Shown here in pieces: positions 1-64,000 of a DNA stretch of 64,000 nucleotides. Each line of letters opens with the position of its first letter. Position 1 is the first letter of the stretch. The stretch is from Clostridia bacterium (GTDB lineage Bacteria; Bacillota; Clostridia; Oscillospirales; Acutalibacteraceae), in the NCBI GenBank assembly GCA_017430535.1, contig JAFRMR010000001.1, positions 1 to 64,000 of the forward strand. Direction: 5' to 3'. Made by a program: the position numbers and the translations under genes. The notes beneath the pieces were generated by a model that was given only the letters and a program-made list of their open reading frames with translations, was not told the DNA's origin and did not search any database.

Positions 1-192
1 AAAGAGCAGATTTATTATCATCGTTCCATACAAGATATTTTTAACCTTTGTTTTAGAGCTGGATTTGTCATTGATGGATTTTATGAAGAATGTTTTAAAA
101 CCAACAAAGAAATTCCTATGGTAATGATAGTAAGGCTTATGTTTCTTTTTATGATTCAAGTAAAGATAATAAAGAAGAGAAGGCAGAGATAG
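1..192 (+). pseudogene. C-terminal fragment of a class I SAM-dependent methyltransferase
   Basis: The window opens inside a reading frame that encodes about 63 residues and stops at 190-192. The part HRSIQDIFNLCFRAGF followed by GFYEE and IPMVMIVR is the usual end of a class I SAM methyltransferase, the segment after the Rossmann core. In the family the protein normally stops a few residues after the MIVR-like strand. Here about 20 basic, unrelated residues follow, so the tail appears fused to foreign DNA near position 123-135. The 5' part lies outside the window. Assignment rests on this C-terminal pattern alone. Confidence 0.5.
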
Positions 193-362
193 ATAGGCTG
201 AAAGACAGTGGTAAACTAAAGAATCAGCTTGAGTTAATGGTTGATGCTATTTGCAAAACCAGTAAAAAGATCGGGATAGATGAGCCTCATATGGTTTTTT
301 TGCCGCCTTTGCCGGCAAATGTTTCATATATGAACGGCAAAGCGGTGTATCTCAGTAATTAG
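99..362 (+). pseudogene. Tail fragment resembling the FtsK/EssC-type secretion ATPase C-terminus
   Basis: A second frame, open from 99 and recognisably protein-like from about 123, overlaps the methyltransferase tail and ends at 360-362. It reads NDSKAYVSFYDSS, then a charged helix, then LELMVDAICKTSKKIGI and PHMVFLPPLP. A helix leading into a W/F-LPPLP motif is typical of the linker between ATPase modules of EssC/YukB-type (type VII secretion) FtsK proteins. There is no start codon with a ribosome site and no ATPase core, so I treat it as a gene remnant joined to the methyltransferase remnant. Homology is tentative. Confidence 0.3.
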
Positions 363-373
363 GAGGGCTTTAA

Positions 374-529
374 ATGAGCATATTGATATTGTTTATCCAC
401 CAAAAAAGTACACGCTCGGCTTATGCCATCGCATATGGAAAACTGAAAGATTTTTATATGCTATTCTTTGGTACAGGTGGTATTCGCCGCAACAAATTGA
501 ATCTGATACTGATTTTGATTAACAAATAA
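374..529 (+). CDS. Small hypothetical ORF behind a strong Shine-Dalgarno
   Basis: A perfect AGGAGG at 361-366 lies 7 bases before ATG 374, which opens a 51-codon frame. The peptide is hydrophobic at both ends (MSILILFIHQ and LNLILILINK) and matches no family I know. An alternative reading is the frame just after the TAG at 360-362. It runs to about 522 without an ATG and encodes a more ordinary-looking peptide (YTLGLCHRIWKTERFLYAIL), so this may be another frameshifted remnant. The Shine-Dalgarno argues that something here is or was translated. Confidence 0.25.
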   Translation: MSILILFIHQKSTRSAYAIAYGKLKDFYMLFFGTGGIRRNKLNLILILINK

Positions 530-544
530 TAACAATCAGAGAAT

Positions 545-2911
545 ATGGAAACTGATAAAACAAATATTGATTATTACGGCAGACAAAAGTCAATAGGTAT
601 TCACTTTACATTCAGATACCAAAGGGTAAACTATGCCCTCGCGAATTTTGGAAACGATGATTTCAGAGTTCTAAGAATAAAATGGTCTCCATCTTCCGGT
701 TTGTTTGTCGAAAAAAACAATGAGCACGACACACTGGAGATTGCTGAAACAATCTACCATACAATAAATGAAAGCAATCATTATATTCAGCATTTCAAGG
801 TTGAAAAGCATTTTGGTGAATATACCGCCAAAAAAAGCAACGGCCTTTTATTTTTGAATCCTGTTTTCACTAAGTCAGCAAAACTGGTTTTGTTGTGTAT
901 TGCTTATGTGCTTACCATATTAGAATTAATATGGTTTTTTCATATAAGCAGTGATTGGGCGTTTTATGATAACACTGAAAAATCCAAAGTCCTTATTGAA
1001 ATAGGAACATTTATTATCTGTTTCTTACTTATAGCATATTCGCTCTTCGATTTACATAAAAAGCCTCAAATCAGTACGGCAATAATAAACAAGTTTTTTC
1101 TCATGCCTTTTTTGATTATTATCGGATATGAAGCTGTTTTGCATCCAAGCACATTTATTATTGCAGGTGCAATAATATGTGCTTTTATCATATATTTTTT
1201 CTTTAATATTACAAAAATCAAAAGAATAAATAACGGAAAAAGGCGCGCATATTACTATAATCGTTTAATCAGAACAACAAAAAAAATCCTATATATTTCT
1301 GTTCTGCTTCTGACGGTTCTTTCAATATTGTTGAGCATATGTATTGATGTTACTTATCCTTATTTCAGAAAAAAATCGGCACTTCAAGATGAGCAGGAAA
1401 GATACACTAGCGCTTGTTCAAACCTGAGTTCTCAAAAATGGAAAAAACTAAATGACGAAGAAAAAGTTGGAGTCTTACAAGCAATAGTAGATCATGAAGC
1501 AAAGCTGGCTGAAATGTATACAGCTGATATTGCGATTAGAGATTTGAATCCGTCGCCCAGCCAAGATACCTACACAAGCGCTCAATACTTTTATGAGTTT
1601 AATTTTATTTATATTGATGAAAAAGTAATAACTAATGGTAATGTTACGGATGTCTTGAATGATGTTCTCCATGAATATAGACACTGCCAGCAATACTTTA
1701 TTACAAGTAGCAGAAAAGATATATATAATTTACAAGGCTTCAAAGAAAACCTGGAGCACTATGTTTCACCAGATTCCTTTTATGGGTTTGATTCATATTA
1801 TAATCAATTGGTTGAAGTTGACGCCAGAACTTGGGCTGCAGAGAAAGTCAACGAATACATTGAATACTTATCACCGGAAGATTTTGAAAGCAGTGATTTA
1901 TATCAATACTATTCTTTTGAAACCGATTTTCGACTAGAAACTGATAAAACGGATGATAACTGGTGTTATACTTTATATCATAATTACAAGTCGGGTGAAG
2001 ACGATTCAGAAGACTATATTTCATTAAAGAAATATATCGGTCCAAGAGGAACAAAAAGAATAACAATTCCTTCCGATTATAACGGAATTCCGGTAAGAGG
2101 GATTAAAACCGGAGCGTTCGAATATGTATGTGATACAGTTGAAGAGTTATATATTTCGGATAATCTAGCTTTTACCGAAACCTCCCTGTATGACTGTAAA
2201 AACCTTACAATAACCGTTTCAGATAACAACAAGCACCTTACAATGATAGATGGGATTATGCTTGTGAGTGAAGGTCGTAATTTGCAGTGGGTTGACAGAA
2301 AAGCAATCGGGACAGTCACAATTCCAGAGTATATTTCGTTTATTAATCCGCGCAGTTTTGAAAATTGTAAAAGAGTTGCCAATATTGTTGTTTCAAGAGG
2401 CAACAAAGATTATTTCAGCTATGACGGAATTGTTTATGACAGTGAAACAATGTGGCTGTATGTCTGCCCTGCTGGCAAAGAAGGAAAAGTAGATATATAT
2501 GATAGATGTACGGAAATAAACAACGAAGGTTTCTTGGGCTGTGAAAAAATAACAGAAATATCAATTCCTCCATCTGTAAAAAGAATATACTCACAGGCTT
2601 TTTACGGATGTAATTCTATTAAGAAACTGGTTATCCCCTCCTCTGTCGAAAAAATTGTTTACAATGCAATAAGCGGTATGTCAGCTTTAGAGGAACTGAC
2701 AATATCTCACTTTACAAAAACAGTAGCTATTCTAGACACAACAATAGTATCTCTATCGATTACGGACTGTGCTAATCTCAAAGATATATATTATGATGGG
2801 AGTTCATCAGAAGCGCACAGAATAGAGATTATTAATAATAACTCTGCTATATTACATTGCGGCAACAAGGAATATAAGTATCTCAATAATCAGTGGGTAG
2901 AAGTTTATTAA
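545..2911 (+). CDS. Membrane protein with a zincin motif (HEYRH) and C-terminal BspA-type leucine-rich repeats
   Basis: 788 residues. Residues 1-110 are soluble. Residues about 112-275 contain four to five hydrophobic spans, the last ending in ICIDVTYPYF. The following domain carries HEYRH at 376-380, an HExxH zinc-peptidase motif in the helix context DVLNDVLHEYRHCQQYF. An acidic VEVDAR segment about 44 residues later (Glu424/Asp426) is a candidate third zinc ligand. From about residue 490 the protein becomes BspA/LRR_5-type repeats with patterns such as ITIPSDYNG, AFYGCNSIKKLVIPSSVEKI and FLGCEKITEISIPPSVKRI. The layout suggests a membrane-anchored peptidase whose repeats bind a target. Start ATG 545 has only a weak ribosome site. 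Composition is AT-rich, like the rest of the left island. Proteolytic activity is inferred from motif geometry. Confidence 0.6.
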   Translation: METDKTNIDYYGRQKSIGIHFTFRYQRVNYALANFGNDDFRVLRIKWSPSSGLFVEKNNEHDTLEIAETIYHTINESNHYIQHFKVEKHFGEYTAKKSNGLLFLNPVFTKSAKLVLLCIAYVLTILELIWFFHISSDWAFYDNTEKSKVLIEIGTFIICFLLIAYSLFDLHKKPQISTAIINKFFLMPFLIIIGYEAVLHPSTFIIAGAIICAFIIYFFFNITKIKRINNGKRRAYYYNRLIRTTKKILYISVLLLTVLSILLSICIDVTYPYFRKKSALQDEQERYTSACSNLSSQKWKKLNDEEKVGVLQAIVDHEAKLAEMYTADIAIRDLNPSPSQDTYTSAQYFYEFNFIYIDEKVITNGNVTDVLNDVLHEYRHCQQYFITSSRKDIYNLQGFKENLEHYVSPDSFYGFDSYYNQLVEVDARTWAAEKVNEYIEYLSPEDFESSDLYQYYSFETDFRLETDKTDDNWCYTLYHNYKSGEDDSEDYISLKKYIGPRGTKRITIPSDYNGIPVRGIKTGAFEYVCDTVEELYISDNLAFTETSLYDCKNLTITVSDNNKHLTMIDGIMLVSEGRNLQWVDRKAIGTVTIPEYISFINPRSFENCKRVANIVVSRGNKDYFSYDGIVYDSETMWLYVCPAGKEGKVDIYDRCTEINNEGFLGCEKITEISIPPSVKRIYSQAFYGCNSIKKLVIPSSVEKIVYNAISGMSALEELTISHFTKTVAILDTTIVSLSITDCANLKDIYYDGSSSEAHRIEIINNNSAILHCGNKEYKYLNNQWVEVY

Positions 2912-3119
2912 CAATATACCATTACAGTTCAAAATGCAAACCGTAAGGGTATATTATATTGAGAAACAATTAATTGCTTAATTTCAAAAGAGTACATGCT
3001 TCGATTATCCCTAAAACATAATTAAAGCCCCAAAAAACTCCCTCGTTTTGTTTTTGCAAAATTAAATGCTGTTTTATTTCTCAGCAAGCAAGGCCTTTGT
3101 GGGAACAAAGACTCACTTG

Positions 3120-3137
3120 TCAGGGGATATCCCCTGA
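3120..3137. repeat. Perfect 18-bp palindrome in the 2912-3372 intergenic region
   Basis: TCAGGGGATATCCCCTGA reads the same on both strands. It lies in a 461-base gap that holds no convincing gene. The surrounding bases (ACTTGTCAGGGG, CACTACACATCATTGACAAG) remind me of mobilisation-region sequences of gut Firmicute elements, but no relaxase is nearby. It could be a protein-binding or nicking site of the integrated element; nothing in the window proves it. Confidence 0.4.
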
Positions 3138-3326
3138 TACCCACTACACATCATTGACAAGTCAATGAGCTTTTCAATCCGAAATTGTACTTTCATCCGA
3201 TGGAATTATTTCGGATGAGCAAACATCGGCTGAAACAAAACTGAGTGGAAAGCGGTGCAAAAACCCCGATACGGTATCGATGAAATTATGCCCAAAACAG
3301 CCACTATTGAAAATAATAAATAAATC

Positions 3327-3354
3327 GCAGCGGCTCTCAAATGAGAACCGCTGC
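3327..3354. repeat. Hairpin repeat copy 1 downstream of the ATPase gene
   Basis: GCAGCGGcTCTCA and TGAGAaCCGCTGC form a long stem just past the 3' end of the minus-strand ATPase gene. A near-identical hairpin is at 4762-4793, just past the 3' end of the next minus-strand gene. On the minus strand no good T run follows; on the plus strand CTGCCTTTTAAAA follows. It may end plus-strand transcription, or be a small repeated 3'-UTR element. Confidence 0.5.
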
Positions 3355-3372
3355 CTTTTAAAACTATAAACT

Positions 3373-4602
3373 TTAAAACTCCTGTTTGCTTGTCATAAAA
3401 TTCATAAGATTCACGTGTTTGATTCCATTTCGTTTCTGCAGCAAATAATCTGTTGTCATTACATATTTCGGGTAATTATCTTCGATTTGTTCCAAAGGCC
3501 GATATTCTCTGTCTTCGGTTTCCGGACTGAGCGCTATAGTGTAAGCAACCTGAATATACGAATAGTCCATAGAAGAGTTTCGCAAAATAAAATCACACTC
3601 AAGCTTTCCGATTCTGCCGATGCTTATTGAATTGCCGAGACTGCGTGCGTAAAAATAAACAATGTTTTCAAGAACCGGGCCGAAATTTATACGGTTATCT
3701 GTATTGAGTGCAAAAAAGAAACTCAAATCAGAAATATAGTATTTCTTTTCTCCGGAAATTGATTTTCTTGATTTCATATCAAAGCGATTACATTCATACA
3801 GCACCTTTGCGTCAACAAGGGCCTTTATATATCTTGAAAGAGTTTGTCTGCTGATATTCTGTCCACTGTTTCTGAGATCGTTATAAAGGTTGTTTATACT
3901 TGTTGAGGATCCGAAATTATTTATCAAATATTGACGGATTGTTTCAAACGATTCTTTATTTCTGATTTTAACCCTTTTTCTTATATCCTTTTCAAAGATT
4001 TCTTTGACAACACTTTCCGTATAACTTCTTTTGTCGGCTATGGAATCTATCAGAACCGCTCTGGGAAATCCTCCCTCAAGAATAAAACTCTGAAGTTCTT
4101 CAGCGGGGTTTGCGTTTACCTTTTTTCCGTAGAACAGCTTCATTTCCTCATACTCTTCAAATGTGAGGGGATACATTTCAAACTCAATATAGCGTCCCGT
4201 CAGTTTTGTTGCCAGTTCCCCGCTCAGCAGATAAGAATTGGAGCCGGTAATAAATATTGAACAGTTTTTGTCTTCACGAAAGCCGTTTATAACTTCTTCA
4301 AAACCGTCAACATTCTGGACCTCATCTATAAATAGATAATTGAACGCTTCTTTGCTGATTTTTTCTTCTATCAGCTTTTCCAGTTGATCCGCTGTTTTGA
4401 TTTTATTGTACTTTCTTTCATCAAGATTGAGATATACAATACAAGCACCGTGCCTTGATTCTTTGCTGATTTCATCGGCAATCATTTCCATAAGACTGGA
4501 TTTGCCGCACCTGCGCACACCGGTAATAACCTTGATTATATCGGCATCGTGATAAAATCCTCGGATTTTTTTGAGGTATTTTTCTCTGATATAAAGTTCC
4601 AT
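3373..4602 (-). CDS. AAA ATPase of the DUF4143 type
   Basis: 409 residues, the usual length of this family. Walker A is GVRRCGKSSLMEMI near residue 27. Walker B is YLFIDEVQNVDGF near residue 90, followed by sensor-like IFITGSNSYLLSGELATKL. The C-terminal half is the DUF4143 part: a winged-helix-like segment, then YYISDLSFFFALNTDNR, and a nuclease-fold-like GRIGKLECDFIL. These proteins are abundant in Firmicutes and Archaea, often on mobile DNA; their cellular role is poorly defined. AGAGGTG precedes ATG 4602 at good spacing, and a promoter fits at 4631-4659. It is monocistronic inside the AT-rich island. Confidence 0.85.
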   Translation of the reverse strand: MELYIREKYLKKIRGFYHDADIIKVITGVRRCGKSSLMEMIADEISKESRHGACIVYLNLDERKYNKIKTADQLEKLIEEKISKEAFNYLFIDEVQNVDGFEEVINGFREDKNCSIFITGSNSYLLSGELATKLTGRYIEFEMYPLTFEEYEEMKLFYGKKVNANPAEELQSFILEGGFPRAVLIDSIADKRSYTESVVKEIFEKDIRKRVKIRNKESFETIRQYLINNFGSSTSINNLYNDLRNSGQNISRQTLSRYIKALVDAKVLYECNRFDMKSRKSISGEKKYYISDLSFFFALNTDNRINFGPVLENIVYFYARSLGNSISIGRIGKLECDFILRNSSMDYSYIQVAYTIALSPETEDREYRPLEQIEDNYPKYVMTTDYLLQKRNGIKHVNLMNFMTSKQEF

Positions 4603-4630
4603 AACAAATCACCTCTTTTGTTTTGACTAA

Positions 4631-4659
4631 ATAATAACATAATTAACCCAAAAGCGCAA
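4631..4659 (-). promoter_or_regulatory. Probable promoter of the DUF4143 ATPase gene
   Basis: On the minus strand TTGCGC (4659-4654) and TATTAT (4636-4631) are 17 bases apart, 29 bases before the start codon. GTTAAC and GTTAAT flank the -35 box and could bind a regulator. Confidence 0.4.
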
Positions 4660-4761
4660 GTTAACGTGTCAATTTTTAAAGAATTTTAGATTTTTGTAAC
4701 GTTAAATATCTAAAAACCCGTTTTTCTGCAAAAAAACCTGTTACTGCAGATAATTGTTTCA

Positions 4762-4793
4762 GCAGCGGCCCTCATGATGATGAGAACCGCTGC
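4762..4793. repeat. Hairpin repeat copy 2 downstream of the HTH gene
   Basis: GCAGCGG pairs with CCGCTGC, with CTCAT/ATGAG continuing the stem. It is the same hairpin as at 3327-3354, with the same position just after a minus-strand gene. The shared loop-side sequence ATGAGAACCGCTGCC suggests recent common origin. Confidence 0.5.
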
Positions 4794-4814
4794 CTTCTTA
4801 TGCTAGGGGATTAA

Positions 4815-5351
4815 TCAGCCAATCTGAGGCATCTGCAGAATTACTCCCGTTTCGGGGTCAAGACAGTTTCTGACCTCTGTTTCCGAAATGTTCAGCAGAT
4901 TGGCAATCTTCTTGTTTGTAAAGCCGTCCTCGCTGAGTTCGGTCACAGCCTCTGAGGTCTTTTCTTTCCTGCCACGGGCATATCCTTCTCTGTAGCCGAT
5001 TTTTCTGCTCTCGTTAAGCTTTCTGTTCAGAATCTCCTTCTCTTCGTCATTGGGTTCGGGCGGAGGAGGATTGATGCCGGCTTCCCACATGTGGTTCAAC
5101 TTTGTCATCACCCTTGCCATATCGTTTGGCGATGCATAGCCGACCTTCTTGAAAACCGACCTCACATGCCTTAACCAGGTCGCCTTTGTCACATAAAACT
5201 TCCGTGACAAAACCTTGTAGTCGATGCCGGCGCGCTTGAGATATTTGCGCACCATTTTGGGAGTCAGACCAAGGATATCAGTCAGGTCGCTGATTGAAAG
5301 AGGGTCCTTGCGGTCTTTGAGAATTTCCTTCCAGTTTGAATCGTTAAACAT
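4815..5351 (-). CDS. HTH-domain protein, possible regulator of the integrated element
   Basis: 178 residues. The N-terminus (ISDLTDILGLTPKMVRKYLK) reads as a helix-turn-helix, followed by a basic segment. The middle has a proline run (GINPPPPEPND). The C-terminal half is a charged helix (GYREGYARGRKEK) followed by FTNKKIANLLNISETEV, a second HTH-like helix pair as found at the end of Rpn/PD-(D/E)XK transposase-family proteins. No nuclease core is seen, so it may be a truncated or repurposed relative. TATAGGAGT precedes ATG 5351. It is the last gene before the tRNA-Pro fragment, where excisionase or regulator genes often sit. I do not recognise a specific family. Confidence 0.5.
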   Translation of the reverse strand: MFNDSNWKEILKDRKDPLSISDLTDILGLTPKMVRKYLKRAGIDYKVLSRKFYVTKATWLRHVRSVFKKVGYASPNDMARVMTKLNHMWEAGINPPPPEPNDEEKEILNRKLNESRKIGYREGYARGRKEKTSEAVTELSEDGFTNKKIANLLNISETEVRNCLDPETGVILQMPQIG

Positions 5352-5400
5352 AGGTTCACTCCTATAATATTATTCGAACCTTGAACCCTGTTTAAGCCGC

Positions 5401-5415
5401 TTGGTCATTGACCAA
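5401..5415. promoter_or_regulatory. Palindrome upstream of the HTH gene
   Basis: TTGGTCATTGACCAA is a near-perfect inverted repeat about 50 bases upstream of the HTH gene start. It is a plausible autoregulatory operator for that protein. The rest of 5352-5600 is AT-rich and shows no other structure I can support. Confidence 0.3.
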
Positions 5416-5601
5416 ATTTTCCTGCAATTATTTGCATTATAGCAGAAAATTATCTAACAATCATCAAAAAACGCGATTTTTCAGCAATCAAGTGCAAAAA
5501 ATCAGTTTTCTAACCAAAACGCCGATTCCCCTTGAGAACAAAAGGATTAAGATGTCCGCATTTGTCTTTTGCTTTCTTTTAGTGTCCAAAAAATCGGACT
5601 C

Positions 5602-5646
5602 TTTGGGACCACGAGGCCCAGAGTTCGAACCTCTGCACTCCGACCA
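5602..5646 (+). tRNA. Orphan 3' half of tRNA-Pro(TGG), probable attachment site
   Basis: The sequence matches a tRNA from the anticodon loop to the CCA end: loop TTTGGGA with anticodon TGG (5604-5606), stem CCACG, five-base variable region, T-stem CAGAG, T-loop TTCGAAC, T-stem CTCTG, acceptor strand CACTCCG, discriminator A and encoded CCA (5644-5646). The bases before 5602 (GGACTC) do not pair with CCACG, and no D-arm or acceptor 5' strand exists, so the gene is a half. tRNA 3' ends are classic tyrosine-recombinase targets. The orientation implies that the integrated element lies to the left and that an intact tRNA-Pro sits at its far end. Confidence 0.75.
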
Positions 5647-5649
5647 CAT

Positions 5650-5681
5650 AGAAACTCTAATTTTGATAGATTAGGGTTTCT
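5650..5681 (+). terminator. Intrinsic terminator of the ancestral tRNA-Pro gene
   Basis: AGAAACTCTAAT pairs with ATTAGGGTTTCT (two G-T wobbles) and is followed by TTTCTTTT. It directly follows the CCA of the tRNA half, as expected for the original chromosomal tRNA terminator left behind by integration. Confidence 0.75.
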
Positions 5682-5697
5682 TTTCTTTTATCCTTTA

Positions 5698-6453
5698 TTA
5701 CAAACACAGTGAGTAACAAGGTTGTTCTTGCTCATTATTTTTACTTTCGTTAAGTTGATTCCTGCTTTTGGAATATTTCTTTACTGCTTTTTTAAATCTC
5801 CATTTATCTATTTGACGCGGCATATTGTCATATATTTCTTTTGTGCTTTTTGTTGACTTAATCCAGCACCCATTTTTTGTTATACTGTGACCATCAAGTA
5901 AATGCAAAAAGAAAGACACCTCAATAATTACAGAAATAGAGTTACTAACGCCCGAACCTATATGATTATGTAAATACAGATTCCGAGGTCCTTGAAAAAA
6001 TCCCATTAACATATGCCGAATGCCGTCTTGCTCGTTTCTATCCGATTCGCTTTCCAATTTGTTGATAGCAATTAATGGTTGCCTTGTTATTGTTCCCGTC
6101 TTTTTGTCCGCTTCAAATGATAGTGCTTTTGTCGCAAGATCACATCCGTGCAAATCAAGTTTTGATTTTTCACGCAAAGCATTCTCTAATGTAATTGATG
6201 CTTCTCGAACTGCAGATTCAAATTCAGATTTAAAAATCAAGTTTTTTGCAGGTTCAAGTGCGGGGTGGATATTATAAATTTCAAAAAAACCTTGTAGTTT
6301 TTTCACCGTGTTTGGCATTAAACTTCCACATTGCGGACAGTAAGGATAATCCGGATAAGCAAAGCAATATGTATGGTCGCTGTTTTCTTTAAGTGCCTTT
6401 TTTAGAGGCGGAAGTTCACAACCATTTGTACATTTGATTTTTTTATTAAACAC
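5698..6453 (-). CDS. TIGR02391-type HEPN-like protein with N-terminal cysteine cluster
   Basis: 251 residues. The N-terminus has paired cysteines (CTNGCE, then YCPQCGSLMP), probably a zinc ribbon. Residues about 62-190 match the TIGR02391 ('ymh') pattern: HPALEPAKNLIFKSEFESAV, an EN helix, LHGCDLATKALSF, and GFFQGPRNLYLHNH. Arg157 to His162 forms the R-x4-H signature of HEPN-fold RNases. The family often accompanies restriction and other defence loci. The start is GTG 6453 behind GAAGGTGA, directly after a leftover hsdS stop codon, so it was once the next cistron after an hsdS gene. RNase function is inferred from the motif only. Confidence 0.6.
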   Translation of the reverse strand: MFNKKIKCTNGCELPPLKKALKENSDHTYCFAYPDYPYCPQCGSLMPNTVKKLQGFFEIYNIHPALEPAKNLIFKSEFESAVREASITLENALREKSKLDLHGCDLATKALSFEADKKTGTITRQPLIAINKLESESDRNEQDGIRHMLMGFFQGPRNLYLHNHIGSGVSNSISVIIEVSFFLHLLDGHSITKNGCWIKSTKSTKEIYDNMPRQIDKWRFKKAVKKYSKSRNQLNESKNNEQEQPCYSLCL

Positions 6454-6463
6454 TTATTCACCT

Positions 6464-6653
6464 TCATTTCAGTTCATCGCACAGGGCGAGGAGTTCTTTG
6501 ACACTGTCAACGATGTGTTGCGTGTCTATCTGATACTAACGATAATAATCTATCTTAATTACAACATTTGAGCGTATGTAAAATGGATGGCTTCGGATAT
6601 GCGTTTCGCTGCGACGGTGCTGGCGCACACCCACTTCATCTGTAAAAACAAAA
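6464..6653 (-). pseudogene. Remnant of a second hsdS tail and adjoining gene scrap
   Basis: On the minus strand 6464-6535 reads RIVD-like residues ending in ELLALCDELK and a stop, the same as the end of the intact hsdS at 7478. About 36 bases (from TCATTTCAGTTCATCGC) are nearly identical between the two places. Upstream, 6536-6653 holds another open piece (DEVGVRQHRR, SHPFYIRSNVV) ending at TAG 6538-6536, of unknown origin. There is no start or full domain. The RES gene is thus bracketed by two hsdS 3' ends, pointing to loss of a second hsdS copy or a recombination that inserted the RES gene. Confidence 0.65.
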
Positions 6654-6693
6654 TGATTACTCATTTGAATGCATCTTTCAACTATATAATTAC

Positions 6694-7470
6694 TCAGCCA
6701 CCGATGATCCTGCTAAGTTCCTCTTCTAAAAATGACTTAATATTGATCCTTTTTGAATCCTCATCTATTTGATGGCAATCGTAGAATTGGTTGGTTATTT
6801 CAATAACATTTGATTTAATGGGTTCACATTTTTGATAATTAAATACCACTATGTTAAAACGCTCCATTTGATTCTCGTTGATATCAGGAACAAGTGAACT
6901 CCGAAAAACAATACCATCATAGCCTAATCTTTTTGCATATTCAGCAATAAATTGGGTTGGGATGTAATCGGTAATATCGTCATCATCCGTAACTGGTTTT
7001 GAAAACATACTGGATAAGTCGGAAAACAGATTTGCTTTGGCATCTGTCATCTTCGGCGGCTTTTTTCCGTTAGTGAAGTCGAGCAGTGTAAGTTTTTCTT
7101 TTGCTTCAATTGTTGCGATGCTTACATTAGCCCCTAATCTCGGACGTACTTCAACTAAAGCAATGTAAGGGTCGTTTGTACAATACAGATATGGAATGTA
7201 GCGATAATTCGCACGCAAATCGTGTGTGTTCTCCGGAGGCGGAACAAAACTATCTTTATCATCAAATCCATAAAAGTTTTCCTTTTGATTAATAGAAGCA
7301 CCCTTTTTAATTATTCTGCATCGAAATAGTTTTTCTCCAGGACAAATAATTCGTTCAGGATTTGTTGATATGTCTTCCAACAATGACAATGCCTTGATAT
7401 CCTTAGGATTTCGATTCTTGTATGTTATCTCTTTAATAAATTCTCGTAAATACTTTGATTTTATTTCCAT
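6694..7470 (-). CDS. RES-domain protein (NAD-degrading toxin fold) in the restriction operon
   Basis: 258 residues. After about 45 N-terminal residues comes the RES core: LFRCRII, FYGFDDKDSFVPPPE, LRANYRYIPYLYCTNDPYIA, LVEVRPRLGANVSIATI, then DYIPTQFIAEYAKRLGYDGI and FRSSL. The R..R, NY..IP.LY and Y.PTQ..AE blocks are diagnostic of RES. RES proteins of Xre-RES toxin-antitoxin pairs have an ADP-ribosyltransferase-like fold and consume NAD+. Here there is no Xre antitoxin; the gene starts 7 bases after the hsdS stop, so it is the fourth gene of the hsd operon. Whether it acts as an abortive-infection effector is inference. Confidence 0.75.
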   Translation of the reverse strand: MEIKSKYLREFIKEITYKNRNPKDIKALSLLEDISTNPERIICPGEKLFRCRIIKKGASINQKENFYGFDDKDSFVPPPENTHDLRANYRYIPYLYCTNDPYIALVEVRPRLGANVSIATIEAKEKLTLLDFTNGKKPPKMTDAKANLFSDLSSMFSKPVTDDDDITDYIPTQFIAEYAKRLGYDGIVFRSSLVPDINENQMERFNIVVFNYQKCEPIKSNVIEITNQFYDCHQIDEDSKRINIKSFLEEELSRIIGG

Positions 7471-7477
7471 AATTTTC

Positions 7478-8947
7478 TCATTTCAGTTCATCGCAAAGGG
7501 CGAGGAGTTCGTTTACGCGGTCAACGATACGCTGCTGTTCAGCAAGCGGAGGAATTGGAACGAGCATTTTGCTTAAAATGGCATGATTTAAGTTATTCAT
7601 GGTAGCTCCTACTGATTCTCCGCCAAGATATTTCTTTGCATATGTCGACGAAAAAAGCTTTATTAAATAGTTGCAACACATCAATGAACTTGGTTTCATA
7701 AAGAAAGAACCTGTACCGCAAAGCCATCCGTCCTCGATGTCTGTGATAACAGCACAACGACCCATCTCTCCACGTCTACCCATAACAATTACGCCTTTTT
7801 CCAAACGGTAAGATGAAAGCCGTTTAGCAGTTTCATTTGATACCATCATTTTTTTTGATGGATTTATATGTTCGTCAACGATATTAGCAGGATTAACAAG
7901 CGGAACACCATCGCTGATGTAATCTGATTTATGCAGCATGCTTCCAAACGGACCAGTTGACATAAAATTGATAACATTTGCAAACCTTACCCACGCCCAG
8001 CATTCTGGTATTTCAAACGGGATTTCCTCTTGCGTTATCGGCGAAAGGGGCTTTTCTTTTTTTATTTTGCCTTCTTTAATAAGTTGTTCTTTTTCGGCAC
8101 GGATACGTTTCAACAGTTCTGATGCCGGCTCGTCGGAAGGGTTGCGTTCTGTGAGTTTTCCCTGAATCGCCTGCTGCAGAATGGATTTGCGGAGTTTGTC
8201 CGGGAATTCCGTGTTCAGTTGGTCTAACTTTTCTTCCGCTTTTCCATACGCTTCCACCAGAGGCAACAGCTCTTCTATTTTTGCCACTATACGCTTTTGT
8301 TCGTTTAATGGCGGCACAGGAATAGGCGTGCTTTTGAGAATCGTTTGATTTATATTCATCTGTGCCATTCCCTTGCCTTTTGCAACGAAAATGTCCTTCA
8401 GACCAACAAGGATATAGTACAGATAATCAATATTATAATCACCAAAGAATGTAATTCCTGCAACAGCCTGATTAGTGGCCGCATCTATGTTGAGTATTCC
8501 AACTGTCCCAATAGTAGCAAAAATCGTATAAAGCAATGTACCTTTAGAAAAGACCTTGGCCGAAGAAGCATTTAGCCCAGCGTCAGTGATGCTTTCTTCT
8601 GCGCTTGTAACATATTTAGATGAAATATCGCCGATTTTTACCAATGGAATACTACCGTTCCAATATGATGAGTTTGTTCTGGAAGGCGTTCCCCCTGAAG
8701 ATATTGAAGATATCTCTGAAATTCTAACCCATTCCCAACTGTCTGGTATTTCAAAAGGTGTTTCATCTTCTGTAATTGGAGAAAGAGGTTTGTCTTTTTT
8801 GATCTTGCCATCATTTATCAGATGTTCTTTCTTTGCTTTAATCCGTTTCAGCAATTCCGATGCTGGTTCATCATTTGGATCCTGCGGTACCAGTTTGCCT
8901 TGTACTGCAAGCTGAAGGATAGCGTTTTTTAATTCCTGTGCGGTCAT
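7478..8947 (-). CDS. hsdS: Type I restriction-modification specificity subunit
   Basis: 489 residues with two target-recognition domains in the usual tandem form. Each half starts with a conserved leader (AVQGKLVPQDPNDEPASELL and AIQGKLTERNPSDEPASELL) and a PFEIPDSWEWVR or PFEIPECWAWVR entry. Each ends in PVPPLNEQKRIVAKIEELL or PIPPLAEQQRIVDRVNELL, the coiled-coil spacer that sets the distance between half-sites. HsdS contacts the two halves of a bipartite DNA site and guides HsdM and HsdR. The two leaders also form a direct DNA repeat (about 8045-8165 and 8765-8915) that could swap recognition domains by recombination. The ATG overlaps the hsdM stop by 4 bases, behind GGAGGG. Confidence 0.95.
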   Translation of the reverse strand: MTAQELKNAILQLAVQGKLVPQDPNDEPASELLKRIKAKKEHLINDGKIKKDKPLSPITEDETPFEIPDSWEWVRISEISSISSGGTPSRTNSSYWNGSIPLVKIGDISSKYVTSAEESITDAGLNASSAKVFSKGTLLYTIFATIGTVGILNIDAATNQAVAGITFFGDYNIDYLYYILVGLKDIFVAKGKGMAQMNINQTILKSTPIPVPPLNEQKRIVAKIEELLPLVEAYGKAEEKLDQLNTEFPDKLRKSILQQAIQGKLTERNPSDEPASELLKRIRAEKEQLIKEGKIKKEKPLSPITQEEIPFEIPECWAWVRFANVINFMSTGPFGSMLHKSDYISDGVPLVNPANIVDEHINPSKKMMVSNETAKRLSSYRLEKGVIVMGRRGEMGRCAVITDIEDGWLCGTGSFFMKPSSLMCCNYLIKLFSSTYAKKYLGGESVGATMNNLNHAILSKMLVPIPPLAEQQRIVDRVNELLALCDELK

Positions 8948-10392
8948 ATATTACCCTCCAGTTTTGCCGTTATCTCCGCTAAAATGCGGTCAATTTCAGT
9001 ATTAAGTTCTGCTCTTTCCTTTTCATATTTTGATATCAGTTCATTGGGTTCAAGGATTTCTTCTTCAACACGAGGGAAAGGGCAGCACTTATCAAAATCA
9101 TAGTTCAGGTCACGCAGTTCTTCAACGGTATAAAAGCGTGCCTTATCAAACCCATCAACCGTAACGGGCCGCTTATCCTGCCACCATTCACGAACAGGGT
9201 TAAAGTGTTTATCCTCCATCGGTTTGGTTTTTGTAAAGCTCTTAACGCCTTCAGGATAGTCGAGACGGTAAAACCATACGCCGCGGCTGGTAACGCCTTT
9301 TTGGAAGAAAATAAGGTTTGTATTCACACTTGCATACGGCTTAAACACCTGCGGTAAACGAATAACGGTATGTAACCCGTATTCTTTCAGCAGTTTTTCT
9401 TTTAAAGTCGCTTTTACTCCATCGCCGAACATAAATCCGTCAGGCAAAACAACACCTGCTCGCCCATGGTCTTTGAGTAAATGCATAATAAGCGCCATAA
9501 ATAAATCGGCGGTTTCGCTTGTCTGAACATCGTTAGGGAAATTCTGTTTTATGGTTGCATCTTCTGCACCGCCAAACGGTGGATTTGCAACAATTACATC
9601 TACGCGATCTTTTGCTGCATAATCAGAGAGCGGTCTACCGAGGGAATTCTGATGACGGATGCGGGGAACTTCAATATCGTGAAGAATAAGGTTTGTCATT
9701 GCAAGCAGATACGGCAGAGGCTTTTTCTCCCAGCCGTTTATAGTTGTTTGCAGTTTTTCCAATTCTTCAGTGTTTGTTACGCTGCCGAGATGAGCAATAG
9801 TGCTTGTTAAAAAGCCGCCTGTTCCACACGCGGGATCAAGAACTGTCTCGCCGAGTTTCGGATCGACTTTTTCAACTATAAAATTGGTTACAGGTCTGGG
9901 TGTATAAAACTCGCCTGCCCGGCCGGCGCTTTGCAGGTCTTTGAGCATGCCTTCATACAAATCGTTAAAAGTATGCTTCTGTGTTGCATCAATAAAATCA
10001 ACTTTTTCATTGATTCTGTTGATAAGCTGACGCAGATAAACGCCCGATTTCATATAGTTGTTAATATCTTCAAACACATTGCGGACAACATATTTACGCA
10101 TGTCGCCATCGGAAGCATCGAGCTTTTTAAGTTTTGAAAACAGCTTATCTACAAACGCAATCAGTTCATCGCCCGTGATGCCTTCTTTGTCAGCCGCCCA
10201 ATCGCGCCAGCGGAATCCTTCCGGAATTACAGCGTGGTAATCCGGACGGAACTCCCACTCCATTTCCTTTGCATCAAAGGCTTTGAGAAACAGAAGCCAG
10301 GTTATCTGTTCAATATATTGCGCATCGCCGTTAAGGCCGGCATCTTTGCGCATAATATCTTCGAGTGATTTTATCAATGCAGACATTGCCAT
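8944..10392 (-). CDS. hsdM: Type I restriction-modification DNA adenine methyltransferase
   Basis: 482 residues, normal for HsdM. The N-terminal helical HsdM domain (SLEDIMRKDAG, WLLFLKAFDAKE) is followed by the N6-adenine methylase core with SAM-binding motif DPACGTGGFLTS and catalytic NPPFGG. ETADLFMALIMHLLKDHGRA and GVVLPDGFMFGDG are further family blocks. It methylates the host site and forms the M2S complex with HsdS. AAGGAG lies 8 bases before ATG 10392. It follows hsdR by 12 bases and overlaps hsdS by 4, so the three are co-transcribed and translationally coupled. Confidence 0.96.
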   Translation of the reverse strand: MAMSALIKSLEDIMRKDAGLNGDAQYIEQITWLLFLKAFDAKEMEWEFRPDYHAVIPEGFRWRDWAADKEGITGDELIAFVDKLFSKLKKLDASDGDMRKYVVRNVFEDINNYMKSGVYLRQLINRINEKVDFIDATQKHTFNDLYEGMLKDLQSAGRAGEFYTPRPVTNFIVEKVDPKLGETVLDPACGTGGFLTSTIAHLGSVTNTEELEKLQTTINGWEKKPLPYLLAMTNLILHDIEVPRIRHQNSLGRPLSDYAAKDRVDVIVANPPFGGAEDATIKQNFPNDVQTSETADLFMALIMHLLKDHGRAGVVLPDGFMFGDGVKATLKEKLLKEYGLHTVIRLPQVFKPYASVNTNLIFFQKGVTSRGVWFYRLDYPEGVKSFTKTKPMEDKHFNPVREWWQDKRPVTVDGFDKARFYTVEELRDLNYDFDKCCPFPRVEEEILEPNELISKYEKERAELNTEIDRILAEITAKLEGNI

Positions 10393-10404
10393 AACAGTAT
10401 CTCC

Positions 10405-12741
10405 TTATGCAGCGTAAATTGCTGTTTCAAGTTCTTTTATAGCTTCACGGTATTTTTCAATACCGCCGAAAATAGAGTTGATAATATAAACTTGCGTGCC
10501 ATATTGTTTGATGGGGTCAACCTTCAAAACATCAACATTCTCAAGGTCATCAAGACCGCTGTCAGCATATTTTGTCAAAAGCGCGTCAAGAATCTCGGCG
10601 GCTTTTTCGCCGTATTTAGTGAAGTAATTCCTTTTGCGAACATGTTCTGCGCGCTCTTTTCGTGTATGCGGCGGTTGATCAAATACTATGTGCAGAATCA
10701 AATCAAAGGGATCAAGATCTTTTCCGATTTCGTCACAGAGATCATCAAAGAAAACACCTCGCTTTTCCAATTCTTCTATTACCGCTTGCTTTCTGTCAGC
10801 ATCATTCCATGCGGAAAGGAAATCATAAAGCGACGCATATTGATTAAGAACATTGCGCTTTGTATAGTCAATCAAGCTCTCTGTAATCAAATTGCCACTT
10901 TTATCAAGATACTGAACATGCTGTTGAGAAACGGTAACTGGTGTGCCGCCAAGAACAAATTTCTGTTTCTTTTCTCTGTCGGGAGGTGTCACTTTGGGCG
11001 GCTTATCCGGTTCTGTATCAGGTTTTTTAGGATCGAAGCCCTCCTGTTTCTCAATCGGGCCGTCAAAATCAGGATCGTGGAAAAGACGGGTAACATCTCG
11101 AAAATCAAATATTGTGAAATAAAGTTTCCCGAGATCTTCCCTCACGCGAGTGCCGCGGCCGATGATTTGTTTAAACTCCGTCATTGAGCGAATGTTTGAA
11201 TCCAAAACAATATATTTAACCGTTTGAACATCGACTCCTGTTGAAAGCAGTTTTGATGTTGTAACAAGAACAGGGTATTGACTTTCAACATTTCTGAAAT
11301 TGTCGAGTTGCTTAACACCCTCCTCGTCATTTGCAGTTATACGCATTACATATCTGTCATCCAAAGCACACATATCGGCATTTTCATTAATCAGAGCACG
11401 GCGCATACGGTCAGCATGCTCCTGATCCACACAGAAGAATATGGTTTTATCCATTCTGCAATCATGCTTTTTAAGGTAATCGGATACGGTTTTTGCTACT
11501 AACTTGGTGCGCTTTTCTAGAATAAGATTTTTATCAAAATCGGTTGTGTTATAAACGCGGTTGTCTATAACCTCACCGTTGTCATCAAGCTGACCTTCAT
11601 AAGGAACAAAGCCTTCAACATCACGGTCAAAGAACACTCGGATTACACGATAAGGCGCAAGGAAGCCGTCATCAATACCTTGCTTAAGAGAATAGGTATA
11701 AATCGGTTCGCCGAAATAATCAATATTTGAAACGGCGTTTGTTTCTTTGGGTGTAGCGGTCAAACCAATCTGTGTTGCTGAAGTAAAATACTCCAGCACC
11801 TCGCGCCATTGACTATCAGCTTTTGCGCTGCCTCGATGGCACTCATCTACAACAATCAAATCAAAGAATCCGGGGCTGAACTGCTCAAACAAACTGTTAG
11901 CATCTTCATCTTCACCTGTAAGGCCCTGATAAAGCGCCAGATAGATTTCGTGGGCAGTATCGAAATTTTGCTTTGTTACCCAGGTCATTTTATCCTTAAA
12001 AGGAGCAAAATCATTAGTGAAGGTCTGAGAAATCAAAGCAGTTCGGTCGGCAAGGAATAAAATGCGTTTTTTAATTCCGGCTTTCCATAAACGCCAGATA
12101 ATCTGAAATGCAGTATATGTTTTGCCTGTGCCGGTCGCCATGACAAGCAGAACACGGTTCTCTCCATTTGCAATAGCCTCAACGGTTTTGTTTATGGCGT
12201 TCATCTGATAATAACGCGGCTGCTTATCCGGATTATCGGAGTAATAAGGTTCATCAATAATAGTATCCTGAGCGGGGTTGATATGTGCTTGCTCGTGATA
12301 CATTTGCCAAAGGGTTTCAGGTGAGGGGAACTCATCCAGAGACAGTGTCACCTCAACATCGCCTTCGGTAATATATTTGTTATGAAAAAGAAAGCCGTCG
12401 CCGTTGGAGGAAAAAACAAACGGAACATCCATCATCTTTGCATAGTTCAATGCCTGTTGCATACCATCACCGATAGTATGGTTGTTGTCTTTTGCCTCTA
12501 TAATTGCAATAGGTTTATTGGGTTTATAAAATAGAACATAATCTGCTTTAAGCGGCATTTCTCTTTTACAGGTTTTGCCCCTTGCAATAATGCGGCCTTT
12601 GGTAATAGGATACTCTTCCCTCATTTGAGCAAAGGAATCCCAACCCGCATTTACAATTGCAGGTGTTATATACTTTGTGCGAATATCCATTTCGGATAGT
12701 TCTTTTTTATTTGTTGCAGGATTCACCACGATGACCCCCAA
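10405..12741 (-). CDS. hsdR: Type I restriction endonuclease motor subunit
   Basis: 778 residues of the EcoEI-like class. The N-terminal HsdR nuclease domain shows KADYVLFYKPNKPIAIIEAK, the PD-(D/E)XK core. The helicase part has Walker A VMATGTGKTYTAF, DEAD-type box DECHRGS, motif III LTATP and motif VI IIGRGTRVRED. The C-terminal EcoEI_R_C region follows a linker rich in proline and charge (KKPDTEPDKPPKVTPPDR). It translocates DNA and cleaves unmethylated target DNA with HsdM/HsdS. The longest start is TTG 12741; GTG 12729, spaced 4 bases from GGGGGT, is more likely. Confidence 0.95.
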   Translation of the reverse strand: MGVIVVNPATNKKELSEMDIRTKYITPAIVNAGWDSFAQMREEYPITKGRIIARGKTCKREMPLKADYVLFYKPNKPIAIIEAKDNNHTIGDGMQQALNYAKMMDVPFVFSSNGDGFLFHNKYITEGDVEVTLSLDEFPSPETLWQMYHEQAHINPAQDTIIDEPYYSDNPDKQPRYYQMNAINKTVEAIANGENRVLLVMATGTGKTYTAFQIIWRLWKAGIKKRILFLADRTALISQTFTNDFAPFKDKMTWVTKQNFDTAHEIYLALYQGLTGEDEDANSLFEQFSPGFFDLIVVDECHRGSAKADSQWREVLEYFTSATQIGLTATPKETNAVSNIDYFGEPIYTYSLKQGIDDGFLAPYRVIRVFFDRDVEGFVPYEGQLDDNGEVIDNRVYNTTDFDKNLILEKRTKLVAKTVSDYLKKHDCRMDKTIFFCVDQEHADRMRRALINENADMCALDDRYVMRITANDEEGVKQLDNFRNVESQYPVLVTTSKLLSTGVDVQTVKYIVLDSNIRSMTEFKQIIGRGTRVREDLGKLYFTIFDFRDVTRLFHDPDFDGPIEKQEGFDPKKPDTEPDKPPKVTPPDREKKQKFVLGGTPVTVSQQHVQYLDKSGNLITESLIDYTKRNVLNQYASLYDFLSAWNDADRKQAVIEELEKRGVFFDDLCDEIGKDLDPFDLILHIVFDQPPHTRKERAEHVRKRNYFTKYGEKAAEILDALLTKYADSGLDDLENVDVLKVDPIKQYGTQVYIINSIFGGIEKYREAIKELETAIYAA

Positions 12742-12990
12742 TAATCAATTGTTACAAACAAAGGCAACATTCTCCCATAATATAATTATTATATCATGCA
12801 CACGCGTTGATTACAATATAAATAATAGGACTGCCCTATTCTAATTCTAACACAGTCACAGTCCCAAAATATGTAGTTTTTTGACGAGAGATTCTTCAAC
12901 CGCTCATTGAAAAGCTTTGTAAATAAAGGGCTTGTGGCAAAATGCAACCCCCTTCGATATTTTCTATCAAAATATACGGTGCAACGCATC

Positions 12991-13034
12991 AAATCCCTTA
13001 TATATCAAGGCTTTCCGAGATTTATAAGGGATTT
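12991..13034. repeat. 12-bp inverted repeat upstream of hsdR
   Basis: AAATCCCTTATA (12991-13002) and TATAAGGGATTT (13023-13034) are perfect inverted arms around a 20-base centre. This lies in the 592-base gap 12742-13333, which holds no credible gene. Such arms around a non-repeated core occur at recombinase attachment regions, and could mark the right boundary of the restriction island. Confidence 0.45.
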
Positions 13035-13090
13035 TTATTTTTCTGAAAACGACTGAAAATCGTTAAAAAATACCATTTTTATGCAGATGA

Positions 13091-13189
13091 ACGGATATTT
13101 TTACGGATATTTGATTTAGTGTTTTCGTCAGTAATTTCAACGGTTTATTAAGTAATGGTTTTTATAAAAAAGCGTTCAAACGGATATTT
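13091..13189 (+). repeat. Three direct copies of ACGGATATTT
   Basis: ACGGATATTT occurs at 13091-13100, 13103-13112 and 13180-13189. Short direct repeats beside an inverted-repeat core resemble arm-type integrase binding sites. No integrase gene is in the window, so this is only suggestive. Confidence 0.35.
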
Positions 13190-13217
13190 TTTGTAAAATT
13201 CCGTAAAAAACAAAAAA

Positions 13218-13260
13218 TCGCCCCTGCCGAGACCATTAATTCGGTCTGCGACAGAGGCGG
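13218..13260 (-). terminator. Terminator of the amide-hydrolase operon
   Basis: An imperfect stem CGCCcCTGcCGaGACC / GGTCtgCGaCAGaGGCG with a short loop. On the minus strand it is followed by ATTTTTTGTTTTTT and lies just beyond the end of the 13334-14518 gene. A T run on the plus side makes it bidirectional. Confidence 0.7.
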
Positions 13261-13333
13261 TTTTTGTCTGTGATGCGTCATAATATTTTCTTCCAATCTA
13301 TTCGGGAATTGCCATCCTTAATATCTTCCTCTT

Positions 13334-14518
13334 TCAATGGGACCACTTCGTATCAGGGTAGGCGGAATACTCAATTGATTCCCTGTCAATTACTTTGCAG
13401 GGCTCGTTAATATTGAAGGTATATATTTTTTTGTAATCTGCGTTGGCGGCAATTTTCAATGTGCCTTCGCCGGTGTTGTAAACAGCGCTCCACAGGGCAA
13501 TAATGCTCCAGGGGTATTTATCGTGCTTATAATCAAGCTTAACATAAGAGAGAAGGTCCATAGCCTCTCTCTGGGTGAGGGTGCCGTTTTTGGCTCTGAG
13601 CACGCTCTTGACCGATTCAATGCGATCCTCGCCGTGCTGCTCAATTTTATATGAGCCGATGTCTTTAGTAAGGCTGAAATTGGCGGCGTACTGCTGCTTA
13701 AGGCCGTCATCTTCATAAACGGAGCCGGTAACGGGGCAGGCGGAGCTGCCGCGCTCATAAACATGCAGAACGCTGTCAATATATTCCACAACCACGCTTC
13801 TGCCCTGTGCATCAATAATCTGGTAATGATAATTTGTCCAGAGAGAATCGTGCATATTGTATTTTTTAATAAGCTCAACAGCTTCGTCAACATTTGCGCA
13901 GGTGTCAAGCACGGCGCGTATCATAGCGGTGGTTGTTATATCCTTTTTGCCCGGGGCGGTCTGATTTGTGGCCTTTGCCCTCAGCTGGAGAACGGCAATG
14001 GCAAGCCCTTTTTCATTCATACCATCCACACAGCAGTAGGGCGCAAGAAGAGTTCTGTATGAATTGAAACGGTTAAAGCGCAGGGATGTACCGTAAGCCA
14101 TAAAATTATTATCAACAACCGAAATTGAAGCGTATGCGTTATCGGGATGAGTCCACACAACAAAGCAGGGAGCGATTCTGAAATCAAAGTTCCTTGCAAG
14201 CAGATGGCCCCCTTCGGGTGTGAAGGCCTCAAATGTTGTGCAGCCCGCCCCTTCATCCGTGCCGGGCTTGAATACCCGCAGGCCGAAGGTAAGGGCATCG
14301 GCGGCAAACGCCATAAGCTCACCGATTGAGGATACTCCCTTTTCCATAAGCTCGGGCAAATGGTAATCATTGCGGTAATCCAGTAGATAAATATTGTTAT
14401 CCAGCTTTTTAACGGAATGTATGGTTGCGCCCTGGTTGTTTTTGAAATCATTTATCTTTCCGGGTAATTTTTTTATTGCCTCGCCTGTTTTTGAAACTGC
14501 ATCCGAAATAATGCTCAT
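13334..14518 (-). CDS. Linear amide C-N hydrolase / choloylglycine-hydrolase-like Ntn hydrolase
   Basis: 394 residues. Cys93 in DEGAGCTTFEAFTPEG is the likely N-terminal nucleophile after autocleavage of a propeptide, as in acyl-CoA:6-APA acyltransferase and NAAA-type enzymes. Supporting family blocks are HLLARNFDFR (the substrate-site Asp region), CCVDGMNEKGLAIAVL, VDEAVELIKKYNMHD and a conserved NY..Q..D-like stretch around NYHYQIIDAQGRSVVVEYID. Substrate cannot be told; bile-salt hydrolases have Cys near residue 2, so a bile-salt role is less likely. No signal peptide. It follows the metallophosphoesterase gene by 66 bases on the same strand, behind AAAGGAGAA, and probably shares its transcript. 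Confidence 0.75.
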   Translation of the reverse strand: MSIISDAVSKTGEAIKKLPGKINDFKNNQGATIHSVKKLDNNIYLLDYRNDYHLPELMEKGVSSIGELMAFAADALTFGLRVFKPGTDEGAGCTTFEAFTPEGGHLLARNFDFRIAPCFVVWTHPDNAYASISVVDNNFMAYGTSLRFNRFNSYRTLLAPYCCVDGMNEKGLAIAVLQLRAKATNQTAPGKKDITTTAMIRAVLDTCANVDEAVELIKKYNMHDSLWTNYHYQIIDAQGRSVVVEYIDSVLHVYERGSSACPVTGSVYEDDGLKQQYAANFSLTKDIGSYKIEQHGEDRIESVKSVLRAKNGTLTQREAMDLLSYVKLDYKHDKYPWSIIALWSAVYNTGEGTLKIAANADYKKIYTFNINEPCKVIDRESIEYSAYPDTKWSH

Positions 14519-14584
14519 CAGCCTGTTCTCCTTTGATTTTTCAGTTATTGTGAATGCCGGAAGCTGTATTCTTCAGCCGGCCGG

Positions 14585-15679
14585 TTATTTTACGGCAAAA
14601 ATCTGCCCCTCATCTGTGGCAACCATATATTGCTTTAATGTGTGGGTAACCTGTGATACAAAATGAGCGTGATCGTGCCCCACAACAATTGCCTTAATAT
14701 TCGGCGTGCTTACAATCAGATCATAAAATTCGTTTGTGGCATCATTTGCCTTTTGTTCTTCAATCCAGGTATCTTCGTAATTATATTCGCGCATTACTTC
14801 TTCGGGAACTGCCATAAGCCACGCAGGGTGGGGATAGTCCAGCTTTTTCATCTGAAACTCAAATATATCCGGCGCATAAACCGGAACATGCAGGGCTAAA
14901 ATCACCGGCATACCGTCCGATATCTCTTCTTTGAATTTATCCAGCTGCCATTTCTCAATATTATGGAAAGAATTATCTATGACAATGAACTTGACGCCGT
15001 GCTCTTTGCGCACGGAAAAGCGTATGTTGTTTGTAAACGACGCCTGAACCTTATCCTCAACGCTCTTTCTGCGGGCAATGTCATCACCGTCATCCCAGAT
15101 ATATACATGATATTCGTGATTGCCTGCGCAGGCAAAAACATCGTTATTTGCAGTGAAATCTTTGGCGATATCAAGGTTTTTGCAGGAAACAAAGTCAATC
15201 AGGTCGCCGGTGTGAACTATGAGGGCGTTCAGCTCTTTTGCCTTAAAAGAAAGGTCATCCAGCACCCTGAGCGCTGCGGGCCAATCGTGCTCGCGGTTCT
15301 TTGCCGTTTCAACAAGCCTTTTGTCGCCGTAATCGCGCTCATCAATAAAGCCTGCGTGGTTATCCCCGGCGTGGATGAAATAAAACGGCTTATCGGCGCC
15401 TGCGTCAATTGTATCGTATGAAAACCACATACGGCCGCTGTCGGGATAAGTGCCGGCAATTCCGCAGAAAAAATAGGCGATATCATGGAAAAACCGCACA
15501 AATGAACCGCCTGTACCGGTGTGAAGCTCACCGCAGTAAAGGCAAAACTCCGGATTATCGGTAAACAGCCTTAAAAGGCTGTCGTTGTGATTGGCTGTGA
15601 TATCCTCTGCGTTTGCAGGCATAAAACAAACCGAAAGCAAAGGAATAACCGAAAGCAGCAGTGGTATTTTCTTTTTCAT
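14585..15679 (-). CDS. Exported calcineurin-type metallophosphoesterase
   Basis: 364 residues with a signal peptide (MKKKIPLLLSVIPLLSVCF, cleavage likely after PANA). All dinuclear metal-site motifs are present in order: D-x-H in GDNHAGF, GDLID, GNHEYHVY, His in ALHVPVYAP, and GHDHAHF near the end. The enzyme should hydrolyse a phosphoester outside the membrane; substrate unknown. TACGGAGG is well placed before ATG 15679. It is first in a probable two-gene operon with the Ntn hydrolase. It is divergent from the small EamA gene across a 143-base promoter region. Confidence 0.88.
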   Translation of the reverse strand: MKKKIPLLLSVIPLLSVCFMPANAEDITANHNDSLLRLFTDNPEFCLYCGELHTGTGGSFVRFFHDIAYFFCGIAGTYPDSGRMWFSYDTIDAGADKPFYFIHAGDNHAGFIDERDYGDKRLVETAKNREHDWPAALRVLDDLSFKAKELNALIVHTGDLIDFVSCKNLDIAKDFTANNDVFACAGNHEYHVYIWDDGDDIARRKSVEDKVQASFTNNIRFSVRKEHGVKFIVIDNSFHNIEKWQLDKFKEEISDGMPVILALHVPVYAPDIFEFQMKKLDYPHPAWLMAVPEEVMREYNYEDTWIEEQKANDATNEFYDLIVSTPNIKAIVVGHDHAHFVSQVTHTLKQYMVATDEGQIFAVK

Positions 15680-15713
15680 TTTTACCTCCGTAGGTTCGGA
15701 TTATATTAACACC

Positions 15714-15742
15714 TTGATTATTTTAAGGATTTGTGGTATAAT
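15714..15742 (+). promoter_or_regulatory. Strong sigma-A-type promoter of the small EamA gene
   Basis: TTGATT (15714-15719) and TATAAT (15737-15742) are separated by exactly 17 bases, with a TG two bases before the -10 box. Transcription would start near 15750, leaving a leader of about 73 bases. Confidence 0.7.
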
Positions 15743-15771
15743 AAATATATAATATATCGGTTGAGTACCTT

Positions 15772-15805
15772 CCGTGCACAAAGGCTGTTTGTGTGCGGAT
15801 TTTTT
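15772..15805 (+). terminator. Attenuator-like terminator in the EamA leader
   Basis: CCGTGCACAAA (15772-15782) pairs over 11 positions with TTTGTGTGCGG (15788-15798), and ATTTTTTT follows. It lies between the promoter at 15714-15742 and the Shine-Dalgarno GGGAGG, so full transcription of the gene requires read-through. A small GGT/ACC hairpin precedes it at about 15758-15770. No known riboswitch is recognised. Confidence 0.65.
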
Positions 15806-15822
15806 TATGGGAGGTTTTTATT

Positions 15823-16248
15823 ATGTGGTCAATGCTCTATCCTATAGTTATAATTGTGGTTTCCAACATTTTTTACAACATCTGCACAAAATCGGCGCCG
15901 GGTGAAGCCAACGCTTTTGCTGTGCTTACTGTCACCTACCTTGTGGCGGCGGCGGTTTCATTTGCAACCTTTTTAATTACTTCAAGGGGCAAAAACATTC
16001 TCACGGAGTTCGGCAAAACCAACTGGGCAACCTTTGTGCTGGGCATTGTTATTGTTGGCCTGGAGCTTGGGTATATACTCGCCTACCGCAACGGCTGGGC
16101 GATGAATACCGCCTCGGTTACCGCGAATATCACCCTTGCGGTTGCGCTGATTTTTGTGGCAATGATTTTTTACAAAGAAAAAATCACGGTAAGGCAGATT
16201 GCCGGTATTGTTCTGTGCGGCGGCGGGTTGGTGCTGATAAATATATAA
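15823..16248 (+). CDS. Small EamA/DMT-type membrane transporter (half-size)
   Basis: 141 residues, four to five hydrophobic spans (YPIVIIVVSNIFYNI, VLTVTYLVAAAVSFATFL, WATFVLGIVIVGLELGYIL, ASVTANITLAVALIFVAMIF, IAGIVLCGGGLVLINI). The closing G-x-x-L-x-G-x-G-L pattern and the E before the last span are typical of one EamA repeat. Full EamA transporters have two repeats, so this one would have to dimerise like EmrE-type proteins. I chose ATG 15823 because GGGAGG is 8 bases upstream; a longer GTG frame from 15793 starts inside the attenuator hairpin. Substrate unknown. Confidence 0.75.
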   Translation: MWSMLYPIVIIVVSNIFYNICTKSAPGEANAFAVLTVTYLVAAAVSFATFLITSRGKNILTEFGKTNWATFVLGIVIVGLELGYILAYRNGWAMNTASVTANITLAVALIFVAMIFYKEKITVRQIAGIVLCGGGLVLINI

Positions 16249-16251
16249 AAA

Positions 16252-16635
16252 CTATTTTGTCTTAATTTTTATCGCTTCGCTTATAAACTCCGCCGTTCCT
16301 TCGCCGTGTTTATCTATATTGTTTCTGAACCGCTCATCGGCAGCATACATCCGGCCGAGGCCGGCGAGGATTTCATCGGTGCAGTTATAAAAGTTTGCAG
16401 TAATATATGCCTGAAGTTTTGAAACAAGCTCCTGCGCTCCGGAAGAATCCGGGGCGTTTTTATTCTGCCTGCACCGGGCAAATTCGCCGAGAATTTTATC
16501 AAGCCCTTCGGTTATTTCCGTAGATTTTTCCTCTGAAAGGCCTGCCGCCTTTGCCGAAAATTCTTTATAAGCTTCGGTATTTCCCCAGCGTTCACGGGCT
16601 TCGGTGTTATATTTTTCATCAATAATATTGTTCAT
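16252..16635 (-). CDS. Stand-alone TipAS-domain protein
   Basis: 127 residues from ATG 16635 (AAGG upstream); an upstream GTG at 16665 has no ribosome site. The whole protein is a TipAS domain: EARERWGNTEAYKEF at the start, a central helix (LDKILGEFARCR), then LVSKLQAYITANFYNCTDEI and LGRMYAADERFRNNIDKHGEGT. In TipA-type MerR regulators this globin-like domain traps thiopeptide antibiotics and follows a DNA-binding domain. Here there is no MerR part, as with TipAS alone, which acts as an antibiotic-sequestering protein. The gene is convergent with the EamA gene, 3 bases apart. Confidence 0.8.
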   Translation of the reverse strand: MNNIIDEKYNTEARERWGNTEAYKEFSAKAAGLSEEKSTEITEGLDKILGEFARCRQNKNAPDSSGAQELVSKLQAYITANFYNCTDEILAGLGRMYAADERFRNNIDKHGEGTAEFISEAIKIKTK

Positions 16636-16770
16636 ATAATCAGACCTTTTTTTAAAATCGGGCACGGGGAATAATGTTTGCCTGTATTAAAATAATTATA
16701 TCATACGGGTTAAATTATTTCCACAAAAATCATTTTGCGGCGTATGAAAAACGGATACAATATATTTTAA

Positions 16771-16799
16771 TTGATATTTTTCCGGATATATGTTAGAAT
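16771..16799 (+). promoter_or_regulatory. Promoter of the DUF4474 gene
   Basis: TTGATA (16771-16776) and TAGAAT (16794-16799) have a 17-base spacer and lie 36 bases before the ATG. Confidence 0.55.
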
Positions 16800-16834
16800 C
16801 AAATCTGTAAAAATTGCAACAAGGATGGATCCAG

Positions 16835-18079
16835 ATGAAATTATTTCGGCAAATGATTGCTCTGCTCCTTTGCGCAGTAATGATTTTTTCATTGGCTGTA
16901 AGCGCTTCGGCTGACAGCGAAACAAACAGCCCTGACAGCGGCGTTGCGGCACCCGTAAGCGAGACAAACGATGACCCCGATGAGCAGGAAAACCCCGGGG
17001 AACAAGATGAAGACGCAGATGACGAAGAGCAGGATGAAGATGAGGAAGGCGATGAAAAGCTGCCGCCTGAGCTGGACCTGCACGCACAGCAGGTTTCCGT
17101 ATCGGTAGGCGCCAAAATTCAGCTTAAGGCAGAACCGAAAAACTTTGAATCAACTCCCTCCGGCATTACATGGTCATCCGAAAACCCTGGAATTGCAACG
17201 GTTGACGAGCGCGGAACTGTAACCGGCAAAGCTACCGGCAAAACAACAATTACCGTAACCGCCATGGACGGCGAAACAGCTGTTTCCGCCTCCTGCGTGG
17301 TCTGCGTAACCGCAAGAAACGCATTTTTCCGTTTCCTGCTGGGCATCGGCTACAGCTACAACAGCACCGGCGATTATTTCTATTCCGATAACAACAGCGC
17401 CTGGCAGAAGCCCTTCGGCTTTATACGGCTTTATGATACCGCCTCCCAACTTATCGGCTATCAATATGATTTTACCCGTATGGTTTTCACCTACGGTAAC
17501 AAAGACTGGCTCATAGAATTCTGGAAAGGTCAGTACGGCTTATTCCAGATGGGCGGTGAAATCGGAGTTTATACAAAATACTCCGTGGGCTTCGGCGATA
17601 CTCTTCTTTCCGCATACAGATGCGCCCCGAAGGAAGACTGGCTGAATATGGAAATGACCCTTTACCACAAAATGCCGGACGGCTCAATACGCCGTGAATT
17701 CACCCGCGAATACGGCAAATACTGGTGGTGCGACGGCTACAGAGTAGGCCAGCTTAATAAAAGCAAGCCCGCCACAGAGCTGCAGATGGTAAGCCGCATT
17801 ACCCTTAAAGATGAAAAAATGGCCGCCGCTTTTGCAAACAGCATGAAAACCGCCGGCTTCAAAGAGGTAAGTGAACTTGATATTCTGAGGGATGACACAT
17901 TCTTCCGCGATGGCAGCGATGTATATTTCATATGGCGCAACCTTACGGAATCCCAGGCGCTGGTTCCCATTACAATCAACGGCGAAACCGTAGGAGCGTT
18001 CCAGCTGATTGTTGCCGGGTTCGGCCTGCTGATTCAATCCTTCTCAGGCATTTTCGGCTCACTTATCAGAAGATCGTAA
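16835..18079 (+). CDS. Exported Big_2/DUF4474 protein
   Basis: 414 residues from ATG 16835, with AAGGATGG upstream; a TTG-led extension by 7 codons is unlikely. A signal peptide (LLLCAVMIFSLAVSASA) is followed by an acidic linker of about 40 Asp/Glu-rich residues. Next comes one Ig-like Big_2 domain (VSVGAKIQLKAEP, ITWSSENPGIATVDERGTVT, GKTTITVTA). The C-terminal two thirds match DUF4474: WQKPFGFIRLYDTA, FTYGNKDWLIEFWKGQYG, GGEIGVYTK, YWWCDGYRVG, ITLKDEKMAAAFANSM. Its molecular role is unknown. The chain ends in a hydrophobic amphipathic segment (GFGLLIQSFSGIFGSLI) without an LPXTG motif. Confidence 0.8.
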   Translation: MKLFRQMIALLLCAVMIFSLAVSASADSETNSPDSGVAAPVSETNDDPDEQENPGEQDEDADDEEQDEDEEGDEKLPPELDLHAQQVSVSVGAKIQLKAEPKNFESTPSGITWSSENPGIATVDERGTVTGKATGKTTITVTAMDGETAVSASCVVCVTARNAFFRFLLGIGYSYNSTGDYFYSDNNSAWQKPFGFIRLYDTASQLIGYQYDFTRMVFTYGNKDWLIEFWKGQYGLFQMGGEIGVYTKYSVGFGDTLLSAYRCAPKEDWLNMEMTLYHKMPDGSIRREFTREYGKYWWCDGYRVGQLNKSKPATELQMVSRITLKDEKMAAAFANSMKTAGFKEVSELDILRDDTFFRDGSDVYFIWRNLTESQALVPITINGETVGAFQLIVAGFGLLIQSFSGIFGSLIRRS

Positions 18080-18130
18080 CTTTTGCTGAATGTAATAAAA
18101 TGAAATAAAAATAGTATATAAAATAAAAAA

Positions 18131-18156
18131 GAGCCTGCGGTGCAGGCTCTTTTTTT
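18131..18156. terminator. Bidirectional terminator between two convergent surface-protein genes
   Basis: GAGCCTGC (18131-18138) pairs with GCAGGCTC (18142-18149); six A precede it and seven T follow, so it serves both converging transcripts. Confidence 0.85.
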
Positions 18157-21100
18157 CAGCATACGCTTTCAAATTTTGAGAAGAGGGGGGCGAAGACGCC
18201 GAGGAGTAAGTCTGTGAGCCAGGCCTTGAGTTTATCAAAAAAGCCATGCTTTACGGCAACCTTTACGGTTTCGCTCTCGGCAACGGTGTTGCCGCTCGCA
18301 TCCACTATCTTTGACTGTACGGTGTAATCATCCTCGGGGTTTTCAACCTTAAAGGTTCTGCCCTCGCCGGCCTTTTCGCCGTTAAGGTACCACTGAACTT
18401 TGCCGCCTTCGGGTACGCCTGCGGCTTCGGCTGTGTAGGTTTTATTCTGCTTATAGCCCAGGGTTAAAGCGTCCTCGCCTTTGATTGCGATTGCCGCTTT
18501 TGCGGCGGGTTTATCATCGGCGGGCTTTTCCTTCTTGGTTTCGGTGAAAGTAGCGGTGTAGGTGGCGTTGCCCTCTGCCGCAGTTATTTCGGGGCTCCAG
18601 CCCTTGAAGGTGTAGGTTGCCTCATCGGTTTCCGCCTTGGCGGGAGTTTCGCCCTTGTATTCGGGGGTTCCCCCAAGGGCAACCGCTCCGCTCTGAAGGA
18701 CTGTGCCGTCTTCATTTACGAATTTTATTACGGGGTTAACCGTCAGCGTGCCGTCTGCGGTTCCGGTGATAACATAATTGCCGGCTGTGTCTCTTGTTTC
18801 ATTTTCTGTTACGCCGGAGAAGGTTACATCATAAACTCCCGGCTCTGTGCCGCTTCCGCTTGCGGTAACGCCGTCAAATGTCAGGCCTTCAACGCTGCTT
18901 ATGAAGCCGCTTACGGTCTTTTCTGTGCCGTCGTAGTTTTCCGTGCCGCTGTTTGCGGTAAGAGTTACTGAGGCGGGGTTAATTGTAAGGGTGCCGTTTT
19001 CTGTTCCGGTTACAACATAGTTGCCTGTTGCATCTCTTGTTTCATTTATTGTTACGCCGGAGAAGGTTACATCATAATCTCCCGCGTCTGTACCGCTTCC
19101 GCTTGCGGTAACGCCGTTGAATGTCAGACCCTCAACGTTGCTTGTGAAGCCGCTCACGGTCTTTTCTGTACCGTCGTAGTTTTCCGTGCCGCTGTTTGCG
19201 GTAAGAATTACGGAAGCGGGGTCAATTACAAACGCTTTTTCTATGGGAGCGTGGCTTTCATCGGGAATATACTCCACGCCGTTATCTTCCGCTTTCAGGA
19301 AAGTTATAACCGCCTTGTAATCGCCGGCGTCAACCGGATAGACAGAATCCGAACTCCAGACATCTCCGGGATTTTTGTAATATTTTACAGTATAATCACT
19401 GTCGGCTTCGAGGATTGTGAAATACTTTGTTCCGAGTACTTCATCACCGGAGCTGATTACCATTTTATATTTTCCCGGTTCTGTCGGGGAACCTGAGATC
19501 TCGTTCCATTCCCATGCGTTTTCGTCAGAATGTGCATTTTTGAAATATGTAACAGATGTACCTTCAGGAGCAGAACTGTCGCCGATAATGACGCTCGTAA
19601 CTGACGGCATCTGCGCCTGCCCGTTGTATGTGTATGAGTTTTTTCCGCTCCATGTTGCTGAGACTTCAACCTTCGCGGGCCATTCTTCTGATGCCGCTGT
19701 GAGGTCATAAGCAAAGCCCTTGAGATGCGGATAGAACAAGAAGTATTTGCCGCTCACATCGGCTCCGTCTGCTTTTGTGAGCCAGTCAGTGTCGGAAAAG
19801 CCCGTCATATTTGACAAAGCGTTTTCACCCGTCATCTGCGCGGTGGTGAGACCTTTTGCATTGCTTGCATCATCATCTGCGCCGCTTACCGCGCCGATAT
19901 TTCCGCATACGGATTTGTCATAATAACAGTTTGTGATTGTGCTGTCACTTGAATTTTTTCCTACCACGCCGCCGGTATATCTGCTACCCGATACACTTCC
20001 GGCACTGTAACAGTTTGTGACTGTGCCGTTGCCTGTATTATTCCCTGCCACGCCGCCGGTATAATCTTTGCCGGTGACACTTCCGGCGCTGTAACATTTT
20101 GTGACTGTGCCGACTAAGTTATACCCGACCACGCCGCCGGTATAACTGCTGCCCGATACATTTCCGGCGCTGTAACAGTTTGTGACTCTGCCGTTGTCTA
20201 TATTATATCCTGCCACGCCGCCGGTATAACTGCTGCCCGATACATTTCCGGCGCTGTAACAGTTTGTGACGGTGCCATCGTAATTTGCTCCAACCACACC
20301 GCCGGTAAAGCTGCCGCTGCCTGTAACATCTCCGGTGCTGTAACAGTTTGTGACTGTGCCGTTGCCTGTGTTAGTCCCGACCACGCCGCCGGTAAAGTTG
20401 CCGCTGCCTGTCACATCTCCGGTGCTGTAACAGTCTGTAACCGTGCCGTCTTCATTTAATCCGACCACGCCGCCGGTATAGGCATCGCTGCCTTTTACAG
20501 TTGCGTTGCTGTAACAGTTTGTGACGGTGCCATCATAATTCAATCCTACCACACCGCCGGCATCATTGCCGCTGCCTTTTACACTTCCCGTGCTGTAACA
20601 GTGTGAAACCGTGCCGCCTTTATTCTCTCCGACCACGCCGCCGGTTTTGTCTTTGCCGGTTATGTTTATGGCTTCAAGGCCCACATTTTTTACAGTGCCT
20701 TTGGTAGTTATGCCGCCTTCTGTTTTGGTTCCAACACAGCCGAAAAGGCCGACATAATTACTATTATAATCTGCGGGGGTTGAAAGGCCGGTAATAATAT
20801 TGCCGTCACCGTCAAAAGTGCCAATGTAATTATTGCTGTAATTACCGATGGGGGTCCAGTCGGTTGCGTAATCCGCATCATCGGGGCTGTTTTTGCACTC
20901 AATATCATTCATCAGTATTGCGCAGGCAGAAGGGTTTGCATTGCCGGCATACAGGCCTTGCCCGTTGACCATATCGGCAAATTCTTTTAATTCGTTGTAA
21001 CTCGTTATTTTCACCAAAGATTCCGGGCAGCCGTTGACATGATACAGTACAACGCCATGCGCATCTACGGAATCGATATGGAAACCTTCACCCATAGCAT

Positions 21101-21749
21101 CGCAGTAAAGGCCGGTGGCTCCGCCATTATCGTTGTCTCTGCCGGTTATTTTAACATGTGTCTTTCCGTCTGCTGATTCATACGAATCCTGCAGCACCTC
21201 ATATCTCCAGATATCAGCTTCAGACCGAATCCCCGCACTGCTCAGATTAAGCGAGGCGCATGCGAAAACTGCATTAAGAGAGCTGCATCCGCTGAAACTG
21301 TCTTGCCCTATTGATATAATACTCGGAGGCAGTATAACATCAGACAGAGAAGAGCAACCGCTGAATGAATATGACCCTATGCTTGTAACACCGAAAGGGA
21401 TACTTATTTTTGACAGAATGGAACAAGCATTAAAGGCGAAGTTACCTATTGACGTAAGCGAATCCGGCAGAGAAACTGTTTCAAGAGCGAAACAATTTTC
21501 GAATACACCATCATCAATTGAAGTGATGCCGTCTTCTAGAACAACTTTTTCAATCTGGGATTTGTCCGACACAGCAGTTTCAACTATATCACCGGTAACG
21601 CTGCCGGAGCCCTCGATAGTAAGAGTACCTGTAGAACTATCCCAGGTCGGTGTCGCTTCCGCAGACGCGGTCATACCGCCGACGGCTACCGCGCCGAGCA
21701 GAAGCAGAAGGGAGAGAAGAAGGGATATGCTTCTTTTTGCGTTTTTCAT
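18156..21749 (-). CDS. Large exported repeat protein: LRR_5, nine GLUG repeats, MBG/YDG repeats
   Basis: 1197 residues. Order: signal peptide (LLLSLLLLLGAVAVGGMTASA); a BspA/LRR_5 block (about 60-180); nine GLUG repeats of the form GGVVGxNxDGTVTNCYSxGxV (about 365-620), each carrying one Cys; an Ig-like stretch; two near-identical YDG/MBG repeats with ENYDGTEKTVSGF; a Listeria-Bacteroides repeat (YTFKGWSPEITAAEGNATYT); an Ig-like tail; and a C-terminal amphipathic helix (FFDKLKAWLTDLLLGVFAPL). This is a cell-surface adhesin or binding-protein architecture. There is no sortase motif. TACGGAGG precedes ATG 21749. Ligand unknown. Confidence 0.8.
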   Translation of the reverse strand: MKNAKRSISLLLSLLLLLGAVAVGGMTASAEATPTWDSSTGTLTIEGSGSVTGDIVETAVSDKSQIEKVVLEDGITSIDDGVFENCFALETVSLPDSLTSIGNFAFNACSILSKISIPFGVTSIGSYSFSGCSSLSDVILPPSIISIGQDSFSGCSSLNAVFACASLNLSSAGIRSEADIWRYEVLQDSYESADGKTHVKITGRDNDNGGATGLYCDAMGEGFHIDSVDAHGVVLYHVNGCPESLVKITSYNELKEFADMVNGQGLYAGNANPSACAILMNDIECKNSPDDADYATDWTPIGNYSNNYIGTFDGDGNIITGLSTPADYNSNYVGLFGCVGTKTEGGITTKGTVKNVGLEAINITGKDKTGGVVGENKGGTVSHCYSTGSVKGSGNDAGGVVGLNYDGTVTNCYSNATVKGSDAYTGGVVGLNEDGTVTDCYSTGDVTGSGNFTGGVVGTNTGNGTVTNCYSTGDVTGSGSFTGGVVGANYDGTVTNCYSAGNVSGSSYTGGVAGYNIDNGRVTNCYSAGNVSGSSYTGGVVGYNLVGTVTKCYSAGSVTGKDYTGGVAGNNTGNGTVTNCYSAGSVSGSRYTGGVVGKNSSDSTITNCYYDKSVCGNIGAVSGADDDASNAKGLTTAQMTGENALSNMTGFSDTDWLTKADGADVSGKYFLFYPHLKGFAYDLTAASEEWPAKVEVSATWSGKNSYTYNGQAQMPSVTSVIIGDSSAPEGTSVTYFKNAHSDENAWEWNEISGSPTEPGKYKMVISSGDEVLGTKYFTILEADSDYTVKYYKNPGDVWSSDSVYPVDAGDYKAVITFLKAEDNGVEYIPDESHAPIEKAFVIDPASVILTANSGTENYDGTEKTVSGFTSNVEGLTFNGVTASGSGTDAGDYDVTFSGVTINETRDATGNYVVTGTENGTLTINPASVTLTANSGTENYDGTEKTVSGFISSVEGLTFDGVTASGSGTEPGVYDVTFSGVTENETRDTAGNYVITGTADGTLTVNPVIKFVNEDGTVLQSGAVALGGTPEYKGETPAKAETDEATYTFKGWSPEITAAEGNATYTATFTETKKEKPADDKPAAKAAIAIKGEDALTLGYKQNKTYTAEAAGVPEGGKVQWYLNGEKAGEGRTFKVENPEDDYTVQSKIVDASGNTVAESETVKVAVKHGFFDKLKAWLTDLLLGVFAPLFSKFESVC
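18739..19222 (-). repeat. Two ~242-bp tandem direct repeats encoding YDG/MBG domains
   Basis: The halves 18739-18980 and 18981-19222 are nearly the same at the DNA level (for example both contain CACGGTC/TACGGTCTTTTCTGT and CGTAGTTTTCCGTGCCGC). This implies recent duplication or gene conversion inside the surface-protein gene. Borders are approximate. Confidence 0.7.
19900..20650 (-). repeat. Nine tandem GLUG-coding repeats
   Basis: Units of about 75-84 bases share segments such as CCGCCGGTATA and CTGTAACAGTTTGTGAC. Similarity is highest between repeats four to eight, suggesting expansion by slippage or unequal crossing-over. Borders are approximate. Confidence 0.75.
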
Positions 21750-21763
21750 AATTACCTCCGTAA

Positions 21764-22165
21764 AACAAGTAACAAGTGATAAGTAATAAGTGACAAGTTC
21801 GGGTTGCTTACGCTCCGTTTTACAACGTTTTTTTACTAAAGATTATTTTATCATACTACCGCGGCAGAATACAACAGTTTTTTAAGGAAGAAGGAAGAAG
21901 GAAGAAGTAACAAGTAATAAGTAACAAGTGTGGGTCGCTGACGCTCCGGGTTAAGACCTTCCCCTTGAGGCAATCCCCTTTCCAAGGGGGTGTCATTGCT
22001 TGCAATGACAGGGGTTAGCCGTCTCCGGCGAGGAAAAGGTGGATTGCCGAAGGCAAGACGGATGAGGTGTAAGCTTACAGATACATAATACAATAATTCC
22101 ACCTCATCAGTCACGGTTTATATCCTTTGGCCGTGACAGCTTCCCCTCAAGGGGAAGCCGTTTTT
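21764..22165. repeat. Microsatellite-like and dispersed-repeat DNA between surface gene and ptsH
   Basis: Two runs of (A)AGTAAYAAGT-type repeats (21764-21797 and 21886-21927) are each followed by a GGGTYGCTKACGCTCCG block, so the block is duplicated. From about 21950 a second element follows: CTTCCCCTTGAGG, CCCTTTCCAAGGGGG, GGTGGATTGCCGAAGGCAA, GATGAGGTG, and later CACCTCATC and CCCCTCAAGGGG in inverted order. That layout resembles a degenerate miniature inverted-repeat element. No gene is supported in 21750-22399. Confidence 0.5.
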
Positions 22166-22185
22166 CACTACAATTCCTTGAGCGT

Positions 22186-22395
22186 GGCCGCGGCAGTTGA
22201 GATGAAAAGGTTGTTTTCTTCGGCGGGAGACAGTGCTGAAGCACGGCAAAGCCGAAAAAACGCCGAAAACAGAAAATATATAAAATCAACTTTCCTCAAT
22301 ATTACAGCAAACAAAAACCCGCAGGCTTTATGAACCTGCGGGTTTCAGTATCATCAATTCATTTTCTGTTTGTTTTTCGCTCAAATGCCGGGCCT
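22186..22395 (+). repeat. Structured dispersed repeat, copy A (type II)
   Basis: It contains CAGTTGAGATGAAAA, a stem TTTTCTTCGGC / GCCGAAAAAA around GACAGTGCTGAAGCACGGC, the ptsH terminator hairpin, then CTGTTTGTTTTTCGCTCAAA. The same order of blocks occurs at 39633-39863 and twice within 48262-48745. Copy A is closest to the copy starting near 48541. It sits between two transcription units. Confidence 0.7.
22316..22344 (-). terminator. Terminator of ptsH
   Basis: AACCCGCAGG pairs with CCTGCGGGTT, and on the minus strand TTTTTGTTT follows. It is 56 bases past the ptsH stop and part of repeat copy A. Confidence 0.8.
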
Positions 22396-22399
22396 GAAA

Positions 22400-22663
22400 T
22401 TATTCGGCGAAGCCGGTCTCCACAAGCTTTACAAGCTCGTCAACTGCTTCCTCTTCATCGGTACCGGAAGCGATAATGCGGATAGTGGTATCACCCATAA
22501 TGCCCAGGGAGAGAACACCGAGGAGGCTCTTGGCGTTAACCTTGCGCTCATCCTTTTCAACCCAGATGGATGACTTGAACTCGTTAGCCTTCTGGATAAA
22601 ATAGGTAGCCGGACGGGCGTGAAGACCAACCTGATTCTGAACTGTTACATCCTTAACGAACAT
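22400..22663 (-). CDS. ptsH: Phosphocarrier protein HPr
   Basis: 87 residues, the normal size. GLHARPATYFIQKAN carries the phosphorylatable His15. AKSLLGVLSLGI carries Ser46, the regulatory site used by HPr kinase in Firmicutes. Both residues are present, so this is HPr rather than Crh. It passes phosphate from enzyme I to sugar permeases, and as Ser46-P-HPr acts with CcpA in catabolite control. It stands alone, without ptsI, as in many clostridia. TGGAGGC precedes ATG 22663. Confidence 0.96.
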   Translation of the reverse strand: MFVKDVTVQNQVGLHARPATYFIQKANEFKSSIWVEKDERKVNAKSLLGVLSLGIMGDTTIRIIASGTDEEEAVDELVKLVETGFAE

Positions 22664-22699
22664 ATACTTTATGCCTCCATATAATTAGCAATTTGTTTT

Positions 22700-22742
22700 A
22701 TATCTTGTGTATGATTACACCAAAATAACAGATATCTTGTGT
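22700..22742 (-). promoter_or_regulatory. Direct repeats in the ptsH upstream region
   Basis: ATATCTTGTGT occurs at 22700-22710 and 22732-22742, 32 bases apart, or three helical turns, so both copies face the same side of the DNA. An inverted repeat GTTAAT-aaaac-ATTAAC lies further up at 22815-22831. These are candidate operator sites. The rest of 22664-22943 shows no gene. Confidence 0.4.
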
Positions 22743-22943
22743 GTTGCAATAATTATATCATTATTTTTGTTCCCGTCAATAAGAAGGGATTATTTTCGTT
22801 TTCTGCTCCAAATTGTTAATAAAACATTAACTTTTATTTGGTTAAAATGACTACAATTTTCTCCCTCTGTTGGAAAAATCCGGGTTTTTCCTGTTGCTTT
22901 TGACCCACATTTTTTCACTTTCTTGTGCATTATAGGCAAAATA

Positions 22944-23783
22944 TCAGGCCTGTTTCAGGGCGGCGTAGGTGTAAATTACGCCGCTCTCGTTAAGGGCGGG
23001 GAAGGCGCCGCCGGAGCCGTAGGAGGCGCCGTTTTCCACCCTGAAGCCGGAGGATGTTATTGAAAGCCCCAAAGTGCCCCCCTGCCCGGCGGCAAGGGCG
23101 GAGTAGATTTTGGTCTGCCCGTTTTCCGCGGCAAAGGGCGGGCAGCCGGAGGCGGCAAGGATAACGGCGGCGGGGCGGAAGCCCGGGCTGAAGGACCTTG
23201 TGCCCTCGCCGGTGCCGAAATAGGTGCCGCAGACAAAGGGCTCATCCAGAAAGGCCTGCCGTGCAGCGGAGAGGTGGATGCTTTCATCCCTTATATGGCT
23301 GCCGCACAGCAGGGTTTTATCAAGAAATGAGGGGAACTCAATATCAGAGCTCTGAGCCGGGCAGAGGCAGGCATTCACAATGGCGTAGGCAGGCAGCACA
23401 AGGGCGCCTGTGTCCCTGTCCTCCCTGATATATTCGCAGCCGGATTTTATAATCTCCAGCCCGGAGGCGAAGGTGAGGCAGTCCGTAATATCCGCAAAGG
23501 TGCTGTGGCAGGCGCTGCCGCCCATTTCATAAGGGACGTGGATATAAAAGCGGAGCTTTATAAGGGCCTTGCGGCAGTATTCATCCTGCTCAAGGGCGGA
23601 GACGTCATCTGCAAAATTATCCTCAATTTCAATGGATGAAATGCCCACCGCCACGGTGATTCTTTTAAGGGGAACCGCCTTTTTAAGGGGAGGGAATTCG
23701 GTTAAAAACCTTATGCCCTCAAGCTCCTCCCTGCCTGAAAGCCAGCTGACTATTGCCGAGGGCATTGCGCTCATTTCGTTCAA
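22944..23783 (-). CDS. Phage-module protein: tail-completion-like N-terminus with fibre-like C-terminal domain
   Basis: 279 residues, last gene of the head module, overlapping the preceding gene by 4 bases. Residues 1-about 130 have the size and position of a head-tail completion or tail-terminator protein (AIVSWLSGREELEGIRFL, CRKALIKLRFYIHVP). Residues about 185-279 look like a beta-rich surface domain (FSPGFRPAAVILAASGCPPF, LGLSITSSGFRVENG, NESGVIYTYAALKQ), similar to modules on phage receptor-binding or capsid-surface proteins. Such a fusion at the head-tail interface is unusual. Assignments rest on gene order and pattern, not on a named family. Confidence 0.4.
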   Translation of the reverse strand: MNEMSAMPSAIVSWLSGREELEGIRFLTEFPPLKKAVPLKRITVAVGISSIEIEDNFADDVSALEQDEYCRKALIKLRFYIHVPYEMGGSACHSTFADITDCLTFASGLEIIKSGCEYIREDRDTGALVLPAYAIVNACLCPAQSSDIEFPSFLDKTLLCGSHIRDESIHLSAARQAFLDEPFVCGTYFGTGEGTRSFSPGFRPAAVILAASGCPPFAAENGQTKIYSALAAGQGGTLGLSITSSGFRVENGASYGSGGAFPALNESGVIYTYAALKQA

Positions 23784-24118
23784 ATCTCTTCCTCCTCAAC
23801 GGTTTTTCTCAGGATTGCCCATATATAGAAAACGCTGTCACCTTTATAAACTTTCTCTCCCCTTTCGGTCCGGTACTCCTCGCCGCCGCACAGGATAATG
23901 CTGCCCGGGGGAGTTATATCCGCATCACCGGGGCCAATGTAGAGGTAGCAGCCCTCGGGGTTATAGCCGATCTGGGTGTTTACGCCGTAAAGGTAGAGCT
24001 TGTTTTTATAGCGCAGGGGGCTTATGAAGGCCCGGGTGCTTTTAAGGGTAACACCCTGCTCATCCTTTATATCACAAGCTCTTGCAAAGCTCTGCATAAA
24101 CCTGCCGAAGGCAATCAT
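23780..24118 (-). CDS. Phage head-tail connector-like protein
   Basis: 112 residues. It contains FMQSFARACDIKDEQG, then a beta-rich stretch (LYLYGVNTQIGYNPEGCYLY, IGPGDADITPPGSIILCGGEEY). Size, position and composition fit a head-closure or minor capsid protein of siphophage head modules. It overlaps both neighbours by 4 bases and so is translationally coupled. No specific family is recognised. Confidence 0.45.
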   Translation of the reverse strand: MIAFGRFMQSFARACDIKDEQGVTLKSTRAFISPLRYKNKLYLYGVNTQIGYNPEGCYLYIGPGDADITPPGSIILCGGEEYRTERGEKVYKGDSVFYIWAILRKTVEEEEI

Positions 24119-24471
24119 ACTTTCACCCCGGCAAACATAAAGCTGCTGTCCCTTAAAAGGGGAGCCGCAGCGGCAAAGGCGGAGCTGAGCTCCTGCTTTG
24201 CGGCCTTTAAGGGAGCGGCGCTGTCACCTTTTACGGTAACATCCCCCGCCCTGAAAGATGAAACAAAATCACCGGCAAAGCTCTGCCTTACCGTAAGGCG
24301 GTAATTCACAAGGGCCGCCCCTAAGTTTATGAGGCGTATGTCTTCGCAGTCCGCCCCGGGCTTTATAAGGGGCTCCAGCTCCTTTACCGCGGCGCGGCAA
24401 AGGGGTAGCGCCTTAGTTTCATCACCGCCGTAAAGCTCTGCAAAAGCGGCGGCTACCGTGCCCGCCGTCAT
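24115..24471 (-). CDS. Phage head-tail adaptor-like protein
   Basis: 118 residues, mostly helical (TVAAAFAELYGGDETKAL, CRAAVKELEPLIK, INLGAALVNYRLTVRQ), in the slot directly after the major capsid gene. gp6/gp15-type connector proteins are usually encoded there and are about this size and helical. Overlaps with both neighbours are 4 bases. Function is inferred mostly from order. Confidence 0.5.
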   Translation of the reverse strand: MTAGTVAAAFAELYGGDETKALPLCRAAVKELEPLIKPGADCEDIRLINLGAALVNYRLTVRQSFAGDFVSSFRAGDVTVKGDSAAPLKAAKQELSSAFAAAAPLLRDSSFMFAGVKV

Positions 24472-25469
24472 GCAGAAAGCACCCTGCTTGCCTCGGGCGA
24501 AATTTTGGCAAAGCCCGCGGTGCAGCTTATAACCGCCCTTTCAAGCTGGCGGTCAATGAGTTTATCATACTCGGTGGTAACATCACCGGCCTTAACCATC
24601 TCAAGGGCGGCGTTTTTATCAATACCCAGTATTTTGCCGCTGCCCAGAGCCGGGCTCTTGATAAGCTTTGCGCCGAAGGGGGTTACCGCCTTGCCTGTGC
24701 CGTGGAAGGTGAGGCCTGCCGCAGCATCGCGGAACTGGCTCATATTGAGCAGGGCCGCCATCATATCCGGAGAGGCAAGGATTGTGTTCATTTCATAGGG
24801 GTCAAAGCTGTTCCAGAGGTTTATAAGGTCGCTGTACTCAAGGCTTTCGCCTGCAATGCCTGCAGAGGGGGCGGCGTTATTGTTGCCGTCGCCGTTAATG
24901 AGCACATCAACCGCATCCTTTGCAAGGGTTCTTGCAATATAGGCGCCTATCTGCTTAAGGGTTACGGTGAATAAATCAAGGCGCTGGAACCTGAGAGCCT
25001 CGTAGGATGCCACAAGGCTTCTGCCCCGCTTTTTAAGAGAAACAAGGTTTTCCTTGGTTCTTACGGCGGTTTCCGGGATGAAAGCTCCCTCCGCTACGGT
25101 TTTAAGCTCCTTTTCATCCCCGGTGGGCACTGAATTTATGGAGCGGTAATCAAGGCCGTTTATGTTGGTTACGGTTGCCACAAGGGAGGGCAGGATATCC
25201 GCCTGCTCCATTCCCTTCCTGACCGCCCTTGAAATAAACTCAGGGAAAAGCACGGAGCTTTCGGTGGTGGCAAAGAATTTTTCCACGGTATCGCCGGAGG
25301 GGCCGCTTACCTTGATATCAAACCTTTTGAGCTGCCTCTGGTAGGAATCCAGCCCCTCAAGCTCGGTGCCTTTATAGTTCTCATCCGGGTCTATTCTGCC
25401 CAGAGCCGCGGTGAAATCCCCGCCGGAATAAAGCCCTTTTTCAAGATGAATGCTGTCATAATATGCCAT
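24468..25469 (-). CDS. Phage major capsid protein, HK97-like fold
   Basis: 333 residues. An N-terminal segment of about 65 residues is followed by FFATTESSVLFPEFISRAVRKG, the usual start of the mature capsid domain. Then come VATVTNINGLDYRSI, AEGAFIPETAVRTKENLVSL (the E-loop side), LFTVTLKQIGAYIARTLAKDAVDVLINGDG (spine helix) and MNTILASPDMMAALLNM. The C-terminal strand region includes RAVISCTAGFAKISP. It should form the shell around packaged DNA. AAGGAGGGCGGC precedes ATG 25469. No stop or frameshift interrupts it, so the gene has been kept intact. Confidence 0.88.
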   Translation of the reverse strand: MAYYDSIHLEKGLYSGGDFTAALGRIDPDENYKGTELEGLDSYQRQLKRFDIKVSGPSGDTVEKFFATTESSVLFPEFISRAVRKGMEQADILPSLVATVTNINGLDYRSINSVPTGDEKELKTVAEGAFIPETAVRTKENLVSLKKRGRSLVASYEALRFQRLDLFTVTLKQIGAYIARTLAKDAVDVLINGDGNNNAAPSAGIAGESLEYSDLINLWNSFDPYEMNTILASPDMMAALLNMSQFRDAAAGLTFHGTGKAVTPFGAKLIKSPALGSGKILGIDKNAALEMVKAGDVTTEYDKLIDRQLERAVISCTAGFAKISPEASRVLSA

Positions 25470-25480
25470 AGCCGCCCTCC

Positions 25481-25822
25481 TTAAAGAATCATAGTGAGCT
25501 GTTTGTTTACAGCGTCAACATCAATTACAAACTTATAGAAACTGTCGGTGCCCTGGGTGATTTTGCCGTTGCCGTCGGGGGTAAGGTCAATATAACCCGC
25601 CTCAATGCCGGCGCCCCTGTAGGGCACGGTAACAACGCCGCTTACAACCACGGAAACACAGCCCCCTCTTGTGTGCAGGGCAATGCCCATAAAGGGCTCA
25701 CCTGTGGCCGCAGGGGCAACCTTGCCGGGAGCCACGGGGGCAACGGGAGTGCCGGGGGCAATATCCTCATCCGTAAGAAAAGTGAGAACCTGATTGCCGC
25801 AGCCTTTAAATCCTACTTCCAT
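25481..25822 (-). CDS. Probable capsid decoration protein
   Basis: 113 residues, beta-rich and rich in Gly, Val and Pro: DIAPGTPVAPVAPGKVAPA, MGIALHTRGGCVSVVVSGVV, PYRGAGIEAGYIDLTPDGN. The small size, composition and location between protease and capsid genes fit DUF2190/gpD-like decoration proteins that stabilise HK97-type shells. AAGGAGAA lies before ATG 25822. Its neighbours are 12 bases away on either side. Confidence 0.55.
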   Translation of the reverse strand: MEVGFKGCGNQVLTFLTDEDIAPGTPVAPVAPGKVAPAATGEPFMGIALHTRGGCVSVVVSGVVTVPYRGAGIEAGYIDLTPDGNGKITQGTDSFYKFVIDVDAVNKQLTMIL

Positions 25823-25834
25823 ACTAATTCTCCT

Positions 25835-26671
25835 TTATATAATGTACTGTGTGTAATCCGCTTTTTTCCCTTTTGCGGGGGAGGCAAGCTGGAGCACGGG
25901 GGTGAACTTTTTATTTGCCTCTTTTTCAAACACATCCCTTACCTCGCGCAGCTCCTTAAGTGGCAGATATGCGCATACCTTTTCAAGGGTTTCGCCGCAG
26001 AAGCCGGGGATAACCCTGCCGGCGTAAAGGGTGATATCCTTTTTTATATCCTCCCTGTAAAGGTGCTCAATATCATCGGCGGGGCTGTGGGATTTGGTGA
26101 TGCCTGCGTTTTTCTGGGCAGGCACCGCCACAAAGGACCACTCGTAGACATCCGAGGGCTCATCAAGGATATAAAAACAGGTGCGCCCGCCGTAAAGGGC
26201 GCCTTTAAGGTGCTCGCAGCCCTCGGAGCGTTTATCTTTGCCGCAAACAGAGCACTTTATGCTCTTCACATTGCAGTTTACGCTTATCTCCTTTTTGATG
26301 CCGGCGTCAATCTCGGCAATAAGGTCCTTATTCTTTTCGCTGCGCACCATATAAGCCATTGCCTTAAGGCAGGTATATGGCTCGCCGTCGGCGGTTTTGC
26401 GTGTTTCATCCCGTTCAACCCGGGCGGAATAAATGCGGGCGGTCTGGTCCTTGCCGCTTAAGTTATGGTCAAAGATACCGGTTTTGCCCACATAGAGCTC
26501 CGCCATTTTTTCAAGAGCCCCCGGTGTGAATTTTTCGCAGTCCCTGTCAATTTCATTATCGCAGAGCACTACGGGGAATGTGTAAATCTCATCGGGGCTC
26601 ATTTTTCTGCGGGTGAAGGAGTTGATTTTTTCAAGCTCCTCACTGCAGAGTGTTTCTTTTTCCTTCATCAT
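25835..26671 (-). CDS. Prohead maturation protease with a cysteine cluster
   Basis: 278 residues. FPVVLCDNEIDRDCEKFTP and LYVGKTGIFDHNLSGKDQTA correspond to the N-terminal strands and the catalytic His (FDH) of phage prohead proteases. IKKEISVNCNVKSI carries the likely catalytic Ser. Next a CSVCGKDKRSEGCEHLKG cluster could bind zinc. The gene order portal-protease-decoration-capsid supports the call. It would trim capsid and scaffold during maturation. GGGAGA precedes the ATGATG start, and it overlaps the portal gene by 4 bases. Confidence 0.72.
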   Translation of the reverse strand: MMKEKETLCSEELEKINSFTRRKMSPDEIYTFPVVLCDNEIDRDCEKFTPGALEKMAELYVGKTGIFDHNLSGKDQTARIYSARVERDETRKTADGEPYTCLKAMAYMVRSEKNKDLIAEIDAGIKKEISVNCNVKSIKCSVCGKDKRSEGCEHLKGALYGGRTCFYILDEPSDVYEWSFVAVPAQKNAGITKSHSPADDIEHLYREDIKKDITLYAGRVIPGFCGETLEKVCAYLPLKELREVRDVFEKEANKKFTPVLQLASPAKGKKADYTQYII

Positions 26672-27798
26672 TTCTCCCTTTCCGTTCGTTTTGCCTGAGC
26701 GCGGTAAAGCATGGCCCGGCTCTGCTCCACCTCATCCTGCAGAGTGATATCATCCCAGATAACCTTCGCCCCGGGGGCAAAGCCCCTGCCGGTGAGGAAG
26801 GAGTTGCAGATTTTGAGGATAACCGGGGTAAGGATGCGGCGGTAGGATTCAAGCTCCGCCGTAAGGGCATCCGCCTGCTGGGCGCTCATCCTTTCGGTGG
26901 TGCTCCAGGAGAGGCCCAGCATAAAGGGGGGTATGCCGGTTTTTGCCACAATCTGCTCAAGCATCTGCCTTACGGGCACTTCGCTGTCCGGTATGGCGGC
27001 CTCGCCGCCTATCACCTTAATCTGCACATCTCCCACGGCCACAAAATCCCTTACCTCAGCCCCCTTGCGCATGGCGCGGGACCACTCGCCGGCTATCTGC
27101 TCCGCCCGCTCCTTGGCAAAGGCCCTTTCGGAGGAATCGTTTTTGGGGTTATAGGTTACGGCAAAGCGCAGGTTCCCCGCCCGCTCCCAGTTCAGGCCCG
27201 TACTCTCAAAAATCTTCAGCAGAATTCCGCTGACAAAAGGCAGCCCCTTAAGCATAGAGTTGCCTGTGAGAGCGCCGGGGTCCGGGTTAAGCACGCTGAC
27301 AAGGCACAAATCCGGCCTGCTTACCTTAACCTGCCCGCCGTTTCCGTTTACATAGATATCAATATTGAAGCCGTCCTTTGCCCGCTTGAACTCAACATTT
27401 TCAAGGGGAGAGTTAAAGAGCCCCGCGGGCCTGCCTGCGGTATCCGTAACAATTTCGCCAAGGGCGGTGCCGCAGGTGATAAGCTGCTCAAGGTAGCTTT
27501 CGGTAAAGGCGTGAAGGCCCTGCCTGTTGCCCCCTACTGGCACCCCCAGCACAAACTCCTCAAGAGCTTTGCGGGCGCGGGGATCGGAGCACTCCACCCG
27601 GTAGCCCCCGGTAAGGCGCACGGTTTTGAAAACCGCGGCGTCAATTACGGGCACCGCCTCACGCAGGGCGTAATAAAGCCGGTTTTCCGGTGTGCTCAGG
27701 GGCACATAGCCCTCAAGGCCGGCAAAGGCCCCCGATTTTGCGGGCTGTGTTACCGGGGCCGCAATACCTGCCCGGGCTTTCTTTCTGAATAATGCCAT
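26668..27798 (-). CDS. Phage portal protein
   Basis: About 376 residues from ATG 27798 (AAGAAGG upstream; a GTG at 27810 would add four). Typical portal features are LYYALREAVPVIDAAVFKTV, GGYRVECSDP, LEQLITCGTALGEIVTD, FKRAKDGFNIDIYVNGNGG, and later VRQMLEQIVAKTGIPPFMLG, which precedes the long crown helices (RMSAQQADALTAELESYR). Twelve copies would form the ring through which terminase loads DNA and to which a tail docks. It is directly downstream of the large terminase gene. Confidence 0.82.
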   Translation of the reverse strand: MALFRKKARAGIAAPVTQPAKSGAFAGLEGYVPLSTPENRLYYALREAVPVIDAAVFKTVRLTGGYRVECSDPRARKALEEFVLGVPVGGNRQGLHAFTESYLEQLITCGTALGEIVTDTAGRPAGLFNSPLENVEFKRAKDGFNIDIYVNGNGGQVKVSRPDLCLVSVLNPDPGALTGNSMLKGLPFVSGILLKIFESTGLNWERAGNLRFAVTYNPKNDSSERAFAKERAEQIAGEWSRAMRKGAEVRDFVAVGDVQIKVIGGEAAIPDSEVPVRQMLEQIVAKTGIPPFMLGLSWSTTERMSAQQADALTAELESYRRILTPVILKICNSFLTGRGFAPGAKVIWDDITLQDEVEQSRAMLYRAQAKRTEREK

Positions 27799-27806
27799 TT
27801 TTATTT

Positions 27807-29066
27807 TCACCTTCTTACACTTATTACGCCGAAGCTGTCTGCGCCCTCACGGATTGCAACTTGCGAAACAAAATACCTGATATCGTCCATAGCGTGGTCG
27901 TTTTCCTTTACCACAGCGTCTCCGGCGCAGTCCTGCTTCCAGCGGTAGAGGCCGAATTCCCTTATGGTATCGGTGCACTCCGGGGCAAAGAAAAGCCGGC
28001 CGGCGCGGAGCAAATCCTGCACCCGCCTTATGCCGTCCACAACATCATTATCCGCCTTGATAACCCTGAACCTGCCCCGCCTTTCAATAAGTTCAATGAA
28101 GCTCGCTGCGCTGGGATCCGCAATTACCGCCCGTATGGGCAGATCCCCGGCAAGGCGCTCCAGGGCCTCATAATGCTCGCTGTCTGTTTTTCTTACCCCG
28201 GTTTCCCGGGAATCGTAGTAATACTCCCTTAACCTGTACCACTTATCCCCCAGCCGTCCCCACAGGCCGAAGGAGGAGGGGCTCACGGTGCCGTAATCGC
28301 AGGAAATCCAGTATTCCTCCGGCTCTGCAGGCGGGTATTTTACATGGGTTTCGCTGCTGAACATGGGGTAAACGCAGCCCCTTGCCGCCACCCACAGACC
28401 AAGGATGTATCTGTCCCTGAAAACCCCGGTATAAAGCCGCTCATAACGCCTGCGCACCCCGGGGGAAAGGGATGGGTTATCATCCATGGTGAAGTGGAGA
28501 TAGAGGCAGTTTTTCTCCCGGGCTTTCTTTATCCACTCCCTGTAAAACCAGTGCATGGGATGCTCCGGGTTGCAGCTGAACCAGAATTTTGCCCCCTCGG
28601 CGGAGCAGCGGGCAAGGGCCTGCTCCACAAAAGAGCGGGGCATAAGGGCAACCTCATCAAAAAGCACGCCCCCGAGGGTCATGCCCTGAATAAGGGAGGC
28701 GGAGCTTTCATCCCTGCCGCCGAAAAGGCGGAACCTGTTTGTGCGGCCGAAGGCGCTTACGGTAACCGTATTTGCGCTGATTTTTTCCTCATAATAAAGG
28801 CCCGCCTGCCGCAGATAAGGAAAAACCGCCGTAACAATATTGCGCCTTACGGAGGTTATGGTTTTGCCGCAGATTGCAAAATCCATATCGTCAAACTCCG
28901 TGCTTGCCCAGAGCACAAAGGAGATGACCATACACATTGTTTTGCCGCTCCTTACGGCGCCGTCGCAGATTATGCCGTCAAAACTGCGGCTTTTGCTGCC
29001 GGGCAGCCACCAGCTGAGAGCCCTCAGCTGCTTTGGCGAAAAGGGGGTTACGCCCTTACTCTTCAT
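27807..29066 (-). CDS. Phage terminase large subunit
   Basis: About 419 residues from ATG 29066; a longer frame to 29138 would overlap the small-terminase gene heavily and has no ribosome site. Walker A is ICDGAVRSGKTMCM and Walker B is GGVLFDEVALMP, followed by the coupling motif WFSCNP. The nuclease half has ISCDYGTVSPSSFGLWG, IRAVIADPSAASFI and NDHAMDDIRYFV, supplying the acidic metal ligands of the RNase H-like fold. All motor and nuclease motifs look intact. It cuts and pumps DNA into the prohead. It overlaps the small-subunit gene by 11 bases. Confidence 0.92.
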   Translation of the reverse strand: MKSKGVTPFSPKQLRALSWWLPGSKSRSFDGIICDGAVRSGKTMCMVISFVLWASTEFDDMDFAICGKTITSVRRNIVTAVFPYLRQAGLYYEEKISANTVTVSAFGRTNRFRLFGGRDESSASLIQGMTLGGVLFDEVALMPRSFVEQALARCSAEGAKFWFSCNPEHPMHWFYREWIKKAREKNCLYLHFTMDDNPSLSPGVRRRYERLYTGVFRDRYILGLWVAARGCVYPMFSSETHVKYPPAEPEEYWISCDYGTVSPSSFGLWGRLGDKWYRLREYYYDSRETGVRKTDSEHYEALERLAGDLPIRAVIADPSAASFIELIERRGRFRVIKADNDVVDGIRRVQDLLRAGRLFFAPECTDTIREFGLYRWKQDCAGDAVVKENDHAMDDIRYFVSQVAIREGADSFGVISVRR

Positions 29067-29367
29067 CCTGTGCTTCCCGGGCGGAGAGCGAAAGAGCCTC
29101 CAGCAGAGCGGAGCCCATACCGCTGCCCTTTTCCTCAAGGGCGAGCAGGCACTGGATTGCCTTTATGCGGTCAAAAAACTTTATCTCCGATATTCCCCCT
29201 GCGGAGCGCTTTATGCCGGAAACATTGGTAAGGTTAAGCCGCTTTATCTGCCGCTCCGAAAGCTCGCTGCCGTAAAGCATAAGCCGCACCGGGTCCGACA
29301 CCTGCCCCAGGGCAATCTGCCTGAGGGCATCCGTAATCTGCTCGCGGATATCTTTTTTGCTTTTCAC
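29056..29367 (-). CDS. Phage terminase small subunit-like protein
   Basis: 103 residues from GTG 29367, which follows GGGAGGTATGAT; the longer open frame to 29466 runs through a terminator. KKDIREQITDALRQIALGQV, LSERQIKRLNLTNVSGIKR and a coiled C-terminus ending in two Glu fit a small terminase or HTH protein that recognises DNA to be packaged. It is the first gene of the module and overlaps the large subunit by 11 bases. Confidence 0.6.
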   Translation of the reverse strand: MKSKKDIREQITDALRQIALGQVSDPVRLMLYGSELSERQIKRLNLTNVSGIKRSAGGISEIKFFDRIKAIQCLLALEEKGSGMGSALLEALSLSAREAQDEE

Positions 29368-29390
29368 ATCATACCTCCCTTCAACCCAAA

Positions 29391-29442
29391 GAAAAAACGC
29401 CGTATTCGTCAAGGAAAACTCCTTGAACAAATACAGCGTTAA
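29391..29442 (-). terminator. Terminator separating host genes from the phage head module
   Basis: A long imperfect hairpin (AACGCTGTATTTGTTCAAGG on one arm) is followed on the minus strand by TTTTTTC. It lies between the 188-residue membrane gene and the small-terminase gene, so the head module should have its own promoter or depend on read-through. Confidence 0.65.
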
Positions 29443-29489
29443 GCTCGCTATTCTGTTGTGAATCAATCACTCCGGGGCGTTCGCGGAAA

Positions 29490-30056
29490 TTATGTGAACG
29501 CAAACCTCCAGATAAGGAACGCAACCCAGAGGAAGAAGATTATGCAGTTCTTTTCAAGAAAAGCACCAAGGCGTGTAACAAGAGCAATGGGGAAGCCCAG
29601 GGTTTTGCCTATGCCGTCCCTGAATTTCTTTGCTCCGCCCTTTTCTTTGGAATAGGGGCCGTAGGCGATGCTCCAGTAATTGAGAATATCCTCCGTAAGG
29701 GGGAAGAGACAGCAGAGCATTGAGACGCCCAGATACATAGAAACAACATAAAGGATAAACAGGGGGACACTGTCCCAGGGGGTGATGCCCATATCCTTTA
29801 TATTGAGGTAACCGAAAAAGAAGAAGGCCAGGCCCATATTGAAATTCATAAAACCGGGGCCGGTGGAAATAAGGTAAGCCGCGAACTGGGTGGAGGGCAG
29901 GGAGTGCTCTGTGTGGCCGCAGGCCTCATCCATGCGGATATAGCCGACGGGCTCCACCATAAGCCGGAGTATGCGGCAGGTGAGGTGTTCCCAGAAGCAT
30001 CTTATGTAAGCCCCGGGCAGGCATATAATCTTGGTTATGAAATAAAGCATTCTCAT
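29490..30056 (-). CDS. Hypothetical membrane protein
   Basis: 188 residues. An amphipathic N-terminus (LYFITKIICLPGAYIRCFWE), a GHTEHSLPSTQFAAYLIS stretch, then hydrophobic spans (GLAFFFFGYL, VPLFILYVVSMYLGVSML, NCIIFFLWVAFLIW). I do not recognise the family. The start overlaps the stop of the preceding zinc-ribbon/TPR gene by 4 bases, so the two are coupled and likely act together at the membrane. A terminator follows at 29391-29442. Confidence 0.7.
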   Translation of the reverse strand: MRMLYFITKIICLPGAYIRCFWEHLTCRILRLMVEPVGYIRMDEACGHTEHSLPSTQFAAYLISTGPGFMNFNMGLAFFFFGYLNIKDMGITPWDSVPLFILYVVSMYLGVSMLCCLFPLTEDILNYWSIAYGPYSKEKGGAKKFRDGIGKTLGFPIALVTRLGAFLEKNCIIFFLWVAFLIWRFAFT

Positions 30057-31711
30057 ATAAGGTCGTACACCCCTTCCGTAAGCAGTTTTTCAAGGGAAAC
30101 CTTGCCGCTGAGCACATCCGCCATGGCTTTTTCGGAATCCGTGCCCTTGTAGGATTCAATAATTTCATCAAGCTTTGAGAAGTTTTCCGCCTTGCCCTGG
30201 CCCTTCTGGCGGCAGAGCATTGCGCTTAAGTAAACGGTGGCAAGCAGCTCGCTGTTGTAGCCGGTGCTGTCGCCGTAATAATAGTAGCGGTTATAGGCCC
30301 TGTCCTCAGCGGAAACGGCACTGTCAAAGGCCTTGTCATAATCACCCTGAGCAAGATAGATAAGGGCTTTCTGGCGGTCAAACTCGGGTATCATTGCGTA
30401 CATTTCATCCGCTTCATCAATAAGAGCGAGGGCCTGCTCATAGTTGCCCTGAGCCCTTGCAAGCATAATCATTGCGGAATAGTTGGAATCGGAATTATCG
30501 CCGTCGGTGGTCATATTATCGGCGCAGAATTTATCAACAAACTCCTCGGCGCCTTTCATATCGCCCTGCTTGAACAGCATCTTAAGCTTGCTTGCCGCGG
30601 CCTTGAAGTTGCTCTTATCCGCTTCAAGGAGAGCATCCACAAGGGGTGCGGCTTCGTCCTCCCTGCCGGTATTCACAAGGCACTTTACATATTCCTCATA
30701 ATAGAGCCAGGAATAATCTTTGCCGCTCTTTTTTGCGGCCTCATCAACCCTGTCAAGGCAGGCGACTTTTTCCTCCTCGGTAAAGCCGCAAAGGCCTGCA
30801 GTGTTATACATGAAATACTCAAGCCAAACCTGGGAAAGGTCATCCCTGCCCCTGTATTCCTCCATGGCGGCAATGGCTTTTTTGCCGTCCTCAAGGCCGG
30901 GAGTTGAGCCGTCCTCTTTATAAAGGCCCGCCATAATCTCCGTAAGCTTGGTGTAGGTGCTTTCATACTCGGCGTATTTTTCGGCGCAGTCCTTATAAGC
31001 CTTGCAGTGCTCCTTGTATTTATCGTTTATGGTGAAAACCTTGGCAGCAAAGCTGTAGGCCTGGATGGGGTCGTAAACATGCTCCGCCGCCTCAAAGATT
31101 TTGCCCTCAATGGCGCATCCTGTTTTAAGGAAAGGAGCGAAGGCACGGTTGCCCTCGGTAATCTCATTTATCTGGTCAAGCACTGTCTGTATTGCGGAAT
31201 ATTCCTCATAGGCGGAAAACCAGTTGTTTTCCTTTGCCTTGATATCGCCCTTCACGGTCTGCAGAGCGGGGGCGGCAAGCAGGCAGACAACCACAAAAGC
31301 AAAAACGGAAAGGGAGAGCGCAAGGGCTCCGGTAATCCATGCAGCAAGGGGGATTTTGGTGCGCCTGAGCTTTGCTTCGCAGGAATAGCAGAATTCGTGA
31401 CCATGGACAACATAGCCGCTGCCGCAGTATTCACAGATTCTCTGCTCTTCTTCCTCTTCGCACTCGTCTTCGGTTTCTTCCGTATCTTCCTCGGCCTCTG
31501 TTTCGGTTTCCTGTGTGATTTCAGCCGCTTCTTCAGCTTCAGCCGTTTCTTCAGCTTCAGCCGTTTCCTCGGTTTCAGCCGCAGCTTCTGCCGTTTCTGC
31601 GGCGCTTAAATCGATCACTTTGCCGCATTCTCCGCATTCGGCGGTAACGGCATCTGCCGGCACCTCAATTTCAGCGGAACAATCGGGGCATATTATCTTT
31701 TTATCTTCCAT
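30053..31711 (-). CDS. Zinc-ribbon, single-span membrane protein with TPR-like repeats
   Basis: 552 residues. The N-terminus has two cysteine pairs (ICPDCSAE, ECGECGKV), then about 45 residues made nearly only of Ala, Glu and Thr, then a second ribbon (ICEYCGSGYV, FCYSCEAKL). One membrane span follows (ITGALALSLSVFAFVVVCLL). The outer part is helical and TPR-like (YEQALALIDEADEMYAMIP, KALIYLAQGDYDKAFDSAV). It probably scaffolds or senses at the membrane, but no specific function can be given. It shares a transcript with the 188-residue membrane protein. Confidence 0.7.
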   Translation of the reverse strand: MEDKKIICPDCSAEIEVPADAVTAECGECGKVIDLSAAETAEAAAETEETAEAEETAEAEEAAEITQETETEAEEDTEETEDECEEEEEQRICEYCGSGYVVHGHEFCYSCEAKLRRTKIPLAAWITGALALSLSVFAFVVVCLLAAPALQTVKGDIKAKENNWFSAYEEYSAIQTVLDQINEITEGNRAFAPFLKTGCAIEGKIFEAAEHVYDPIQAYSFAAKVFTINDKYKEHCKAYKDCAEKYAEYESTYTKLTEIMAGLYKEDGSTPGLEDGKKAIAAMEEYRGRDDLSQVWLEYFMYNTAGLCGFTEEEKVACLDRVDEAAKKSGKDYSWLYYEEYVKCLVNTGREDEAAPLVDALLEADKSNFKAAASKLKMLFKQGDMKGAEEFVDKFCADNMTTDGDNSDSNYSAMIMLARAQGNYEQALALIDEADEMYAMIPEFDRQKALIYLAQGDYDKAFDSAVSAEDRAYNRYYYYGDSTGYNSELLATVYLSAMLCRQKGQGKAENFSKLDEIIESYKGTDSEKAMADVLSGKVSLEKLLTEGVYDLI

Positions 31712-31732
31712 AAATCTGCTCCTTTGTGTTTT

Positions 31733-33262
31733 TTACGAGCGCCAGAGTTTCCGGTCAAGGCTTCTGAACTGCACGGCTCTTGCCACATGGACTGCCTCAA
31801 CGGTTTCGCTGCCCTCAAGGTCGGCAACGGTTCTTGAAACTCTGAGTATTTTATCGTAAGCTCTCGCGGAAAGATCCAGCTTGTCAAAGACTTTTTCAAG
31901 CATAATCAGGGCCGCGGGAGATGGCTTGCAGTAAAGCTTGGTCATTTCGGGGGTCATCTTTGCGTTGCAGGTGATACCTGTGCCTTTAAGGCGCTCCTGC
32001 TGGATTTTGCGGGCGGCGTTCACCCGCTTCTTTATATCTGCGGAGCACTCGCCGTTTTCTTCGGAGGAGAGCTTCTCAAACTCCACGGGAGGCACCTCAA
32101 TATGAATATCTATACGGTCCAGCATAGGGCCCGATACCCTTGCAAGGTAACGCTGGGCAGCTCCCGGCGGGCAGGTGCACTGCCTTTTGGGGTGGCCGTA
32201 CCAGCCGCAGGGGCAGGGGTTCATGGCGCACACTACCATTGCGGAGCAGGGGTAGGTTACGCTGCCGCTGGCCCTTGAAATGGTGATTATATTATCCTCT
32301 ATGGGCTGGCGGAGAACCTCCATTGCCTGCCGTGAAAACTCGGGCAGCTCATCAAGGAAGAGCACGCCGTTGTGGGCAAGGGATATTTCGCCGGGCCTCG
32401 GTATGGCTCCGCCGCCGGAAAGGCCTGCGGAGGAAACCGTGTGGTGGGGTGCGCGGAAGGGTCTGTCAGTAATAAGCGAAACGCCTTCGGGCAGTACCCC
32501 GGCTATTGAATAGAGCTCGGTGGTCCTTAAACTCTCCTCAAAAGTCATATCCGGCAGTATGGAGGGCAGGCGCTTTGCCAGCATGCTTTTGCCTGAGCCG
32601 GGAGGGCCCACCATAAGTATATTGTGGCCGCCGGCCGCCGCAATCTCAAGGGCGTAGCGCGCCTCCTGCTGGCCTCTGACATCCCGGAAATCCGGCAGAG
32701 GGGCTTTATTGAGGGATTCGGCGGATTTATCGTAGGTAACGGGGGTAAGGGTGGTGAAGCCCGTAAGATGCTCCACAACCTCTTTAACGGAGGAAACGGC
32801 GTAAACCTCTATGCCCTCAACCACGGAGCTTTCAAGGGCGTTTGCCGCAGGCACAAATACTCTTTTGATGCCCTCTTTTTTAGCCCTGATAACCATAGGC
32901 AGGGCGCCGTTTATATGCCGCACAAGGCCGTCAAGGGAAAGCTCGCCGATAAAGGCACAGTCATCTGTATCGGCCTTCAGCCTCTGCTCCGCTTTAAGCA
33001 GGGCAATGAGTATGGGCAGGTCATAGAGGGGGCCTTCTTTTTTGGTATCTGCCGGGGAAAGATTTACGGTAACACGGCTCTGGGGGAAGGAATAGCCGCT
33101 GTTTTTCATGGCGGAGCGGACCCTGTTGCGGGATTCGTTTACGGCGGCATCAGGCAGGCCTACAACATCAATCCTGGGCAGACCCATGCCGAAATCAACC
33201 TCAACGCCCACCATGTAGCTCTCTATTCCGTAAAGGCCCATGCTGTTTATGCGGGCAAACAT
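31733..33262 (-). CDS. comM: YifB/ComM family Mg-chelatase-like AAA ATPase
   Basis: 509 residues, the normal size. The N-terminal Lon-protease-like ChlI domain (GLPRIDVVGLPDAAVNESR, SPADTKKEGPLYDLPIL) is followed by the AAA core with Walker A GPPGSGKSMLAKRLPSILP, Walker B VLFLDELPEF and the C-terminal MG_chelatase domain (SARAYDKILRVSRTVADLEG). A four-Cys segment (CPCGWYGHPKRQCTCPPG) is typical. ComM acts as a branch-migration helicase in natural transformation. TATGTTTGCCC start at 33262 is preceded by GGAGGGA. Confidence 0.95.
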   Translation of the reverse strand: MFARINSMGLYGIESYMVGVEVDFGMGLPRIDVVGLPDAAVNESRNRVRSAMKNSGYSFPQSRVTVNLSPADTKKEGPLYDLPILIALLKAEQRLKADTDDCAFIGELSLDGLVRHINGALPMVIRAKKEGIKRVFVPAANALESSVVEGIEVYAVSSVKEVVEHLTGFTTLTPVTYDKSAESLNKAPLPDFRDVRGQQEARYALEIAAAGGHNILMVGPPGSGKSMLAKRLPSILPDMTFEESLRTTELYSIAGVLPEGVSLITDRPFRAPHHTVSSAGLSGGGAIPRPGEISLAHNGVLFLDELPEFSRQAMEVLRQPIEDNIITISRASGSVTYPCSAMVVCAMNPCPCGWYGHPKRQCTCPPGAAQRYLARVSGPMLDRIDIHIEVPPVEFEKLSSEENGECSADIKKRVNAARKIQQERLKGTGITCNAKMTPEMTKLYCKPSPAALIMLEKVFDKLDLSARAYDKILRVSRTVADLEGSETVEAVHVARAVQFRSLDRKLWRS

Positions 33263-33430
33263 ACCGTCCCTCCCTCCGGTTTAAGAATCATATCCTTTAA
33301 ATTTTACCATAGTATTAAATAAAACACAATATTAAATTAAATTGATATATTTCTAAATAAGAAAAAAGAAATATGCGTATAATGTTATTATAAAATGTAA
33401 TCAACTTATTGACCCGTGGAGGGATACACT

Positions 33431-35602
33431 GTGGCAAAAACTCTTGTTCTTACAGAAAAACCTTCCGTTGCAAAGGATATTGCCCGGGTGCTGGGCTGCA
33501 GAAGAAACGGCAACGGCTGCATAACAGGCGATAAATATACCGTTACCTGGGCCCTGGGGCACCTTGTTACCCTGGCGGACCCGGAAATGTACAGCGATAA
33601 ATACAAAACCTGGAAAATGGAAGACCTGCCCATGCTGCCGGAGAAAATGAAGCTTACGGTAATAAGGCAGACCTCAAAGCAGTATAAAGCGGTAAGCGCC
33701 CTGCTCAACAGCAGCGAATACGATAAAGTTGTGATTGCCACGGACGCAGGCCGCGAAGGAGAACTGGTTGCCCGCTGGATTATTGCAAAATCCGGCTGCC
33801 GCAAGCCCATGCAGCGGCTGTGGATAAGCTCGCAGACCGATAAGGCGATAAAAGAGGGCTTTGCAAACCTGAAACCCTCGGCGCAGTATGATAACCTTTA
33901 CAGAAGCGCCCAGAGCAGAGCCAATGCGGACTGGCTTGTGGGCCTTAATGTTACAAGAGCCCTTACCTGCAAGCACAATGCCCGGCTTTCCGCCGGCAGG
34001 GTGCAGACCCCCACCCTTGCAATGATTGTGAAAAGGGAGGATGAAATCCTTAAATTCAGGCCCAAGGATTATTACACCGTGAAGGCGGATTTCGGCTCAT
34101 TCACCGTCCTTTATAAAGACAGAAACAATCAGGCACGGTTTTTTGACCCGGCAAAGGCAAAAGAGATTGCCGACAGCTGCAAAGGCCAGAAAGCCGCCGT
34201 TACCGAAATAAAGAAAACCTACAAATTCAAGGTCCCTCCCGCGGCATACGATTTAACGGAGCTGCAGAGGGATGCAAACAAAAAATACGGCTACTCTGCA
34301 AAACAGACTCTGTCATATATGCAGAGCCTTTATGAAACCCACAAGCTCCTCACCTACCCCCGCACGGATTCGCGCTACATTACAAAAGATGTGGTGCCCA
34401 CCCTGCCGGAGCGGCTTAAAGCCATTGCCATAGGGCCCTATAAAGAAGGAGCCAACGCCCTTCTGCGCTCAAAACCTCTTAATGTGAAATATATTGTGAA
34501 TGACGCCAAGGTTTCGGACCACCACGCCATTATACCCACGGAGCAGTATGTGGACCTTAACAGGCTAACCAATGATGAGCGGCGTATTTATGACCTGGTG
34601 GTGCGCCGTTTCCTTGCGGTGCTGGGCTCCCCCTATGAGTATGATGAGGTTCAGCTTAAGGTTACAATAGGCAGCTGCAATTTCTATGCCAAAGGCCAGA
34701 GCGTTATCTCACCGGGCTGGAAGGCAAACTACGGCATAATCGCCGAGGATGACGAAGATACTGATATGAGGTCCCAGACTCTGCCTCAGCTGAAGCAGGG
34801 TATGGCCCTGCCCGTAAAAGAGATACGCACTGTGGCGGGCAAAACCACACCTCCCTCAAGATATACGGAGGCAACCCTGCTGACCGCCATGGAAAACCCC
34901 TTCGGCCAGGTGGAGGACAGCAAGCTGAAATCCGCCCTTAAGGATGCGGGAGGCCTGGGCACCCCGGCAACCAGAGCGGATATTATAGAGAAACTCTTTG
35001 ACTCCTTCTATATTGAGAGAAGGGGCAGGGAGATTTTCCCCACCTCCACAGGCAGGCAGCTTATAAATATTGTGCCGGAGGATCTTAAATCCGCAGAGCT
35101 CACCGCCCGCTGGGAGCAGCGGCTCTCGGCCATAGCAAAGGGCACCGAAAACGATAAAAAATTTGTGGATGAAATGAAAAAATACGCCACATCCCTTGTG
35201 GCCGCCGTTAAGTCAAGCACAGCGGTTTACCGCCACGATAACATCACCCGGGAGGTATGCCCGGAGTGCGGCAAATATCTGCTTGAGGTAAACGGCAAAA
35301 AAGGCAAAATGCTTGTATGCCAGGACAGGGAATGCGGCTACAGAAAGAGCCTTACAATAATCACCAACGCCCGCTGCCCCCAGTGCCATAAGAAGCTGGA
35401 AATACACGGCAGCGGCGATAAAAAGATGTTTTACTGCGTTTGCGGCTACAGAGAAAAGCTTTCCGATTTTGAAAAGAGGAAGGAAAGCTCCGGCGCCGGC
35501 AAACGGGATGTGGAAAACTATATGAGACAGCAGAGCAGGCAGAAGGTAGCCAGCAATCCCCTGGCGGATCAGCTTGCAAAATGGCTGGAGGAGAATAAAT
35601 GA
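33431..35602 (+). CDS. topB: DNA topoisomerase III
   Basis: 723 residues from GTG 33431, 7 bases after GGAGGG; a longer GTG at 33416 overlaps that site. The TOPRIM domain has LVLTEKPSVAKDIARVLG and ATDAGREGELVARWI. The active-site Tyr is in LTYPRTDSRYI, with SAGRVQTPTLAMIV and YTEATLLTAMENP as further type IA blocks. The C-terminus carries two zinc-ribbon-like modules (CPECGKYLL to CQDRECGY; CPQCHKKL to YCVCGY). It relaxes and decatenates DNA through single-strand passage. The stop overlaps the next ATG by 4 bases. Confidence 0.95.
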   Translation: MAKTLVLTEKPSVAKDIARVLGCRRNGNGCITGDKYTVTWALGHLVTLADPEMYSDKYKTWKMEDLPMLPEKMKLTVIRQTSKQYKAVSALLNSSEYDKVVIATDAGREGELVARWIIAKSGCRKPMQRLWISSQTDKAIKEGFANLKPSAQYDNLYRSAQSRANADWLVGLNVTRALTCKHNARLSAGRVQTPTLAMIVKREDEILKFRPKDYYTVKADFGSFTVLYKDRNNQARFFDPAKAKEIADSCKGQKAAVTEIKKTYKFKVPPAAYDLTELQRDANKKYGYSAKQTLSYMQSLYETHKLLTYPRTDSRYITKDVVPTLPERLKAIAIGPYKEGANALLRSKPLNVKYIVNDAKVSDHHAIIPTEQYVDLNRLTNDERRIYDLVVRRFLAVLGSPYEYDEVQLKVTIGSCNFYAKGQSVISPGWKANYGIIAEDDEDTDMRSQTLPQLKQGMALPVKEIRTVAGKTTPPSRYTEATLLTAMENPFGQVEDSKLKSALKDAGGLGTPATRADIIEKLFDSFYIERRGREIFPTSTGRQLINIVPEDLKSAELTARWEQRLSAIAKGTENDKKFVDEMKKYATSLVAAVKSSTAVYRHDNITREVCPECGKYLLEVNGKKGKMLVCQDRECGYRKSLTIITNARCPQCHKKLEIHGSGDKKMFYCVCGYREKLSDFEKRKESSGAGKRDVENYMRQQSRQKVASNPLADQLAKWLEENK

Positions 35603-37218
35603 AAAAAGCAGTAAGTTTATTGCTTGTTGCGGCGGTTCTGCTTGTGTGCGCAGGCTGCGGCAGAAGCTCCGGCGGCAATATCGTTTACCCGATTTCGGTA
35701 TCCCCGGAAACCCTTGACCCCCAATATACCAACGATACCGGGGCTCAGCTCATAATAAACAACATATTTGAGGGCCTTGTAAGGTTTGATTCAAAAGGCG
35801 AAATAATACCGGGCATAGCCGCAAGCTGGAGTGAATCCGAGGACGGGCTTACCTGGACCTTCAAGCTGAAGGCGGGCACGGAATGGTACTGCTCCTCAAA
35901 AATCAAGGCGGAATTCGGCGATGATTTCTACAAGAAATTCTCCTCCGAAAAAGTTACCGCCGATGATTTTGTATTCGCCTGCCGGAGGACCGTGGACCCG
36001 GCCATCGCCTCCCCCAATTCACACCGTATGCTCATAATTGAAAACGCACCGGAAATAATTGAGGGCAAAAAATCCCCGGAAGAGCTGGGGGTAAAAGCCG
36101 TGGACGACTATACCCTTGAATTCAAACTTTCCGAGCCCTGCCCCAATTTTACGGACAGGCTCACGGAGTGCGAGTTTATGCCCTGCAACCGTGAATTCTA
36201 CGCCGCCATGAAAGGCAGGTACGGGCTTACGGCAAAGCATATACTGTGCAACGGCCCCTTCTACCTGACCAACTGGGATTATGAAACCACCATGACCTGC
36301 AAGGCAAATAAATACTACGCAGGCAAGCAGAGCGTTACCCCCTCTTCGGTTATTTTCGCTTTTGAAAACACAAAGGAAGAGGTGCTTGCAAAGCTGGCCT
36401 CCGGCTCAATCACCGCCGCTCTCCTGCCCCCGGAAAGCCCCCTGCCTGAGAATGTAAAAGTAAATAAAGAAATAAGGGATACCGTATGCGGTTTCATCTT
36501 CAACACCGCGGATGAGGTGCTGAAAAACGAAAATATACGAAAAGCCCTGTGCTCCTGCATAGATGTATCGCTCTTTGACCTTACGGCGGATAATGTTTAC
36601 GCCCATTACGGCATTGTGCCGGATATATGCGCATCGGGTTCCGTAAACTACCGCGAAAAAACCGCCGGCCAGACTCTCGGCATTGAACGAAACGAAAAGA
36701 AAGCCCTTGAATACTGGACCAAAGGCATTGAAAATCTTGGCACGGAGTTTCTCTCTTTCACCGTGCTCTGCCCCGAATGGGCGGAAACCTCGCTGCGCAA
36801 GCAGTTCCAGGTGTGGCAGACAGTTTTCGGGCTGAATATTTCCGTAAAAGTTGAAACCCGCACTGAGGAGGAAATTGCCGCCGCTATTGAAAAAGGCGAG
36901 TTTCAGATTGCCCTTGGCGGCATACAGAGCCGTTACACCGATGCGGTCAGCTTCCTTTCGGATTTCAGAACCGGCTGGGTTTTCAACTGGAAATCCGCAA
37001 AATACGCCGCAATAATAGACCGCCTTGCAAAAGCGGACTCTGAGGATGAAATTGTTGCCGGCTGCTATACCGCCGAAAACTATATACTCAACCGGGGCAT
37101 ATTCTTCCCCGTTTATTCAAAAGCAAGCCGCTTTGTTGTTTCCGAAAACGCAGAGGGCATAACCATACTGGATTCGGAAAAATCCGTAAGCTTCATCAAA
37201 GCAAGACGAACCGACTGA
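35599..37218 (+). CDS. Oligopeptide-type ABC transporter substrate-binding lipoprotein
   Basis: 539 residues of the SBP_bac_5 (OppA/DppA) family. A lipoprotein signal (LLLVAAVLLVCAGC, Cys20) is followed by PISVSPETLDPQYTNDTG, IFEGLVRFD, WTFKLKAGTEW, VTADDFVFACRRTVDP and CNGPFYLTNWDYE, all family blocks. It is tied to topB by a 4-base overlap, and no permease or ATPase gene follows. It must therefore serve a distant transporter or have another role such as signalling. An unusual number of Cys residues occurs for an exported protein (for example ECEFMPCNRE). Confidence 0.9.
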   Translation: MKKAVSLLLVAAVLLVCAGCGRSSGGNIVYPISVSPETLDPQYTNDTGAQLIINNIFEGLVRFDSKGEIIPGIAASWSESEDGLTWTFKLKAGTEWYCSSKIKAEFGDDFYKKFSSEKVTADDFVFACRRTVDPAIASPNSHRMLIIENAPEIIEGKKSPEELGVKAVDDYTLEFKLSEPCPNFTDRLTECEFMPCNREFYAAMKGRYGLTAKHILCNGPFYLTNWDYETTMTCKANKYYAGKQSVTPSSVIFAFENTKEEVLAKLASGSITAALLPPESPLPENVKVNKEIRDTVCGFIFNTADEVLKNENIRKALCSCIDVSLFDLTADNVYAHYGIVPDICASGSVNYREKTAGQTLGIERNEKKALEYWTKGIENLGTEFLSFTVLCPEWAETSLRKQFQVWQTVFGLNISVKVETRTEEEIAAAIEKGEFQIALGGIQSRYTDAVSFLSDFRTGWVFNWKSAKYAAIIDRLAKADSEDEIVAGCYTAENYILNRGIFFPVYSKASRFVVSENAEGITILDSEKSVSFIKARRTD

Positions 37219-37231
37219 CAGGGAGAAAAAT

Positions 37232-38434
37232 ATGGAAGAAGAAAAAAACTATCACAAAAAAGGTATTGCGGCAGGGGCAGCCCTTGCCGGAGCTCCGGCT
37301 GCGGCAAATGCGGTCAGAACCGCGGCAGGCATAATACTTACCCCGAAACCTGCAAAAGAAAAAGAGGCTAATCTGCTTAAAGCGGAAGGCGGCATAATAA
37401 AAGATTCAGAGGGAAATTCCGTTGTTTTCACCGGAACAAATCTGGGCGAAGCGGGCTTTGACTGCCTTGAATACGGCAAGCCCTGCGAAGGGAATGAAAA
37501 GGATAACTTTGCCGCCCTTGCAGAGCGTTTCGGCAACTACGGCGCCCGTGAAGTTTTCGGCTCCGCCTACGAAAGCCTGATATCCGCCTCCGATATAAAA
37601 TTCCTGGCAAAAGCCGGGGCAAACTGCGTGCTTATACCCCTGAGGAGCTTCCTGCTAACGGGTAATGTTAAGGATAAAAAGCACGATTTATCCCTTGCAC
37701 ATATTGATAAGATTCTTGACGCCTGCAAAAAAGCGGGCATATACGCAATCCTCAGCCTTAAGGAAGCTCCCGGCCCCCAGAATAATATGATTACACTGGG
37801 CAAAGACGGGGCGGATTCCCTTTTCGGCTCAAAGAAAAGTTCCTCACTTCAAAACGAAACAGTTAAACTCTGGGCAAAGATAGCAAAGAGATATAAGGGC
37901 AGAGAAGAAATTGCCGCTTACAACCTGCTTGAAAGCCCTCAGGCGGACTCAGCCGGGGATGTATATAAGCTCTATTCCCGCATAATCGCCGCCGTAAGGA
38001 AAGAAAAGGATAACCACATTATCATAACCGAACTGCCCGGGGGCGAAACCGCGGGCTTTGAAAAGCTTGAAGATGATAATCTGGCAATCGGTTTTTCCGG
38101 CTCCTGCGCCACGGTCTACGAGCTTGAAACCTTTATAAATAACGCCGTTAAGGCAAAAGAAACAGGCGCCCCCGTTGTTGCCCTCAGCTTCTACCCGGCA
38201 GATTATGAAAGCGCCGTAAGCAAGCTCAAAGCTGAGGGAATAGGCGTTACCGCCGGCTCATATAAGGGTGATGAATTCTGCATGATGAGCGGAAGCAGAG
38301 CGGTAATTGATATTAAAAACGACAGTTTTGATGATATAAAAGGCAAATTCGCCGATGCCCTCAAAACAAAGAATTTCAAAAAGAACAAAGAGCTGACCAA
38401 GGCTGTTTTCGGCGAAAAAAAGAAAAATAAATAA
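37232..38434 (+). CDS. GH5-like (beta/alpha)8 protein lacking expected catalytic residues
   Basis: 400 residues, starting behind GGGAGA. After an Ala-rich N-terminus, the chain follows the GH5 cellulase layout: GGIIKDSEGNSVVFTGTNLG (strand 1), SDIKFLAKAGANCVLIPLRSF (strand 2), LDACKKAGIYAILSLKEAPGP (strand 3), YKGREEIAAYNLLESPQ where active enzymes have a NEP motif, and APVVALSFYP where the nucleophile Glu (GEFG-like) is expected. NEP is changed to LESP and the nucleophile appears absent, so it may bind rather than cleave glycans. There is no signal peptide. It lies 13 bases after the binding-protein gene. Confidence 0.5.
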   Translation: MEEEKNYHKKGIAAGAALAGAPAAANAVRTAAGIILTPKPAKEKEANLLKAEGGIIKDSEGNSVVFTGTNLGEAGFDCLEYGKPCEGNEKDNFAALAERFGNYGAREVFGSAYESLISASDIKFLAKAGANCVLIPLRSFLLTGNVKDKKHDLSLAHIDKILDACKKAGIYAILSLKEAPGPQNNMITLGKDGADSLFGSKKSSSLQNETVKLWAKIAKRYKGREEIAAYNLLESPQADSAGDVYKLYSRIIAAVRKEKDNHIIITELPGGETAGFEKLEDDNLAIGFSGSCATVYELETFINNAVKAKETGAPVVALSFYPADYESAVSKLKAEGIGVTAGSYKGDEFCMMSGSRAVIDIKNDSFDDIKGKFADALKTKNFKKNKELTKAVFGEKKKNK

Positions 38435-38448
38435 AATAATATTTCGTC

Positions 38449-38477
38449 TTGAAAATCAGCCGCCCTTGTGGTAGTAT
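38449..38477 (+). promoter_or_regulatory. Promoter of the polysaccharide deacetylase gene
   Basis: TTGAAA (38449-38454) and TAGTAT (38472-38477) with a 17-base spacer, about 30 bases before the start codon. Confidence 0.55.
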
Positions 38478-38507
38478 TTCACCTATCAAATAACCGGAGA
38501 TGTAGTA

Positions 38508-39569
38508 ATGAAACCCGTTAAAAATATATTTATTCCCGTAATCGCGCTCCTGCTTGCGGCAGTTCTTCTGTTTTCCGCCTGCTCAAAGGGAGGCACCGAT
38601 TCCCCTTCGCAGACCGAAGCCCCGGGCTCCTCCTCTTCCTCCGCCCCCGAAACCGAAACGGAAAACACCGAGGAACCCTCCACATCAAAATACAGCATGA
38701 ACGATAACCTGGTTGCCCTCACTTTTGATGACGGCCCGGGCTATTCTTCCACCCTTAAAATACTGGATGCTCTTGAGCAGAATAATTCCGTTGCCACCTT
38801 CTTTGTGGTGGGATACAACCTTGACGAGCACCCGGAGGTAACAAAAAAGGCCTTTGATATTGGCTGCGAAATAGGCAACCACACCAACGACCACAAGTAC
38901 CTCACCAAGTGCTCCGCCGAGCAGAGAGATTATCAGATAAACGAAAACAACAGAAAAATCAAAGAAATCACAGGCGCGGACTGCAAACTCCTCAGAGCTC
39001 CCGGCGGCCTTGACAAGGGCCTTAGCGGCGCGGTTGATATGCCTTTTATTGCCTGGGATATTGATACAAACGACTGGAAGCTGAAGGATGCCGCTCATAA
39101 GGGCAGAAGCGATGAGCAGAGAAATGCGGATATTGACGGCGTAGTGAATCATGTTATGTCAAACCTCCATAGGGGCGACATTATCCTTATGCACGATATA
39201 TATGATTTTTCCGCCGATGTGGCGGTGCGCCTTATCCCTGAGATTGTTGCAGCGGGCTATAAGCTCGTTACGGTAAGCGAAATGTTTGAGGCCTACGGCA
39301 CCGAAGTAAAGGCCGGCTCCACCTACCGCAGCGCACAGATTGAGGTAAGCGAAAACCACGCAACCGTAAAACCCGGCGCATATATTGTAAACACCTCCTC
39401 AGGCGGCCTTAACCTCAGGGACAGCTCCGGCACCGGCTCCAATATTATTGCGGAAATACCCAAGGGAACCGTTGTGATGGTAACAGAAAGCGTTGAGGGC
39501 TGGGCCAAAGTCACCCACGAAGGAAAAACCGGCTGGGTAAGCACCGCCTACCTCAGACCGGCCGATTGA
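38508..39569 (+). CDS. Polysaccharide deacetylase lipoprotein with C-terminal SH3b domain
   Basis: 353 residues. Lipoprotein signal (IALLLAAVLLFSAC, Cys25), a Ser/Glu/Thr linker, then a NodB domain with all metal and catalytic blocks: LTFDDGPGYS, GNHTNDHKYL, LLRAPGG, AWDIDTNDW, and IILMHDIYD. The C-terminus is a bacterial SH3 domain (GGLNLRDSSGTGSNIIAEIP, VEGWAKVTHEGKTGWV) that binds cell wall. The likely role is N-deacetylation of peptidoglycan or a similar polymer at the cell surface, which commonly lowers lysozyme sensitivity. CCGGAGATG precedes the ATG. Confidence 0.92.
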   Translation: MKPVKNIFIPVIALLLAAVLLFSACSKGGTDSPSQTEAPGSSSSSAPETETENTEEPSTSKYSMNDNLVALTFDDGPGYSSTLKILDALEQNNSVATFFVVGYNLDEHPEVTKKAFDIGCEIGNHTNDHKYLTKCSAEQRDYQINENNRKIKEITGADCKLLRAPGGLDKGLSGAVDMPFIAWDIDTNDWKLKDAAHKGRSDEQRNADIDGVVNHVMSNLHRGDIILMHDIYDFSADVAVRLIPEIVAAGYKLVTVSEMFEAYGTEVKAGSTYRSAQIEVSENHATVKPGAYIVNTSSGGLNLRDSSGTGSNIIAEIPKGTVVMVTESVEGWAKVTHEGKTGWVSTAYLRPAD

Positions 39570-39589
39570 GAAACCGAACATAGATTTAA

Positions 39590-39621
39590 AACCGCCTGCC
39601 GATAATCACGGCAGGCGGTTT
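39590..39621 (+). terminator. Terminator of the deacetylase gene
   Basis: AACCGCCTGCC pairs with GGCAGGCGGTT and is followed by TGTTTTATATT. Confidence 0.85.
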
Positions 39622-39632
39622 GTTTTATATTA

Positions 39633-39863
39633 TTCTTTTCGCTTAATTTCACAGGCCCGGCCGAAGAAATTATGATGAAAATGCCGCTTTCTTCCGCCGA
39701 AGACAGTACGACGGTACGGCGAGGAGGAAAAAGCGGCAAAAACGGACAAGCAAAACAAACCTTATATAAATCAAAAATCAAACCCGCAAGTTTTTGTAAC
39801 CTGCGGGCTTTGTAATTCATATTAACCTGTCCGTTTGCTTTTTGCTTAATTTCACAGGCCGGT
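39633..39863 (+). repeat. Structured dispersed repeat, copy B (type I)
   Basis: Blocks in order: TTTTCGCTTAATTTCACAGG, the core with arms TGCCGCTTTCTTCCGCC and GGAGGAAAAAGCGGCA around a GTACGACGGTAC loop, AAACGGACAAGC, a CCCGCA/TGCGGG hairpin and again CTTAATTTCACAGG. The core is about 95 percent the same as that at 48340-48435. On the minus strand the CCCGCAGG/CTTGCGGG hairpin followed by TTTGATTTTT doubles as the purB terminator. Confidence 0.75.
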
Positions 39864-41279
39864 TTATACATTTATTTCCGAATCGGCTTTGTTAATATTT
39901 GCTATCAGGGGGCGTATTTCCTCAAGGAATTTATCCACCTGATCGGGGCAGCGGCCTATATAGAGCGAGGGGTTGAGTATTTCGTTCATTTCCTCTTTGG
40001 TGAGGTTGAATTCCGGCCTCTCTGCAAGGGCCTCAAGCAGGCCGCAGGGCTGGCCGTTTTTCATCCTGGCAGTGGCTTCCATTGAGCAGGTGCGTATAAC
40101 CTCGTGAAGCTCCTGCCTGTTGCCGCCTCTCTTTACACCCTCCATAAGGATATTTTCGGTAGCTATAAAGGGGAGGTACTCTCTTACGGTTCTGTCAACT
40201 ATCTTTTCGTTTACCACAAGGCCGTTGGTAACATTCTGGGCAAGACGCAGAATCGCATCTGCGCAAAGGAAACCTTCGGGCATTGATATTCTTCTGTTGG
40301 CGGAGTCATCAAGGGTCCTTTCAAGCCACTGAACGGAAGCGGTCATAGGCGCATTTGCCGCATCTGCCATAAGGTAGCGGGCAAGAGAGCAGATTCTTTC
40401 GCTTCTCATGGGGTTGCGCTTGTAAGCCATGGCGGAGGAGCCTATCTGATTCTTCTCAAAGGGTTCCTCAACCTGCCTGTCGTGCTGAAGGAGCCTTATA
40501 TCGTTTGCCATCCTGTAACAGCTCTGAGCTATTGAGGAAAGGCAGTTCAGTATTCTGGAATCCAGCTTGCGGGGATAGGTCTGGCCGGATACGGAGAAGC
40601 ATTTTTCAAAGCCGAATTCATCGCAGATAAGGCGGTTCATCTTATCAATCTTTGCCGTATCGCCTTCAAAAAGCTCCATAAAGCTGGCCTCGGTGCCGGT
40701 GGTGCCTCGGCAGCCCAGCAGCTTCATTGAGCCGATGGCAAAATCCAGCTCATCAAGGTCGGAAACAAAATCCTGCATCCAGAGTGTGGCTCTTTTGCCC
40801 ACGGTAACAAGCTGAGCGGGCTGGTAATGGGTATAGCCAAGGGTGGGCAGGGCCTTGTATTTGCCGGCAAAATCCGCAAGGTTTGCTATTACGCCCAGAA
40901 GTTCGCCCCTGAGATACCTGAGGGCATCCCGGTAGATTATTACATCCGCATTATCCGTAACATAGCAGCTTGTGGCGCCCAGGTGGATTATACCCGCGGC
41001 GGAGGGAGCAACCTTGCCGTAGGTGTAAACATGGGCCATAACATCGTGGCGCACTTCCTTTTCTCTGTCGGCAGCTACCTGAAAATCAATGTTTTCTATA
41101 TTATCCTCAAGCTCTTTTATCTGCTCTGCCGTAACGGGAAGACCCAGGGCATTTTCCGCCTTTGCAAGGGCAACCCACAGCTTACGCCAGGTAATAATCC
41201 TTGTTTCGTGGGAAAACAGGCGGAGCATATAATCCGAAGCGTATCTTGAGCTCAGGGGGGATTCATACTTATCTGTCAT
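39864..41279 (-). CDS. purB: Adenylosuccinate lyase
   Basis: 471 residues. The fumarase/aspartase-superfamily signature is SSAMAYKRNPMRSE. HLGATSCYVTDNAD and LPTLGYTHYQPAQLVTVGKR hold the catalytic His residues, and GCRGTTGTEASFMELFEGD is another conserved loop. It makes AMP from adenylosuccinate and also acts earlier in IMP synthesis. It follows purA by 12 bases on the same strand, so the two enzymes converting IMP to AMP form one operon. Confidence 0.97.
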   Translation of the reverse strand: MTDKYESPLSSRYASDYMLRLFSHETRIITWRKLWVALAKAENALGLPVTAEQIKELEDNIENIDFQVAADREKEVRHDVMAHVYTYGKVAPSAAGIIHLGATSCYVTDNADVIIYRDALRYLRGELLGVIANLADFAGKYKALPTLGYTHYQPAQLVTVGKRATLWMQDFVSDLDELDFAIGSMKLLGCRGTTGTEASFMELFEGDTAKIDKMNRLICDEFGFEKCFSVSGQTYPRKLDSRILNCLSSIAQSCYRMANDIRLLQHDRQVEEPFEKNQIGSSAMAYKRNPMRSERICSLARYLMADAANAPMTASVQWLERTLDDSANRRISMPEGFLCADAILRLAQNVTNGLVVNEKIVDRTVREYLPFIATENILMEGVKRGGNRQELHEVIRTCSMEATARMKNGQPCGLLEALAERPEFNLTKEEMNEILNPSLYIGRCPDQVDKFLEEIRPLIANINKADSEINV

Positions 41280-41291
41280 AAAACTTCCTCT

Positions 41292-42566
41292 TTATCTGAT
41301 AATAATGCTGTCTCTTTCGGGGCCTACGGAAACATACTTGATGGGGCAGCCTATCTGCTCCTCAATATAGAGCACATATTTCTGCGCATTTTCCGGTAAA
41401 TCTTCCCATTTGCGGGCCTTTGAAACATCCGTGCCCCAGCCGTCAAGGTACTCTATAACGGGCTCGGCCAGGGGAAGGGCTGCGGGGAAGGGGAACTCAT
41501 CAATCTGCTTGCCGTTCAGCAAATAGTGAGAACATACGGGGATTTTATCCATATAGCTGAGCACATCAAGCTTTGTAAGGGCTATGGCAGTAGCGGCCTG
41601 GCACTCAACGCCGTATCTTGTGGCAACTATATCAACGGGGCCTACCCTTCTGGGTCTGCCTGTCTTTGCGCCGTATTCGCCGCCGGCTTCCCTGAGTTTT
41701 TCCGCCTCGGGGCCGAACATCTCGCATGTGAAGGGGCCTTCGCCAACGCAGGTGGAATAAGCCTTTACAACGCCCACAACATTCTCAATCTTTGCGCCGG
41801 TAAGTCCGCTGCCTACGGGGGCGTAAGCAGCAATGGCATTGGATGAGGTAGTGTAGGGAACGATGCCGAAATCAAGATCCCTCAGAGCGCCCAGCTGGGC
41901 CTCAAAAAGAATGCTCTTACCCTCTTTATCTGCCTTGCGCAGGAATGCGCCGGTATCGCAGATAAAGGGCTTTATTTTTTCGCCGAAATCCGCAAGCCAG
42001 GCCATAAGGTCATCAATCTTTGTGGGCTCGGCGCCGTAAACACGGGTAATTGTAAGGTTCTTCCACTCCAGAAGGTCCTCAATATGGGCTCTGAGCTGCT
42101 CGGGGTAGAAAAGCTCGCCTGCAAGCACGGTTTTCTTCTGGTATTTATCTGAATAGAAAGGAGCAATACCCTGCCTTGTGGAGCCGTATTTTTTATCTTT
42201 GAGGCGGGCCTCTTCAAGGCCGTCCAGCTCACGGTGCCAGGGAAGGAGCAGGGAGCATCTGTCGCTTATCTTAAGGTTTTCGGGGGTAATGGGAACACCC
42301 TGATCCACAACACCCTGAATCTCGTTCCAGAGGTTTTCGGCATCAAGGGCAACGCCGTTGCCCAGGATATTCACAACACCCTTGCGGAAAACGCCGGAGG
42401 GCAGAAGGTGCAGGGCAAACTTGCCGTGCTCATTTATAACGGTGTGGCCTGCGTTGCCGCCGCCCTGATAGCGCACCACAACATCATAATCATCGGTAAG
42501 AAGGTCCACCATACGGCCTTTGCCTTCGTCACCCCAGTTGATTCCCACTATTGCACTGATTGCCAT
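41292..42566 (-). CDS. purA: Adenylosuccinate synthetase
   Basis: 424 residues. The GTP-binding glycine loop GINWGDEGKGRMVDLL, the GNAGHTV block, GSTRQGIAPFYSDKY and the C-terminal GRPRRVGPVDIVATRYG and SVGPERDS are all present. It joins Asp to IMP with GTP hydrolysis, the first step to AMP. AAAAGGAGAA precedes ATG 42566. It lies 41 bases after bioY and immediately ahead of purB. Confidence 0.97.
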   Translation of the reverse strand: MAISAIVGINWGDEGKGRMVDLLTDDYDVVVRYQGGGNAGHTVINEHGKFALHLLPSGVFRKGVVNILGNGVALDAENLWNEIQGVVDQGVPITPENLKISDRCSLLLPWHRELDGLEEARLKDKKYGSTRQGIAPFYSDKYQKKTVLAGELFYPEQLRAHIEDLLEWKNLTITRVYGAEPTKIDDLMAWLADFGEKIKPFICDTGAFLRKADKEGKSILFEAQLGALRDLDFGIVPYTTSSNAIAAYAPVGSGLTGAKIENVVGVVKAYSTCVGEGPFTCEMFGPEAEKLREAGGEYGAKTGRPRRVGPVDIVATRYGVECQAATAIALTKLDVLSYMDKIPVCSHYLLNGKQIDEFPFPAALPLAEPVIEYLDGWGTDVSKARKWEDLPENAQKYVLYIEEQIGCPIKYVSVGPERDSIIIR

Positions 42567-42607
42567 TCTCTTTTCTCCTTTTCATCTGTAATATACAGAA
42601 TATATTA

Positions 42608-43174
42608 TCATACCTTATTATTATACTTCATATCCGCGATTTTGGGAAGAGCTTTTTTAATTCTTTTTGCGATTATAACTGCCGCCGCTATTTTCAGGGT
42701 GTCCGGAATAATGAAAGGCAGCACGCAGATTGAAAGAACCGCCCCGAACTCATAAGAACTGCCCTGACTGCGGCTGAAAAACATAAACCAGAGGGTGCCG
42801 AACAAATAACAAAGGCACATCCCCGAAGCTGCCGCTGCAATATTCCTTCCCCTGAATTCAGGCACCTTTTCAAAGAGCATATACACAATGCCGCAAAGAA
42901 CAAATCCGGCTATGTATCCCCCTGTGGGGCCGAGCACAACCGCCGCCCCGGACCTGAAGCCGGAAAAAACAGGCAGCCCGGCCATACCCAAAGCAATATA
43001 AATTATAACCGCAAGGGTGCCTCTCTTTGCCCCCAGGGTTTCAAGGGCAAGGAATACGCCGAAGGTCTGCAGGGTAAAGGGAACCGCCCCGGGCACTGTA
43101 ACCCAGGCGCAGACTGCTGTAACCGCCGCCGTAAGGGCGATTAAGCATATATTGACTATCCGGCGGTTTTTCAT
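42608..43174 (-). CDS. bioY: Biotin transporter substrate-binding subunit BioY
   Basis: 188 residues with six hydrophobic spans. Family marks are VPGAVPFTLQTFGVFLALE near the N-terminus, GPTGGYIAGFVLCG in the middle and SICVLPFIIPDTLKIAAAVI at the end. BioY is the S-component of ECF-type biotin uptake. No bioMN genes are nearby, so it would use the shared ECF module. GGGAGAA before ATG 43174 lies right after the T run of the rplT terminator, so expression may depend on read-through or on a TATAAT found at the base of that hairpin. Confidence 0.92.
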   Translation of the reverse strand: MKNRRIVNICLIALTAAVTAVCAWVTVPGAVPFTLQTFGVFLALETLGAKRGTLAVIIYIALGMAGLPVFSGFRSGAAVVLGPTGGYIAGFVLCGIVYMLFEKVPEFRGRNIAAAASGMCLCYLFGTLWFMFFSRSQGSSYEFGAVLSICVLPFIIPDTLKIAAAVIIAKRIKKALPKIADMKYNNKV

Positions 43175-43192
43175 AAGTTTTCTCCCAAAAAA

Positions 43193-43218
43193 ATCGCCCT
43201 CCCTTATGGGGGGACGAT
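43193..43218 (-). terminator. Terminator between rplT and bioY
   Basis: On the minus strand ATCGTCCCCCC pairs with GGGAGGGCGAT (one mismatch) and seven T follow. It ends the infC-rpmI-rplT transcript or attenuates bioY. Confidence 0.75.
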
Positions 43219-43231
43219 TATAAAAAATTAC

Positions 43232-43588
43232 TCAGTTGAGGGCAGCCTTTGCCTTTTCGGTAAGGGCGGTGAAAGCCTCGGGATCCGAAATTGCGATTTC
43301 GGAGAGCATCTTTCTGTTAAGGCCGATATCAGCCTTCTTGAGACCGTTCATGAATGTGGAGTAGTTCATGCCGTTCATTTTGCAGGCAGCGGAGATTCTG
43401 GTGATCCAGAGCTTTCTGAAATCTCTCTTTCTCTGCTTTCTGCCGATATATGCATAGTTGCCGCTCTTCATAACTGCCTGCTTGGCAGTCTTGAAGAGTG
43501 AATGTTTTGAGCCGTAGTAGCCCTTGGCAAGCTTAAGAACTTTATTTCTTCTCTTGCGAGTCATTATAGCGCCTTTAATACGTGCCAT
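43232..43588 (-). CDS. rplT: 50S ribosomal protein L20
   Basis: 118 residues, standard length. The basic N-terminus [20 protein letters not shown] and [22 protein letters not shown] are characteristic. It organises 23S rRNA early in large-subunit assembly and represses its own operon by binding the infC leader in Firmicutes. GGAGG precedes ATG 43588, and rpmI is 31 bases upstream. Confidence 0.98.
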
Positions 43589-43619
43589 TTTAAATTTCCT
43601 CCTATTTCGAAATCAGGTA

Positions 43620-43817
43620 TTATTTGTAAGGTACAAGTCTCTTGATCTGCTTAACGTTGGTAACATCCGCAACGCTGGTCTTGCGAAGATTTCTTTTGCG
43701 CTTTGTGGACTTCTTGTTAAGGATGTGAGATTTGTAAGCATGGGCGCGGATGGGTTTGCCGCCCTTGGAAATCTTAAAACGCTTTTTGGCGCCGCTGTGA
43801 GTCTTAATCTTAGGCAT
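43620..43817 (-). CDS. rpmI: 50S ribosomal protein L35
   Basis: 65 residues. [20 protein letters not shown] and [20 protein letters not shown] are unmistakable L35 blocks. It sits 12 bases after infC and upstream of rplT, the universal order. AGGAGGATATACC provides the ribosome site. Confidence 0.98.
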
Positions 43818-43829
43818 GGTATATCCTCC

Positions 43830-44360
43830 TTAATTTTTTTTCGACGGTGCTTTCGGGGCCATAAACATGAGCATCTGGCGGCCTTCAAGCTTGGCTGCCT
43901 TTTCAACCGAGGCAACCTCTTCAAGCGCCTGAGCCGCACGCTCCATTATGCCTAAACCAATTTCAGGATGAGCCATCTCACGGCCTCTGAACCTGATGGA
44001 AACCTTAAGTTTGTTCCCCTCTGCAATAAACCGCTTGGCGTGGTTTATTTTGGTATCAAAATCGTGAGTATCAATGTTGAGCGAAAGCCGGATTTCCTTG
44101 GTTTCTATAATCTTCTGGTTCTTCCTTGCTTCCTTCTCTTTTTTGGCTTTTTCAAATCTGTACTTGCCGAAATCCATTATTTTGCACACGGGCGGGTTAG
44201 CTCCGGGCGCAATTTTAACAAGATCAAGGTTCTTTTCCTCTGCAATGGCAAGGGCCTCTTCTGCGGACATAATGCCCAGCTGCTCGCCCTCCGGGGATAT
44301 AACTCTGACTTCCTTATCGCGGATTTCTTCGTTGATTTGCTGTTCCTGCTTACTGATAAT
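43830..44360 (-). CDS. infC: Translation initiation factor IF-3 with ATT start codon
   Basis: 176 residues when begun at ATT 44360, 6 bases after GGAGG. An ATG-only reading would begin at 44270 and lose 30 conserved residues (QEQQINEEIRDKEVRVISP). The usual blocks follow: ALAIAEEKNLDLVKIAPGA, PPVCKIMDFGKYRFE and RFRGREMAHPEIG. IF-3 keeps subunits apart and rejects non-canonical starts, so its own rare ATT start gives autoregulation, as known in E. coli and Bacillus. It is first in the operon with rpmI and rplT. Confidence 0.95.
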   Translation of the reverse strand: MISKQEQQINEEIRDKEVRVISPEGEQLGIMSAEEALAIAEEKNLDLVKIAPGANPPVCKIMDFGKYRFEKAKKEKEARKNQKIIETKEIRLSLNIDTHDFDTKINHAKRFIAEGNKLKVSIRFRGREMAHPEIGLGIMERAAQALEEVASVEKAAKLEGRQMLMFMAPKAPSKKN

Positions 44361-44511
44361 TAAGCACCTCCGTAAATTAACATACCAAAAGCGAGGCAGA
44401 TTGCTCCACCTCGCTCGTAAATCAACAATAAGGGCGTAAACGCCACTGTAATATTGACCGACTCGGGCTTGCCCGGAAGGTGAGAGCTCTGCTCTTCTTT
44501 GTTGTGCGGCT
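44361..44511 (-). ncRNA. L20-type 5' leader of the infC operon
   Basis: The transcript begins near 44506 and runs about 145 bases before the infC start. It contains TCACCTTCCGGGCAAGCCCG, GTGGCGTTTACGCCCTTATTG and, near the end, GAGCGAGG/CCTCGC followed by TTTT, a weak terminator. Position, length and the terminal hairpin match the L20 leader in which ribosomal protein L20 promotes termination. Identification by context and layout, not by covariance search. Confidence 0.7.
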
Positions 44512-44540
44512 ATTTTAATATAAACTCAGCCGTTTGTCAA
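44512..44540 (-). promoter_or_regulatory. Promoter of infC-rpmI-rplT
   Basis: On the minus strand a perfect TTGACA (44540-44535) and TAAAAT (44517-44512) are 17 bases apart. Confidence 0.75.
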
Positions 44541-44560
44541 GAGTTTTTTTAAAAATAAAA

Positions 44561-44592
44561 ACAGGTATGCGCTGTATGAAACGCATACCTGT
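44561..44592 (-). terminator. Terminator of the P-type-ATPase-like gene
   Basis: ACAGGTATGCG pairs perfectly with CGCATACCTGT; on the minus strand TTTTTATTTTT follows. The plus side also has a T run. Confidence 0.85.
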
Positions 44593-44612
44593 TTTTGATA
44601 TACTATTGCCCG

Positions 44613-47357
44613 TCAGGATTTTTTGAAATAATCCGGGGGGGTAAGTGCGGCAAGGGCGGCGGCAATTTCAATAATCATAACAAGAATTGCGCTTAATGAT
44701 GTAAGCCCGTTTTCGCCACAGCCGAATACCACGGTAAGCACAAGGCCCAGAGCCATAAGGATAAACTGGAGCACGGTGCCCAGCTTGCTTCTGTTGGCCA
44801 TCTTGCAGCTTGTGGCAATGGCTTTGAGCATGGACTCCGGCTTGCCGTCATGGATAACCTCGGCATCAAGGGTTTCGCTGATGGCATCCTTCCTGCGCTT
44901 GAAGAGACGGCCGGCAACGGATGAAAGAATCTTGAAGTTGTTTACGCCTATACCGAATCTTTCGGAAATAAGCTCTTCGGTAACATTAACATCGTTGGTG
45001 CGTACAAGAGTCTGAATGCCGCTCTTTTCAAGCTGCTTCATGTAATTCTTCATCTCTTCATCAACGCTGTAGCTGACCACAAACAGGGCCGCCAGCTTTT
45101 CGTTGCAGGCAAGGTAAATAACCTTTCTGCCGTTTCTGGCGTATTTTTCCTCCAGCTTTCTGTCCGGTGCTTCAATATTATGGTGGATAAGCATATTCCT
45201 GTTGCCGAGGAGCACCTTCTGCTCGTAAATCCTGGCGGAAATACCCATCTTATCCTCATAAACCAGCTCTCTTACCGGGGGCAGCAGATCCTGCCTGCCG
45301 TCCACAACCTCTTCAAAGCACTCTTTGAGAGGTCCGCCGGATTTGATTACCATAGCCGCAGCGTAAAGGAGCACCACATCAATTCTCATGGTTTTGAATT
45401 CCTTCATGCCGTGCATGGTGCAGGCCTTGCGGTCAAATATATCCGCCGAATCAAGCACCACGGCATTGGCGGCGGCGGTTTTTTCGGCCGCATCAAGGGA
45501 AACAATCATTGTGCCCTCGTGGTTGAGCTTGCGGTTATAAATATAGGTAATATATGAAGGTATGAATTTGCCGAATACGGGGGCGCTCAGGGCAACCGCC
45601 GCAGCAAAGGCGGCAATACCGATCATAAAGCCCTTCTGCACCACGCCTACAATTATGCCTGCCGTAAGGGAGCATACAAGGCTGATAAGCAGCATAAGCT
45701 TTATGAATTTGTTGCTTTCTCTGCGGTCGTCGGAATTCTTTATGAAGTTTGCGGGGAACTCAACATTGGATGAATAGAGCAACTCCGCATTGCCCATAAG
45801 CAGGCCTCTGCCCAGCTCAAAAATCTCGGATTCATTATCAAAAGCGTGCACGGCATAAAGATTATGCTCATAATTGAAAGCGCACACGGAGAAATTATCG
45901 TAAATTCTGCGGGCATTTATCATATCCGCAACTCTGCTTATGAAAATTCCGCCTACGGCAACAGCGCCGAAAACAGGGATATCTGCCCCTTTGACTGCGG
46001 AAAGGGTGTTTTCAACAAGGGCAACGGCAACTGCAATAACAGGCGCGGTATCACCGGTGATTCTGCCTTTGAACAGGCCGTTGAAGGCATCCACAAACCT
46101 TTCGCTGTCAAGGGCAACAGCCGCAATGATAAGCACGGCGTTTATAACGCAGAGCACAAGAGAATCGCTCCTGAACAGTGAAGTTTCAATTGAAAGTTTA
46201 TCGGCAACGGCAGGAATAAGAGCAAGCAGAATCATAACCGCCTCAATAATGCCTATTGCCAGGGTGTTTTTGGTTATGCGCTTAACCCTTGCGGCAAGGC
46301 GGCTGTGTATTCTGTTCCTGTCGGAAACATCGGTGTATTCGCCGATTGATTCGGCAAGGGAAATATGCTCGGGCTCATCGCTCTTGACTTCGGCAGCTTC
46401 GGGCTGATAGCCGTCTGCCCGGTTGGACATAGCTTCAAAATCATCGCTGAATTCATCGTCGCCTATGCCCTCTATCTTAAAGGATTTTGCCTTTTGTTTG
46501 CGCTTTTTCCACAGGGACTCCTCTACCTCATCTTCGCTGTCCTGCTCGGGGATGGCTTCCTCCGGGGTATCCACAAAATCCGTAAGGATTATCTGGCCTT
46601 CCACATCGCTGCCCTGCTTATCCTCTGCTTCGGGGGCTTCGGCGGAAACGGCGCCGGCTATTTTGGTTTTTTCCTCGTCAAAATTCTTTACATCCTCAGC
46701 CGCCTTTATGGTGGGCATCGGGTCAAGGAATGTATCGTTCTTTTCGGAATCGTGCTTGAATGTAACCTTGCCCGAATAGTCCAGGGGTCCTTCCGGCTCC
46801 GGCTCTTCTTCCGGCACATAGCCGATATCCTCAAGGGTGAGCTTTTTGAAGAATCTTTCCCTGTAATCTATGGTTTCCTTTGCTTCCGGTTCCTCAGGCT
46901 CTGCAGGGGTCAACGGCTTCGGGGGGGCGGGGGGCGGAGTAACGGATGATATATCCTCATACTCGCTGTCCTCCGGCATAATTACGGTTTCAAGCTCGAA
47001 AAGATTGGGGTCAAAATCATCCTCCCCATCTGGGTAGAAGGTCTCCTGACCGTCAACTTCTTCTGCCACACCGGAAAAAATATCCTCAATCTCCGGCTTT
47101 TCCTCCTCCATAGGCTGAACGGTGAAAATATCCTCGTTAAACTCGGAGGTGAAAAATCTGCTGTATTTCTGATGGGCGGTTTCGCCAGCAGGCGCTTCTT
47201 CCTCATACTCTTCGCCGTTGGTCTGCGCGATAAGCCGGTCAATATCCGCCATGGACCAGTCTTTTGACGGTGCCTCATCGGCGCCTTCCCCTCTCACTTC
47301 GCTGAGGATGGCGTCAATCTCATCATCCATGGAATTTGAATTCAAATAATCACTCAT
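44613..47357 (-). CDS. P-type-ATPase-like membrane protein with degenerate catalytic core and acidic N-terminus
   Basis: 914 residues from ATG 47357. Residues 1-about 360 are acidic and low in complexity, rich in Glu, Asp and Pro. About eight hydrophobic spans follow (NTLAIGIIEAVMILLALIPA, VPVF-like SAPVFGKFIPSYITYIYN, LGTVLQFILMALGLVLTVVF). Between spans 6 and 7 lies a soluble region shaped like P and N domains: NAVVLDSADIFDRKACTM stands where DKTGTLT is expected, then KVLLGNRNMLIHHNIE, then VDEEMKNYMKQLEKSGIQTL. The TGES and GDGxND motifs are not seen. It keeps the fold outline but probably cannot form the phosphoenzyme; a regulatory or scaffold role is possible. It lies 10 bases after rlmB. 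Confidence 0.6.
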   Translation of the reverse strand: MSDYLNSNSMDDEIDAILSEVRGEGADEAPSKDWSMADIDRLIAQTNGEEYEEEAPAGETAHQKYSRFFTSEFNEDIFTVQPMEEEKPEIEDIFSGVAEEVDGQETFYPDGEDDFDPNLFELETVIMPEDSEYEDISSVTPPPAPPKPLTPAEPEEPEAKETIDYRERFFKKLTLEDIGYVPEEEPEPEGPLDYSGKVTFKHDSEKNDTFLDPMPTIKAAEDVKNFDEEKTKIAGAVSAEAPEAEDKQGSDVEGQIILTDFVDTPEEAIPEQDSEDEVEESLWKKRKQKAKSFKIEGIGDDEFSDDFEAMSNRADGYQPEAAEVKSDEPEHISLAESIGEYTDVSDRNRIHSRLAARVKRITKNTLAIGIIEAVMILLALIPAVADKLSIETSLFRSDSLVLCVINAVLIIAAVALDSERFVDAFNGLFKGRITGDTAPVIAVAVALVENTLSAVKGADIPVFGAVAVGGIFISRVADMINARRIYDNFSVCAFNYEHNLYAVHAFDNESEIFELGRGLLMGNAELLYSSNVEFPANFIKNSDDRRESNKFIKLMLLISLVCSLTAGIIVGVVQKGFMIGIAAFAAAVALSAPVFGKFIPSYITYIYNRKLNHEGTMIVSLDAAEKTAAANAVVLDSADIFDRKACTMHGMKEFKTMRIDVVLLYAAAMVIKSGGPLKECFEEVVDGRQDLLPPVRELVYEDKMGISARIYEQKVLLGNRNMLIHHNIEAPDRKLEEKYARNGRKVIYLACNEKLAALFVVSYSVDEEMKNYMKQLEKSGIQTLVRTNDVNVTEELISERFGIGVNNFKILSSVAGRLFKRRKDAISETLDAEVIHDGKPESMLKAIATSCKMANRSKLGTVLQFILMALGLVLTVVFGCGENGLTSLSAILVMIIEIAAALAALTPPDYFKKS

Positions 47358-47367
47358 AGCTCTCACC

Positions 47368-48126
47368 CTATCTGTGTTTTATTACTTCATACATAAGAAT
47401 CCCCGCCGCCACGGAAGCATTAAGGGAATTGATTTTTCCTCTCATAGGCAGTGACACGGTAAAATCGCATTTTTCCTTTACCAGCCGGCTCACTCCCCTG
47501 CCCTCGGAGCCGATAACAAGAGCAACCGCTCCTGAGTAGTCCTGCTCGTTCCAGGGCTTGCCGTCCATATCCGCGCAGTAAATCCACAGGCCCTTTTTCT
47601 TAAGGTCCTCAATGGCCGCCGGCAGATTAGGCACCCTTGCAACCGGCACATACTCCACAGCCCCGGCGGAGGATTTGCCTGCCGCATAGGTCAGGGATAC
47701 TCCCCTGCGCTTCGGGATAATAACCCCGTGGGCTCCGCAGGCATCCGCCGTTCTTATTATTGCCCCCAGATTGTGAGGGTCCTCAATTTCATCGCAGATT
47801 ATTATGAAGGGTTCCTCGTTTTTTTCACGGGCGGCGGCAAGGATATCGTCAACCTCAACATATTTGTGGGCGGCAGCCCTTGCGGCAACTCCCTGGTGAG
47901 CGGCACCCCCGCACATAAAATCCAGTTTCTTTTTATCAACCTCTTTTATTACGGCGCCTTTTTCACGGGCCTTGGCTATTATTGCGCCTATGGAACCGCT
48001 TCTCTCCCCCTTTGCAACAAAGAGGGTGTCAATTTCCCTTCCGCTGCGCAAGGCCTCCATACAGGCGTTTCTGCCTATCACAATATCCTGTTCTTCCCTG
48101 CCTGTTTCGGGAACTTTTCCGTCCAT
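47368..48126 (-). CDS. rlmB: 23S rRNA 2'-O-methyltransferase of the TrmH/RlmB family
   Basis: 252 residues. N-terminal substrate-binding domain (VIGRNACMEALRSGREIDTL), then the SpoU knot with motif 1 ICDEIEDPHNLGAIIRTADA, motif 2 ALVIGSEGRGVSRLV and motif 3 LPMRGKINSLNASVAAGILM. It methylates a ribose in 23S rRNA (G2251 in E. coli). It is directly upstream of the P-type-ATPase-like gene and probably co-transcribed with it. Confidence 0.92.
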   Translation of the reverse strand: MDGKVPETGREEQDIVIGRNACMEALRSGREIDTLFVAKGERSGSIGAIIAKAREKGAVIKEVDKKKLDFMCGGAAHQGVAARAAAHKYVEVDDILAAAREKNEEPFIIICDEIEDPHNLGAIIRTADACGAHGVIIPKRRGVSLTYAAGKSSAGAVEYVPVARVPNLPAAIEDLKKKGLWIYCADMDGKPWNEQDYSGAVALVIGSEGRGVSRLVKEKCDFTVSLPMRGKINSLNASVAAGILMYEVIKHR

Positions 48127-48261
48127 ACTATGCTCCTGACTACAAATATTCAGTTTATTATATCATAAAACAAATAAAAAGCAAAGAATTATTTTTATAA
48201 CCAACAACAGTCGCTGAACTTTAACAAGCAAAATAAACCATTTCTCATAAAAAGTAAAAAT

Positions 48262-48745
48262 GAGCTCGCAGTATTGTTTAACTGCAAGCTCGTCTTTAAT
48301 TATAAACTGTCTGTTTGTTTTTCGCTCAAATGCACAGGCGGCCGAAGAAATTAAGATGAAAATGCCGCTTTCTTCCGCCGAAGACAGTACGACGGTACGG
48401 CAAGGCGGAAAAAGCGGCAAAAACGGACAAACAAAAAACAACCTTATAACAAGGCAAAAATCAAGCCCGCAAGTTTCTGTAACCTGCGGGCTTTGAATTC
48501 ATATTAACCTGTCCGTTTGCTTTTCGCTTAATTTCATAGGTCAAGGCCGAAGCAGTTGAGATGAAAACGGCATTTTCTTCGGCGGGAGACAGTGCTAAAG
48601 CACGGCAGAGCCGAAAAAATGTCGAGAACAGACAATATAAATTATACCTTATAAATAGGTAAAAAATGAGCTCGCAGTATTGTTTAACTGCAAGCTCATC
48701 TTTAATTATAAACTGTCTGTTCGTTTTTCGCTCAAACACAAAGGC
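48262..48745 (+). repeat. Tandem structured dispersed repeats, copies C (type I) and D (type II)
   Basis: Copy C (48262-48541) and copy D (about 48531-48745) follow each other. A 69-base segment (GAGCTCGCAGTATTGTTTAA, through TCGCTCAAA) at 48262-48330 recurs at 48667-48735 with only a few changes. Core stems are TGCCGCTTTCTTCCGCC / GGCGGAAAAAGCGGCA in C and CGGCATTTTCTTCGGC / GCCGAAAAAATGTCG in D: different bases, same pairing. They fill the 623-base gap between rlmB and hydA; the last hairpin may end hydA transcription. No gene is supported in 48127-48749. Confidence 0.8.
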
Positions 48746-48749
48746 CTTC

Positions 48750-50492
48750 TTATCTGTACTTGGGTCTGGGGATGTAAGAAGTGTGCAGTGTCTCATGAGC
48801 CACATGGCTGCCGGGCTCGCCGAAGAACTCTTTGTAAACGGTCTTGATAGCTTCGCTTTCATGGGACTTTCTTACGGGCATATTCTTATCTGCCTCATAG
48901 AGAGCCGCGCCGCGGATAGCTTTGAGATCGTAGAAGTTTCTTACAACAGCGTGCTGTACGGGCTGGCCGCCGCCGTTTACGCAGCCGCCGGGGCAAGCCA
49001 TAATTTCAATAAAGGTGTAGGGGCTTGTGCCTGCCTTTACCTCTTCCATAACCTTGTTGGCGTTTGCAATGCCGCTGGCGGCGCAGACTTTGATTTCAAG
49101 GCCGTTTACGGTATAGGTGGCTTCTTTGATGCCCTTTGTGCCTCTGACTTCGGTGAAATCAAGCTCCTTGAGCTCTTCTCCGGAAATCTTTTCAACTGCG
49201 GTTCTCAGGGCTGCTTCCATAACACCGCCGGTAGCGCCGAAGATAACTGCCGCGCCGGTAGCTTCGCCCAGGGGGCTGTCAAACTCTTCATCGGGGAGTT
49301 TGGGGAAATAGAGGCCGGCGGTATCAATCATACGGGCAAGCTCTCTTGTGGTGAGAGCTATATCAACATCGGGGTAGCCGGAAGCGCACTGGTCATCGCG
49401 CTTGGTTTCAAATTTCTTTGCGGTACAGGGCATAATGCCTACCACAACTATATCCTTGGGGTCAATGCCCATTTTCTTTGCATACCAGGTTTTGATGGTT
49501 GCGCCGAACATCTGCTGGGGTGATTTGCAGGTGGAAAGGTGGCCCAGCTGATCGGGATAATAATGCTCGCAGAACTTGATCCAGCCCGGTGAGCAGGAGG
49601 TAATCATAGGCAGTGTGCCGCCGTTCTGAACTCTCTCAATAAGCTCGTTGGCTTCTTCAACTATGGTAAGGTCGGCGGCAAAGTTTGCGTCGAATACCTT
49701 ATCAAAGCCCAGTCTTCTGAGGGCGGCAACCATTTTGCCCTGAACATTGGTGCCCATGTGCATACCGAAAGCTTCGCCCAGGGTAACGCGGATTGAGGGA
49801 GCGGTCTGAGCCACAACGAACTTGGTGGGGTCGTTGATTGCGGCAAAGGCTTTGTCGGTATCATCCTTTTCGGCAAGGGCGCCGGTGGGGCAGTTTACTA
49901 TGCACTGGCCGCAGGAAACGCAGGAAACATCCGCAAGGTCCTTGTCAAAGGCAGAGCTGATGTGGGTATCAAATCCTCTTGCGTTGGCGCCGATAACCGA
50001 AACAAACTGCTCGCGGCAGGCGGCTTCGCAGCGGCGGCAAAGGATGCACTTGCTGTTATCTCTTATCATATGAGCGGCGGAATCGTCAAACTCATAATCG
50101 CGGATTTTGCCGGCATAATAGTTTTCATCTTTAACGCCGAACTCCTTGCAAAGGCGCTGAAGCTCGCAGTTGCCGCTGCGCACGCAGGAGAGGCACTCTT
50201 TGCGGTGGGTGGAGAGGATAAGCTCAAGGGTGTGCTTGCGGCTGAGCCTTACCTTCTCGGTATTTGTGAATACTTCCATGCCTTCGTTTACGGGGTAAAC
50301 GCAGGCGGTAACAAGGGAACGGGCGCCCTTAACCTCTACCATACAAATACGGCAGGCGCCTATTTCGTTGATATCCTTGAGGAAGCAAAGGGTGGGTATT
50401 TCTATGCCCGCATATCTGGCCGCTTCAAGGATTGATATGCCGTTGGGTACGCTGTAAGCTACATTGTTGATTTTAATATTAACCATATCCAT
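48750..50492 (-). CDS. hydA: Electron-bifurcating [FeFe]-hydrogenase catalytic subunit
   Basis: 580 residues. A 2Fe-2S domain (CFLKDINEIGACRICMVEVK) comes first, then the His-Cys3 4Fe-4S site (HRKECLSCVRSGNC) and two ferredoxin clusters (CILCRRCEAACRE, CVSCGQCIVNCPTGAL). The H-cluster domain has its three signatures intact: TSCSPGWIKFCEHYYPD, MPCTAKKFE and ACPGGCVNGGGQP. This is the group A3 layout of NADH/ferredoxin-dependent bifurcating or confurcating enzymes. It reduces protons to H2. It is the last gene of the operon, 17 bases after hydB. Confidence 0.96.
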   Translation of the reverse strand: MDMVNIKINNVAYSVPNGISILEAARYAGIEIPTLCFLKDINEIGACRICMVEVKGARSLVTACVYPVNEGMEVFTNTEKVRLSRKHTLELILSTHRKECLSCVRSGNCELQRLCKEFGVKDENYYAGKIRDYEFDDSAAHMIRDNSKCILCRRCEAACREQFVSVIGANARGFDTHISSAFDKDLADVSCVSCGQCIVNCPTGALAEKDDTDKAFAAINDPTKFVVAQTAPSIRVTLGEAFGMHMGTNVQGKMVAALRRLGFDKVFDANFAADLTIVEEANELIERVQNGGTLPMITSCSPGWIKFCEHYYPDQLGHLSTCKSPQQMFGATIKTWYAKKMGIDPKDIVVVGIMPCTAKKFETKRDDQCASGYPDVDIALTTRELARMIDTAGLYFPKLPDEEFDSPLGEATGAAVIFGATGGVMEAALRTAVEKISGEELKELDFTEVRGTKGIKEATYTVNGLEIKVCAASGIANANKVMEEVKAGTSPYTFIEIMACPGGCVNGGGQPVQHAVVRNFYDLKAIRGAALYEADKNMPVRKSHESEAIKTVYKEFFGEPGSHVAHETLHTSYIPRPKYR

Positions 50493-50509
50493 TTTGTCTT
50501 CCTCCTTTC

Positions 50510-52312
50510 TTATCTCTTGCTGATTGCGCCGAAGCTGCAGTTTTCAATACAGGCTCCGCACTTGATACATTTGGATGTGTCTATTACATGGGCTTCTTTA
50601 ACTGCGCCGGTGATTGCGCCTACGGGGCAGTTCCTTGCGCACTTGGTGCAGCCCTTACACTTATCGGCATCTATCACATAGTTGAGAAGGGCCTTGCAGA
50701 CGCCTGCGGGGCATCTTTTCTCCACAACATGGGCGATGTATTCATCCCTGAAGAATTTGAGGGTGGCAAGAACCGGGTTGGGAGCAGTCTGGCCCAGACC
50801 GCACAGGGAATTGGCTTTAACATGGTTTGCAAGCTCTTCAAGCTTGTCAATATCCTCAAGGGTACCGTTGCCTGAGGTAATCTTTTCAAGGATTTCCTTC
50901 ATTCTCATTGTACCGATACGGCAGGGTGAGCACTTGCCGCAGGACTCATCAACGGTGAAATCAAGGAAGAACTTGGCTATATCAACCATACAGTTGTCTT
51001 CATCCATAACGATAAGTCCGCCGGAACCCATCATACAGCCGATGGCGGTGAGGTTATCATAATCTATCTCTGTATCAATAAGGGAAGCGGGAATGCAGCC
51101 GCCGGAGGGGCCGCCGGTCTGCGCAGCTTTGAACTTTTTGCCGTTGGGTACGCCGCCGCCGATATCCTCAATAATCTCGCGAAGGGTGGTGCCCATAGGG
51201 ATTTCAACAAGGCCGGTGTTGGCAATCTTGCCGCCCAGAGCAAATACCTTGGTGCCCTTGGATCTTTCGGTGCCCATGGATGCGAACCACTCGGCGCCTT
51301 TAAGGATAATCTGAGGAATATTTGCGAAGGTTTCAACATTGTTTTCGGTAGTGGGTTTGCCGAAAAGTCCCTTTACCGCGGGATAGGGAGGACGGGGTCT
51401 GGGCTCGCCTCTGTTGCCTTCAATTGAGGTCATAAGGGCGGTTTCCTCGCCGCAGACGAATGCGCCGGCGCCCAGACGGATATGAAGGTCAAAATCAAAG
51501 CCGGAATCAAAAATATTCTTGCCCAGAAGGCCGTATTCCTTGGCCTGCTTAATGGCAATTTCAAGCCTCTTAACAGCGATGGGGTACTCGGCGCGGACAT
51601 AGATGTAGCCCTCGCTGGCGCCTGTGGCATAGCCGCAGATTGTCATGGCTTCAACTATGCAGTGGGGGTCGCCTTCAAGAACAGATCTGTCCATAAAAGC
51701 GCCGGGGTCGCCTTCATCGGCATTACATACAACATATTTCTGCCCTGCGGGCTGAGCTGCGGTAAAGCTCCACTTTTTGCCGGTGGGGAATCCGCCGCCG
51801 CCTCTGCCGCGAAGGCCGGAATCGCTGATGCACTTGATAACATCTTCCGGGGTCATCTCGGTAAGAACCTTACCCAGAGCCGCATAGCCGTCCATGGCTA
51901 TGTATTCATCAATGCTTTCGGGGTTGATAAGGCCGCAGTTGCGCAGCGCAACCCTCTTCTGGGTCTTATAGAAGTTTGTTTCGTTAAGGGAAACATGCTT
52001 GCCGGCTTCCTCAACAACAGCTTCGTCAACATCGCTGTAAACAAGGCGCTCAACGATTCTGCCCTTGAGCAGATGCTCCGAAACGATTTCGGCAACATCT
52101 TCCTTCTTGACACGGCTGTAGAATGTTCCTTCCGGGTAAACGATAACAACGGGACCTTTTTCGCAAAGGCCGAAGCAACCGGTGGGAACAATTTTGATCT
52201 CTTCCCCGAGACCCTGCTTTGCAATTTCTTCTTCAAAGGCGGAAAGGAGAAACTTGCTGCCGGATGCGGTACATCCGGTTCCGCCGCAGATAAGTACCTG
52301 AGAACGAATCAT
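50510..52312 (-). CDS. hydB: Bifurcating hydrogenase NuoF-like flavoprotein subunit
   Basis: 600 residues. An N-terminal thioredoxin-like 2Fe-2S domain (CGGTGCTASGS, PTGCFGLCEKGP) is followed by the NuoF core binding NADH and FMN (GLRGRGGGGFPTGKKW, YVVCNADEGDPGAFMDRS) and a 4Fe-4S site (ESCGKCSPCRIGT). The C-terminus is a 2x[4Fe-4S] ferredoxin (CKGCTKCARNCPVGAI, CIKCGACIENCSFGAI). This is the HydB arrangement, where the flavin links NADH to ferredoxin chemistry. Start ATG 52312 follows GGAGGG. Confidence 0.95.
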   Translation of the reverse strand: MIRSQVLICGGTGCTASGSKFLLSAFEEEIAKQGLGEEIKIVPTGCFGLCEKGPVVIVYPEGTFYSRVKKEDVAEIVSEHLLKGRIVERLVYSDVDEAVVEEAGKHVSLNETNFYKTQKRVALRNCGLINPESIDEYIAMDGYAALGKVLTEMTPEDVIKCISDSGLRGRGGGGFPTGKKWSFTAAQPAGQKYVVCNADEGDPGAFMDRSVLEGDPHCIVEAMTICGYATGASEGYIYVRAEYPIAVKRLEIAIKQAKEYGLLGKNIFDSGFDFDLHIRLGAGAFVCGEETALMTSIEGNRGEPRPRPPYPAVKGLFGKPTTENNVETFANIPQIILKGAEWFASMGTERSKGTKVFALGGKIANTGLVEIPMGTTLREIIEDIGGGVPNGKKFKAAQTGGPSGGCIPASLIDTEIDYDNLTAIGCMMGSGGLIVMDEDNCMVDIAKFFLDFTVDESCGKCSPCRIGTMRMKEILEKITSGNGTLEDIDKLEELANHVKANSLCGLGQTAPNPVLATLKFFRDEYIAHVVEKRCPAGVCKALLNYVIDADKCKGCTKCARNCPVGAITGAVKEAHVIDTSKCIKCGACIENCSFGAISKR

Positions 52313-52328
52313 ATGTAAATACCCTCCA

Positions 52329-52700
52329 TTATGAGATTGCGTTGGTAATTGTGTACTCGTTTATAACCTGACCGCCTTTAAGGTGCTTTTCAACAACTTC
52401 TGCGGCTTTTTCCGGGGTCATCTTAACATAGGTTACCTTTTCTTTGCCTGCCTCAAAAACCTCAACAACGGGCTCAAACTGGCAAACACCTATGCACCCT
52501 GTCTGTGATACGGTTACCTTATCGGCAAGCCCTTCCTCTGCAACCTTGCTTACGAAAGCGTTGAGCACGGGCCTTGCCCCCGCTGCGATTCCGCAGGTTG
52601 CCATACCTACAACAACTCTGATGTCGCCGCTGCCTTCGCGAAGAACAACTTTGTCTTTCATTTTGTCCCTGATGGCAGCAAGTTCAGCCAATGATTTCAT
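52329..52700 (-). CDS. Thioredoxin-like (2Fe-2S) ferredoxin subunit
   Basis: 123 residues. VVGMATCGIAAGARPVLNAF and QTGCIGVCQFEPVVEVF are the cysteine motifs of small NuoE-type ferredoxins that accompany HydB. It could relay electrons to the N-terminal cluster of HydB. It lies 16 bases upstream of hydB on the same strand. It is an extra subunit beside the full NuoE homologue at 56427-56921. Confidence 0.88.
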   Translation of the reverse strand: MKSLAELAAIRDKMKDKVVLREGSGDIRVVVGMATCGIAAGARPVLNAFVSKVAEEGLADKVTVSQTGCIGVCQFEPVVEVFEAGKEKVTYVKMTPEKAAEVVEKHLKGGQVINEYTITNAIS

Positions 52701-52738
52701 AACTTTTTCCTCTCTATGTAATTTAAATTTTTTTATCC

Positions 52739-53278
52739 TTAAATTGAGCTGTATCCCTCTTTGAGATAATCCTCAATCCATTTGATTACTTCATAACTGT
52801 CAAGGGGTACATCCCCGAGAACCTGACGGAGTTCCTTTGTATCAAGCTCAACGGTTTTGCCGTCTCTGCCGTGAACAAAATGCCAGTCAATGGCCGGGGA
52901 GCCCTGAATAAGGGTGCATATACTTGAAACTATATCACCAAGCGGTGTGAAATCTATGTGATCCGTGTAAAACAGCGCCTTTGTTTCGGTGCCGTGCTTT
53001 TCCTCCCCCTGCCGGGATGTGACCGTAAGCTTTCCTCCGGTTTGCTCCGCAGCAAGCTTCAGCAGAGGCACCCCCATACCCACCTTACGGGTGGTGCGGG
53101 TGGTGAAGAAGGGGTTTGTAACCTCCTCAACCTGCTCCGGGCTCATGCCGCAGCCGTCATCCCTGATGGTCAGGTTAAGCTCCGGGCCCTGTTCATCTAT
53201 GGTGATATCAACATTTTTCGCTCCGGCTTTTACGGAGTTCATTGCGATATCAAGAATGTTAAGTGACAGTTCTTTCAT
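52739..53278 (-). CDS. GHKL ATP-binding protein (histidine-kinase-like), hydrogenase operon
   Basis: 179 residues, HATPase fold alone: N-box LNILDIAMNSVKAGAKNVDI, G1 box IRDDGCGM, and G2 box GVPLLKLAAEQTGGKLTV. No dimerisation or phosphoacceptor His domain is present, so it is not a complete sensor kinase. An extra C-terminal helical piece (RQVLGDVPLDSYEVIKWIED) follows. Such proteins recur in clostridial hydrogenase operons, with unproven function; a kinase or anti-sigma-type role is possible. It overlaps the PHP gene by 4 bases. Confidence 0.85.
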   Translation of the reverse strand: MKELSLNILDIAMNSVKAGAKNVDITIDEQGPELNLTIRDDGCGMSPEQVEEVTNPFFTTRTTRKVGMGVPLLKLAAEQTGGKLTVTSRQGEEKHGTETKALFYTDHIDFTPLGDIVSSICTLIQGSPAIDWHFVHGRDGKTVELDTKELRQVLGDVPLDSYEVIKWIEDYLKEGYSSI

Positions 53279-54003
53279 ATATTTTTAAGCTTACGAATAA
53301 GTGATTTTCTTATCTCATCCTCTGTTTCGCCGCTAAGCTCAATGCTGTTTGCGGCATCGTTTATAAGCCAGAGGTAATGGGCATCGGATGAAACAATGGG
53401 AATAACATCTTTAAGGGCGGGGTATTTTTTGCGGTATTCTTCAACGTTTCCGCCGTCACGGAATTCGGCGCAGGTAAAAGCGGGAAAATCGGGAAAAGTG
53501 CCCAGCACCGCAACAATACCGTTTGCCTCGCGGTCTATATGAGCGGGGAAACATACGCCGCCGTATTTTTCCGCCGCGGCAGGGGCCTGCTCAAGGGTGA
53601 TTGCCGTTGCGTTCGAGAGGAAGTACTCCTCCTCACCGGCGGGCCGGTCCTCTTCATCAATAATAATCTGATTGCCGAAAATATCTTTTCTGTTATTGAT
53701 TTTTATTCTCTGCGAATCTACATATTCACCGAAAGCCATGGCGCCCTCAAGGGAATCAAACAGGCATACAAGGTGAATATCCTCCGCCGTGGTAAGCTCC
53801 ATACCGGTCACGGGGATTATACCCCTTGCCCTTGCGGCTTTAAAAAATGCCGGGCAGTTAAGGCAGGTGTTATGGTCCGTAAGGGCGGCTATATTCAGCC
53901 CCGCCACCGCCGCCATGCCGGCTATATCGCCGGGGGTCATTTCGTCATCACCGCAGGGTGACAGGCAGGAGTGAATATGCAGATCGTAAAAGTATTTTTT
54001 CAT
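53275..54003 (-). CDS. PHP-domain metal-dependent phosphoesterase
   Basis: 242 residues. DLHIHSCLSPCGDDEMTPGD contains the HxH metal motif; ALTDHNTCLNCPAFF, GMELTTAEDIHLVCLF and PAHIDREANG, then IVSSDAHYLW, supply the other PHP metal ligands. All look intact, so it should hydrolyse a phosphate ester, perhaps a nucleotide signal; substrate unknown. It lies between the DRTGG protein and the GHKL protein, overlapping the latter by 4 bases. Confidence 0.9.
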   Translation of the reverse strand: MKKYFYDLHIHSCLSPCGDDEMTPGDIAGMAAVAGLNIAALTDHNTCLNCPAFFKAARARGIIPVTGMELTTAEDIHLVCLFDSLEGAMAFGEYVDSQRIKINNRKDIFGNQIIIDEEDRPAGEEEYFLSNATAITLEQAPAAAEKYGGVCFPAHIDREANGIVAVLGTFPDFPAFTCAEFRDGGNVEEYRKKYPALKDVIPIVSSDAHYLWLINDAANSIELSGETEDEIRKSLIRKLKNI

Positions 54004-54004
54004 C

Positions 54005-54331
54005 TCAAATCATTCCGCTGAGCTTTACCGCAACCTCGTAGGCGGGCAGCCCGGCGGTAATAAGGTTTATTCCTTTGGCAAGGGCAGTTTCGCAGACCTG
54101 TGCATCGGGCTCAACACCCTCTGCAAGTATTACGCAGGAAACATCCGCAAGGGAGGCCACTGCCGCAATATTGATATTGGACATTATGGTAACCCAGGCG
54201 TTGCCCTCACGGGCTCTGCCCATAACCCAGCTGAGCAGGTCGCCGATGTAGCAGCCCTCAATTTCTCTGCCGGGCTCCGGCAGAGCTATTGCTCTGAAGC
54301 CTTCGGTTTCGGCAAGCTCACTTACTTTCAT
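54005..54331 (-). CDS. DRTGG-domain protein (second copy)
   Basis: 108 residues comprising one DRTGG domain: EIEGCYIGDLLSWVMGRARE, WVTIMSNINIAAVASLADVS and VILAEGVEPDAQVCETALAK. DRTGG domains occur with CBS and phosphotransacetylase-like proteins and are taken as ligand sensors; the ligand is unknown. It overlaps the hydrogenase-like gene upstream by 14 bases and is one base short of touching the PHP gene. Confidence 0.82.
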   Translation of the reverse strand: MKVSELAETEGFRAIALPEPGREIEGCYIGDLLSWVMGRAREGNAWVTIMSNINIAAVASLADVSCVILAEGVEPDAQVCETALAKGINLITAGLPAYEVAVKLSGMI

Positions 54332-55610
54332 CTTCTGTGCCTCCGCCGTAATTTTTAATGTAATCTTTAATAATATCCCTGTAAGCGATAATGCAGTCGT
54401 TCTGATCCGCCTTGCCCTTTACGATATCCTCCGCAAAGGCGCGGCAGCTGGGGGCGCCGCAGGAGCCGCAGTCTATGCCGGGCAGCTCGCTGCGCAGGGC
54501 TTTGATTTTTGCCATAAGCCGCATGGATTCCGCAATATTATCGCTTAAACGGTTAAGGGGCTTGTAATTGGGAAGGTCGCTGAAAAAGTTGCTTTCGGGT
54601 ATATAGTCATCCTTAACGGGGTTAAGGGAAACGGGCATATATCTTCTTAAATAGTGCAGGCGGTTTTTGGCAACATAGGGGTTCTCAATGGTAAGCACGC
54701 CTCCTACGCAGCCGCCCGGGCAGGCGTTAAGCTCCACAAAATCCACCGGGGGGATGTTTCCGTCCTCTATCTGATCCAGCACGGAGATAACATTGTTTAT
54801 GCCGTCCGCCGCAATTATTTTATCCGTAAACAGGGCGGAGCCTTCGCCGCCGCACATGGCCCAGCTCAGGCCTATGCGACCGGCCTGGGTGGAAACCTGC
54901 GGCCTCTTTTCCCTCTTCATGGCGTTTATAAGCAGCAGGTAAACCTCACTCATTGATATAACCAGATCAACCTGACTCTTATAGGAGCCGAACTCATTCC
55001 TCACATAGCTGACCTTTGCGGGGCAGGGAGAAATGAAGCAGGTGCCGATATCCTCCTCTTTAAGCTCCGGGTGGTCCTGAAGGGCCTTTTCCTTCGCCAT
55101 CATTGCCGCAACCTCCATGGGGGGAAGCAGGGGCAGGATATTATCTTTAAGGAAGGGGAAACGCAGAATAATAAGCCGGGTGATTACGGGGCAGGCGGAG
55201 CTGATAACCGGTTTTTTAATGCCCTCGGTTTCAAGGAACATCTTGGTATATGCGGAAACGAATTCTGCGCCCTTGCTTACCTCAAACACATCGTCAAAGC
55301 CGATATCAATAAGGCCCTGAAGCACGTAATCTATATCGTCAAGATTGTCAAACTGCGCAAAAAGGGAGGGCGCCGGCAGGGCAATCTTATATTTGAATTT
55401 TTCAATTTCGCTGAAGGAATCGTAGCTGCTTTTTTTGGCATTGTGGGTACAGTGCCTTATACACTCGCCGCAGTCGATACAGCGGTTGGGGTTGATTTCG
55501 GCGCAGCCGTTTTTAACCCTGATTGCCTCGGTGGGGCAATGCTTCATGCAGGTAGTGCAGCCGGTGCATTTGCTCTGATCCAGCGAAACAGAGTGGATAT
55601 ATGTATTCAT
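54318..55610 (-). CDS. Hydrogenase-like iron-sulfur protein (HfsB-type) with two ferredoxin clusters and an FeS4 domain
   Basis: 430 residues. N-terminal clusters CTGCTTCMKHCPTEAI and CIDCGECIRHCTHNAK. The middle is a reduced [FeFe]-hydrogenase large-subunit domain: ISSACPVITRLIILRFP, TCFISPCPAKVSYVRNE and ELNACPGGCVGGVLTIENP stand where HydA has TSCSPGW, MPCTAKK and ACPGGCINGGG. The C-terminus is an FeS4/RnfB-like domain (DCGSCGAPSCRAFAEDIVKG). The H-cluster ligands are partly kept, but surrounding catalytic residues differ, so it is more likely an electron or H2-sensing partner than a second H2-producing enzyme. Confidence 0.85.
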   Translation of the reverse strand: MNTYIHSVSLDQSKCTGCTTCMKHCPTEAIRVKNGCAEINPNRCIDCGECIRHCTHNAKKSSYDSFSEIEKFKYKIALPAPSLFAQFDNLDDIDYVLQGLIDIGFDDVFEVSKGAEFVSAYTKMFLETEGIKKPVISSACPVITRLIILRFPFLKDNILPLLPPMEVAAMMAKEKALQDHPELKEEDIGTCFISPCPAKVSYVRNEFGSYKSQVDLVISMSEVYLLLINAMKREKRPQVSTQAGRIGLSWAMCGGEGSALFTDKIIAADGINNVISVLDQIEDGNIPPVDFVELNACPGGCVGGVLTIENPYVAKNRLHYLRRYMPVSLNPVKDDYIPESNFFSDLPNYKPLNRLSDNIAESMRLMAKIKALRSELPGIDCGSCGAPSCRAFAEDIVKGKADQNDCIIAYRDIIKDYIKNYGGGTEDESK

Positions 55611-55630
55611 GGGGGTCTCCTCCCGTGGGG

Positions 55631-56062
55631 TCAGAAATTCACCTTCATTGTAATGGTGGTTCCTTCACCCAATACGGATTCAATTTTCATATCATCCGTA
55701 TATCTTTTCATATTAGGCAGGCCCATTCCCGCGCCGAAGCCCAGGGAACGGACATTATCGGGGGCGGTGGAATAGCCCTCTTCCATGGCTTTTTCCGTAT
55801 CCGCAATACCGGGTCCCTTATCTGCAAGGATAATGGTAACGCCGGTATCATCCACAATCACATCGGCATTGCCGCCGTTTGCGTGGATAACCATATTGAT
55901 TTCTCCCTCGTACATGGCAATGGATACTCTCCTTATGGTTTCGGCATCAACGCCCAGCTGCCTTAAGTTTTTCTTTATCTTTACAGAAGCCTGACCGGCG
56001 GAGGTGAAATCGCCGCCATCAACCTCATAATGAAATGCCAGCGATTCACCCATGCAGTTCAC
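55631..56062 (-). CDS. SpoIIAB/RsbW-like ATP-binding protein
   Basis: 143 residues. The GHKL layout is RRVSIAMYEGEINMVIHANG (N-box), ADKGPGIAD (G1) and GFGAGMGLPNMKRYTDD (G2), ending in GEGTTITMKVNF. The short, single-domain form resembles anti-sigma-factor kinases such as SpoIIAB. It is a second GHKL protein in the operon, beside that at 52739-53278, and overlaps the DRTGG gene by 17 bases. Its partner is unknown; DRTGG and hydrogenase-like proteins are candidates. Confidence 0.87.
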   Translation of the reverse strand: MNCMGESLAFHYEVDGGDFTSAGQASVKIKKNLRQLGVDAETIRRVSIAMYEGEINMVIHANGGNADVIVDDTGVTIILADKGPGIADTEKAMEEGYSTAPDNVRSLGFGAGMGLPNMKRYTDDMKIESVLGEGTTITMKVNF

Positions 56063-56399
56063 CGTTGCCTTTCAGGCCGTTGGCGTAAAGAATGCCGCAG
56101 GCCTCATACATCCTTTTGGATGTGGCAAGCACGGCTATGCCGGATTCCTCGGCAAGCTCAATCATATCAATGGTGGGGGTTTTATCCCTTACAAAAACCA
56201 CGCAGAGCATATCCATCATTTCGGCGGTGCGGATAACCTGAGGATTGACAAGGCCGGTAAGCAATGCGGCCCTGTGCTTTACAAAAGCCAGCACATCGCT
56301 CATCATATCGCTGCCGCAGGCGGATTTAACATCAACATCAAGATCCTTGCCGCAAAGCACTCTTGCGTCAAGCAGATCCCCGATTTCTCTAATAGTCAT
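56046..56399 (-). CDS. DRTGG-domain protein (first copy)
   Basis: 117 residues of the longer DRTGG variety: IGDLLDARVLCGKDLDVDV, ACGSDMMSDVLAFVKHRAAL, TGLVNPQVIRTAEMMDMLCV and MYEACGILYANGLKG. It differs clearly from the copy at 54005-54331, so the two did not arise by recent duplication. It follows the NuoE-type gene by 27 bases. Confidence 0.82.
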   Translation of the reverse strand: MTIREIGDLLDARVLCGKDLDVDVKSACGSDMMSDVLAFVKHRAALLTGLVNPQVIRTAEMMDMLCVVFVRDKTPTIDMIELAEESGIAVLATSKRMYEACGILYANGLKGNGELHG

Positions 56400-56426
56400 T
56401 TTGCGGGCCTCCGGTTAATAGGTGTA

Positions 56427-56921
56427 TTATTCGTACTTTGCAAGAATATCCTTGACCTGGTCGGGGGTAACTCTGCCGTAAACATCATCGTTTACCATAA
56501 ATACGGGAGCAAGTCCGCAGGCGCCTACGCAGCGGCACTCCTCAACGGAAAACTTGGTATCCTCGGTGCATTCGCCGGGGCCGATTCCGAGAACATTGCA
56601 GATCTCATCAAGCACGGCCTGGGAGCCTTTTACATAGCAGGCGGTGCCGAGGCATACAGAAACATTGTATTTGCCCTTGGGTGAAAGAGCAAACTGGGCG
56701 TAGAAAGTGGAAACGCCGTAAACCTTTTCAAGGGGAACCTCCATACCTTCGGCAATCATAACCTGAACCTCAAAGGGAAGGTAGCCGTAGATATCCTGGG
56801 CCTTCTGCATAACGGTCATAAGCAGGTGCTTATCGTGCTTGCTCTCGTTGATTATGGCTCTGAGGCGGGCCTCCTGCTCGGGTGTTCCTCTGAAAGGAAT
56901 CTTGCTGATTTTTTTAATCAT
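56427..56921 (-). CDS. hydC: Bifurcating hydrogenase NuoE-like subunit
   Basis: 164 residues, thioredoxin-like 2Fe-2S. LLMTVMQKAQDIYGYLPFEV, VYGVSTFYAQFALSPKGKYN, CLGTACYVKGSQAVLDEIC and FSVEECRCVGACGLAPVFMV carry the four cluster Cys. HydC works with HydA and HydB to couple NADH and ferredoxin oxidation to H2. It is the first gene of the operon. GGAGG precedes ATG 56921, and the promoter region lies at 56992-57022. Confidence 0.95.
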   Translation of the reverse strand: MIKKISKIPFRGTPEQEARLRAIINESKHDKHLLMTVMQKAQDIYGYLPFEVQVMIAEGMEVPLEKVYGVSTFYAQFALSPKGKYNVSVCLGTACYVKGSQAVLDEICNVLGIGPGECTEDTKFSVEECRCVGACGLAPVFMVNDDVYGRVTPDQVKDILAKYE

Positions 56922-56991
56922 AGAAGTTTTCCTCCAAATAATTTGCTTTTGAATAATACGCCGTAAAAGCGGTTTTATACATACATAATGG

Positions 56992-57022
56992 ATTATAGCA
57001 TATATTTTTATAAAATGCTATA
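56992..57022 (-). promoter_or_regulatory. Hydrogenase operon promoter with overlapping inverted repeat
   Basis: TATAAT on the minus strand (56997-56992) sits inside an inverted repeat TATAGCAT (56994-57001) / ATGCTATA (57015-57022). A regulator bound there would block RNA polymerase. No good -35 box is present, so an activator or other sigma factor may be used. The repeat does not match the Rex consensus. Confidence 0.45.
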
Positions 57023-57082
57023 TATTTTTCTATGTTATTTATCATAAAATATTGCTGTAAAAAACCTGATCCGGCGTTAAAT

Positions 57083-57111
57083 TTGACAGCAGGGCAATGA
57101 AAGACTATAAT
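57083..57111 (+). promoter_or_regulatory. Consensus promoter of the DUF3298 lipoprotein gene
   Basis: Perfect TTGACA (57083-57088) and TATAAT (57106-57111) with a 17-base spacer, divergent from the hydrogenase operon. Confidence 0.75.
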
Positions 57112-57170
57112 GTATGATACAAAATAAGCCTGAATGCCACCCGCCCCGCGCGAAAACGGAAGGTGATTGA

Positions 57171-58001
57171 ATGAAAAAGCTTTTTGCATTTATTATCTGT
57201 GCTGCTCTTGCTCTTTCTCTGGTTTCCTGCTCAAAAGGCAGCCCCTCGCAGCAAAGCGACAGCAAAAAGAAAAAGCCAGCTAACCTGCCGGCTTTTTCGG
57301 AAGAAGTGTATGAAAAAGACTTTGCCGACAGCAGCGGAAAAACCGCCGCCCGGCTTGAGTTCCGCTACCCCGCGGCAAAGAAAAATGTTGATGAAGCCGT
57401 TGCAGAAAAAATCTCCGCTTTCTTCAGCGAAAAGATTGCGGATGCTGAAAAACGCATCGAGAAAAACGCGGATAACATTTCCGACTATCTTACACGGCTG
57501 GAGCTGGAAGGCCCTGAGGTTACCCTCATAGAGTGCAGCACCTACAGCATAAGCGAGCAGACCGCCTCCTTCCTGCTGACCACACGGGTTGCCACAAACC
57601 CGGAGGAAGTTGAGCCCTCCTACGAAGGCATCACCTTCTCCCTTGCAGACGGGTGCCGGCTCTCAATCCCCGCCTTGGCAAAGGTAAACAGCCCCGAGGC
57701 TTATACGGATACCGTGAAGGAAGCCATTGTGGAGCAGGCCAACTACACCTACTCATCCAACGGGGTTATGCTCAGCGATGAAAAGATTGAAATATTCAAC
57801 AATCTCTATAAGGATAACTCCTTTGTTTCCGACGGAGATAATGTTGTGTTTGTTTATTCCTATGCCGAGCTTTCGGGAGGCACCAGAACCGGCGCATATT
57901 ACTGCGAAGTGGATATGGCCGCCCTTGAGGATATTATAATATCCCCCGACGGCTACGGGCTCTCAGTAAAAAGTACCGCGCTTACAGATAAAGCCGATTG
58001 A
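57171..58001 (+). CDS. DUF3298-containing lipoprotein
   Basis: 276 residues. Lipoprotein signal with lipobox LVSC (Cys20), a lysine-rich linker, then an N-terminal DUF4163-like part (LEFRYPAAKKNVDEAVAEKI) and a DUF3298 part (YEGITFSLADGCRLSIPAL, MLSDEKIEIFNNLY, VVFVYSYAELSGGTRTG). Related RsiV proteins are anti-sigma factors that bind lysozyme, but this one has no anti-sigma or membrane-spanning N-terminus. AAGGTGA precedes the ATG. Its stop overlaps the upstream TTG of the next frame; the next gene likely follows on the same transcript. Confidence 0.8.
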   Translation: MKKLFAFIICAALALSLVSCSKGSPSQQSDSKKKKPANLPAFSEEVYEKDFADSSGKTAARLEFRYPAAKKNVDEAVAEKISAFFSEKIADAEKRIEKNADNISDYLTRLELEGPEVTLIECSTYSISEQTASFLLTTRVATNPEEVEPSYEGITFSLADGCRLSIPALAKVNSPEAYTDTVKEAIVEQANYTYSSNGVMLSDEKIEIFNNLYKDNSFVSDGDNVVFVYSYAELSGGTRTGAYYCEVDMAALEDIIISPDGYGLSVKSTALTDKAD

Positions 58002-58015
58002 AAGGATTGCTTAAA

Positions 58016-58948
58016 ATGAAAAAACTTACCTCAGTTATTCTCGCATTTCTGATTGTTTTTGCCGCTTTGGTTCCTGCTTTCGCTGCGGAAGAGCCGCAGG
58101 ATGTTCAGCAGACTCAGGAAGTTTACGGATCTCAGGATATTCAAACCGCCGAAGAAGCCAAAGAACCCGACGCAGCCGATGAAGCCGGAGAATCCGCCGA
58201 ACCGGAGAAGCCCGTAAAAACCGGCCCCCTCACCTACCTTGTAATCGGCGATTCCATAGCCAGAGGCGCGGGTATTGTAAACTCCGAGGAAGCCTGCTAC
58301 GGCCGCATTGTGGCGGACACCAACGGCTACAATTACATTAACCGGGGCATAGACGGCTACACCACCGAAAAGCTTGACAAAGAGCTGGACCTGCCCGAAG
58401 TAATTGCAGATGTGGCAAAAGCGGATATAATTGATATTTCCATAGGCGGCAACGATTATCTTTATTCAAACATAATTGAGCTGATTTTCGCTCTTCTCCT
58501 GGGCAGCACCGCCCCGGCAAAGAAAATAATCGATAACGCTTATAAAAACTTCAAAAGCATCATTTCAAAAATAAAGACGATAAACCCCGATGCGGTAATA
58601 ATTGTGCAGACTCTGTATAACCCCAACCATCCTCTTATAAGCTCCGTGCTTGAGAAATTCGTGAGTATGCTCAACGAAATGTTCACCCGTTACCTTGAGG
58701 AAAACCCCGGCGCTTATTATATTGCGGATGTGCATGAGGCCCTGAAAGGCCAGATCGGGTTCATCGCCCTTGATACAATCCACCCCAACGCCAGGGGCAA
58801 TGTGATTATCGCCAAAGTTCTGCTGAAACTGCTTAAAGAGCTGGGCCTCGGCAAAACAGAAACCCCGGTAATAAACCACCAGGGCGTTTCCGAATTATTC
58901 GGCCCAATATGGTCAATTCTGCAGTTTGTGAAAAAGTTTGCGTTATAA
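58016..58948 (+). CDS. Exported SGNH/GDSL hydrolase
   Basis: 310 residues from ATG 58016 (AAAGGA upstream). Signal peptide (ILAFLIVFAALVPAFA) and an acidic linker precede the catalytic domain: block I VIGDSIARGAG with the nucleophile Ser, block III ISIGGNDYL, and block V LDTIHPNARGN with Asp and His. It should be a surface esterase or lipase, perhaps trimming acyl groups from glycans. The end (LFGPIWSILQFVKKFAL) is amphipathic and hydrophobic, like the tails of the two other large exported proteins in the window. Confidence 0.9.
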   Translation: MKKLTSVILAFLIVFAALVPAFAAEEPQDVQQTQEVYGSQDIQTAEEAKEPDAADEAGESAEPEKPVKTGPLTYLVIGDSIARGAGIVNSEEACYGRIVADTNGYNYINRGIDGYTTEKLDKELDLPEVIADVAKADIIDISIGGNDYLYSNIIELIFALLLGSTAPAKKIIDNAYKNFKSIISKIKTINPDAVIIVQTLYNPNHPLISSVLEKFVSMLNEMFTRYLEENPGAYYIADVHEALKGQIGFIALDTIHPNARGNVIIAKVLLKLLKELGLGKTETPVINHQGVSELFGPIWSILQFVKKFAL

Positions 58949-58968
58949 TCAATAATAATGATAATTAA

Positions 58969-59000
58969 AGAGCTCACAGGGAATCAACCCTGTGAGCTCT
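58969..59000 (+). terminator. Terminator after the SGNH hydrolase gene
   Basis: AGAGCTCACAGGG pairs perfectly with CCCTGTGAGCTCT; GTTTTATTTTTT follows. Confidence 0.9.
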
Positions 59001-59020
59001 GTTTTATTTTTTATCTAATA

Positions 59021-59515
59021 TTATTCTATAACCTGACAGACTTCAGGATTCCTTCTGGCATACATTTCGTAAACGGTTTCAAAATCCATTCCGTCGGCAT
59101 CCTTGTTTTTATAAACCACAAGTCTGGCTTTGTTGTCGTGGTCAACCAGCTTATCCGAACCTACATCTCCGGCGTCAAGCACCTTCTTATAATACTCATC
59201 CGTGTTGTAATATTTATAAGTCATTCTGTAATCGGATTTGCCGTTTTTGAAATAGGTAACCATAATTTCACTGTGCTCGCCGTAGTTGTATTTTACTACA
59301 ATCTTTTTATCTTTTTCGGTTTTGCCCAGCTCTTCATCCACTTCGGATTGTTTTTCGGATACCCTTGACATATCTTCCGAGCTTTCTCTCTCGGATTTGC
59401 TCTCTTCTTCGGAAACCTTGCTGTTGTATTTTTCTTCATCAAAATACACTTTGCCGCAGGCGGAAAAAGAGAACAGAAGGGCAAATACTATAAATATTGA
59501 TATATATTTTTTCAT
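59021..59515 (-). CDS. Hypothetical lipoprotein
   Basis: 164 residues from ATG 59515 behind AGGAGG. Lipobox FSAC (Cys20), then a Ser/Glu/Lys-rich, probably coiled linker (SKVSEEESKSERESSEDMSR), then a small domain (KYNYGEHSEIMVTYFKNGKS, YRMTYKYYNTDEYYKKVLDA). No family recognised. It is convergent with the SGNH gene and downstream of the LCP-like gene on the same strand. Confidence 0.8.
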   Translation of the reverse strand: MKKYISIFIVFALLFSFSACGKVYFDEEKYNSKVSEEESKSERESSEDMSRVSEKQSEVDEELGKTEKDKKIVVKYNYGEHSEIMVTYFKNGKSDYRMTYKYYNTDEYYKKVLDAGDVGSDKLVDHDNKARLVVYKNKDADGMDFETVYEMYARRNPEVCQVIE

Positions 59516-59554
59516 AAAGGAACCTCCTAACACCGGCCTGCTGTGCGCCCCGTA

Positions 59555-60667
59555 TCAGGCAAACAGGATGGTAACCGATTTGTGGCTTGAGGATACTTTG
59601 ATATTGGTGCTTCCGTAAATTTCCTTCTGAAGCGCGCGGGCCGAAAGAACATAGTCTACTATATATACATCAGCGGCGCCGAAGCTTGTTTCAAAGCCGG
59701 AAACTTTAATACAGTTTGTGAGCAGGTAGCTGATATTTCTTGATACCGAGTAATACTTCCAGCCTTCGGCAAGTGCTCTTGCTCCGAATTCGCTGAGCTC
59801 CGATGTGGTTAAATTTGTGTTGAGTCCTTTTTTAACGCAGGAGCCGAGAGATTTCAGCTCGTTAATGGTTTTTGACTGAACGCCCTTTATAACTCCTGCT
59901 ATAAGACGGCCGTGGCGCTTGAGGCGCAGGGCGTCATTCTGAGCGCCGCTGCCGATATAATTTGAAATATCTCCGCTGTTCAGCTTTCCGTCATCGGTGG
60001 AAACCCCACCCAAAGCGTCAACAGTTTCTTTAAGAGTTTTGAAAGTAAAGCTTGCGTATTTGTCAATTTTAATTTTGAAATTATCGGAAACGGCGGCTCT
60101 CAGGGCATCGATGCCGTACTTTGAATATACGGTATTAAGGGTGGTATAAACATTTTTGCCGCCGGATTTTACGCAGACATAAGAATCCCTGAAGAAGGGA
60201 GAAATCATTATTGATTTACTGGCCTTGGAAATAGAAACCAGAGCGATTAAATCGTTATTGAAATTATCGCTGCCGCCGATTACAACCAGCACATTTGAAA
60301 CGGCGCTTGAATACATCTTATCGCCGCCGGAGAAGGCCCAGGCGGAAAAGAAGGCTTTAACGGATTCAACCGTATCAACATTTTCCTTGAACTCAACCTG
60401 AGCAACAGAAACAACGGCGTCTTCGTTTTCCATTATATCTTCGGGAATCGGGGTCTGGGTTTCGCCCAGCGCCACTTTCTGATCCGGTTTTGTTATAAGT
60501 TCAATATCGTCAACTTCCGATAAACTCGGCGCTTTGCCGAAGCCCAGCAGCTTCCCTCCTTCCGTTCTGTTGCAGTAGCGTACCGAAAGGAAAACGCAGC
60601 CGGCAATCAGCAAAACAAGAACAAGCGATAAAGCGACTATCCAAGGCGCTCTTCTTTCTTCTCTCAT
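59555..60667 (-). CDS. Degenerate LCP (LytR-CpsA-Psr) family protein
   Basis: 370 residues with one N-terminal span (VALSLVLVLLIAGCVFLSV). The extracellular part follows the LCP scheme: FNNDLIALVSISKASKSIMI, PFFRDSYV (the R-D of the substrate site), LNTVYSKYGIDALRAAV, FTFKTLKETVDALGGV and NDALRLKRHGRLIAGVIKGV. LCP enzymes transfer teichoic acid or other glycopolymers to peptidoglycan. Here the usual D..R..RQ stretch after the R-x-R motif is shortened and the early Asp is Asn, so activity is doubtful. Confidence 0.7.
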   Translation of the reverse strand: MREERRAPWIVALSLVLVLLIAGCVFLSVRYCNRTEGGKLLGFGKAPSLSEVDDIELITKPDQKVALGETQTPIPEDIMENEDAVVSVAQVEFKENVDTVESVKAFFSAWAFSGGDKMYSSAVSNVLVVIGGSDNFNNDLIALVSISKASKSIMISPFFRDSYVCVKSGGKNVYTTLNTVYSKYGIDALRAAVSDNFKIKIDKYASFTFKTLKETVDALGGVSTDDGKLNSGDISNYIGSGAQNDALRLKRHGRLIAGVIKGVQSKTINELKSLGSCVKKGLNTNLTTSELSEFGARALAEGWKYYSVSRNISYLLTNCIKVSGFETSFGAADVYIVDYVLSARALQKEIYGSTNIKVSSSHKSVTILFA

Positions 60668-60913
60668 TAAGTGACTCCTTTATCTATTGCCCGGAACGCT
60701 TGCCAAGGGGCAGAATATCCGGGCTCTGCGGCAGTAAAACTGCCGGTAGTTTATAAAACGGATTATACAGGATACAATCCATACATTATATATTTTACTA
60801 TAATAAATACCAAAAATCAACTGTAAATGTACAAAGTTTTAATAAATGATTACCAAAAAGCCCGGTTTTTGCAGAAACAGCGCAGCGGATTCGCCATTCA
60901 ATTTTCCCGTTAA

Positions 60914-61062
60914 GAAAAAACGCAGGCCAAGTTGGTCTGCGTTACGGTGAAAAATATTTCCGGACAGTAAAATACCCGCTTGCGGCAGCGGGCATTTTAC
61001 TATGGGGTTGAATTGAGGAGGGGTATTTGCTGTCACGGAACGGGTTGCGGCTCCCGCTCCTT
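60914..61062 (-). ncRNA. Candidate structured small RNA with C-rich anti-Shine-Dalgarno loop
   Basis: On the minus strand a TATTAT (61074-61069) could be a -10 box. About 148 bases follow with three hairpins: GGAGCGGG/CCCGTTCC (61060-61037), AGTAAAAT..CCCGC / GCGGG..ATTTTACT (61001-60966), and a terminator AACGCAGACC/GGCCTGCGTT with TTTTTTC (60943-60915). CCCCTCCTC (61023-61015) lies unpaired between the first two and is complementary to ribosome binding sites. It could instead be the 3' UTR of ylmH. No gene is supported in the rest of 60668-61118. Confidence 0.45.
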
Positions 61063-61118
61063 GTGTATATAATACTGTGCAAATTTGAATAAATTATGAA
61101 TATTCTGAAAATTCCCCG

Positions 61119-61907
61119 CTAAAATTTCAGAATCTTTACAATAAGCCGCCCTTTTCTGCTGTAATTTTCACATTCGGTAATGATTATTCTGCCCTTATGC
61201 CGCAGCACAACCTTATCGCCCTGCTCCAGCTTTCTGTCCGGCTTAAGGCACTGTATATCGTTTACGAAAACCAGACCTTTTACTATCGCTTCGCAGGCGG
61301 ATTCCCTGGATATGCCGAAGCCGTTTTTTATTGTGCTGTCAAGGCGCAGAGAACTTACAGTAAAAGTTTCAGGCATGCCTTCGGGGGAATTTTCCGCCTC
61401 AATTTCAAAAGGATATTTTACCTCGAGGGTCAGCGTGCTTCTGCCGGCTTTGGCAAAATTTTCCGCGATATATCCGGCGGTTTTTCTGCTTACGGCCATA
61501 AAACAGCCGTCTTCTTTCACGATAATATCTCCGATAACATCTCTGCTTATTCCGAGGCCCGTAACGGCACCTAAATAGTCTCGGTGGGTAAGATTTTTTG
61601 AATATTTATCCTTTTTTATTGCAAGAATATTCATCGGACAGTCTTCCGGGTTGTCTCTGAACCACCTGTCTGCCCCTTCGGAATCCGAAACTCCCGTATA
61701 ATCCGGAAAGAATATGCAGATTGTTCTTTCGCCCTCGCCGAAGCCGCTGTAAAACACTCTGTTTACATCCCCGGGAATTTTCAGGGAGAGCGCAAGGCTT
61801 TTTTCGCAGAGGTTAAGAAAGCGGCTGCAGGTAATCATGCCGCTTTCGCTGCATTTCACTGCTTTCTCCTCAAGCAGAGAAAGCAGGATTTTATCTTCCC
61901 GGGTCAA
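61119..61907 (-). CDS. ylmH: YlmH-like S4 RNA-binding protein
   Basis: 262 residues. The N-terminal YlmH part (CSRFLNLCEKSLALSLKIPG, RTICIFFPDYT, LTHRDYLGAVTGLGISRDVI, GDIIVKEDGCFMAVSR) is followed by an S4 domain (LRLDSTIKNGFGISRESACEA, KGLVFVNDIQCLKPDRKLEQ, GDKVVLRHKGRIII). YlmH is a ribosome-quality-control factor that aids C-terminal tailing and is often near division genes in Firmicutes; here it is not. The start overlaps the flavin reductase stop by 4 bases. Confidence 0.9.
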   Translation of the reverse strand: MTREDKILLSLLEEKAVKCSESGMITCSRFLNLCEKSLALSLKIPGDVNRVFYSGFGEGERTICIFFPDYTGVSDSEGADRWFRDNPEDCPMNILAIKKDKYSKNLTHRDYLGAVTGLGISRDVIGDIIVKEDGCFMAVSRKTAGYIAENFAKAGRSTLTLEVKYPFEIEAENSPEGMPETFTVSSLRLDSTIKNGFGISRESACEAIVKGLVFVNDIQCLKPDRKLEQGDKVVLRHKGRIIITECENYSRKGRLIVKILKF

Positions 61908-62404
61908 TTTTCATACACCTTCAGTATTTCGCCGATATACATTTTATGAAGATCGCTGCCGTCCCGGTTATAGTTTTTGCCGATTGAAGGGTCAATAAAG
62001 GAATCCGGTGTGATAAGCTGAGAGGCGGCGGTTTTGCATACAAGAGTATATTTTGCCTGCTCAAAGGTTACCGCCCCGTCAACAGCCAGGGGCTTAAGCC
62101 CTGTTTCGGCGGGTTTATCAAAATCCCTGCCGCTTTTGCTGCCGCAGAAGGCAAGGGCGGGCCTCATCTCCCTGCCGTAAAATGACAGGGTGAAAATCGG
62201 GTTCTTTTCAAGGAATTCATAGGTATATCTGTTCAGCCGGATAAAAATAAAAGCGGCATCTTTCCCCCAAATTTCGCCAAGAGCTCCCCAGCTTACAGTC
62301 ATGGTGTTGAAGCTTTCCGGAGTGCCGGCTGTAACAAGGCCCCAGCCATCGTTTATAAGCTCCACAGCGCTTGTCTTTATATCTCTTATATTTATTTCTT
62401 TCAT
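61904..62404 (-). CDS. Flavin reductase-like FMN-binding protein
   Basis: 166 residues. WGLVTAGTPESFNTMTVSWG, FIFIRLNRYTYEFLEKNPIF, SFYGREMRPALAFCGSKSGR and YTLVCKTAASQLITPDSF follow the flavin-reductase-like split-barrel pattern. It likely binds FMN and transfers electrons; partner unknown. It is transcribed with ylmH (4-base overlap), with ATG 62404 preceded only by a weak GGGGAA. Confidence 0.85.
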   Translation of the reverse strand: MKEINIRDIKTSAVELINDGWGLVTAGTPESFNTMTVSWGALGEIWGKDAAFIFIRLNRYTYEFLEKNPIFTLSFYGREMRPALAFCGSKSGRDFDKPAETGLKPLAVDGAVTFEQAKYTLVCKTAASQLITPDSFIDPSIGKNYNRDGSDLHKMYIGEILKVYEN

Positions 62405-62470
62405 TGTTATTCCCCTTTGCGTCTGTTTTATTCAATTATAGCCGAATATCCTTTAAAATACAACAGGGTG

Positions 62471-62510
62471 TTGATTTTACTTTGATAATATGATAAAGTT
62501 ATAGTAACAT
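62471..62510 (+). promoter_or_regulatory. Overlapping tandem promoters of the amino-acid binding protein gene
   Basis: TTGATT (62471-62476) with TAAAGT (62494-62499), and TTGATA (62482-62487) with TAACAT (62505-62510); both spacers are 17 bases. A small CGGGC/GCCCG hairpin follows at 62512-62529, ahead of CGGAGG. Confidence 0.5.
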
Positions 62511-62546
62511 ACGGGCTTTAATGCCCGGAAAAACGGAGGAAGTATT

Positions 62547-63377
62547 ATGTCCAAAAAAATCATAGCTCTTTTAATTGCGGCCGTTATGGCTGTACTGTGC
62601 ATCGGCCTTTGCGGCTGCGGCAATAAGACTCAGGAACCCGAAAGCACCTCTGCAGGTGCAGCCGAAACTCAGGCAAGAACCTTCATTATGGGTATTGACC
62701 CCGAGTATCCCCCCTTCAGCTATATGGGTGAAGACGGCGAATATACCGGCTTTGATGTTGAAGTATGCAAAGCTGTATGCGAATATCTCGGCTGGGAGTT
62801 TGATGTGTTTGCAGTAAACTGGGATCAGAAGCTTGTTCAGCTTGATTCAATGGAATGTGACTGCGTATGGTCCGGAATGACTATACTTGATTCCATGAAG
62901 GAAGCCGGCTACATTATTTCCAGGCCCTATTTTGATAATGAACAGGTTCTGCTTGTAAAAGCAGACAGCGAATTCAAATCAGCAAAAGACCTTGCAGGCA
63001 AATCTGTTGCAGTTCAGCTGGGCACTTCCGGCGAATCCCTGCTTAACGGTGACCTTAAAGATCTTGCCGATACTTTCGGCGAGGTTGTAACCTCTAACAG
63101 CTTCACAAGCTGCTTTACCGAGCTTGCCGGCGGCGCAGTTGACGCCGTATTTGTTGACAAACCCGTTGCCGACGGCTACATTGCCGAGCACGAGGGCTTC
63201 AGAATTATTGATGAAGACTTCGGCGCCGAGCAGTACGGTATAGCTTTCCGCTCAGGCGATGCAGAGCTCTGCGCTCAGGTTGAGGCTGCTCTTGATGCAA
63301 TTATTGCCAACGGCACCTACGCCGCTATTGTTGAAAAATATCCCGATATTGAAGGCAATCTCCTTCTTATCAAATAA
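62547..63377 (+). CDS. Polar amino-acid ABC transporter substrate-binding lipoprotein
   Basis: 276 residues of the SBP_bac_3 family. Lipoprotein signal with LCGC (Cys24). Ligand-site blocks are MGIDPEYPPFSYMGEDGEYT, GFDVEVCKAVCEYLGWEFD, LDSMECDCVWSGMTIL and VAVQLGTSGESLL, and AVDAVFVDKPVADGYIAEH. Substrate is probably a polar amino acid such as cystine or glutamine; it cannot be told from sequence. CGGAGG precedes the ATG. The permease gene follows after a terminator-like hairpin, which would give more binding protein than permease. Confidence 0.93.
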   Translation: MSKKIIALLIAAVMAVLCIGLCGCGNKTQEPESTSAGAAETQARTFIMGIDPEYPPFSYMGEDGEYTGFDVEVCKAVCEYLGWEFDVFAVNWDQKLVQLDSMECDCVWSGMTILDSMKEAGYIISRPYFDNEQVLLVKADSEFKSAKDLAGKSVAVQLGTSGESLLNGDLKDLADTFGEVVTSNSFTSCFTELAGGAVDAVFVDKPVADGYIAEHEGFRIIDEDFGAEQYGIAFRSGDAELCAQVEAALDAIIANGTYAAIVEKYPDIEGNLLLIK

Positions 63378-63404
63378 TTATCCCCGGCACCGATAAACAT
63401 AATT

Positions 63405-63432
63405 CCTGAAGGTGCAGAAATGCTCCTTCAGG
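63405..63432 (+). terminator. Intercistronic hairpin between binding protein and permease genes
   Basis: CCTGAAGG (63405-63412) pairs with CCTTCAGG (63425-63432) and TTTTC follows; the run is short, so it likely allows partial read-through. Confidence 0.6.
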
Positions 63433-63469
63433 TTTTCAATTCACGGTTTAACCGGAATCGAGGCAGTTT

Positions 63470-64000
63470 ATGACTTTAATGACAATGATAGTAAAAATGG
63501 CATCCGGCCTTGAAAAAACCTGCGCCATTTTCTTCCTTACCCTTCTGTTTGCCCTTCCTCTGGGTATGATAATTGCTTTGATGAGAGGCAGCAAATTCAA
63601 GCCGGTTTCAGCTGCGGCGGGCTTCGTTATTTCCGTGCTCAGGGGCACCCCCCTTATGCTTCAGCTTATAGCGGTAACCTACGGCCCTTACTACCTTTTC
63701 GGCGTAAGCGTTTCAAGAAATAAGCTCATACCCGTTGTGGTTGCTTTTGCCATAAACTACGCCGCCTATTTTGCGGAAATCTACCGCAGCGGCATAGAGT
63801 CCATGTCCGTGGGTCAGTATGAGGCGGCACAGGTGCTGGGTTATTCAAAAGTGCAGACCTTTTTCAAGATTATTTTCCCTCAGGTCATAAGGCGTATTCT
63901 GCCCAGTATGACAAACGAAATTGTTACCCTTGTTAAAGATACTTCAATGGCCTTCACGGTTTCATACCAGGAAATGTTCACCATAGGCAAGCAGATTGCA
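63470..64000 (+). CDS. Amino-acid ABC transporter permease (partial)
   Basis: The first 177 residues of a HisM/GlnP-family permease, cut by the window end. Blocks include KTCAIFFLTLLFALPLGMII, FVISVLRGTPLMLQLIAVTY, YGPYYLFGV, AINYAAYFAEIYRSGIESM and the EAA loop VGQYEAAQVLGYSKVQTFF, which docks the ATPase. At least three membrane spans are seen. The start ATG 63470 has GAGG 6 bases upstream; other ATGs follow within nine codons. An ATPase gene is expected outside the window. Confidence 0.92.
   Translation, partial: MTLMTMIVKMASGLEKTCAIFFLTLLFALPLGMIIALMRGSKFKPVSAAAGFVISVLRGTPLMLQLIAVTYGPYYLFGVSVSRNKLIPVVVAFAINYAAYFAEIYRSGIESMSVGQYEAAQVLGYSKVQTFFKIIFPQVIRRILPSMTNEIVTLVKDTSMAFTVSYQEMFTIGKQIA

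Follow-up and report, generated by a model that had tools for sequence, protein, structure and literature searches.

Very few gene transfer agents (GTAs) are known outside the Alphaproteobacteria. Among other phage-derived particles, PBSX of Bacillus subtilis is a full contractile particle and the cf-PICI satellites have head and packaging genes without a tail. RcGTA retains a siphovirus-like tail, and its transfer of genes is proven. According to the accessible parts of the sources, RcGTA and the Rhodogtaviriformidae descend vertically and consist of caudoviricete-derived proteins (PMC9662315, PMC6854486), and the RcGTA small terminase (TerS) is without a helix-turn-helix (HTH), which has been proposed as the basis of its random packaging and as a mark of GTA-type TerS proteins (PMC6854486). 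The element described here resembles RcGTA in its vertical descent, its caudoviricete-derived proteins and a TerS without HTH.

GTA-like packaging in Ruminococcaceae and Oscillospiraceae has been described by Borodovich and colleagues (PMC12946183). The accessible part of that paper identifies genes only in Faecalibacterium (FpGTA, published in 2026) and gives none for Ruminococcus callidus, CAG-115 and Onthomonas, where GTA-like packaging is also reported. Like the present element, FpGTA comes from the same order and has a chromosomal head operon with TerS, large terminase (TerL), portal and major capsid protein (MCP) genes; in the available text no replication genes are reported for it, and its TerS is without an obvious DNA-binding domain (PMC12946183). 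FpGTA particles have been seen without identifiable tails, whereas the present element is known from its genes alone, and FpGTA differs in having a second operon with baseplate, fibre, holin and endolysin genes (PMC12946183).

Here we describe a locus in the window, by which we mean the whole stretch of 64,000 nucleotides that was analysed. It is probably a vertically inherited, domesticated, phage-derived GTA-like element of Oscillospirales, whose tail would have eroded to a terminator-fibre protein. The sequence-only reading had proposed an undescribed system. That description fits the present lineage and its head-only member, for neither of which we found an account in the literature; it does not fit the type of system, since GTAs are known and FpGTA has been published.

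Organization of the locus

The element is a minus-strand block of nine frames at 22944-29367, running from TerS to a terminator-fibre fusion (Table 1), and all nine are open and adjacent, as the sequence-only reading had stated. The close packing that it noted is also seen: there are 4-base overlaps at five junctions (TerL/portal, portal/protease, MCP/connector A, connector A/connector B and connector B/last gene) and gaps of 12 bases between protease and decoration genes and 11 bases between decoration and MCP genes. The right edge is confirmed as the GTG start of TerS at 29367, with GGGAGG as ribosome site.

Table 1. Features of the element by position in the window; values in brackets are from profile searches
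Feature	Position	Strand	Remarks
TerS	29056..29367	minus	103 aa; without the N-terminal helix-turn-helix kept by many relatives
TerL	27807..29066	minus	ATPase and nuclease motifs present; PF03237 (3e-12), phrog_2 (1e-49)
Portal protein	26668..27810	minus	phrog_30703 (8e-126)
Probable prohead protease	25835..26671	minus	phrog_16951 (6e-96); XkdF-like only via a relative's weak match
Decoration/cement-like protein	25481..25822	minus	phrog_4588 (9e-15)
MCP	24468..25469	minus	PF25209 Phage_capsid_4 (4e-17), phrog_3922 (8e-98)
Connector A (head-tail adaptor, position only)	24115..24471	minus	position conserved in relatives
Connector B (head closure, position only)	23780..24118	minus	position conserved in relatives
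Last gene, tail terminator domain	23358..23783	minus
Last gene, linker and fibre-type domain	22944..23357	minus	homologue in relatives is encoded on its own, at the baseplate operon's end

The Walker and nuclease motifs that had been read in TerL are present (Walker A, Walker B and three acidic motifs), and among the annotated isolates of the phage set it comes closest to Lactobacillus-type phages, with an identity of about 50%. The PHROG family of the protease has no assigned function, and the match of the homologue in L092 to XkdF (PF14550, E 0.045) falls below the cut-off. In profile searches the window's TerS, both connectors and the last gene matched no Pfam family and no PHROG convincingly, TerS and the connectors being named from position and from profiles built on relatives; a sequence search of solved structures with the MCP gave no match at E 0.01. 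A tail terminator fold is found in RcGTA as well (6tba).

Five element genes have a third-position GC of 0.61-0.69, close to the 0.51-0.65 of seven neighbours, and overall GC (0.55) is somewhat above that of the flanks (0.49 and 0.51). The sequence-only reading had placed a terminator at the upstream edge; terminator-like sites in the region (18, against 12.7 +/- 3.6 in shuffles) are not clearly above chance. Between the last gene and ptsH there is a promoter-like site that agrees at 11 of 12 positions; there is no excess of such sites in the region (7, against 6.3 in shuffles).

Distribution and split copies

The locus, first taken to be solitary, recurs widely. With the window MCP as query, one match each was obtained in 28 of the 36 other genomes of the genus. 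A 28-row profile found the MCP in 101 of the 395 genomes examined from the order, 51 of them among the 60 same-family genomes listed (a figure that includes the window's own genome), and in 71 of 148 genomes of one further family, f25; these counts take in a few contig-end fragments (G354, G410, G472) and G288, whose match resembles an ordinary phage, and most genomes surveyed are MAGs, many of them incomplete. The class search gave matches in 12 of 393 genomes, three of which lie outside the order and matched more weakly. Copies are nearly always single. Because eight of the 36 congeners are without an MCP, including G007, which is rated 100% complete, the element is dispensable.

In three tiny genomes, G480 (0.7 Mb), G551 (0.8 Mb) and G496 (0.9 Mb), the protease and MCP genes (accompanied by the decoration gene in G496) lie apart from TerS and TerL, and no portal was seen at the split loci read. 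The TerS/TerL locus of G480 also contains connectors, a terminator-tube fusion and gp25, LysM, hub, J, I and fibre genes, and is located about 126 kb from the other locus on the same contig, a distance beyond the capacity of a small head. That parts of the element survive in scattered form with open frames in such small genomes favours a host function.

Descent with the host

A tree of concatenated TerL, portal, protease and MCP sequences from 28 genomes was compared with one of rpoB. The trees have 16 of 25 bipartitions in common, including family-level groups, and the distances are correlated overall (r=0.859, n=28), within the genus (r=0.970, n=12; 0 of 5000 permutations in both cases) and when one genus member is retained (r=0.508, n=17; 1 of 5000 permutations). 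Nine bipartitions conflict with rpoB, some of them well supported, so that occasional exchange or tree error is possible. The element is inherited vertically and has co-diverged with its host across three families.

Selection

Values of dN/dS were calculated by the Nei-Gojobori method for 40 of the 126 locus pairs whose MCP genes exceed 80% nucleotide identity; pairs between the window and its relatives approach saturation. The seven pairs within the genus gave 0.03-0.15 for TerL, 0.04-0.25 for the portal, 0.03-0.26 for the MCP and 0.09-0.24 for the fusion, with the upper values coming from three pairs of L032, L033 and L034. Over all 40 pairs the maxima are 0.37 for TerL, 0.29 for the portal and 0.28 for the MCP, and the decoration and connector genes are less constrained, reaching 0.6-0.8 in some pairs. 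No internal stop is present in the MCP rows of the order survey, and one TAG is found among the rows of the f25 survey. The genes of the element are under purifying selection, and the check that had been suggested for capsid, portal and terminase gives values that are not near one.

Absence from those eight congeners is what might be expected of a neutral relic that is intact by chance. The dN/dS values of the large genes and the fusion, the near absence of internal stops and the retention in genomes of 0.7-0.9 Mb all point the other way, and we give this explanation almost no weight: it is refuted by the selection tests, unless these are artefacts of distant pairs. Of the three options that the sequence-only reading had left side by side, a decaying relic is therefore hard to reconcile with dN/dS and the open frames, and a domesticated particle is favoured by the single copy common in the genus, co-divergence with rpoB and purifying selection.

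Loss of the tail

The gene order had been called siphophage-like, which is not the case, as relatives bear a contractile tail. In Oscillospiraceae relatives the genes of this tail follow the order LysM, hub, gp25, J and tail-I of PBSX, from which the window element differs in being without a tail. The relatives form a series from a contractile tail, through a baseplate without a sheath, to no tail (classes were assigned by profile matches, and a few of the loci classed as 'hub only' are truncated where their contigs end), and one clade, of 27 loci, has lost sheath, tube and baseplate altogether. The fusion unites the two genes that bordered the lost baseplate. The earlier statement that tail genes are missing is thus correct insofar as neither baseplate J nor sheath was found in the window's genome, which is 97% complete, and incorrect insofar as the last gene (terminator plus fibre) is itself tail-derived. 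As judged from gene content, sheath, tube, baseplate and the TerS DNA-binding domain have been lost here, and a terminator-fibre fusion has formed. The series poses a natural question: which parts of a particle must a host keep?

One alternative explanation is that the domesticated capsid packages DNA without transferring genes, acting as a DNA store or sink, a phage decoy or an intracellular structure, and that the tail was shed as export and injection were no longer needed. The loss of sheath, tube and baseplate throughout the 27-locus clade while the head genes stayed constrained would agree with this, as would the terminator alone, without a fibre domain, in tail-less L040, L042, L049, L060, L074 and L230. 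However, the window retains a fused fibre-type domain. When the fusion was split in five pairs, the fibre half (dN/dS 0.12-0.23) evolved faster than the terminator half (0.03-0.15) in all five, with both below one, and a constrained, faster fibre half is in keeping with contact between cells. The window has also retained TerL, the portal and the connectors, so its system is more than a shell. On balance we regard a capsid that takes no part in transfer as unlikely.

The DNA-binding domain of TerS

No HTH is detectable in the window's TerS. It is missing in 45 of 119 loci, which the tree resolves into as many as 11 losses, a few of them dependent on marginal scores (L198, L200 and L219 are marginal assignments); one loss corresponds to the clade formed by the window with L031, L035 and L039. 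The loss is not general, since 74 of 119 loci keep the domain, as do 19 of 23 fusion-type loci, and most relatives in the genus retain it. By analogy with the GTA-type TerS proteins mentioned above, the loss in the window would lend support to a GTA reading, short of proof.

Neighbouring genes

The element is flanked by ptsH on one side, where the earlier assignment is upheld by a PF00381 match, and by TPR, ComM-type and topoisomerase genes on the other. Conservation of the ptsH side, which the sequence-only reading wished to see checked, extends to three of 21 loci compared (the window, L031 and L035, with ptsH downstream) and fails in the rest; the 21 include L038 and L196, which are the same locus twice. 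An MgtE-type gene is the commoner neighbour, upstream in 12 of the 21 (the family was tested in one member), and a gene adjoining four of them resembles glycerol kinase in its sequence. Neighbours are thus variable within the genus, yet overlapping.

A ComM/YifB-type Mg-chelatase gene (31733-33262) lies 2.4 kb upstream of TerS in the window; a search of the 21 genus-related loci did not find such a gene close to the element. Near ptsH, 18156-21749 encodes a protein of 1197 aa that contains BspA-type leucine-rich and GLUG repeats.

The flanks also bear on the idea of a head-only satellite of the cf-PICI kind, or a prophage remnant, that borrows tails. A module of head genes alone would be typical of it, a few phage-like contigs contain an MCP gene by itself, and in L281 a PF00589 integrase (7395-8468) adjoins a window-like copy with a fusion gene, 0.7 kb downstream. 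Members of the cf-PICI group would have an integrase and their own replication genes beside the head module, whereas a Pfam scan of the larger window genes (14585-37218) found neither. Ten flanking proteins from seven relatives' loci include no integrase, nine belonging to host-type Pfam families and one to none. Baseplate J and sheath were found in one of 41 genus genomes, the same for both (G028), so that there is hardly any tail to borrow. With no integrase found at the window's locus, nearly always one copy per genome and descent with rpoB over three families, we consider a satellite or remnant highly improbable.

Relationship to FpGTA and possible function

Genus g113, which we take to be Faecalibacterium from matches to a 16S probe, was used for comparison with FpGTA. 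The probe matched 10 of 246 genomes, seven in g113 and one each in three other genera; six of the seven g113 matches are complete and have six copies each. The order and f25 searches with the MCP gave no match in a g113 genome, and the TerL profile gave a partial match in one of 15 g113 genomes. Homologous TerL and MCP, as expected of the FpGTA lineage, were thus not found in the genus so assigned, and, as judged from the g113 genomes, the element would therefore represent a separate or very diverged lineage.

Of the GTA features listed in the accessible part of PMC9662315, caudoviricete-derived proteins are present, and vertical inheritance with co-diversification is observed, apart from the nine conflicting bipartitions. 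Full endogenisation, often at several loci, is seen in the host flanks and in the splits of G480, G551 and G496; the window's own copy is a single locus. The list further includes packaging of mainly random host DNA, on which the HTH-less TerS of the window bears only indirectly, incomplete packaging of the agent's own genome, on which the distance between the two G480 loci bears, and delivery of the cargo to other cells.

Read at sequence level, the element combines host descent, purifying selection and a complete packaging motor. It is very likely domesticated, and it likely packages host DNA; for transfer of DNA to other cells we would allow an even chance at best. These gradings are judgements, not computed values. 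In our preferred scenario, a GTA-like element, the host would retain genes for building capsids and filling them with DNA. Small capsids would assemble, TerS and TerL would package DNA without a pac site, and the cargo would most likely be unselected pieces of the cell's own chromosome. The terminator ring may close the neck and display fibre domains to neighbouring cells, with release through lysis encoded elsewhere. Delivery is the least certain step, since the element has neither tube nor baseplate for injecting DNA, and uptake might need the recipient's own machinery.

More tentatively, and with somewhat less than even confidence, we suggest an ancient GTA family, separate from FpGTA and distributed over three Oscillospirales families, in which the tail was lost stepwise. 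The window would then encode a tailless GTA, with a ring of terminator-fibre fusions on a DNA-filled head and recipient-aided uptake, and the family could be the source of the packaging in Ruminococcus callidus, CAG-115 and Onthomonas. Because the lineage supplies concrete candidate genes in many genera, the source of packaged gut DNA becomes testable.

Copies in unusual contexts

A lone MCP copy (10001-10981) is located in the early region of a 34.5 kb phage contig, L317, which also has its own portal, TerL and PF05065 capsid. Genome G281 has two MCP copies (L216 and L236), one in the usual module and one alone; the lone copy, in L216, lies beside an RNA ligase gene in a setting similar to that of L317, and the MCPs of L216 and L317 are missing ten and nine residues, respectively, at the same place. 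L276 (G354) presents a similar picture, with the start of an MCP at a contig end, near YqaJ. It is possible that the lone MCPs in phage-like contigs are decoys or hijackers of the particle. Finally, L111 (MT835508.1), a faecal GenBank entry labelled "Bacteriophage sp.", appears to be bacterial chromosome; it contains a head-only copy of the element and a ribosomal protein operon that was recognised by sequence alone.
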